IMG/VR virus record: IMGVR_UViG_3300021962_000583
Span: 1 to 25,598 of that record
Reading direction: 5' to 3' (one strand)
DNA: 25,598 nt
Source: a virus
Shown piece by piece: positions 1 to 25,598 of the stretch. How positions within the stretch are numbered: position 1 is the first letter of the stretch; the number at the start of each line of letters is the position of its first letter. The translations under genes and the position numbers were made by a program. The notes below the pieces were generated by a model. The model did not search any database. It saw only the letters and a program-made list of their open reading frames with translations, and was not told the origin of the DNA.

Positions 1-1
1 T

Positions 2-3000
2 AATATTATAGGTACTGGAACCACTGAAATTGCACAACTTTATAACAATTCTGGCGCAATTTCTAACTCAACATTACTTAGAAATCCAAAGTTTATTGCT
101 GATGCTTCTTATTCTTCAGGCACAGTTACTATTCGAGCAGAAGTTCCACATAACTTAAAAGTTGGTGAAGAAGTTGAGGTAGTTAATGTATCTCCTACTG
201 GATACAATGGAACTTATATTGTTACATCTACCCCAAGTGCAAAAGAATTTACATATTCAGTAACATCATCTCTTGGAACTTTTGCGAACAATACATCCAA
301 TAGAACCTCAACTCTTCCATACTTTAGAAAAAAGAAGTATACAAATACATATCAAGTTTATAGAACCCAAGTAGTTCAACCATATGTTGCAAATATTCAG
401 GATGGTGTTTATTATCTAACTTTAATCAATTACTCAAATAGCCCAACAGTTACACCATTTAGAGATCAATCATTTGCTCAACCCATTGAAAATCTCTACC
501 CACAAACAAACAACGATAATCCAAACTCTGATCCTGTCGCAGCAACCTCTCATGCTCTTCCAGGTACGATTGGAAAAGTAGTTGTTAATGATCCACAAAA
601 AAGCATTACTAAAGAAACCTTAGAATCTTTTATTGTTGGATATGGTATCACCAATATTCAATCTATAAGTGGAACTGCCCACACTATCTACACTGCTGTT
701 GATCACGGACTTTCTGGAATCACAACTGTTAGTATTGTAAGTGGTGGTAGTAACTATGGTTCAAGTGCTTCATTTACTGGCAATCTTTACAATGCTAGAT
801 TGGTAGGATTTGCAGGATCAACTACAGGTTCAAATGCAACTGCAAGAATTGCTGTTACTGCTGGTGCAATTACAGGAGTTCAGATTATTGATGGTGGATC
901 TGCATACGGTATTGGAAATACACTGACCGTCGTTGGTGTTGCAACTACTACTAGTCACGTTATTGGTGTTGTAAGAGTTGAATCTATTTCAGATAATGTA
1001 GGAGACACACTTAAGATTTCTGGAGTTTCTTCTACAGCATACTCTGGTTACAATACGATTTATAGAGTTACTGGAATTGACATAGGAAGAACAAATGAAA
1101 TTAATGTGGTTTCTGGTGAATCAATTTCTGGATCCTCTACAGTAGGATTAGGGTCAACAGTAACCGCATCTTCTGGTTATGTTTTTACCGGTAAAGCAGT
1201 AGGCGTATCTACATTTGTTTATAATTCAGTTACTGGACTTGCAACTGTTGGATTTACAACAAGTCATGGATTCAGAATTGACAATAAGATTTCAGTTAGA
1301 GGAGCAAATGAATCTGTATTTAATGGAGATTTTATTGTTAACAGATTGAATAGTCTAACTTCATTAGTTATTAATGTTGGAGTTGAAACATCTTCAATTT
1401 ATGCAACAGGAACATTAAATGTTTATCGTCCTATTTTAACATCATACGGTGGCAATTTAGATAGAGATATTGAAAATTCTTCTGGCCGTTTGGGTTATCA
1501 GTATGCTGGTATCACAACAACTCTTGGAACTACTATTTTTACAACAGATCCAGATTCAACAACTCTAAATGTTCCCAATGCTGTTGCTCTTGGACTAAAT
1601 CTTGGCGACTATCTGCTCATAGATAATGAAATTTTCAGAATCAAACAAGCAGTTACATCAAATTCGTTAGAAATCTTTAGATCTGTTTTAGGTTCTCCAA
1701 GACAAACTCATATTGCAGGATCTGTTGTTCGCAGAATTAAAGTAACCCCAGTTGAACTTCGTCGCAACTCAATTATTCGTGCATCGGGTCATACATTTGA
1801 ATATCTTGGTTTTGGTCCTGGTAATTATTCAACTTCATTACCAGAGAAACAGGATCGTGCATTAAGTAAGAGTGAAATCTTCTTAGCACAATCAACTAAG
1901 ACTGATGGTGGTCTTGTTGTTTATACTGGTATGAACAGCGACGGTGATTTCTTTGCTGGTAATAAGAAAATCAATTCTGCAACTGGTAAAGAAGAAACCT
2001 TTGATACTCCAGTTCCAACAAATACTGGAGAAAAGGACGTAGATGAAATTGTTAACATCACGGAAACTCAAAAACTGTTTATTGAAGGCTCTGTAAGAGT
2101 TGAAGGTGGTAGAGATAAAAATATTGTATCTGAGTTTGATGGTCCAGTAGTTTTCAACAGTAAAGTTACCACGAATGCTGATATTGAAGCAAATTCTCTA
2201 TTCATTCAAGGTGAAGAAGAAATTTCTAGAAAGTTCAGTATCCTAAATCAAACTCCAACAACCTCTGGAAATTACGGTGATATAGTTTTTAATTCAGAAC
2301 CAAGTAAATATGAGTTTGTTGGTTGGACTTATGTAACTGAAAATAAGTGGGAACCATTTGGATTTATTGGTAAGCAAGGAGTTGGAATTTCTTCTGGTGG
2401 AACTTATGTTGGTTTCTCAACTTTATTAAATCTTGTTGCAACCGGATTTACTTTTGGTGTAACTCATGATGCAACTTCTGGAATAAGCACCATCACTTGG
2501 GATGCAGATCCAAGAATTGGAATTTATACTGGAGCAAATGCAGCAAACTTCTTAGGAAGAGTTAAGAGCATTAACTTTGTTGGTGGAGCAGTCACTATAT
2601 CTGGTGGAACTGATGTAGGAATCGCAACGATTTATATTTCAGCATCTGCAGGCGCTGGAGCTGGTGGTACAACTCCAGGTCTTCCACTCAATTCTTTACA
2701 ATGGAACAATAATGATTCACTTGCAGGTGCTCCAATTGCTTTTTATGATTCCAATCTTTCACAGATTAGATTTGGAAGCGCAACTAACATTGCAGATTCA
2801 ACATTCTTTAATAACGTAGGCTCTGTTGGATTTGGTTCAACCCAACCAAGTGCAAAGATCGAAATTGTTACAGATAATGAAACCTCACTTTATATCAAGA
2901 CTACTGCAGGAAATGATATTGTAAAAGTTGAAAATGGAACAAATGATACTACACCATTCATTATTGATGGATCTGGTAATGTTGGTATCAATACAGGAAC

Positions 3001-3430
3001 AACCCTTGCTTCTCTTGATGTTGTTGGAAATGTTGCAGTTACTGGAACAATTAGAATTTATGAATCAGACAGAAGCAACTATACTGGACTGCAAGTTGGA
3101 TCTTTAAGTTCTAATTTAACCTTTACTCTTCCAACTTCTTATGGCACCGCAAATCAGGTTCTGACTGATAATGGTTCAGGAGTACTTTCTTGGACTAATG
3201 TTTCTAGACAAAATGTTGTCGCAGGGACAGGTCTTACAGTATCAAACGTAACCTCAGGTGGATTTACAACTTCTATCATCACAAGCACTGGTGTTACTAA
3301 GATTATTGCAGGAGCAGGAGTTTCAGTAACACCAACAAGTGGAACTGGTGATGTTACTATTTCTACAAGTGGTGGTGGAGTACCAAACCTCTACCCATTC
3401 ACCACTCGTGGATTTGGAATGGTTCTTTAA
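2..3430 (+). CDS. Large tail/virion structural protein, 5' end outside window
   Basis: The frame is open from base 2 with no stop and no in-frame ATG, GTG or TTG before a TTG at 800. The gene therefore begins upstream of the window, and at least 1142 codons are visible. The protein is rich in Gly, Ser, Thr and Val and predicted mostly beta-stranded. It carries fibre-like phrases such as VGINTGTTLASLDVVGN near the C-terminus and an end of the type GTANQVLTDNGSGVLSW, a module echoed in the next two fibre genes (G-x-x-Q-x-L-x-S-T-G-T-G-x-x-W). A central part (about bases 1480-2060, with YLLIDNEIFRI and FEYLGFGPGNYS) resembles large conserved structural proteins of cyanomyoviruses, from memory of those genomes. 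The role is inferred as baseplate or tail-fibre component. The stop codon overlaps the stop of the convergent minus-strand gene (shared bases 3427-3430). Confidence 0.8.
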   Translation, partial: NIIGTGTTEIAQLYNNSGAISNSTLLRNPKFIADASYSSGTVTIRAEVPHNLKVGEEVEVVNVSPTGYNGTYIVTSTPSAKEFTYSVTSSLGTFANNTSNRTSTLPYFRKKKYTNTYQVYRTQVVQPYVANIQDGVYYLTLINYSNSPTVTPFRDQSFAQPIENLYPQTNNDNPNSDPVAATSHALPGTIGKVVVNDPQKSITKETLESFIVGYGITNIQSISGTAHTIYTAVDHGLSGITTVSIVSGGSNYGSSASFTGNLYNARLVGFAGSTTGSNATARIAVTAGAITGVQIIDGGSAYGIGNTLTVVGVATTTSHVIGVVRVESISDNVGDTLKISGVSSTAYSGYNTIYRVTGIDIGRTNEINVVSGESISGSSTVGLGSTVTASSGYVFTGKAVGVSTFVYNSVTGLATVGFTTSHGFRIDNKISVRGANESVFNGDFIVNRLNSLTSLVINVGVETSSIYATGTLNVYRPILTSYGGNLDRDIENSSGRLGYQYAGITTTLGTTIFTTDPDSTTLNVPNAVALGLNLGDYLLIDNEIFRIKQAVTSNSLEIFRSVLGSPRQTHIAGSVVRRIKVTPVELRRNSIIRASGHTFEYLGFGPGNYSTSLPEKQDRALSKSEIFLAQSTKTDGGLVVYTGMNSDGDFFAGNKKINSATGKEETFDTPVPTNTGEKDVDEIVNITETQKLFIEGSVRVEGGRDKNIVSEFDGPVVFNSKVTTNADIEANSLFIQGEEEISRKFSILNQTPTTSGNYGDIVFNSEPSKYEFVGWTYVTENKWEPFGFIGKQGVGISSGGTYVGFSTLLNLVATGFTFGVTHDATSGISTITWDADPRIGIYTGANAANFLGRVKSINFVGGAVTISGGTDVGIATIYISASAGAGAGGTTPGLPLNSLQWNNNDSLAGAPIAFYDSNLSQIRFGSATNIADSTFFNNVGSVGFGSTQPSAKIEIVTDNETSLYIKTTAGNDIVKVENGTNDTTPFIIDGSGNVGINTGTTLASLDVVGNVAVTGTIRIYESDRSNYTGLQVGSLSSNLTFTLPTSYGTANQVLTDNGSGVLSWTNVSRQNVVAGTGLTVSNVTSGGFTTSIITSTGVTKIIAGAGVSVTPTSGTGDVTISTSGGGVPNLYPFTTRGFGMVL

Positions 3431-3663
3431 GTTCCATCCTCTTTGATAACAGCAATATTATATGGACCACATATGGCACCGAATGATTGATTCGGTGCCA
3501 ACATCACTTCTTTTGGTAGTGGTCCTGATGCTGATATTGCAGAAACTCCTGCCCAACTTACTGAAGTTGCGTTTGAAAGAAAGTTGAGAATAACACGCAC
3601 ATTTTTACCTGTGTTATTTCTATATGATGGATTCGATGCTCCACTAAAAACTTGAGATGCCAT
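3427..3663 (-). CDS. Small conserved phage protein, short paralogue
   Basis: This 78-aa protein starts MASQVFSGAS and ends AVIKEDGT. I chose the ATG at 3663 over the in-frame ATG at 3675. It matches the MASQV start of the upstream paralogue, and it follows that gene's TGA by one base (TGATATG), which suggests translational coupling. The N-terminal ~40 residues (NNTGKNVRVILNFLSN) and C-terminal ~30 residues (EVMLAPNQSFGAICGPYN) align with the 169-aa neighbour. About 90 residues in the middle of the neighbour are absent. No signal peptide or membrane segment is seen. I do not recognise a named family. A small beta-rich structural or adhesion-type protein is plausible from the setting between tail genes. 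It is encoded opposite to the tail operon. Confidence 0.7.
   Translation of the reverse strand: MASQVFSGASNPSYRNNTGKNVRVILNFLSNATSVSWAGVSAISASGPLPKEVMLAPNQSFGAICGPYNIAVIKEDGT
3475..3514 (+). terminator. Possible rho-independent terminator for the large structural gene
   Basis: There is a perfect 10-bp inverted repeat: GGCACCGAAT at 3475-3484, loop GATTG at 3485-3489, and ATTCGGTGCC at 3490-3499. A pyrimidine-rich stretch ending CTTCTTTT (3507-3514) follows. The hairpin starts 44 bases after the plus-strand stop codon and lies inside the coding part of the convergent minus-strand gene. The T-run starts about 8 bases after the stem, which is not ideal, so the call is tentative. Confidence 0.4.
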
Positions 3664-3664
3664 A

Positions 3665-4174
3665 TCAGGTCCCATCCTCTTTGATTACGATAACATTATA
3701 AGCGCCACAAACAGAACTGAATGATTGTCCGTTTGCGAGCATTAATTCTACAGGAAAGTTTCCACCTCTTGATATTGTACTCGGAATATAAAATATATTT
3801 GATTCGGCAAGCGCTGATCCTTGCGCTATCTTTCTGTTGGGTATAAGAACATCTCCGCCGACATTTATATAAGTTTCAGGATAAGGACTTTCGGGCCCTC
3901 TACCACCTGAGGCCAGTTGACCAACAACAAACATTTGTAATCCAGACATCCCCAGCAGCTTCGCATCAGGGTGTGGGACAGTTTTTGCTTGTCTAAATTC
4001 GCCAGTAATATTCTGAATGTCTTTACCAATCGTTGTAGATTCTGCAGTTACATTCACGTTCGCCCAAGTCATCGAAGTGACGTTAGACATATAATTAATA
4101 ATCAATCTAACATTCTGACCTGTATTATTTGTATAGGAAGCATTTGTTGCTCCACTCAATACCTGAGATGCCAT
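3665..4174 (-). CDS. Small conserved phage protein, long paralogue
   Basis: This 169-aa protein starts MASQVLSGATNASY and ends VIVIKEDGT. It shares its N- and C-terminal parts with the 78-aa gene just downstream. The unique middle (about residues 45-135) includes DIQNITGEFRQAK, a glycine-rich turn (ASGGRGPESPYPETY), and the phrase INVGGDVLIPNRK. No catalytic motif or membrane segment is visible. It is the first gene of a two-gene minus-strand unit. Its late-promoter box TATAAATA (minus strand, 4207-4200) predicts a leader of about 20 bases, and AAAGG lies about 18 bases before the ATG. Function unknown. The position between a giant structural gene and fibre genes suggests a virion or tail-tip accessory protein. 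Confidence 0.75.
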   Translation of the reverse strand: MASQVLSGATNASYTNNTGQNVRLIINYMSNVTSMTWANVNVTAESTTIGKDIQNITGEFRQAKTVPHPDAKLLGMSGLQMFVVGQLASGGRGPESPYPETYINVGGDVLIPNRKIAQGSALAESNIFYIPSTISRGGNFPVELMLANGQSFSSVCGAYNVIVIKEDGT

Positions 4175-4199
4175 ATTAATTTTTTAAATACCTTTCTTG

Positions 4200-4207
4200 T
4201 ATTTATA
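4200..4207 (-). promoter_or_regulatory. T4-type late promoter, minus strand
   Basis: The minus strand reads TATAAATA, identical to the T4 late-promoter consensus box. It lies 26 bases upstream of the ATG at 4174. It shares four bases with a second TATAAATA on the plus strand. Together they form the 12-bp palindrome TATTTATAAATA (4200-4211). Confidence 0.65.
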
Positions 4208-4211
4208 AATA
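4204..4211 (+). promoter_or_regulatory. T4-type late promoter, plus strand
   Basis: The plus strand reads TATAAATA, 27 bases before the ATG at 4239, so a leader of roughly 20 bases is expected. It is the plus half of the divergent palindrome and restarts transcription of the tail-fibre genes after the minus-strand pair. Confidence 0.65.
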
Positions 4212-4238
4212 AGTAAAACAGGTTGGCGCTCTCCACCG

Positions 4239-5294
4239 ATGGCAATACAAAAGAATTTTAAAATCACCAATGGTCTTGAGGTAAATACCAACCTCATCTT
4301 TGCAGACACTGGTTCTAATAAGGTTGGTATTGCCACTACAAATCCACAACATACTCTACACGTTAGGGGTGGAATTGGAGTTACTAATCTATCTGTAACT
4401 GGCATTTCTACTTTTAATAATCTAACAATTAATGGTAGAATAACAGCAGGAAGTAGTGTAGGTGCTGCCGGACAATATTTGGTTTCTACTGGCACTGGAG
4501 TAACTTGGGGAGCAGTTCCAACAGTTAGGTCTTCAGATCTTCAAACTGCAGGAGTAGGAGTAACTACATTTAGTACAACTTATTCAGTTGGATTATTAGA
4601 TGTTTACATTAATGGTGTTAAATTATCAAGTGATGAATTTACCGCAAATAATGGTGCTACTGTTGTTTTAGATGATGCTTGTTTTGGTGGAGAAACAGTA
4701 GAATTTATCTCATATTCACCATTCGGTATTGGTGTTGGTGGAACATCAATTCAAGGTATTACAATTCTGGAAGAAGGTTCTCCAGTTGGCAGTGCATTGC
4801 AAGTTACTTCAATTAACTTTGTTGGAGCCGCAGTTACCGCAACTGGATCTGGAGTTGGTGTAACGGTTTATCTTTCTGACTATGTTTCTTCTACGGGAAT
4901 CGCTACTTATTCTTCAAGTGCTGGCATAGCAACTTATGCGGATACTGCTGGGATTTCTACTTATTCTTCAAGTGCTGGCATAGCAACTTATGCGGATACT
5001 GCTGGGATTTCTACTTATTCTTCAAGTGCTGGCATAGCAACTTATGCGGATACTGCTGGGATTTCTACTTATTCTTCAAGTGCTGGCATAGCAACTTATG
5101 CGGATACTGCTGGGATTTCTACTAATGTAATTGGTGGAATTGCATCAGTAACATCAGTTGTTGCAGGAATTGTCACTGCAACAACTGGATTTGTTAGTAT
5201 TGCAAATACAACACCAGTTACAATTGAATTGATAGGGAATCAACTCACATTTAATGCGGTTGGGATCGGTTCCACAACTTTCACTCTATTCTAA
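4239..5294 (+). CDS. Tail-fibre-like structural protein with tandem repeats
   Basis: This 351-aa protein starts MAIQKNFKITNGLEV. The N-terminal part has the fibre motif VGIATTNPQHTLHVRG and the tip module GAAGQYLVSTGTGVTWG (about residues 75-92). The middle has a domain common in phage fibres (VYINGVKLSSDEFTANNG, about residues 125-142). A segment SINFVGAAVTATGSGVG resembles one in the preceding giant gene (SINFVGGAVTISGG), so modules are shared. Residues 224-295 are four perfect copies of an 18-residue repeat with SSSAGIATYADTAGIST. It probably forms part of a trimeric fibre. The start follows a late promoter by about 27 bases. No strong ribosome-binding site is seen before the ATG. Confidence 0.8.
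   Translation: MAIQKNFKITNGLEVNTNLIFADTGSNKVGIATTNPQHTLHVRGGIGVTNLSVTGISTFNNLTINGRITAGSSVGAAGQYLVSTGTGVTWGAVPTVRSSDLQTAGVGVTTFSTTYSVGLLDVYINGVKLSSDEFTANNGATVVLDDACFGGETVEFISYSPFGIGVGGTSIQGITILEEGSPVGSALQVTSINFVGAAVTATGSGVGVTVYLSDYVSSTGIATYSSSAGIATYADTAGISTYSSSAGIATYADTAGISTYSSSAGIATYADTAGISTYSSSAGIATYADTAGISTNVIGGIASVTSVVAGIVTATTGFVSIANTTPVTIELIGNQLTFNAVGIGSTTFTLF
4908..5123 (+). repeat. Four perfect 54-bp coding tandem repeats
   Basis: Units at 4908-4961, 4962-5015, 5016-5069 and 5070-5123 appear identical base for base. Each encodes 18 residues containing two AGI-[AS]-T-Y/N turns. A degenerate half unit (SSTGIAT) precedes them. Identity including third codon positions suggests recent expansion by slippage or unequal recombination, so copy number may vary between isolates. 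Confidence 0.95.
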
Positions 5295-5297
5295 ATA
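5291..5297 (+). promoter_or_regulatory. Late-promoter box CTAAATA overlapping a stop codon
   Basis: CTAAATA contains the TAA stop (5292-5294) of the upstream fibre gene. It is followed by AAGGAG (5305-5310) and ATG at 5317. The T4-like late box suggests a separate late transcript for the S74 fibre gene. Confidence 0.6.
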
Positions 5298-5316
5298 AAA
5301 ATATAAGGAGAAAGCA

Positions 5317-6651
5317 ATGAGCATAAGGAACAGAGAACTATCTCAATTTGGTTCTTTTATATACATTGATGACGCCACAAAGACCGTTGGAATTGCAACG
5401 ACTACTACTCCTTATGTTGGAATAGGAACTACGAATGCAACTCATAAACTAACAGTTGTTGGAAACACTAATGTTTCTGGTGATATTAATGTTGGTGGTG
5501 CTTTAAGTGCAACTTCCTTTTATCTGAACGGAAACTCTCTTATAAATGCAGCATTACAGACTTGGGAGTTTGCTGGATCTGATGTATATCGTTTAAATGG
5601 AAATGTTGGTATTGGAACATCAATTATCAGCGAAAAGTTAGAAGTTATTGGAAATGCAAAAGCTTCAAGATTTATTTCAACAGTAACAACAGGGACATCA
5701 CCATTAACAGTTACTTCTCAAACTCTTGTTACAAACTTAAATGCTGATTATTTGAGAGGAAAAATATCTCCAAATGGTGATATTGTGGGAACAACAGATA
5801 CTCAAACTTTAACAAATAAAACTCTTACATTACCCACCTTTGGTGGAACTGGTGTTGCTTTCACTGGATCCACTTCCGGTATATCGACCGTAAGGGCAGC
5901 ATCTACTGCATCAGGAATTATTGAAATTCCTTCGGTTACTGGAATTCAGACATTTGTTACAACTAATGCAGTTGGTATTGTAACATCTGGAATGATTGCA
6001 GATCTTAGTATTGTAAATGCAGATGTTGCTGCTGGTGCTGCAATTTCTTATAGCAAATTAGATCTTTCAAATTCCATTGTAAATGCCGACATTGCTACTG
6101 GAGCAGCAATTGCAATATCAAAACTTGCAGCATCAACAATATCTGGAATTTCTCTTGGAAATAATTTAAACGATTTAACTGCTGGTTCTTTTATTAATTA
6201 CAGTTCTGGTAGTACATATAATGGTTCATCTGCAATCACGGTATCAGTTGCAGCAACCACAGCAAATACAGCAGATACTATTGTTGCTCGTGATGCTTCT
6301 GGCGATTTTAGCGTAGGTTCAATCTCCTGTGCAAATGTTACTGCTACCTTTACAGTAGAGGCAGCCGACTTTAACTCAACATCTGATGAAAACTTAAAAT
6401 CAAATATCGAAACTGTACAAAATCCACTAGATACTTTACATCAACTTCGCGGTGTTACATTTGATTGGAAAACAACCAATAAACCATCGGTTGGTGTAAT
6501 TGCACAAGAAATCGAACAAGTATTACCTCAACTTGTCAACGAAGGAGAACATAAATCAGTTAACTACAATGGTTTAATTGGAGTTCTAATTGAAGCAGTT
6601 AAAGAATTATCTGCAGAAGTTGAAGATCTTAAGTCCCAACTAAATAAGTAA
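5317..6651 (+). CDS. Tail fibre with C-terminal S74 intramolecular chaperone
   Basis: This 444-aa protein follows a good ribosome-binding site (AAGGAG, 6 bases before the ATG). The body has repeated fibre motifs (VGIGTTNATHKLTVVGN, VGIGTSIISEKLEVIGN) and a QTLTNKTLTLPTFGGTG segment common in phage fibres. The C-terminal ~90 residues match the peptidase S74 / endosialidase chaperone domain: S-T-S-D-E-N-L-K around 354-361, then LRGVTFDWK, VGVIAQEIEQVLPQLV and VNYNGLIGVLIEAVKEL, ending in a coiled-coil-like helix. Ser356 and Lys361 have the Ser-x4-Lys spacing of the self-cleavage dyad. In this family the domain trimerises the fibre and is then released by autoproteolysis. Confidence is high for the domain, moderate for cleavage. 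Confidence 0.9.
   Translation: MSIRNRELSQFGSFIYIDDATKTVGIATTTTPYVGIGTTNATHKLTVVGNTNVSGDINVGGALSATSFYLNGNSLINAALQTWEFAGSDVYRLNGNVGIGTSIISEKLEVIGNAKASRFISTVTTGTSPLTVTSQTLVTNLNADYLRGKISPNGDIVGTTDTQTLTNKTLTLPTFGGTGVAFTGSTSGISTVRAASTASGIIEIPSVTGIQTFVTTNAVGIVTSGMIADLSIVNADVAAGAAISYSKLDLSNSIVNADIATGAAIAISKLAASTISGISLGNNLNDLTAGSFINYSSGSTYNGSSAITVSVAATTANTADTIVARDASGDFSVGSISCANVTATFTVEAADFNSTSDENLKSNIETVQNPLDTLHQLRGVTFDWKTTNKPSVGVIAQEIEQVLPQLVNEGEHKSVNYNGLIGVLIEAVKELSAEVEDLKSQLNK
6640..6646 (+). promoter_or_regulatory. Late-promoter box CTAAATA at a gene end
   Basis: CTAAATA sits in the last codons of the S74 fibre gene (Leu-Asn-Lys-stop), 26 bases before the next ATG at 6673. GGAG at 6661-6664 is the likely ribosome-binding site. 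It may drive 6673-11568, since no clear box is seen before 7588 or directly before 8163. Confidence 0.55.
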
Positions 6652-6672
6652 AAGCCGAGTGGAGACACGAAG

Positions 6673-7560
6673 ATGGCAATTAAGGTAAATAACGTTACAG
6701 TTATTGATAATGGTCCAGTCATTTATGCAAATGGAACTGTAGGAACTGCCGGTAGTATTCTCAAATCTACAGGAACTGGAATTGAATGGGCAGCTGCTGC
6801 AGCTGGAGGATCAGGTTCTTTTGATACTGGAATTACAACATCAGTTTATGTCTCAGTAAGTGCCGGTCTTGGTACAAATCCAACAACATCTACAAATATT
6901 TTTACTGCACCAGGAATTGCATATAGTTTCCCATCAACTGCAGGATTTGAATATATTATTGAATCCATTCACGTTACAAACAAATCAGGAAATAATTTAT
7001 ATCTCTCAGGAAGACACGATTTTAGTGGTAGTGTAAACGTACCGATTGCTAAACAAATTCCAGTTCCTTCAGAAAGTTCTATTGAACTTTTAGAGCAACC
7101 AAGAATAGCAAATCCATCGGATATTTTAAGACTTCAAGCACTGTCTGGTGTTGGGACTAATGCAACAGGTCACGATGGTGGACTTGACGCATTCATTACT
7201 ATTTCTAGAAAAGCAGATACTAACTACATTGGTGTAGGTAGAACAATTACATCAACAGATCAAGAAGTCTTCACTTCTGCAACCTATCCTTCAGTTATTC
7301 AATCTATAAGTGTTGCTAATTATAATAATAATGTTGATGCTGACGTAACAATTTCTGTATTCCGAGGAGGAACTGTTGGTCAAATTGTAACAACAGGCGT
7401 CAGACAAGGATATCTTGCATTTAACCTCACAATTCCCAAAAACAGCACAATTGAAGTCTGTTCAAAACCAAAACTACTTTTGGCAGGAGATTCAATTCTT
7501 GTAACCTCAAACCCCACAAGTTCTGTAGGTATCATTGTTGCAGGTAAATACATAGTCTGA
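6673..7560 (+). CDS. Tail-fibre-associated structural protein
   Basis: This 295-aa protein begins MAIKVNNVTVIDNG and has the fibre-tip module GTAGSILKSTGTGIEWA (about residues 23-39), shared with the two upstream structural genes. The rest is predicted beta-sandwich: two related halves, each with S-I-x-V-x-N followed by a GIxVAG or DAFITI strand (IHVTNKSGNNLYLSGRHDF; ISVANYNNNVDADVTISVF). These resemble small virion proteins seen repeatedly in cyanomyoviruses. No enzyme motif is visible. It is probably a fibre or fibre-connector. It lies 27 bases before the first oxygenase gene. Confidence 0.7.
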   Translation: MAIKVNNVTVIDNGPVIYANGTVGTAGSILKSTGTGIEWAAAAAGGSGSFDTGITTSVYVSVSAGLGTNPTTSTNIFTAPGIAYSFPSTAGFEYIIESIHVTNKSGNNLYLSGRHDFSGSVNVPIAKQIPVPSESSIELLEQPRIANPSDILRLQALSGVGTNATGHDGGLDAFITISRKADTNYIGVGRTITSTDQEVFTSATYPSVIQSISVANYNNNVDADVTISVFRGGTVGQIVTTGVRQGYLAFNLTIPKNSTIEVCSKPKLLLAGDSILVTSNPTSSVGIIVAGKYIV

Positions 7561-7587
7561 TAGAATTAATTTATTTGAAAAAATCTT

Positions 7588-8166
7588 ATGTTCAATATTA
7601 AGTGTCGGGGAATTTATCCTACCGATTTGTACTTCGTTGATATCTTTGATCAAAAAGAAAACGACAGTTATAAAGCAGAACTTCTAAGGCTCTCACAAAT
7701 TGAACCTGGAAATACTGTAAGCAATCGTAATGGATGGCAGAGTGATATTAATCTCTGGCAGAATGAAGCATTTAAACCACTTCTAGAGAAGTCTTCTAAT
7801 ATTGTTCAATCAATCATTGCAGACCTCTCTACCAATAAACCAGAGTTCGTCATTCGCTCAATGTGGGGGAATATTAATCCCAAAGGTGGTTTTAATCTTA
7901 CTCACGTTCATCCGACTGGTTGGTTGAGTGCTGTGTATTATGTTGCACTTCCTCAAGGATGTCCTGGAATTACTTTTGAAGATCCAAGACCAGCAAGATT
8001 GATGGATTTTCAGCACAGTTGCTTGGTAGATAACCTTTATTATAATCATCAACCTCAAGTTGGTCAATTGGTTCTATTTCCTTCTTGGTTACCTCATTTC
8101 GTCAATCCAAATCCAACAGACGAAAATCGTATTTCAATCTCATTTAATGTGGAGTTACTTGTATGA
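7588..8166 (+). CDS. 2OG-Fe(II) oxygenase (putative hydroxylase, 2OG-FeII_Oxy_5-like)
   Basis: This 192-aa protein has the layout of the 2-oxoglutarate/Fe(II) family typified by TIGR02466: a GGFNLTHVHPTGWLSAVYYV strand pair with His106 and His108, G-I-T-F-E-D-P-R (127-134), GQLVLFPSWLPHFVNPN with distal His170, and Arg181 (NRISISFN) to bind 2-oxoglutarate. His108 stands where many relatives have Asp. HxH is seen in this subfamily, so it may still bind iron. Such enzymes hydroxylate protein side chains or small molecules; the substrate is unknown. No good ribosome-binding site precedes the ATG. Its last bases overlap the glycosyltransferase start (ATGA), which implies coupled translation. It lies directly before the first kelch unit. 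Confidence 0.85.
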   Translation: MFNIKCRGIYPTDLYFVDIFDQKENDSYKAELLRLSQIEPGNTVSNRNGWQSDINLWQNEAFKPLLEKSSNIVQSIIADLSTNKPEFVIRSMWGNINPKGGFNLTHVHPTGWLSAVYYVALPQGCPGITFEDPRPARLMDFQHSCLVDNLYYNHQPQVGQLVLFPSWLPHFVNPNPTDENRISISFNVELLV

Positions 8167-8825
8167 CCTCTGTTCTGGTTGCAATGCCTTGTTATGGTGG
8201 AATGGTCAGTGATAAGACTGCAAAAGGTCTCTTTAATCTTGGAAAAGGATTGATTAAGAATGGTATTGATCACGGACTTCTTACAATGGCAAATGAAAGT
8301 CTAGTCACAAAAGCACGTTCTAGAATTGCTAACTTTTATATGAACAACACAGAGTATGAGAAAATTCTGTTTATTGATGCAGATGTTGGATTTTCTGCAG
8401 AGGATGCAATCAAACTCATCACAGCAGATAAGGATATTGTATGTGGTGCATATCCAATGAAAGGTATTCCTCTAAGATATAACTACAATATCTCATCACC
8501 ACCAGTTGCAGAAGAGGGTCTGGTGCAGATTGAAAATATTGGATTTGGATTTTGTTGTATTAAGAGAAAAGTCTTTCAAGAGATACAAAATCGTTATGGA
8601 GAGGAATTAAAGTACTATCCTGCACTAAATAATTCAAGTTATCCTCCAACGGAACAGGAATATCATAACTCATATCATTACTTCCTTGAAATGAAAAAAG
8701 ATATGTCTTTTCTACCTGAAGACTTCTCTTTCTTTGAAAGAGCATCAAGTGTAGGATACAAATCTTGGTTAGATACAAGTATTCGTCTTAGTCACGTTGG
8801 ATCTCACGTCTATCAAGAAGAGTAA
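8163..8825 (+). CDS. GT-A-type glycosyltransferase (family-2-like)
   Basis: This 220-aa protein starts TSVLVAMPCYGG, a Rossmann-like first strand with nucleotide-sugar loop character. It has ESLVTKARSRIANFYM and the metal-binding DxD motif in ILFIDADVGF (Asp72, Asp74), then DIVCGAYPMK and IGFGFCCIKRKVF. Near the C-terminus are FSFFERASSVGYKSWLD and SHVGSHVY, the usual acceptor/catalytic and final metal-histidine positions. At ~220 aa it is a compact single-domain enzyme of a type frequent in cyanophages. It starts inside the oxygenase stop (ATGA overlap), with GGAG 8 bases upstream. It ends 4 bases before kelch gene A. The close coupling suggests that the oxygenase, glycosyltransferase and kelch A are made together. 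Acceptor unknown: virion protein or host glycan. Confidence 0.85.
   Translation: MTSVLVAMPCYGGMVSDKTAKGLFNLGKGLIKNGIDHGLLTMANESLVTKARSRIANFYMNNTEYEKILFIDADVGFSAEDAIKLITADKDIVCGAYPMKGIPLRYNYNISSPPVAEEGLVQIENIGFGFCCIKRKVFQEIQNRYGEELKYYPALNNSSYPPTEQEYHNSYHYFLEMKKDMSFLPEDFSFFERASSVGYKSWLDTSIRLSHVGSHVYQEE
8625..8631 (+). promoter_or_regulatory. Possible internal late-promoter box before kelch A
   Basis: CTAAATA occurs inside the glycosyltransferase gene about 200 bases before the kelch A start. It could raise kelch A expression, but the motif is short and coding AT-rich DNA produces it by chance. Confidence 0.2.
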
Positions 8826-8829
8826 GTAA

Positions 8830-11568
8830 ATGGCAATTGGAGTATTTGGTCTTAAAAAAGTCTATAATAATCAAAGAAAGAATATAGAACAAGGACTTAA
8901 TCTGAATATTCCTGGACTTCTTTATGGTTACTACGGTGGTGGAGAAACTCCAACTCCTACTGTTGTTTGCACCATAGATCGTTTAGACTTCTCAACAGAA
9001 ACAGTAACAGTACCGACACCTAAGTTATCTCAAGCAAGATCTTTATTAGCAGCAACCTCAAGTAGTTCTTATGGTTACTTTGGTGGTGGTGTTACTCCTG
9101 GTTCTATTTTTGTCTGCACTATAGATCGTTTAGATTTCTCTACAGAAACAGTATCAGTACCAACACCAAAGTTATCTCAGGCAAGGCAAGGATTGTCAGT
9201 AGTTGCAAACAGTTCTTATGGTTACTTTGGTGGTGGTGCAACAGCACTGCGCTCTACTATAGACCGTTTAGATTTCTCTACTGAAACCATATCAGTACCA
9301 ACACCTAAGTTATCTCAATCAAAACAGTTATTGTCAGGAACCTCAAGTAGTTCTTATGGTTACTTTGGTGGCGGTCTTACTCCCATTGCCATTTGCACCA
9401 TAGATCGTATAGATTTCTCTACAGAAATAGTATCAACACCAACACCTCAGTTATCTCAAGCAAGATATGGATTAGCAGCAGTCTCAAGTAGTTCTTATGG
9501 TTATTTTGGTGGTGGTTACACTACTATTGTTGTTTGTACTATAGATCGTGTAGATTTTTCTACAGAAACAGTATCAGTCCCAACACCTAAGTTATCCCAA
9601 GCAAGAAGAGCATTAGCAGGAGCATCAAGTGCATCTTTTGGTTATTTTGGTGGTGGCATTTCTCCTGTTGCTGGTGTTTTCAGTACCATAGATCGTTTAG
9701 ATTTCTCAACAGAAACAGTAACAGTACCGACATCTAAGTTATCTCAAGCAAGACAAGGATTAGCATCAGTCCAAATAAACCGCAATCCAATCTTTAAAGG
9801 TTCTCCAAAGTACACTAACTGGCCTGAGAGTGCTACTACTGGTTACTTTGGTGGTGGTGCTATTCCTACTCCCGCCGGAGTTTCCACTATAGACCGTATA
9901 GATTTCTCCACAGAAACAGTAACAACACCAACACCTAAGTTATCTCAAGCAAGAGCTTCTTTAGCAGCAGTCTCAAGCAGTTCTTATGGTTACTTTGGTG
10001 GTGGTGGTCCAGGTCCTTTTTGCACCATAGACCGTTTAGATTTTTCAACAGAAACAGTATCAGTCCCAACACCTAAGTTATCTCAAGCAAGAACTGGTTT
10101 AGTAGCAGCATCAAGTAGTTCTTATGGTTACTTTGGTGGTGGTGCTATTCCTACTCGCGTTTGTACTATAGACCGTTTAGATTTCTCTACAGAAACAGTA
10201 TCAGTACCGACACCTCAGTTATCTCAAGCAAGATCTTTATTAGCAGCAACCTCAAGTAGTTCTTATGGATATTTTGGTGGTGGTTATGATACTACTCCTA
10301 TTCGAGTTTGTACCATAGACCGTTTAGATTTCTCTACAGAAACAGTATCAGTACCAACACCTAAGTTATCTCAAGCAAGAGCTTTCTTAGCAGCAACCTC
10401 AAGTAGTTCTTATGGATACTTTGGAGGTGGTTCTATTCCTACTGGTTCAGGTTCTCTCATAGACCGTTTAGATTTCTCCACAGAAACAGTATCAGTACCA
10501 ACACCCAAGTTATCTCAAGCAAGACAAGAACTTACAGCAACCTCAAGTAGTTCTTATGGTTACTTTGGTGGAGGTTTTGTTTCTTCTACTATAGATCGTT
10601 TAGATTTTTCTACAGAAACCGTATCAGCACCAACACCCAAGTTATCTCAAGGAAGATTTCAGTTAGCATCAGTCTCAGCAGCAACAGGAAACCGCAGAGT
10701 TGGTTCTGCGACTTATGGTTATTGGGGTGGTGGTGCTCCGAGTTCTCTCATAGACCGTTTAGATTTTTCTACAGAAACAGTATCAGTACCAACACCTAAG
10801 TTATCTCAAGCAAGAAGTATATTAACAGCAGTCTCAAGTAGTTCTTATGGATATTTTGGAGGGGGGAATGTTCCACTTTCTTCCTCAACTATAGATCGTC
10901 TAGATTTCTCTACAGAAACAGTATCAGTACCAACACCTAAGTTATCTCTAGCAAGAAATGGATTAGCAGCAGTTGCAAACAGTTCTTATGGTTACTTTGG
11001 TGGTGGCATTACTCTTGTTCCTACAGTCTCCACTATAGATCGTCTAGATTTCTCTACAGAAACAGTATCAGTACCAACACCTAAGTTATCCCAAACAAAA
11101 GGATATTTAACAGCAGCATCTAGTAGTTCTTATGGTTACTTTGGTGGTGGTTATGCTCCACCTACTTCTGTTAGCACAATAGACCGTTTAGACTTTTCAA
11201 CAGAAACCATATCAGTACCAACACCTAAGTTATCTCAAGCAAGAACTCAATTATCAGCAACATCAAATAGTTCTTATGGATATTTTGGTGGTGGAGCTAT
11301 TCCTACTCCTGCTCAGGTTTGTACCATAGACCGTCTAGACTTCTCTACAGAAACAGTATCAGTACCAACACCTAAGTTATCTCAAGCAAGATCTTACTCA
11401 GCAGGAGCATCAAGTAGTTCTTATGGTTACTTTGGTGGTGGATCTACTACTCCCACTCCTGTTTCTACAATAGATCGTATAGATTTCTCTACAGAAACTG
11501 TAACAATTCCATCACAAAAACTAACTCAAGCAAGAAGTGCTTTAGCTGCAGTCTCAAACGTAAACTAA
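8830..11568 (+). CDS. Kelch-like triple-propeller protein A (putative adhesin)
   Basis: This 912-aa protein has a variable 26-residue head and then LNIPGLLYGYYGGG, followed by 18 kelch-like units. Each unit has a YGYFGGG strand, a variable loop, [CS]TIDRLDF, STETVSVPTPKLSQAR, and LAAVSSSS. A 23-residue spacer (residues 315-337, key NPIFKGSPKYTNWPES) separates units 6 and 7. A second spacer (616-628, SAATGNRRVGSAT) separates units 12 and 13. This predicts three six-bladed beta-propellers. The doublet/triplet Gly, the conserved Tyr and the P-x-x-x-x-x-A-R spacing follow the kelch pattern, but the usual Trp is Val here. There is no signal peptide or membrane segment. The variable loops fit a receptor-binding role. 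It starts 4 bases after the glycosyltransferase. The stop lies within a late box. Function is inferred, not shown. Confidence 0.85.
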   Translation: MAIGVFGLKKVYNNQRKNIEQGLNLNIPGLLYGYYGGGETPTPTVVCTIDRLDFSTETVTVPTPKLSQARSLLAATSSSSYGYFGGGVTPGSIFVCTIDRLDFSTETVSVPTPKLSQARQGLSVVANSSYGYFGGGATALRSTIDRLDFSTETISVPTPKLSQSKQLLSGTSSSSYGYFGGGLTPIAICTIDRIDFSTEIVSTPTPQLSQARYGLAAVSSSSYGYFGGGYTTIVVCTIDRVDFSTETVSVPTPKLSQARRALAGASSASFGYFGGGISPVAGVFSTIDRLDFSTETVTVPTSKLSQARQGLASVQINRNPIFKGSPKYTNWPESATTGYFGGGAIPTPAGVSTIDRIDFSTETVTTPTPKLSQARASLAAVSSSSYGYFGGGGPGPFCTIDRLDFSTETVSVPTPKLSQARTGLVAASSSSYGYFGGGAIPTRVCTIDRLDFSTETVSVPTPQLSQARSLLAATSSSSYGYFGGGYDTTPIRVCTIDRLDFSTETVSVPTPKLSQARAFLAATSSSSYGYFGGGSIPTGSGSLIDRLDFSTETVSVPTPKLSQARQELTATSSSSYGYFGGGFVSSTIDRLDFSTETVSAPTPKLSQGRFQLASVSAATGNRRVGSATYGYWGGGAPSSLIDRLDFSTETVSVPTPKLSQARSILTAVSSSSYGYFGGGNVPLSSSTIDRLDFSTETVSVPTPKLSLARNGLAAVANSSYGYFGGGITLVPTVSTIDRLDFSTETVSVPTPKLSQTKGYLTAASSSSYGYFGGGYAPPTSVSTIDRLDFSTETISVPTPKLSQARTQLSATSNSSYGYFGGGAIPTPAQVCTIDRLDFSTETVSVPTPKLSQARSYSAGASSSSYGYFGGGSTTPTPVSTIDRIDFSTETVTIPSQKLTQARSALAAVSNVN
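8968..11565 (+). repeat. 18 kelch-like blades of protein A (6+6+6)
   Basis: Eighteen DFSTE-containing units of about 46-50 codons, near-identical at DNA level except for two windows per unit. Spacer 1 is at 9772-9840 and spacer 2 at 10675-10713. Loops after GGG include ETPTPTV, VTPGSIF, ATALR, YDTTPIR, SIPTGSGS and FVS. Units 5 and 9 carry tracts identical to units in proteins C and B. Confidence 0.9.
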
Positions 11569-11571
11569 ATA
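11565..11571 (+). promoter_or_regulatory. Late-promoter box CTAAATA overlapping kelch A stop
   Basis: AAC-TAA-ATA: the stop codon 11566-11568 is the core of CTAAATA. The sulfotransferase ATG follows 16 bases after the box, giving a very short predicted leader. Confidence 0.6.
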
Positions 11572-11587
11572 ATCAAAAAATTATATA

Positions 11588-12415
11588 ATGAAAACCTTCC
11601 ACTTTATGTCTGGACTTCCACGTTCAGGTTCGACATTACTGACTGCAATACTCAATCAAAATCCAGAGATACACGCATCTACAAACTCTCCTCTGTTAGA
11701 TACGATACATTATACAGAGGAGTATCTCTTATATAACTCAGAGCAATATAAAGCAAATCCAAAACCAGAGTGTGCATCTAAGGTCTTATCATCTATTGCA
11801 CCAAACTATTATTTCAACACTCAAGAACCAATCATCATTGATAAGTCACGAGGCTGGGTCAATCAAATACAACATATTAAAGACTACATTACTCCAGAAC
11901 CAAAGATTATTTGTATGGTTCGGAACATACAAGACATTATGGTTTCTTTTCTTGCACTGATAGAAAGAAGTAACACACTGTCTTTTATTGATAAAGGACT
12001 AATAGAAAGTAACTTAGAACTCACGAATGATAATCGCTGTGAGTATCTAATGTCTCCAAGAGGTATTATTGGAATGTCCTATCACGCATTATCAGAGGCA
12101 TATCGTAAAGGACATCAAAGGTATCTGTTGATCGTAGAGTATGATAACCTAATTCAAAATCCTCAAAGAGAACTTAATCGTATTCATTCATTCTTGAATG
12201 TACCTTTTTATTCTTATGATTTCTCAAATGTAAAACCAAAAGAGAATGAGAATGATGTGGTTTATGGACTTGAAAATATGCATACAGTCAGAAATAAAGT
12301 CCAAAAAATACATAGAGATAATTCAAAATATCTTAGTGAGTATATTTTAGATAAATATAAAGAAATGGAGTTCTGGCGTCAAGCAACTCCTCAGTATTCT
12401 GTATTCGGGATCTAA
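11588..12415 (+). CDS. PAPS-dependent sulfotransferase
   Basis: This 275-aa protein has the 5'-phosphosulfate-binding loop GLPRSGSTLL at residues 9-18 and a 3'-phosphate-binding segment at CMVRNIQDIMVS (Arg112, Ser120). IIIDKSRGW (82-90) and a C-terminal FLNVPF segment are usual in this family. It would transfer sulfate from PAPS to a hydroxyl or amine, such as a sugar or tyrosine. Length and motif order fit a complete cytosolic enzyme. The predicted leader is very short and lacks a clear ribosome-binding site. Its stop TAA shares the final A with the ATG of kelch B (TAATG), so the two proteins are very likely translationally coupled. The kelch scaffold is rich in conserved Tyr, Ser and Thr, which makes it a possible but unproven target. 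Confidence 0.88.
   Translation: MKTFHFMSGLPRSGSTLLTAILNQNPEIHASTNSPLLDTIHYTEEYLLYNSEQYKANPKPECASKVLSSIAPNYYFNTQEPIIIDKSRGWVNQIQHIKDYITPEPKIICMVRNIQDIMVSFLALIERSNTLSFIDKGLIESNLELTNDNRCEYLMSPRGIIGMSYHALSEAYRKGHQRYLLIVEYDNLIQNPQRELNRIHSFLNVPFYSYDFSNVKPKENENDVVYGLENMHTVRNKVQKIHRDNSKYLSEYILDKYKEMEFWRQATPQYSVFGI
12350..12357 (+). promoter_or_regulatory. Possible late-promoter box before kelch B
   Basis: GATAAATA, followed by TAAAG, lies inside the sulfotransferase gene 57 bases before the kelch B start. It resembles the ATAAATA boxes in the gaps, but could be chance in AT-rich coding DNA. Confidence 0.25.
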
Positions 12416-15141
12416 TGGCTGGTATATTTTCGCTTCAAGAAGTTAGAACAGAACAGTTAACGAATATTGATAGAGGACTTACGCTGAATATTCCTGGACT
12501 TCTTTATGGTTACTACGGTGGTGGATTTGTTAGTGCTGGTGCTCTCAGAGTTTGCACAATAGACCGTTTAGATTTCTCAACAGAAACAGTAACAGCACCG
12601 GCACCTAAGTTATCTCAAGGTAGATCTGATTTAGATGCAGTTTCAAATAATCTCTATGGATACTTTGGTGGGGGATTTACTGGTTCTCGGGTTTGTACCA
12701 TAGACCGTCTAGATTTTTCAACAGAAACAGTATCAGTACCAACACCTAAGTTATCTCAAGCAAGAAATAGTTTAGCAACAGTTGCTAGTAGTTCTTATGG
12801 TTACTTTGGTGGTGGAGAGTTACCTGCTTACGTTTGCACAATAGACCGTTTAGATTTCTCTACAGAAACAAGATCAACACCAACACCCAAATTATCTGAA
12901 GCAAAAGCTTATTTAGCAGCAGTTTCTAGCAGTTCTTATGGTTACTTTGGTGGTGGTATTAATAATGCTCCTTCTTATGTTTGCACTATAGACCGTCTAG
13001 ATTTCTCTACAGAAACAAGATCAACACCAACACCTAAGTTATCTCAAGCAAGGAGTTACTTAGCAGCCGCATCAAGTAGTTCTTATGGTTACTTTGCTGG
13101 AGGTTTTAATGGTGGTAATCTTTCTACTATAGACCGTTTAGATTTCTCTACAGAAACAACATCAGTACCAACACCTAAGTTATCATCAGCAAGATATGGA
13201 ATAGCAGCATCCTCTAGCAATTTTTATGGATATTTTGGTGGTGGTGTGCCTGATATTTCAACAATAGATCGTATAGATTTCTCTACTGAAACTGTATCAA
13301 CACCAGCACCCAAGTTGTCACAAGCAAGAGGAGTTTCATCTGGAGTTGAAATAAACCGCAACCCAATCTTTAAAGGTTCTCCAAAGTACACTAACTGGCC
13401 TGAAAGTGCTACTATGGGTTATTTTGGTGGTGGGTCAGGTGCGTCTACTATAGATCGCATAGACTTCTCAACAGAAACAGTATCAGTACCAACACCTAAG
13501 TTATCTCAAGGAAGGAGTAGTTTAGCAGCAGTTTCAAGTAGTTCTTATGCTTACTTTGGTGGTGGTTATATTCCTGTTATTCCTGTTTGTACCATAGACC
13601 GTTTAGACTTCTCTACAGAAACAATATCAGTACCAGCACCTCAATTATCTCAAGCAAGACGTGGATTGTCAGCAGTTGCAAGCAGTTCTTATGGTTACTT
13701 TGGTGGTGGCGCTATTCCTCCCGCGTCTAGTATTCGTGTTTGTACCATAGATCGTCTAGATTTCTCTACAGAAACAATATCAGTACCAACACCTAAGTTA
13801 TCTCAAGCAAGAAGAGACTTAACAAAAGTCTCAAGTAGTTCTTATGGTTACTTTGGTGGTGGTAGTAGTACTCCTACTACTTATGTTTGTACCATAGATC
13901 GTCTAGATTTCTCTACAGAAACAATATCAGTACCAACACCTAAGTTATCTCAAGCAAGATCTGAATTAGCAGCAGCATCAAGTAGTTCTTATGGTTACTT
14001 TGGTGGTGGTTATGATGTTTCTTTTTTTAGGGTTTGTACTATAGACCGTATAGATTTCTCAACAGAAACGGTATCAGTACCAACACCTAAGTTATCTCAA
14101 GCAAGAAATGGTTCAGAAGCAACTTCAAGTAGTTCTTTTGGTTACTTTTGTGTTGGAGCTCCCGGATTATTTTCTGCAACAAACCGTATAGATTTTTCTA
14201 CAGAAACAGTAACAGTTCCAACACCTAGATTACAACCCAGATCTAATTTAGCATCAGTCTCAGCAGCAACAGGAAACCGCAGAGTTGGTTCTGCGACTTA
14301 TGGTTATTTTGGTGGTGGTGGAGTTCCTCTTGTTTCCACTATAGACCGTTTAGACTTCTCTACAGAAACCGTATCAGCACCAGCACCTAAGTTATCTCAA
14401 GCAAGACGTTTTTTATCAGCAACCTCAAGTAGTTTTTATGGTTACTTTGGTGGTGGTGGTACTCCTGCTAATGTTTGTACCATAGACCGTTTAGACTTCT
14501 CTACAGAAACAACATCAGTACCAACACCTAAGTTATCTGAAGCAAGACAAGGATTGGCAACAGTTGCTAGTAGTTCTTATGGTTATTTTGGTGGTGGTCT
14601 TACTACTATTCAGGTTTGTACTATAGATCGTTTAGATTTTTCCACAGAAACAGTAACGACACCAACACCTAAGTTATCTCAAGCAAGATATGATTTAGTA
14701 GCAACCTCAAGTAGTTCTTATGGTTACTTTGCTGGTGGTTGGGCTCCTACTCGTGTTTGCACCATAACCCGCATAGACTTCTCTACAGAAACCGTATCAG
14801 CACCAGCACCTAAGTTATCTCAAGCAAGAGATCAATTATCAGCAACCTCAAGTAGTTCTTATGGTTACTTTGGTGGTGGTGCTATTCCTACTAATGTCTG
14901 TACTATAGACCGTTTAGATTTCTCAACAGAAACCGTATCAGTACCGACACCTCAGTTATCTCAAGCAAGATCTTTATTAGCAGCAACCTCAAGTAGTTCT
15001 TATGGTTACTTTGGTGGCGGATCTCCTGGTCCTGTTTCTACAATAGACCGTATAGATTTCTCTACAGAAACCGTGACAGTTCCATCACAAAAACTCACTC
15101 AAGCAAGAAGTGGTTTAGCAGCACTCTCAAACACAAACTAA
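12415..15141 (+). CDS. Kelch-like triple-propeller protein B (putative adhesin)
   Basis: This 908-aa paralogue of protein A has the same plan. A 22-residue divergent head (MAGIFSLQEVRTEQL) leads into LNIPGLLYGYYGGG, 18 blades, spacer 1 at residues 312-334, spacer 2 at 616-628, and the same ending (VPSQKLTQAR...SNTN). Loops differ from A almost throughout. Blades 11-12 look worn: GYFGGG has become GYFCVG, STIDR has become SATNR, and KLSQAR has become RLQPR with one residue lost. Twelve blades carry Cys rather than Ser before TID, more than in A or C. It starts on the last base of the sulfotransferase stop codon, with GGGA about 6 bases upstream. The stop is embedded in a late box. Proposed role: tail receptor-binding or adhesin protein, by inference. 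Confidence 0.85.
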   Translation: MAGIFSLQEVRTEQLTNIDRGLTLNIPGLLYGYYGGGFVSAGALRVCTIDRLDFSTETVTAPAPKLSQGRSDLDAVSNNLYGYFGGGFTGSRVCTIDRLDFSTETVSVPTPKLSQARNSLATVASSSYGYFGGGELPAYVCTIDRLDFSTETRSTPTPKLSEAKAYLAAVSSSSYGYFGGGINNAPSYVCTIDRLDFSTETRSTPTPKLSQARSYLAAASSSSYGYFAGGFNGGNLSTIDRLDFSTETTSVPTPKLSSARYGIAASSSNFYGYFGGGVPDISTIDRIDFSTETVSTPAPKLSQARGVSSGVEINRNPIFKGSPKYTNWPESATMGYFGGGSGASTIDRIDFSTETVSVPTPKLSQGRSSLAAVSSSSYAYFGGGYIPVIPVCTIDRLDFSTETISVPAPQLSQARRGLSAVASSSYGYFGGGAIPPASSIRVCTIDRLDFSTETISVPTPKLSQARRDLTKVSSSSYGYFGGGSSTPTTYVCTIDRLDFSTETISVPTPKLSQARSELAAASSSSYGYFGGGYDVSFFRVCTIDRIDFSTETVSVPTPKLSQARNGSEATSSSSFGYFCVGAPGLFSATNRIDFSTETVTVPTPRLQPRSNLASVSAATGNRRVGSATYGYFGGGGVPLVSTIDRLDFSTETVSAPAPKLSQARRFLSATSSSFYGYFGGGGTPANVCTIDRLDFSTETTSVPTPKLSEARQGLATVASSSYGYFGGGLTTIQVCTIDRLDFSTETVTTPTPKLSQARYDLVATSSSSYGYFAGGWAPTRVCTITRIDFSTETVSAPAPKLSQARDQLSATSSSSYGYFGGGAIPTNVCTIDRLDFSTETVSVPTPQLSQARSLLAATSSSSYGYFGGGSPGPVSTIDRIDFSTETVTVPSQKLTQARSGLAALSNTN
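12553..15138 (+). repeat. 18 kelch-like blades of protein B (6+6+6)
   Basis: Spacer 1 is at 13348-13416 and spacer 2 at 14260-14298. Both are almost identical in DNA to those of A and C and sit at the same blade boundaries (6/7 and 12/13). Loops after GGG include FTGSR, ELPAY, INNAPSY, SGA, AIPPASSIR, SSTPTTY, YDVSFFR and GTPAN. Blades 16-17 share a long tract with blades 8-9 of protein A. Confidence 0.9.
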
Positions 15142-15144
15142 ATA
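15138..15144 (+). promoter_or_regulatory. Late-promoter box CTAAATA overlapping kelch B stop
   Basis: Same AAC-TAA-ATA arrangement as after kelch A. The ATG at 15165 follows 20 bases after the box. Likely drives the two large glycosyltransferase fusions. Confidence 0.6.
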
Positions 15145-15164
15145 AGGTAACTACATCATTCTTT

Positions 15165-16838
15165 ATGAAGTCTGGAGCAACTGAAAGTTCTTTTCATTAT
15201 CTTGCTCAACATTACAAGTTTCCCGAAAATGTTGATGTAAGAAGAACGACTTACGAAATCATACAATCAAATAAGCAATATAAGATTATCTGGGCACACG
15301 ATAACTGTGACCAAGCAGGACACGCAACACTTCCTCAGCATATAGACGAGATTGATAAAATCGTCTGTGTATCAAACTGGGAAAGAGAACAGTATATTAA
15401 GTACAATAGAGCACCCGCAGAGAAACTCACGGTTATTCCAAATGGCGTGGATGATATGTTTCGTCCATCAGGAAAGTCTAAATCAAAGACTTGTATCTTT
15501 TTCTCTGCACCTCATAAAGGCATCACACCATTAGTTCCAATCTGGAAAGAAGTGATTAAACATCATCCAGATGCAAAACTCAAGGTCTTTTCTTCTATGT
15601 CTCTTTACGGAGATATTCAACCAGGAGAAGGTGAGAATGAAACTATCACAACAGAGAATGGCTTAGAACCATCACCATTCATACCAGTTTATAAAGAACT
15701 TCAAGCACTTCCTGGAGTAGAGTATTCTCCTTGTATTGATCGTGAAGAACTGCTACCTCATATTCAAGATGCAGCATTTTATATTCATCCAAATGTCTGG
15801 GAAGAGACCTTCTGTGTCTCATTAGCAGAAGCAATGTCCTGTGGTTGCTTTCCAATCACAACAGATATGGGAGCACTTCCAGAAACCTCAAATGGAATGG
15901 GTAAGTACATTCCTATGTCTGGACAGAATACCAAGAGAGGTTGGATTACTGATGATACTTTTCATCAGAACTTTGCAGAAGAAGTCATCAGAGCACTTCA
16001 TTTCTTTGATGTTGCAAAAGAAGAATATGAACAAGCATCTCAAGCAATCTCAAGGTTTGCAATTGAAAAGTACTCTTGGAGAAGAGTTGCTGGAATGTGG
16101 GAGACACTTATCAACAGCATCACCAAGACAGTGAATATCTTTGGAGATACCAACATCAAAACACTTGAAGAGTTTTATGAGTGGTCTTCAAATGTGAATA
16201 TGGTTCCTGCTCAGCATATTGATTACCTATATCGTCTGAAGTATCATCATAACTTTGAACCAGCAGTGGTTTATGATTTGGGTTCTGCTGTTTTGCACTG
16301 GGCTAAGTTTGCTTCGTGTGTATGGAATGAAGCAGAGTTTTACTGTGTAGATGGATTTGATGGTTATCAAAACCTATATGAAAAGCACAGACTTCGTTAT
16401 GCGATTGAAGTTCTCAGTGACACAGAAAAAGAAGTGATTTTCTATGAGAACGCAAAGAACACAGGTAGTTGTTCTTATTATGAAATGAACTATGAACAGT
16501 TTCCTCATAATCTAGAATTTAAGGATAGTTTTTACAGAGAAAGAAAGGTTATAACAAAGTCATTAGATAAACTGATTGAAGAAAAGAATTGGAAACTTCC
16601 AGATTTAATCAAGATGGACATTCAAGGATGTGAACTTGATGTTCTCAAAGGAGCAAAGAAAGCACTTCAGCATTGTAATCACCTTATTCTAGAACTACAA
16701 AGTACAGAGTATATGAAAGGTGCTCCACTCAATCACGAAGTTATTTCTTATCTGGAACAAGAAGGTTATACTTTAATTTCACACTTTGTTCAGAATGTCA
16801 GTGGTGCTGACGGTGATTATCACTTTGCAAGACTTTAA
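15165..16838 (+). CDS. GT4 glycosyltransferase fused to FkbM-type methyltransferase
   Basis: This 557-aa two-domain enzyme begins with a GT-B fold of family-4 type at residues 1-320: KIVCVSNWEREQY, VIPNGVDDMF, FFSAPHKGI, then EETFCVSLAEAMSCG with the E-x7-E pair Glu214/Glu222 that binds the nucleotide sugar. Residues ~333-557 form an FkbM-like SAM methyltransferase: VVYDLGS (371-374 DLGS), YCVDGF, and MDIQGCELDVLKGAKKAL (484-501). The N-terminus begins at KSGATESSFHYLA, so the usual first strand and glycine-rich loop are short. No earlier start exists in frame near here. The fusion would add and O-methylate a sugar on the same glycan. The C-terminal domain is a close paralogue of that in the next gene. 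The gap between them is 5 bases. Confidence 0.85.
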   Translation: MKSGATESSFHYLAQHYKFPENVDVRRTTYEIIQSNKQYKIIWAHDNCDQAGHATLPQHIDEIDKIVCVSNWEREQYIKYNRAPAEKLTVIPNGVDDMFRPSGKSKSKTCIFFSAPHKGITPLVPIWKEVIKHHPDAKLKVFSSMSLYGDIQPGEGENETITTENGLEPSPFIPVYKELQALPGVEYSPCIDREELLPHIQDAAFYIHPNVWEETFCVSLAEAMSCGCFPITTDMGALPETSNGMGKYIPMSGQNTKRGWITDDTFHQNFAEEVIRALHFFDVAKEEYEQASQAISRFAIEKYSWRRVAGMWETLINSITKTVNIFGDTNIKTLEEFYEWSSNVNMVPAQHIDYLYRLKYHHNFEPAVVYDLGSAVLHWAKFASCVWNEAEFYCVDGFDGYQNLYEKHRLRYAIEVLSDTEKEVIFYENAKNTGSCSYYEMNYEQFPHNLEFKDSFYRERKVITKSLDKLIEEKNWKLPDLIKMDIQGCELDVLKGAKKALQHCNHLILELQSTEYMKGAPLNHEVISYLEQEGYTLISHFVQNVSGADGDYHFARL

Positions 16839-16843
16839 GACCT

Positions 16844-19270
16844 ATGAAAGTAATTGATACTTTTACATTCTTTAATGAGTTTGATATTCTCAAACTTCGT
16901 CTCTTATATCTCAATGATATTGTAGATCACTTTATCATTTCTGAGAGTAACTATACACATTCTGGAAAATCAAAACCTTATTATCTGGATCAAGTATGGA
17001 ATGATATTCCAGAAAATATTCGCAGAAAAATCATTCGTCTTAAGTATGAACCTGATATTAGTCAGTTTAATTTTCCTACAGATATTGTGATTGGTGATTA
17101 TACAAATGATAACTGGAAACTAGAAAGACAGCAAAGAGATCTAATCAGTCAGAACTTAAGTTCTTTTGATCCAAATGATTTCTTTATGGTCAGTGATGTG
17201 GATGAGATACCACGCAAAGAAGTCATTCAAGAAATCATAGAAAGTGGAGAACAAGACTTTTGTTATGTCTCTGCGTGTGAGTTGTTCTACTATAACTTTA
17301 AGACTTTTGCTCTTGATAACTGGGGAGGAACTGTATTCTCAACAGTCAAGAATGCAATTGAAAAAGGATGTGATTACTTCCGAACTTATAGAAACAATGC
17401 ATTTCCTCCAATCATCAAAGGAGGATGGCACTTCTCATACTTTGGTGGTGTAGAGCAAATCAAGTATAAGTTAAGTTCATATGCTCATCAAGAGTTCAAC
17501 AAAGAAACTTATAAAAGTGATGAGCATATTCAAAGAGCAATTGAAGAAAAGAAAGATCTTTTTGTAGATCAGAAAGACTTCAGAGAATATAATTTCTATG
17601 ATTTTCCAAAAGAACTTCAAGATCTAATCGCACAGATTTATCCAAGAGATTATTATCTTTCAGAGACAACAATCAATGTTTGTTTCTCTACAATTCCTCC
17701 ACGATTTGAAATCCTAGATGAAGTTGTAAAGTCTTATTATAATCAAACAGTAAGACCAAATAAGATTATCATTACTGTTTGCAAGAACTATCGTAGATTT
17801 TCTTATGAGAACTTTAAACTTGAAAGTCTAAGTGAAAAGTATCCAGACTTTGTTCATTTGTTGTTTGTAGATGATGACTATGGACCAGCAACAAAGATCT
17901 ATGGAGCATTAAAATCTTTGGAGATGTATCCAAATTCTTATGTGATGATCTGCGATGATGATATGGTTTATGATCCAAAGATTATTGAATGTTACTCAAA
18001 GTGTGTAGAGATTTGCAATCAATCTGTTTGGACTTCAATTGGTTTTAATGACATTCTGAATATTCCAAATCATCCGATTTGGAATTTACAAGGATGCAAC
18101 ACTTATCTGTTCTATCCAAAACTACTAGAAAAGTTTAATACAAAGAACTTTGAATTATTGTACTTTGGATTTGTTCATAGAAATGCAAATCCTAAAGAAG
18201 TATTTCTACACGATGATTATTTTATTTCTTGCATTCTTCACGATCTTCAAGTTCAAATCAGAAGTTTTAAACTATCAGAAAAGGTTTATCAAGAGTTACC
18301 AATACCAACTCAAATTCATCACCTATACAAATGTCACTCTGATGAAATCAAATTAATTCAAAATATTCGCAGGAGTTATGGAGAACTAAATACGACGATA
18401 CACTGTGATTATCTGGATGCAAATGATGAGAAAGTAAATGAATGTGATATTTCAGGAGAATTAGACGTAGACCAATATCACAAATTTATTGGTGGTATTT
18501 TGGAAAAGTATAAAGTTTTTAAAGTTAGAATTGATGCGAAAACTATGAACCAACTATTAGATAAAAAGACCAGTGACCTTCAAGAGTTTTATGACTGGCA
18601 GATTAAATATACTCAAATGCCCGAAGACCATATTGATTATCTCTTTAGATTGAAGTATTGGAATAACTTTCAACCTAAAGTGATTTATGATATTGGTTCT
18701 AACTTCTTATCCTGGCATAAACTTGCATCAAATGTTTGGAGAGATGCAAAGATTTACTGTGTAGACGCATTCTCTCAGTTTGAAGAAACCTATCCTCGTT
18801 ATGGTATTGAATATGCGATTGAACTTCTGAGTGATAAGGAAGAAGAAGTTGAATTCTATGAGAATGTAACGTGTCCTGGACTTTGTACAATGTATAAAGT
18901 GAATGAAACTTATGATAGAGGAAAAAATTTCTATAATCAAAATCTTCATAAAACTCTTCGCAAAACAAAGACCTTAGATACTTTGGTAAGGGAAAATAAT
19001 TGGGCACTACCAGAACTCATTAAAATTGATGTTCAAGGTGCAGAAGTAAATATTCTTCAAGGTGCTCAGGAAACTTTACAGAATTGCAATCACGTCATTC
19101 TTGAAGCACAATCAAAAGTGTTTAGTTCTGGAGCTCCAATGCTTAATGAAGTAGAACAATATATGAATTCTATTGGTTTTGTTCTGTTTCATCATATTGG
19201 ATTTAATGGTGATCAAGAGTGTGATGGAGACTATCATTTTGTAAGACAGTCTTCTTTACCACATAAATAA
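16844..19270 (+). CDS. Three-domain GT17 - GT2-like - FkbM methyltransferase fusion
   Basis: This 808-aa protein begins with a GT17 domain (N-acetylglucosaminyltransferase family) at residues 1-265: DTFTFFNEFDILKLRL, FIISESNYTHSGK, FFMVSDVDEIPR (Asp118, Asp120), and GGWHFSYFGG. Residues ~276-500 form a second GT-A domain: NVCFSTIPPRFE, VRPNKIIITV, and metal site MICDDDMVYDP (Asp371-373), with LHDDYFIS further on. Residues ~575-805 are FkbM-like: VIYDIGSNFL, YCVDAF, and KIDVQGAEVNILQGA. This last domain and its EFYDWQ...DHIDYLFRLKYWNNF lead-in match the C-terminus of the preceding gene, so one domain was duplicated and joined to different glycosyltransferases. It may build and cap a short methylated glycan in one chain. 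Acceptor unknown: virion protein or host surface. Confidence 0.85.
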   Translation: MKVIDTFTFFNEFDILKLRLLYLNDIVDHFIISESNYTHSGKSKPYYLDQVWNDIPENIRRKIIRLKYEPDISQFNFPTDIVIGDYTNDNWKLERQQRDLISQNLSSFDPNDFFMVSDVDEIPRKEVIQEIIESGEQDFCYVSACELFYYNFKTFALDNWGGTVFSTVKNAIEKGCDYFRTYRNNAFPPIIKGGWHFSYFGGVEQIKYKLSSYAHQEFNKETYKSDEHIQRAIEEKKDLFVDQKDFREYNFYDFPKELQDLIAQIYPRDYYLSETTINVCFSTIPPRFEILDEVVKSYYNQTVRPNKIIITVCKNYRRFSYENFKLESLSEKYPDFVHLLFVDDDYGPATKIYGALKSLEMYPNSYVMICDDDMVYDPKIIECYSKCVEICNQSVWTSIGFNDILNIPNHPIWNLQGCNTYLFYPKLLEKFNTKNFELLYFGFVHRNANPKEVFLHDDYFISCILHDLQVQIRSFKLSEKVYQELPIPTQIHHLYKCHSDEIKLIQNIRRSYGELNTTIHCDYLDANDEKVNECDISGELDVDQYHKFIGGILEKYKVFKVRIDAKTMNQLLDKKTSDLQEFYDWQIKYTQMPEDHIDYLFRLKYWNNFQPKVIYDIGSNFLSWHKLASNVWRDAKIYCVDAFSQFEETYPRYGIEYAIELLSDKEEEVEFYENVTCPGLCTMYKVNETYDRGKNFYNQNLHKTLRKTKTLDTLVRENNWALPELIKIDVQGAEVNILQGAQETLQNCNHVILEAQSKVFSSGAPMLNEVEQYMNSIGFVLFHHIGFNGDQECDGDYHFVRQSSLPHK
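19262..19269 (+). promoter_or_regulatory. Late-promoter box CATAAATA overlapping a stop codon
   Basis: The TAA stop of the three-domain fusion (19268-19270) overlaps the box by two bases. The next ATG is at 19311, preceded by ACGGGGT. Predicted unit: 19311-22904. Confidence 0.5.
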
Positions 19271-19310
19271 AACTAACTGAACTGAAGTTCTTTTCATTCA
19301 ACGGGGTATT

Positions 19311-20177
19311 ATGTCTGACGCTTATAAGGATATTGCGCTTGCTAAGGCAGATGATGTTTTAGATGACAGCAATGCATTTATGTTTAAGGTTTATAATGAA
19401 TGTATGAAATGGGAGGAAAGTGAGAAAGAACTCGCTGGTAGTCGCTCCAATTTCCAGATTGAAAAATTCATCATTCATGATAACTTTACTGTTCCATCTG
19501 CATTCAAAGGAGCAATCATCAATCGTAAGAGTGTTGCTGAAGGATTGCTTCAAGGAATTCAAGAAGCAAAGAGAATTGCTAGAGAATTTCACTATAAGTG
19601 GGATGGAAAAGATAAGTCTCAACCAATTTGGTGGAAGAATGGTAGAGGTGGTGAAGAACTTTGTTGGTATGATCTTGATGAATTTAATTTCCACCGTCTC
19701 ATTCACGGACTAAATCAAGGTTTCCAAGCAGCAGTTGATGAACTTGAATTCTTTGATAAATTGATTGCAAGACTTGTTGAAATGAATGGTGGTCAACCAG
19801 TCACTAAAGAACAATATGATGCAGACCAACCAGTTTATTGGGAACGTCGTCTTGCTAACCAGTCACTTGATGATCTACTTCAAGCAAAGACTGGTGTAAA
19901 TGCAGGTAACATTCGTTCAATGAGACGTGCAAGTGCTCCAACAGTTCTTCCAGATGATGTAAATAGAACGAAGGGAACCTTTGGCGATCCTAATAATCCA
20001 ATGTCCTTCCTGAATGCACTACAAGAGCACGTAGCAAAAGGTATTGAAGAAATCAGTGGAATGGTAAATATTCTTGAAGGTAAACAAGAAGAACCTCAAA
20101 AGATACTTGATCCTGCTACAGGAACTGAAGGTGTTTCATTATTCAACGAACAACTAAAACAACCAGAACAGGTATAA
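19311..20177 (+). CDS. Conserved phage protein of unknown function, upstream of kelch C
   Basis: This 288-aa protein starts MSDAYKDIALAKADDVLDD. It is mainly helical by composition in residues 1-165, with Trp- and Asp/Glu-rich stretches (WKNGRGGEELCWYDLDEFNF). A more flexible tail with RASAPTVLPDD and GDPNNPMSFLNALQEHV follows, ending in a charged, Gln/Pro-rich end. I see no catalytic motif, signal peptide or membrane segment, and I do not recognise a named family. It sits where the glycosyltransferase and sulfotransferase sit relative to kelch A and B, 6 bases before kelch C and within the same predicted late unit. It could be a structural, chaperone or partner protein for kelch C. ACGGGGT upstream is the likely ribosome-binding site. 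Confidence 0.75.
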   Translation: MSDAYKDIALAKADDVLDDSNAFMFKVYNECMKWEESEKELAGSRSNFQIEKFIIHDNFTVPSAFKGAIINRKSVAEGLLQGIQEAKRIAREFHYKWDGKDKSQPIWWKNGRGGEELCWYDLDEFNFHRLIHGLNQGFQAAVDELEFFDKLIARLVEMNGGQPVTKEQYDADQPVYWERRLANQSLDDLLQAKTGVNAGNIRSMRRASAPTVLPDDVNRTKGTFGDPNNPMSFLNALQEHVAKGIEEISGMVNILEGKQEEPQKILDPATGTEGVSLFNEQLKQPEQV

Positions 20178-20183
20178 GGACCG

Positions 20184-22904
20184 ATGCCAATTCAAGGGGA
20201 TGTATTCAGTTTAGACCGTGTTTATGATAATCAGGTTGCAAACCTAACACCTGGTTTACAACTGAATATTCCTGGACTTCTTTATGGTTATTATGGTGGT
20301 GGTTATTCTACTACTTTAGTTCAACAGACTTCCACTATAGACCGTATAGATTTCTCTACAGAAACTGTAGCAGTACCAGCACCTAAATTATCCGCAATAA
20401 AATCTGGTTTAACAGCAACCTCAAGTAGTTCGTATGGTTACTTTGGTGGTGGTGGAGCTGGTACTGCTCCTTCATTTTTTTCTACTATAGATCGTTTAGA
20501 TTTCTCAACAGATACAGTATCAGTACCAACCCCTAAGTTATCTTTATCAAGAAATCAATTAGCAGCAACTTCAAGTAGTTCTTATGGTTACTTTGGTGGT
20601 GGTGTTCTTGTCGTTACACAAGTTGCTCTTTCCACTATAGACCGTTTAGATTTTTCTACAGAAACAGTATCAACACCAACACCTAAGTTATCTGTAGCAA
20701 GAAATCAATTAGCAGCAACTTCAAGTAGTTCATATGGTTACTTTGGTGGTGGCGGCGGTGGTTCTCTCATAGATCGTTTAGATTTCTCCACAGAAACAAC
20801 ATCAGTACCAACACCTAAGTTATCTCAAGCAAGAGGATTATTAGCAGCAACCTCAAGTAGTTCTTATGGTTACTTTGGTGGTGGTTATGCTCCACCTTTT
20901 GTTTGTACTATAGATCGTTTAGATTTCTCCACAGAAACAGTAACAACACCAACACCTAAGTTATCTCAAGCAAGAAGAGCATTAGCAGGAGCATCAAGTG
21001 CATCTTTTGGTTATTTTGGTGGTGGAGCTCCTGGTAGTATTTCTACAATAGATCGTATAGATTTTTCTACAGAAACAGTATCAGTACCAACACCTAAGTT
21101 ATCTCAAGCAAGAAATAATATATCAGGCACTCGAATAAACCGCAACCCAATCTTTAAAGGTTCTCCAAAGTACACTAACTGGCCTGAGAGTGCTACTACT
21201 GGTTATTTTGGTGGAGGTAGTACTCCTGCTGTTGCTTCTACCATAGACCGTATAGATTTCTCTACAGAAACTGTATCAGTACCAACACCTAAGTTATCTC
21301 AAGCAAGAAATGGTTTAGCAGCAACCTCAAGTAGTTCTTATGGTTACTTTGGTGGTGGTTTTAGTGGTGCTATTAGTGTTTGTACCATAGACCGTTTAGA
21401 TTTCTCTACAGAAACTGTATCAGTACCAACACCTAAGTTATCTCAAGCAAGAAATGGTTTAGCAGCAACCTCAAGTAGTTCTTATGGTTACTTTGGTGGT
21501 GGTTTTTCACCTCGTGTTTGTACTATAGATCGTCTAGATTTCTCTACAGAAACTGTATCAGTTCCAACACCTAAGTTATCTCAAGCAAGAAATGGTTTAG
21601 CAGCAACCTCAAGTAGTTCTTATGGTTACTTTGGTGGTGGTTTAAATGCCGGTCTCTTTTTTGTTTGTACCATAGACCGTTTAGATTTCTCTACAGAAAC
21701 TGTATCAGTACCAACACCTAAGTTATCTCAAGGAAGAGAAAGTTTATCAGCAACCTCAAGTGCATCTTTTGGTTATTTTGGTGGCGGATCTCCTGGTCCT
21801 ATTTCTACAATAGACCGTCTAGATTTCTCTACAGAAACCGTATCAGTCCCAACACCTAAGTTATCTCAAGCAAGAAATCAATTATCAGCAACCTCAAGTA
21901 GTTCTTATGGTTACTTTGGTGGTGGTTTTTCTTTTACTTCTACTATAGATCGTCTAGATTTCTCTACAGAAACCGTATCAGTCCCAACACCTAAGTTATC
22001 TCAAGCAAGAAGTGGTTTAGCATCAGTCTCAGCAGCAACAGGAAACCGCAGAGTTGGTTCTGCGACTTATGGTTATTGGGGTGGTGGTGGTTCATTAATA
22101 GACCGTTTAGATTTCTCTACAGAAACAGTATCAGTACCAACACCAAAATTATCAGAAGCAAAGAATTATACATCAGCAACCTCAAGTAGTTCTTATGGTT
22201 ACTTTGGTGGCGGTATTACTTCTATTCAAGTCTGCACCATAGACCGTTTAGATTTCTCCACAGAAACTGTATCAGTACCAACACCTAAGTTATCTCAAGC
22301 AAAAAGAGCACTAACAGCAACTGCAAGTAGTTCTTATGGTTACTTTGGTGGTGGTTTTACAGGTTCTGTTCAAGTTTCTACCATAGACCGTTTAGATTTC
22401 TCTACAGAAACAGTATCAGTACCAACACCCAAGTTATCATTATCCAGAGAAACAATAGGAGCGACTTCAAGTAATTCTTATGGATACTTTGGTGGTGGTA
22501 GTGGTCCTGTTTCCACTATAGACCGTTTAGATTTCTCTACAGAAACAGTATCAGTTCCAACACCTAAGTTATCTCAAGCAAGACAACAATTAACAGCAAC
22601 CTCAAGTAGTTCTTATGGTTACTTTGGTGGTGGTATTGCTTCTACTACTGTTTGTACTATAGATCGTTTAGATTTTTCAACAGAAACAACATCAGTACCA
22701 ACACCTAAGTTATCACAAGCAAGGCAAGCATTAGCAGCAACTTCAAGTAGTTCTTATGGTTATTTTGGTGGTGGTTATTTCTTCCCAACTCCAACACATT
22801 CAACAATAGACCGTATAGATTTCTCCACAGAAACCATAACAGTTCCATCACAAAAACTTACACAAGCAAGAAATGGTTTAGCAGCAGTCTCAAACGCAAA
22901 CTAA
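20184..22904 (+). CDS. Kelch-like triple-propeller protein C (putative adhesin)
   Basis: This 906-aa third paralogue has a 27-residue divergent head (MPIQGDVFSLDRVYDNQ) followed by LNIPGLLYGYYGGG, 18 blades, and spacers at residues 317-339 and 616-628. Spacer 2 starts at residue 616 in all three proteins despite different loop lengths. The ribosome-binding site AAGGA overlaps the stop of the gene before (GTATAAGGACCGATG). The blade scaffold is the most uniform of the three. Blades 7-9 have almost identical DNA but different loops (FSGAIS, FSPR, LNAGLFF), a sign of recent blade duplication or conversion. The C-terminus ends in VPSQKLTQAR...SNAN and the stop lies in a late box. The role is inferred to be receptor binding or adhesion. 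Other possibilities are a structural spacer or a glycan-binding lectin-like propeller. Confidence 0.85.
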   Translation: MPIQGDVFSLDRVYDNQVANLTPGLQLNIPGLLYGYYGGGYSTTLVQQTSTIDRIDFSTETVAVPAPKLSAIKSGLTATSSSSYGYFGGGGAGTAPSFFSTIDRLDFSTDTVSVPTPKLSLSRNQLAATSSSSYGYFGGGVLVVTQVALSTIDRLDFSTETVSTPTPKLSVARNQLAATSSSSYGYFGGGGGGSLIDRLDFSTETTSVPTPKLSQARGLLAATSSSSYGYFGGGYAPPFVCTIDRLDFSTETVTTPTPKLSQARRALAGASSASFGYFGGGAPGSISTIDRIDFSTETVSVPTPKLSQARNNISGTRINRNPIFKGSPKYTNWPESATTGYFGGGSTPAVASTIDRIDFSTETVSVPTPKLSQARNGLAATSSSSYGYFGGGFSGAISVCTIDRLDFSTETVSVPTPKLSQARNGLAATSSSSYGYFGGGFSPRVCTIDRLDFSTETVSVPTPKLSQARNGLAATSSSSYGYFGGGLNAGLFFVCTIDRLDFSTETVSVPTPKLSQGRESLSATSSASFGYFGGGSPGPISTIDRLDFSTETVSVPTPKLSQARNQLSATSSSSYGYFGGGFSFTSTIDRLDFSTETVSVPTPKLSQARSGLASVSAATGNRRVGSATYGYWGGGGSLIDRLDFSTETVSVPTPKLSEAKNYTSATSSSSYGYFGGGITSIQVCTIDRLDFSTETVSVPTPKLSQAKRALTATASSSYGYFGGGFTGSVQVSTIDRLDFSTETVSVPTPKLSLSRETIGATSSNSYGYFGGGSGPVSTIDRLDFSTETVSVPTPKLSQARQQLTATSSSSYGYFGGGIASTTVCTIDRLDFSTETTSVPTPKLSQARQALAATSSSSYGYFGGGYFFPTPTHSTIDRIDFSTETITVPSQKLTQARNGLAAVSNAN
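20331..22901 (+). repeat. 18 kelch-like blades of protein C (6+6+6)
   Basis: Spacer 1 is at 21132-21200 and spacer 2 at 22029-22067. Blade 5 has a tract identical to blade 5 of protein A (ARRALAGASSASFGYFGGG). Loops after GGG include GAGTAPSFF, VLVVTQVAL, GGGS, YAPPF, APGSI, FSFT, GS and YFFPTPTHS, with lengths from 2 to about 9 residues. Confidence 0.9.
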
Positions 22905-22907
22905 ATA
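22901..22907 (+). promoter_or_regulatory. Late-promoter box CTAAATA overlapping kelch C stop
   Basis: Third instance of AAC-TAA-ATA at the end of a kelch gene. The oxygenase ATG follows at 22931. Confidence 0.6.
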
Positions 22908-22930
22908 ATTTCAACTAGATCATTATTGAT

Positions 22931-23590
22931 ATGAATGATTTGCTATCCAATATTTTAATTCAACCTAAAGTTGTTACAAAAGAGAACTGTAAATATCTTA
23001 CAAACTTTGCAAAGACTGCCGATCTAGAGCAGATGGGAGTGTTTGATCCTGATAAAACAAATCTTACTAAACAATCAGAACATAAAGTAGATAAGTCTTC
23101 TAGAGATGTAAAGTGTGCTGATATAACTCCAATTCTTCCTCAAGTTCACGACTTGATGGCAAACATTATTGAACACGTTATCAATCCTTTTTATGGATTT
23201 AAAATTCGCGATAGTGAAATGCCCCAACTTCTTTATTATGAAAAAGGAGGGCACTATAAACCTCACTATGATGCAGAAGCACTTTGGACAAATCCTGATG
23301 GAACAAAGATGTGGAAGAAGAGTGTAGATCGTGATCTTTCTACTGTTCTTTTTCTCAACGATGACTTTGAAGGTGGTTATTTTTCTTTTCCAGACTTAAG
23401 AATTAAGATCAAACCAGAACCAGGGCTTTTAGTTTGCTTTCCTTCCTCAAGATACTTTAAGCACTGCGTAGAGCCAGTTCTTTCTGGTCAACGTTATACT
23501 CTTGTAACGTGGATGAGAGTGCAAGGGTTTAAAACAAAGGAAGAACAAGATAGAGAAATTGAACAGAAGTATGGAATTAAGGTTCCATAA
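22931..23590 (+). CDS. Prolyl-4-hydroxylase-like 2OG-Fe(II) oxygenase
   Basis: This 219-aa protein has the P4H-type double-stranded beta-helix pattern. MPQLLYYEKGGHYKPHYDAE contains the HxD iron ligands His112 and Asp114. STVLFLNDDFEGGYFSFPD (137-155) and PEPGLLVCFPSSRYFKHCVEP with distal His178 follow, and Arg188 in SGQRYTLVTW should bind 2-oxoglutarate. Family members hydroxylate proline or similar residues in proteins. The conserved VPTPKL strand present in every kelch blade upstream offers proline-rich candidate substrates, but this is inference. It has its own late box at the end of kelch C and a weak ribosome-binding site. The length fits a complete single-domain enzyme. Confidence 0.88.
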   Translation: MNDLLSNILIQPKVVTKENCKYLTNFAKTADLEQMGVFDPDKTNLTKQSEHKVDKSSRDVKCADITPILPQVHDLMANIIEHVINPFYGFKIRDSEMPQLLYYEKGGHYKPHYDAEALWTNPDGTKMWKKSVDRDLSTVLFLNDDFEGGYFSFPDLRIKIKPEPGLLVCFPSSRYFKHCVEPVLSGQRYTLVTWMRVQGFKTKEEQDREIEQKYGIKVP

Positions 23591-23593
23591 ATA
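23586..23593 (+). promoter_or_regulatory. Late-promoter box CATAAATA overlapping a stop codon
   Basis: The oxygenase stop TAA (23588-23590) is inside the box. The next ATG, at 23619, is 25 bases further on. Confidence 0.5.
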
Positions 23594-23618
23594 ACAAGAA
23601 AGTATTTCAATAGATAAA

Positions 23619-24161
23619 ATGACCCAACTTGTAAAACATTACTTGGTTGATAGAGATAATCCAAGCGTTTTTGCAACAACTCTTGAGCAATTCACAAGAC
23701 CAATGTTTGGAACAATGGGTCCAAACATTGAAGGTCTTGAAATTGTTCATACTCTAACTGATGAGAATGACATCCAGTTTTTCCTTTCCAACTGCCCAGA
23801 CACCACCACAATCAACGAAGTAGAAGGTCTCTCAGTTCTTACTCAAGCAGAATGGAATGCAGAAATTGCTGCTTATGATGCAAGACAAGAAGCAAAGCGT
23901 TGGAACTTTATTCGCAAGTACAGAGATGAACTCCTTACACAGACTGATTGGATTGTAATTAAGTCACAAGAGCAAGGTACTAATCTTGCTACTGCATTTA
24001 AAGATTGGAGACAAGAACTTCGCGATCTTCCAGGAGCATCTACTTTTCCTCTTTCACTTCCTGATGCACCTTCTGGAGTATCAGTAGATCAAACAACTTA
24101 TGATGCTTATGTTGCAGAACTCAGAAGTATTAATATGATCAATGATCCTCTTAATGCGTGA
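23619..24161 (+). CDS. Tail assembly chaperone-like protein
   Basis: This 180-aa protein has a segment at residues ~95-140 (RDELLTQTDWIVIKSQEQ ... FKDWRQELRDLPG) that has the hallmark of the phage tail assembly chaperone-like domain: R-x-x-L-L-x-x-T-D-W followed about 20 residues later by W-R-x-x-L-R-D-L-P. The N-terminal ~90 residues are specific to this phage type. The C-terminal ~40 residues are Pro/Asp-rich. Such proteins are often encoded next to fibre or adhesin genes and help them fold or attach. Here it may serve the fibres or kelch proteins. Last plus-strand gene before a strong hairpin terminator, and convergent with the minus-strand oxygenase (one base between stops). Confidence 0.75.
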   Translation: MTQLVKHYLVDRDNPSVFATTLEQFTRPMFGTMGPNIEGLEIVHTLTDENDIQFFLSNCPDTTTINEVEGLSVLTQAEWNAEIAAYDARQEAKRWNFIRKYRDELLTQTDWIVIKSQEQGTNLATAFKDWRQELRDLPGASTFPLSLPDAPSGVSVDQTTYDAYVAELRSINMINDPLNA

Positions 24162-24162
24162 T

Positions 24163-24753
24163 TTAATTTGGTCTAGTTAAATTTAATAACTGATAACACT
24201 TATCATTACGGTCAAATGCATAATCTGCATATTGACCGTTTTTTCTTACAAAGTGTAAGAATAGTTGCATAAAACGATCATTATCGTGAGTTCTTAGTGG
24301 ACTTCTCCAGTGTTCTACTTGAGTTCCTAGATATGCAACGCCGTGACCTACTGGAGTAACCACTGCTCTATTCTTTCCTTCCAGATCTTTGATTTTGATA
24401 GGCCACGCAGCATCACCACAAATATTCATTGTGACTGATACTTCGCAAGATGGACGATCGGTATGGCAGTTCATCCACCCACCTTTATGATATGTGGTAG
24501 AAAACCAATAAGTAGGTAACAGTTCTTCTCCAACTAACTGCTCAAGAACTGGTTTAAGTCTCCACATAATATAAGTACAAGTTGGCGGAGCATAACAAGT
24601 TAGAACCCTTCCTCTTTCTGGATCTTTATATCCGTTTAGACTTCCAAGTTCTCTTACTGCACCACAAAGATTTTTATACTTAATCTCTAGTGCCTCTGTT
24701 GGCGTAATAATCTCTGGGAGATAGTGCCAACCTTTTTTCAGAAAAGAACTCAT
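24163..24753 (-). CDS. Putative 2OG-Fe(II) oxygenase, minus strand
   Basis: About 196 aa from the ATG at 24753. A GTG two codons upstream (24759) would give 198. Numbered from the GTG, the likely iron ligands are His99 and Asp101 in MNCHTDRPSCEVSVTMNI and His150 in YLGTQVEHWRSP, with Arg162 (NDRFMQLFLHFV) for 2-oxoglutarate. WPIKIKDLEGKNRAVVTP forms the expected strands between them. The sequence is clearly different from the other two oxygenases here. It is the only minus-strand gene in this half of the window. Its 3' coding part carries the plus-strand terminator. A weak TATTAT box precedes it. It looks like a separately controlled accessory gene (moron-like). Substrate unknown. Confidence 0.8.
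   Translation of the reverse strand: MSSFLKKGWHYLPEIITPTEALEIKYKNLCGAVRELGSLNGYKDPERGRVLTCYAPPTCTYIMWRLKPVLEQLVGEELLPTYWFSTTYHKGGWMNCHTDRPSCEVSVTMNICGDAAWPIKIKDLEGKNRAVVTPVGHGVAYLGTQVEHWRSPLRTHDNDRFMQLFLHFVRKNGQYADYAFDRNDKCYQLLNLTRPN
24208..24244 (+). terminator. Rho-independent terminator embedded in antisense gene
   Basis: The 5' arm ACGGTCAA-ATGCA (24208-24220), loop TAATC, and 3' arm TGCAT-A-TTGACCGT (24226-24239) form a 13-bp stem with one bulged A. A run of six T (24239-24244) follows. It lies 46 bases after the chaperone-like stop. The same bases encode part of the C-terminus of the minus-strand oxygenase. No T-run follows the hairpin on the minus strand, so it should act on plus-strand transcripts. 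Confidence 0.8.
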
Positions 24754-24768
24754 ATCCACATTTACTCT

Positions 24769-24774
24769 ATAATA
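24769..24774 (-). promoter_or_regulatory. Possible -10 box for the minus-strand oxygenase
   Basis: TATTAT on the minus strand, 15 bases before the ATG, in an AT-rich stretch. No convincing -35 is seen. A late-type box is absent on this strand, which would fit earlier or host-type expression. Confidence 0.2.
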
Positions 24775-24784
24775 TGTATTGTAT

Positions 24785-24792
24785 CATAAATA
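24785..24792 (+). promoter_or_regulatory. Late-promoter box CATAAATA
   Basis: Located 20 bases before the ATG at 24813, in the divergent gap after the minus-strand oxygenase. It would restart late transcription of the structural genes at 24813 onward. Confidence 0.55.
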
Positions 24793-24812
24793 CTTAAAAG
24801 TTTCTAAGACAA

Positions 24813-25148
24813 ATGGCAGTTGCTGAAGTTACAAATATAGTCATTGAAAAAGGGACTGATTTTGAGGCAACTTTTAATCTATTTGATCCAGATCAGTCTT
24901 CATCTGTTCTTTCAGGATTATCAACGACCTATGCAACAATTCGTAAGTATCCCGATGCAACGAGTGGTGAAGAGTTTGCAAAAACAATCACTGCAGGAAC
25001 TGGAACTATTAAAATTACTCTGACTTCGGAACAAACTGCAAGATTAAAGGCAGGTAGAAATTATTTTGATGTGGTTCTCACTATTGGAGGAAAGAAAACA
25101 AAAGTCATTAAAGGAACAGCAATTGTAGAAGAGAGTGCGTCTGTATGA
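24813..25148 (+). CDS. Small beta-sandwich structural protein
   Basis: This 111-aa protein has the pattern of an Ig-like phage domain: VIEKGTDFEATFNLFD, then YATIRKYP, GTGTIKITLTSEQTARLKAG, and NYFDVVLTIGGKKTKVIKG. The order of strands (G-x-D ... F-x-L ... I-R-K ... L-T-x-x-Q-T ... L-x-A-G ... Y-x-D-V) resembles the N-terminal domains of baseplate upper proteins, but this is a pattern judgement only. No enzyme motif. It is translationally coupled to the next gene by an ATGA overlap. Probably a virion or baseplate component conserved in cyanomyoviruses. Confidence 0.65.
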   Translation: MAVAEVTNIVIEKGTDFEATFNLFDPDQSSSVLSGLSTTYATIRKYPDATSGEEFAKTITAGTGTIKITLTSEQTARLKAGRNYFDVVLTIGGKKTKVIKGTAIVEESASV

Positions 25149-25471
25149 CTTATAAAGTTACTTTTTCCTCTGGAAATAATTATTCTGCCAAACTTTCACA
25201 ACCATTAAACTATAAAACTAGTTTATCTTACAACATAGAAATTATGCCACAAACACTAGACGAGCTCTCAGACGTGGAGATCAGTGGAAATAATGATAAG
25301 TATGTATTAATGTATGATGCTGCAACTGGAAAATGGAGAGATCGCAATCCAGATGAAGTTCTTTCTGCAGCAACTACAGAACCAAATCAACCAGGACTTC
25401 CAGCAGACTTTGAAAATCAATTGGATATTGATCTTGATGATCGTATTAATTTGGATGCGGGTGGGTTTTAA
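25145..25471 (+). CDS. Small virion structural protein
   Basis: This 108-aa protein starts MTYKVTFSSGNNYS. The middle LDELSDVEISGNNDKYVLMY, followed by DAATGKWRDRNPDEVL (to about residue 73), is a phrase that recurs in fibre-type proteins of tailed phages: L-x-x-L-x-D-V-x-I-x-G-x-x-x-x-x-x-L-x-Y-D-x-x-x-x-K-W. The acidic tail (IDLDDRINLDAGGF) may be a flexible end. It starts within the stop of the previous gene (ATGA). Likely a small tail or fibre-connector protein. It ends 38 bases before the last, partial gene. Confidence 0.65.
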   Translation: MTYKVTFSSGNNYSAKLSQPLNYKTSLSYNIEIMPQTLDELSDVEISGNNDKYVLMYDAATGKWRDRNPDEVLSAATTEPNQPGLPADFENQLDIDLDDRINLDAGGF

Positions 25472-25475
25472 TATT

Positions 25476-25482
25476 CTAAATA
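25476..25482 (+). promoter_or_regulatory. Late-promoter box CTAAATA
   Basis: In the 38-base gap before the ATG at 25510, five bases after the upstream stop. Predicted leader about 22 bases. Confidence 0.55.
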
Positions 25483-25509
25483 CTATTATAATCAAATAGT
25501 CATAAGAAG

Positions 25510-25598
25510 ATGCCTGCACCAGTACTTCAGTTTAAGAGAGGTAATGCAGGGGTAGCAGGAACCGTACCTGCACTCCGTCCAGGTGCACCAGCAATTTC
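25510..25598 (+). CDS. N-terminus of a virion structural protein, 3' end outside window
   Basis: Only 29 complete codons are visible, starting MPAPVLQFKRGNAG and continuing with TVPALRPG. This Q-F-K-R-G ... P-x-L-R-P-G opening resembles the start of tail/fibre structural proteins in cyanomyoviruses, from memory of such genomes. It follows a late box and an AAGAAG sequence directly before the ATG. The function is inferred from this short piece and the context only. Confidence 0.55.
   Translation, partial: MPAPVLQFKRGNAGVAGTVPALRPGAPAI

Follow-up and report, generated by a model that had tools for sequence, protein, structure and literature searches.

The region 8830-22904 of the virus record IMGVR_UViG_3300021962_000583 (IMG/VR; 25,598 nt, the whole of which is referred to here as the window) contains three genes encoding proteins of 18 kelch units each, members of a family in which quantisation of the units by six, conserved N-terminal anchors, exchange of whole rings and a non-synonymous excess in the loops are directly observed. 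The explanation that best accounts for the whole, to which we give a probability of roughly two in three, is that their products are chains of closed six-bladed kelch propellers, with a short N-terminal anchor of its own fixing each chain at a different site. The blade frame would be kept nearly constant while the BC and DA loops, the ligand-binding surface of kelch domains, would be under diversifying selection, and whole rings would be lost, gained and exchanged through recombination at the linker, anchor and C-terminal borders. Such proteins would most likely constitute a virion-surface device, in the tail-fibre region, that recognises variable Synechococcus cell-surface structures.

Locus organisation and kelch identity

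The original prediction had claimed 18 DFSTE/DFSTD units in each of three proteins, two spacers after units 6 and 12 and a total of 54 blades in the locus. Units were delimited in the three ORFs by DFST(E/D) counts and by splitting at the GY(F/Y/W)GGG motif, and all of these figures were borne out: each protein contains 18 units of about 47 aa in a 6+6+6 arrangement (3 x 18, 54 in total), and the spacers fall at the same positions in all three, with a linker of 22 aa (INRNPIFKGSPKYTNWPESAT-x) after unit 6 and one of 13 aa (AATGNRRVGSATY) after unit 12. Other units are 42-51 aa long, and unit 12 of protein 2 (FCVG...ATNR) is degenerate yet present. The span 8830-22904, originally presented as the repeat locus, does hold the three kelch genes, which are long ORFs on the + strand; the coordinates are corrected below, as four unrelated ORFs lie between the kelch genes, encoding a sulfotransferase, two glycosyltransferase/FkbM fusions and a 288-aa protein.

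8830..11568, + strand: kelch protein 1, anchor type K; 912 aa, 18 units in three rings
8830..8925, + strand: N-terminal anchor type K of protein 1, MAIGVFGLKKVYNNQRKNIEQGLNLNIPGLLY, conserved within type across phages
8926..9774, + strand: ring 1 of protein 1 (units 1-6), from the unit count
9775..9840, + strand: long linker of protein 1, INRNPIFKGSPKYTNWPESATT, from the unit count; WPESAT ends the N-terminal anchor in 12-unit homologues
9841..10677, + strand: ring 2 of protein 1 (units 7-12), from the unit count
10678..10716, + strand: short linker of protein 1, AATGNRRVGSATY, from the unit count
10717..11565, + strand: ring 3 of protein 1 (units 13-18) with C-terminal strand, from the unit count
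11588..12415, + strand: sulfotransferase, a neighbour outside the repeat protein (PF13469, 2e-17)
12415..15141, + strand: kelch protein 2, anchor type E, GIFSLQEVRTEQLTNI; 908 aa (PF24681, 3e-23)
12508-13350, 13417-14262 and 14302-15138, + strand: rings 1, 2 and 3 of protein 2, with linkers at 13351-13416 and 14263-14301
19311..20177, + strand: conserved 288-aa protein, from synteny; S-SKS1 homologue 68% identical
20184..22904, + strand: kelch protein 3, anchor type D, GDVFSLDRVYDNQ; 906 aa (Pfam Kelch_1, 1.8e-5)
20286-21134, 21201-22031 and 22071-22901, + strand: rings 1, 2 and 3 of protein 3, with linkers at 21135-21200 and 22032-22070

A profile search against kelch families, one of the checks proposed with the prediction, matched all three proteins above the Pfam cut-offs: Kelch_3 in protein 1 (38.7 bits vs a cut-off of 22, 1e-9), PF24681 in protein 2 (82.7 vs 50, 3e-23) and Kelch_1 in protein 3 (24.6 vs 20.1, 1.8e-5). 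PF24681 was also matched at E <= 1e-5 by 59 of 66 homologues, the best value being 1.1e-27. With phmmer, protein 1 matched the designed six-bladed kelch protein SAKe6FR at 1.2e-11, and a profile of the 66 homologues retrieved SAKe6FR from the PDB (2.9e-14) as well as a kelch protein and KLHL12. Pfam matches to SpdB, VP17, Myc_N and DotA were dismissed as compositional artefacts of the repeats. Of the kelch signature, GG and the preceding Y/F are kept, and the Trp at strand d is replaced. Based on the alignment to the SAKe6FR sequence and on the general features of the fold, we assign GYFGGG to strand b and TIDRLDFST to strand c; TVSVPTPKLSQAR would form strand d and the turn that goes with it, and xxLAATSSS would be strand a of the blade that follows.

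The kelch locus is preceded by tail-fibre ORFs (PHROG tail fibre, S74 chaperone) and followed by a tail-fibre assembly ORF, an order that is similar in relatives. The nearest isolate is the Synechococcus phage S-SKS1 (Llyrvirus), and the longer related contigs carry T4-type gp23 and psbA/psbD-type genes, for which reason these phages are regarded as T4-like cyanophages. S-SKS1 encodes the same family in a three-gene locus with the 288-aa protein, the sulfotransferase and a 2OG oxygenase; it differs from the window in that its proteins have two rings rather than three and its genes are broken in the record. These genes (SWZG_00001/00291, 00286/00287 and 00289) are annotated as hypothetical and resolve to 6+6 units each (3 x 12) if one reads on across the frame shifts and across the ends of the linear record. 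The breaks themselves (NC_020851.1, 201354-208007 and 1-1226) are probably sequencing or assembly faults in the repeats. The sulfotransferase gene adjoins kelch genes in S-SKS1 and in other loci too, and the gene of the 288-aa protein, which may be a partner, immediately precedes the D-type kelch gene in most inspected loci.

Unit counts in homologues and predicted ring closure

Counting units in related phages had been suggested as a further check, blade numbers other than multiples of six being considered contrary to the prediction. In total, 65 related loci were retrieved from IMG/VR, and the counted set comprised 91 complete homologues, non-redundant at a k-mer cut of 0.8. Multiples of six were found in 84 of these (12 units in 65 proteins, 18 in 15, 24 in three and 30 in one), with linkers after every sixth unit, and the prediction passed this check, blade numbers being almost exclusively multiples of six. 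As this regularity extends over 84/91 homologues, the 6+6+6 arrangement of the window proteins goes beyond chance. The assignment of three propellers per chain holds, by count, for the window proteins, and is not general, as the number of rings per protein varies from 2 to 5 across relatives.

The seven non-multiples comprise three S-SKS1 pieces, the broken gene of L059, and three proteins with a short ring: L039 (4+6), L037 (6+4) and L008 (6+5+6). A further deviation, L016 (6+4+6), was left out of the 91 as redundant with L008. The deviating totals of 10, 16 and 17 units correspond to unit losses within one ring, the other cases being broken genes. In the short rings of these four proteins most units are nearly identical, and it is plausible that the rings of 4 or 5 units represent assembly collapse. 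The totals of 10, 11, 17 and 29 obtained in a first pass were mostly due to degenerate units that had been missed, the real deviations being those of L039, L037, L008 and L016 plus the broken L059. Likewise, the S-SKS1 counts of 5, 8 and 9 ceased to be exceptions once frames and record ends were traced, becoming 12 + 12 + 12. In a search of bacterial genomes, 30 stretches matched a pattern, none of them coding for a relative, and no cellular homologue was found.

Closure of the rings was addressed by structure prediction. The AlphaFold2 model of the full 912-aa protein, computed with 14 sequences of near-identical repeats, reached a pLDDT of 36 and a pTM of 0.35 and was not used. A homologue with 12 diverged units (L026:2277-4196; mean unit identity 0.36) was modelled instead, from an alignment of 66 sequences that included rings 2-3 of the window proteins, which are ~44% identical to it. 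This model reached a pLDDT of 79.8, with low confidence at the linker (residues 323-340) and in the N-terminal region, where a short helix of low confidence (residues 7-16) matches the position of the anchor. A Foldseek search of the model against the PDB returned SAKe6 designs, KLHL12, KLHL3 and Keap1 first, over ~300 residues, with target TM values mostly of 0.84-0.92 to six-bladed kelch rings. Because the matched targets are complete six-bladed rings, the model is considered to contain closed six-bladed rings, and because the query is twice the length of the targets each match covers one ring at a time.

In the DSSP string of this model a strand lies just before the linker (316-319) and another at the C-terminus (636-639), and the first blade of each ring starts directly at strand b (25-29 and 343-347). 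Ring closure of the 1+3 type, as in Keap1, fits both this string and the linker positions; the first blade of a ring would have no strand a of its own, this strand being supplied by the one that precedes the linker or lies at the C-terminus. Such closure would explain why the linker is always found between strands a and b. The predicted kelch rings of the 12-unit homologue, as opposed to a solenoid, support the interpretation of the window proteins as closed six-bladed propellers, although the full-length window protein itself gave a pLDDT of 36; closure in the window proteins would accordingly be read from a homologue ~44% identical to them.

Loop variability, anchors and ring exchange

Across the 54 window units most frame positions have an entropy close to 0. 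The BC loop, which follows GGG and whose positions are aligned from the GGG end only, reaches ~3 bits, and the two DA-loop residues behind SQAR have entropies of 3.0 and 3.1 bits; no two of the BC loops are the same (54/54 distinct). Comparison between units gave a pN/pS of 0.33 for the 22-codon frame and of 0.1 for strand b, against 1.8 for the BC loop and 1.6 for the DA loop, pS being similar throughout and the compared pairs of repeats being non-independent; the same pattern, high in loops and low in the frame, was observed in 15/15 loci. Kelch domains are known to vary, and to bind their substrates, at the BC and DA loops (PMC10146909), and on this basis one face of each ring seems to be the target of selection. 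The frame is also homogeneous at the DNA level: the core nucleotide identity is 0.87, codons are strongly biased, and Ile is encoded by ATA, a minority codon elsewhere in the window, in 53/54 units. Such near-identical frame DNA suggests that blade amplification is recent or ongoing.

Diversification by a diversity-generating retroelement (DGR) was considered and rejected as unlikely, since no reverse transcriptase (PF00078) was found in any of 15 related records (0/15; several of these are fragments, and positive controls were found) and the loops vary in length.

Well-covered loci of the S-SKS1 type contain three kelch genes with the anchors K (FGLKKVY), E (FSLREVRTEQ) and D (GDVFGLDRVYD), and in the more distant G007/G010 group (L042, L062) there are heads resembling K and E, together with a longer frame of kelch-like character. 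Among 18-unit proteins, anchors of one type share 70% identity across phages and anchors of different types 37%. For the propeller bodies the two figures are 63% and 62%, so that the bodies keep no memory of type. No convincing instance of an anchor motif on non-kelch proteins was found; weak matches in Pseudomonas phages (E about 10) were disregarded. The WPESAT of the long linker also closes the anchor of the 12-unit proteins, which suggests that the 18-unit proteins may have arisen by addition of a ring at the front.

Close relatives may differ in one ring, or in both, even where the identity of flanks and anchor is 95-100%. Sliding-identity comparison of the type E proteins of L063 and L066 gave ~100% in ring 1 up to the linker, ~55% in ring 2 and 98% at the C-terminus, and the type E proteins of L066 and L065 displayed the opposite pattern. 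Between the type K proteins of L065 and L069, ring 1 is ~60% and ring 2 mostly 93-100% identical, and in the type D pairs L065/L068 and L063/L066 ring 2 is replaced while ring 1 is near-identical. In 16 ring pairs, several of them redundant, most 24-mers are common to one ring and almost none to the sister ring, and one ring is largely common to an E and a D protein from different phages. Since the breakpoints lie at the anchor, the linker and the C-terminus, the ring is regarded as the unit of exchange. The interpretation given in the original prediction is hereby extended by three features that it did not contain, namely the identity of the loops as kelch BC and DA, the conserved set of three anchor-bearing paralogues and whole-ring exchange.

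Alternative explanations and relation to known systems

The presence of tail-fibre genes on both sides of the locus, with a tail-fibre assembly chaperone downstream, was counted in favour of a virion recognition device, as was the detection of a kelch protein in the virion of phage CBB; location of the window proteins on the virion and receptor binding would be read from this context, and no virion proteomics was found for this group. Virion decoration by whiskers, hairs or head fibres, with weak generic binding to cells, particles or other phages and with loop diversity due to escape or drift, is an unlikely competitor. Phage CBB has three kelch proteins (CBB_550/552/554), one of which, CBB_552, was detected in the virion by mass spectrometry, as well as tail whiskers of unassigned gene (PMC5259590); jumbo-phage virion structural proteins are among the BFVD matches, and long ring strings would suit a fibre. 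Yet pN/pS above 1 in only the two classical ligand-binding loops, and replacement of whole rings between near-identical phages, fit changing specificity better. Proteins acting inside the cell on host proteins, e.g., by blocking defence or signalling as poxvirus kelch proteins do, are considered improbable: kelch rings are general protein binders and poxvirus kelch proteins occur among the fold matches, but the window proteins carry no extra effector domain, their genes sit among tail-fibre genes and a tail-fibre chaperone, and three conserved short anchors on repetitive proteins of very large size suit an assembled particle.

Even less probable is a propeller enzyme, of galactose-oxidase or sialidase-like type, acting on surface glycans. 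Glycan-modifying genes are adjacent and Pfam Kelch_3/4 are named after galactose oxidase; however, the invariant residues belong to the repeated frame (G, Y, D, R, F) and the linker, with no unique conserved metal-binding set apparent, and the ligand face is hypervariable in every blade. The frame that is near-identical in DNA, together with the listing of kelch among highly repetitive propeller families amplified from single blades (PMC9218822), would be compatible with non-functional expansion of a kelch seed by slippage or recombination, in which the number 18 is accidental. This is the least credible reading, as slippage would not place a linker behind each sixth unit and produce totals of 12, 18, 24 or 30, nor does it fit conserved three-anchor sets and pN/pS above 1 at two sites only. 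Host recognition by swappable kelch-ring strings is therefore preferred. A more specific version of it, which we judge evenly balanced, holds that the whole propeller is the exchange unit: each virion would carry three anchors, each with 2-5 rings and 12-30 hypervariable BC loops, and loop selection plus recombination of rings and blades would act without a reverse transcriptase, like a binder repertoire on a constant scaffold.

Compared with Keap1, KLHL12 and SAKe6, the window proteins share the four-stranded blade, six blades per ring, the GG that ends strand b and variable BC and DA loops. They differ in that a single chain carries several rings in tandem, blade similarity rises to ~90%, BTB and other domains are absent, and V-S/T-V-P takes the place of the conserved kelch Trp at strand d. 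With the kelch proteins of jumbo phages (CBB_550/552/554, PhiPA3, BcepSaruman) they share the occurrence of kelch propellers in large phages and a matching fold, although identity in the fold comparison is ~12-20%; tandem-ring strings, a fixed count of six blades and anchor types are not described for those proteins in the literature searched. Near-identical blades recall the repetitive propellers cited above, with the difference that here a whole closed ring is gained, lost or swapped and that the frame and the loops evolve in opposite ways. Phage receptor-binding proteins diversified by DGRs (e.g., tentaclins, PMC10743442) likewise combine a constant scaffold with hypervariable sites; the present family differs from them in that no reverse transcriptase was found in 15 related records and that the loops vary in length. 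Kelch rings and kelch virion proteins are already known; the quantised multi-ring form with ring exchange was not found in the open-access literature searched.

Receptor-binding parts are known for few marine cyanophages, and how these phages keep pace with the changing surfaces of their hosts is an open question. In the present locus the module (the ring) is clear, exchange can be seen and the variable face is defined, which may allow host specificity to be mapped ring by ring. In addition, the locus documents natural propeller evolution in which the number of rings, the identity of the blades and the loops all change around a fixed number of blades per ring, and it may be a ready source of six-fold symmetric binding scaffolds.

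Several minor observations concern the neighbourhood and the relatives. The two glycosyltransferases at 15165-16838 and 16844-19270 (GT4-like; GT17 + GT2-like) each have a fused FkbM-type methyltransferase domain. Two 2OG-Fe(II) oxygenases (PF13640, PF13759) and a similar-looking ORF without a Pfam match were detected at 22931-23590, 7588-8166 and 24163-24759 (-); oxygenase-type ORFs flanking kelch genes recur in relatives, and a possible role for them is hydroxylation of prolines, either of collagen-like fibres or of the proline-rich kelch loops. A tail-fibre-like ORF at 4239-5294 contains tandem peptide repeats (SSAGIATYADTAGISTY), and two small overlapping paralogous ORFs (MASQVLSGATNASYTNNTGQNVR...; 3427-3675 and 3665-4174) without a Pfam match lie on the minus strand, opposite to the tail fibres. 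In a distant relative a 2661-aa open frame with kelch-like units (G010:C1, near 106782-107648) lies beside the 30-unit protein, and two K-type proteins (L026, 8603-11194; L015, 2793-5342) have an extra glycine-rich C-terminal domain of ~230 aa after ring 2.
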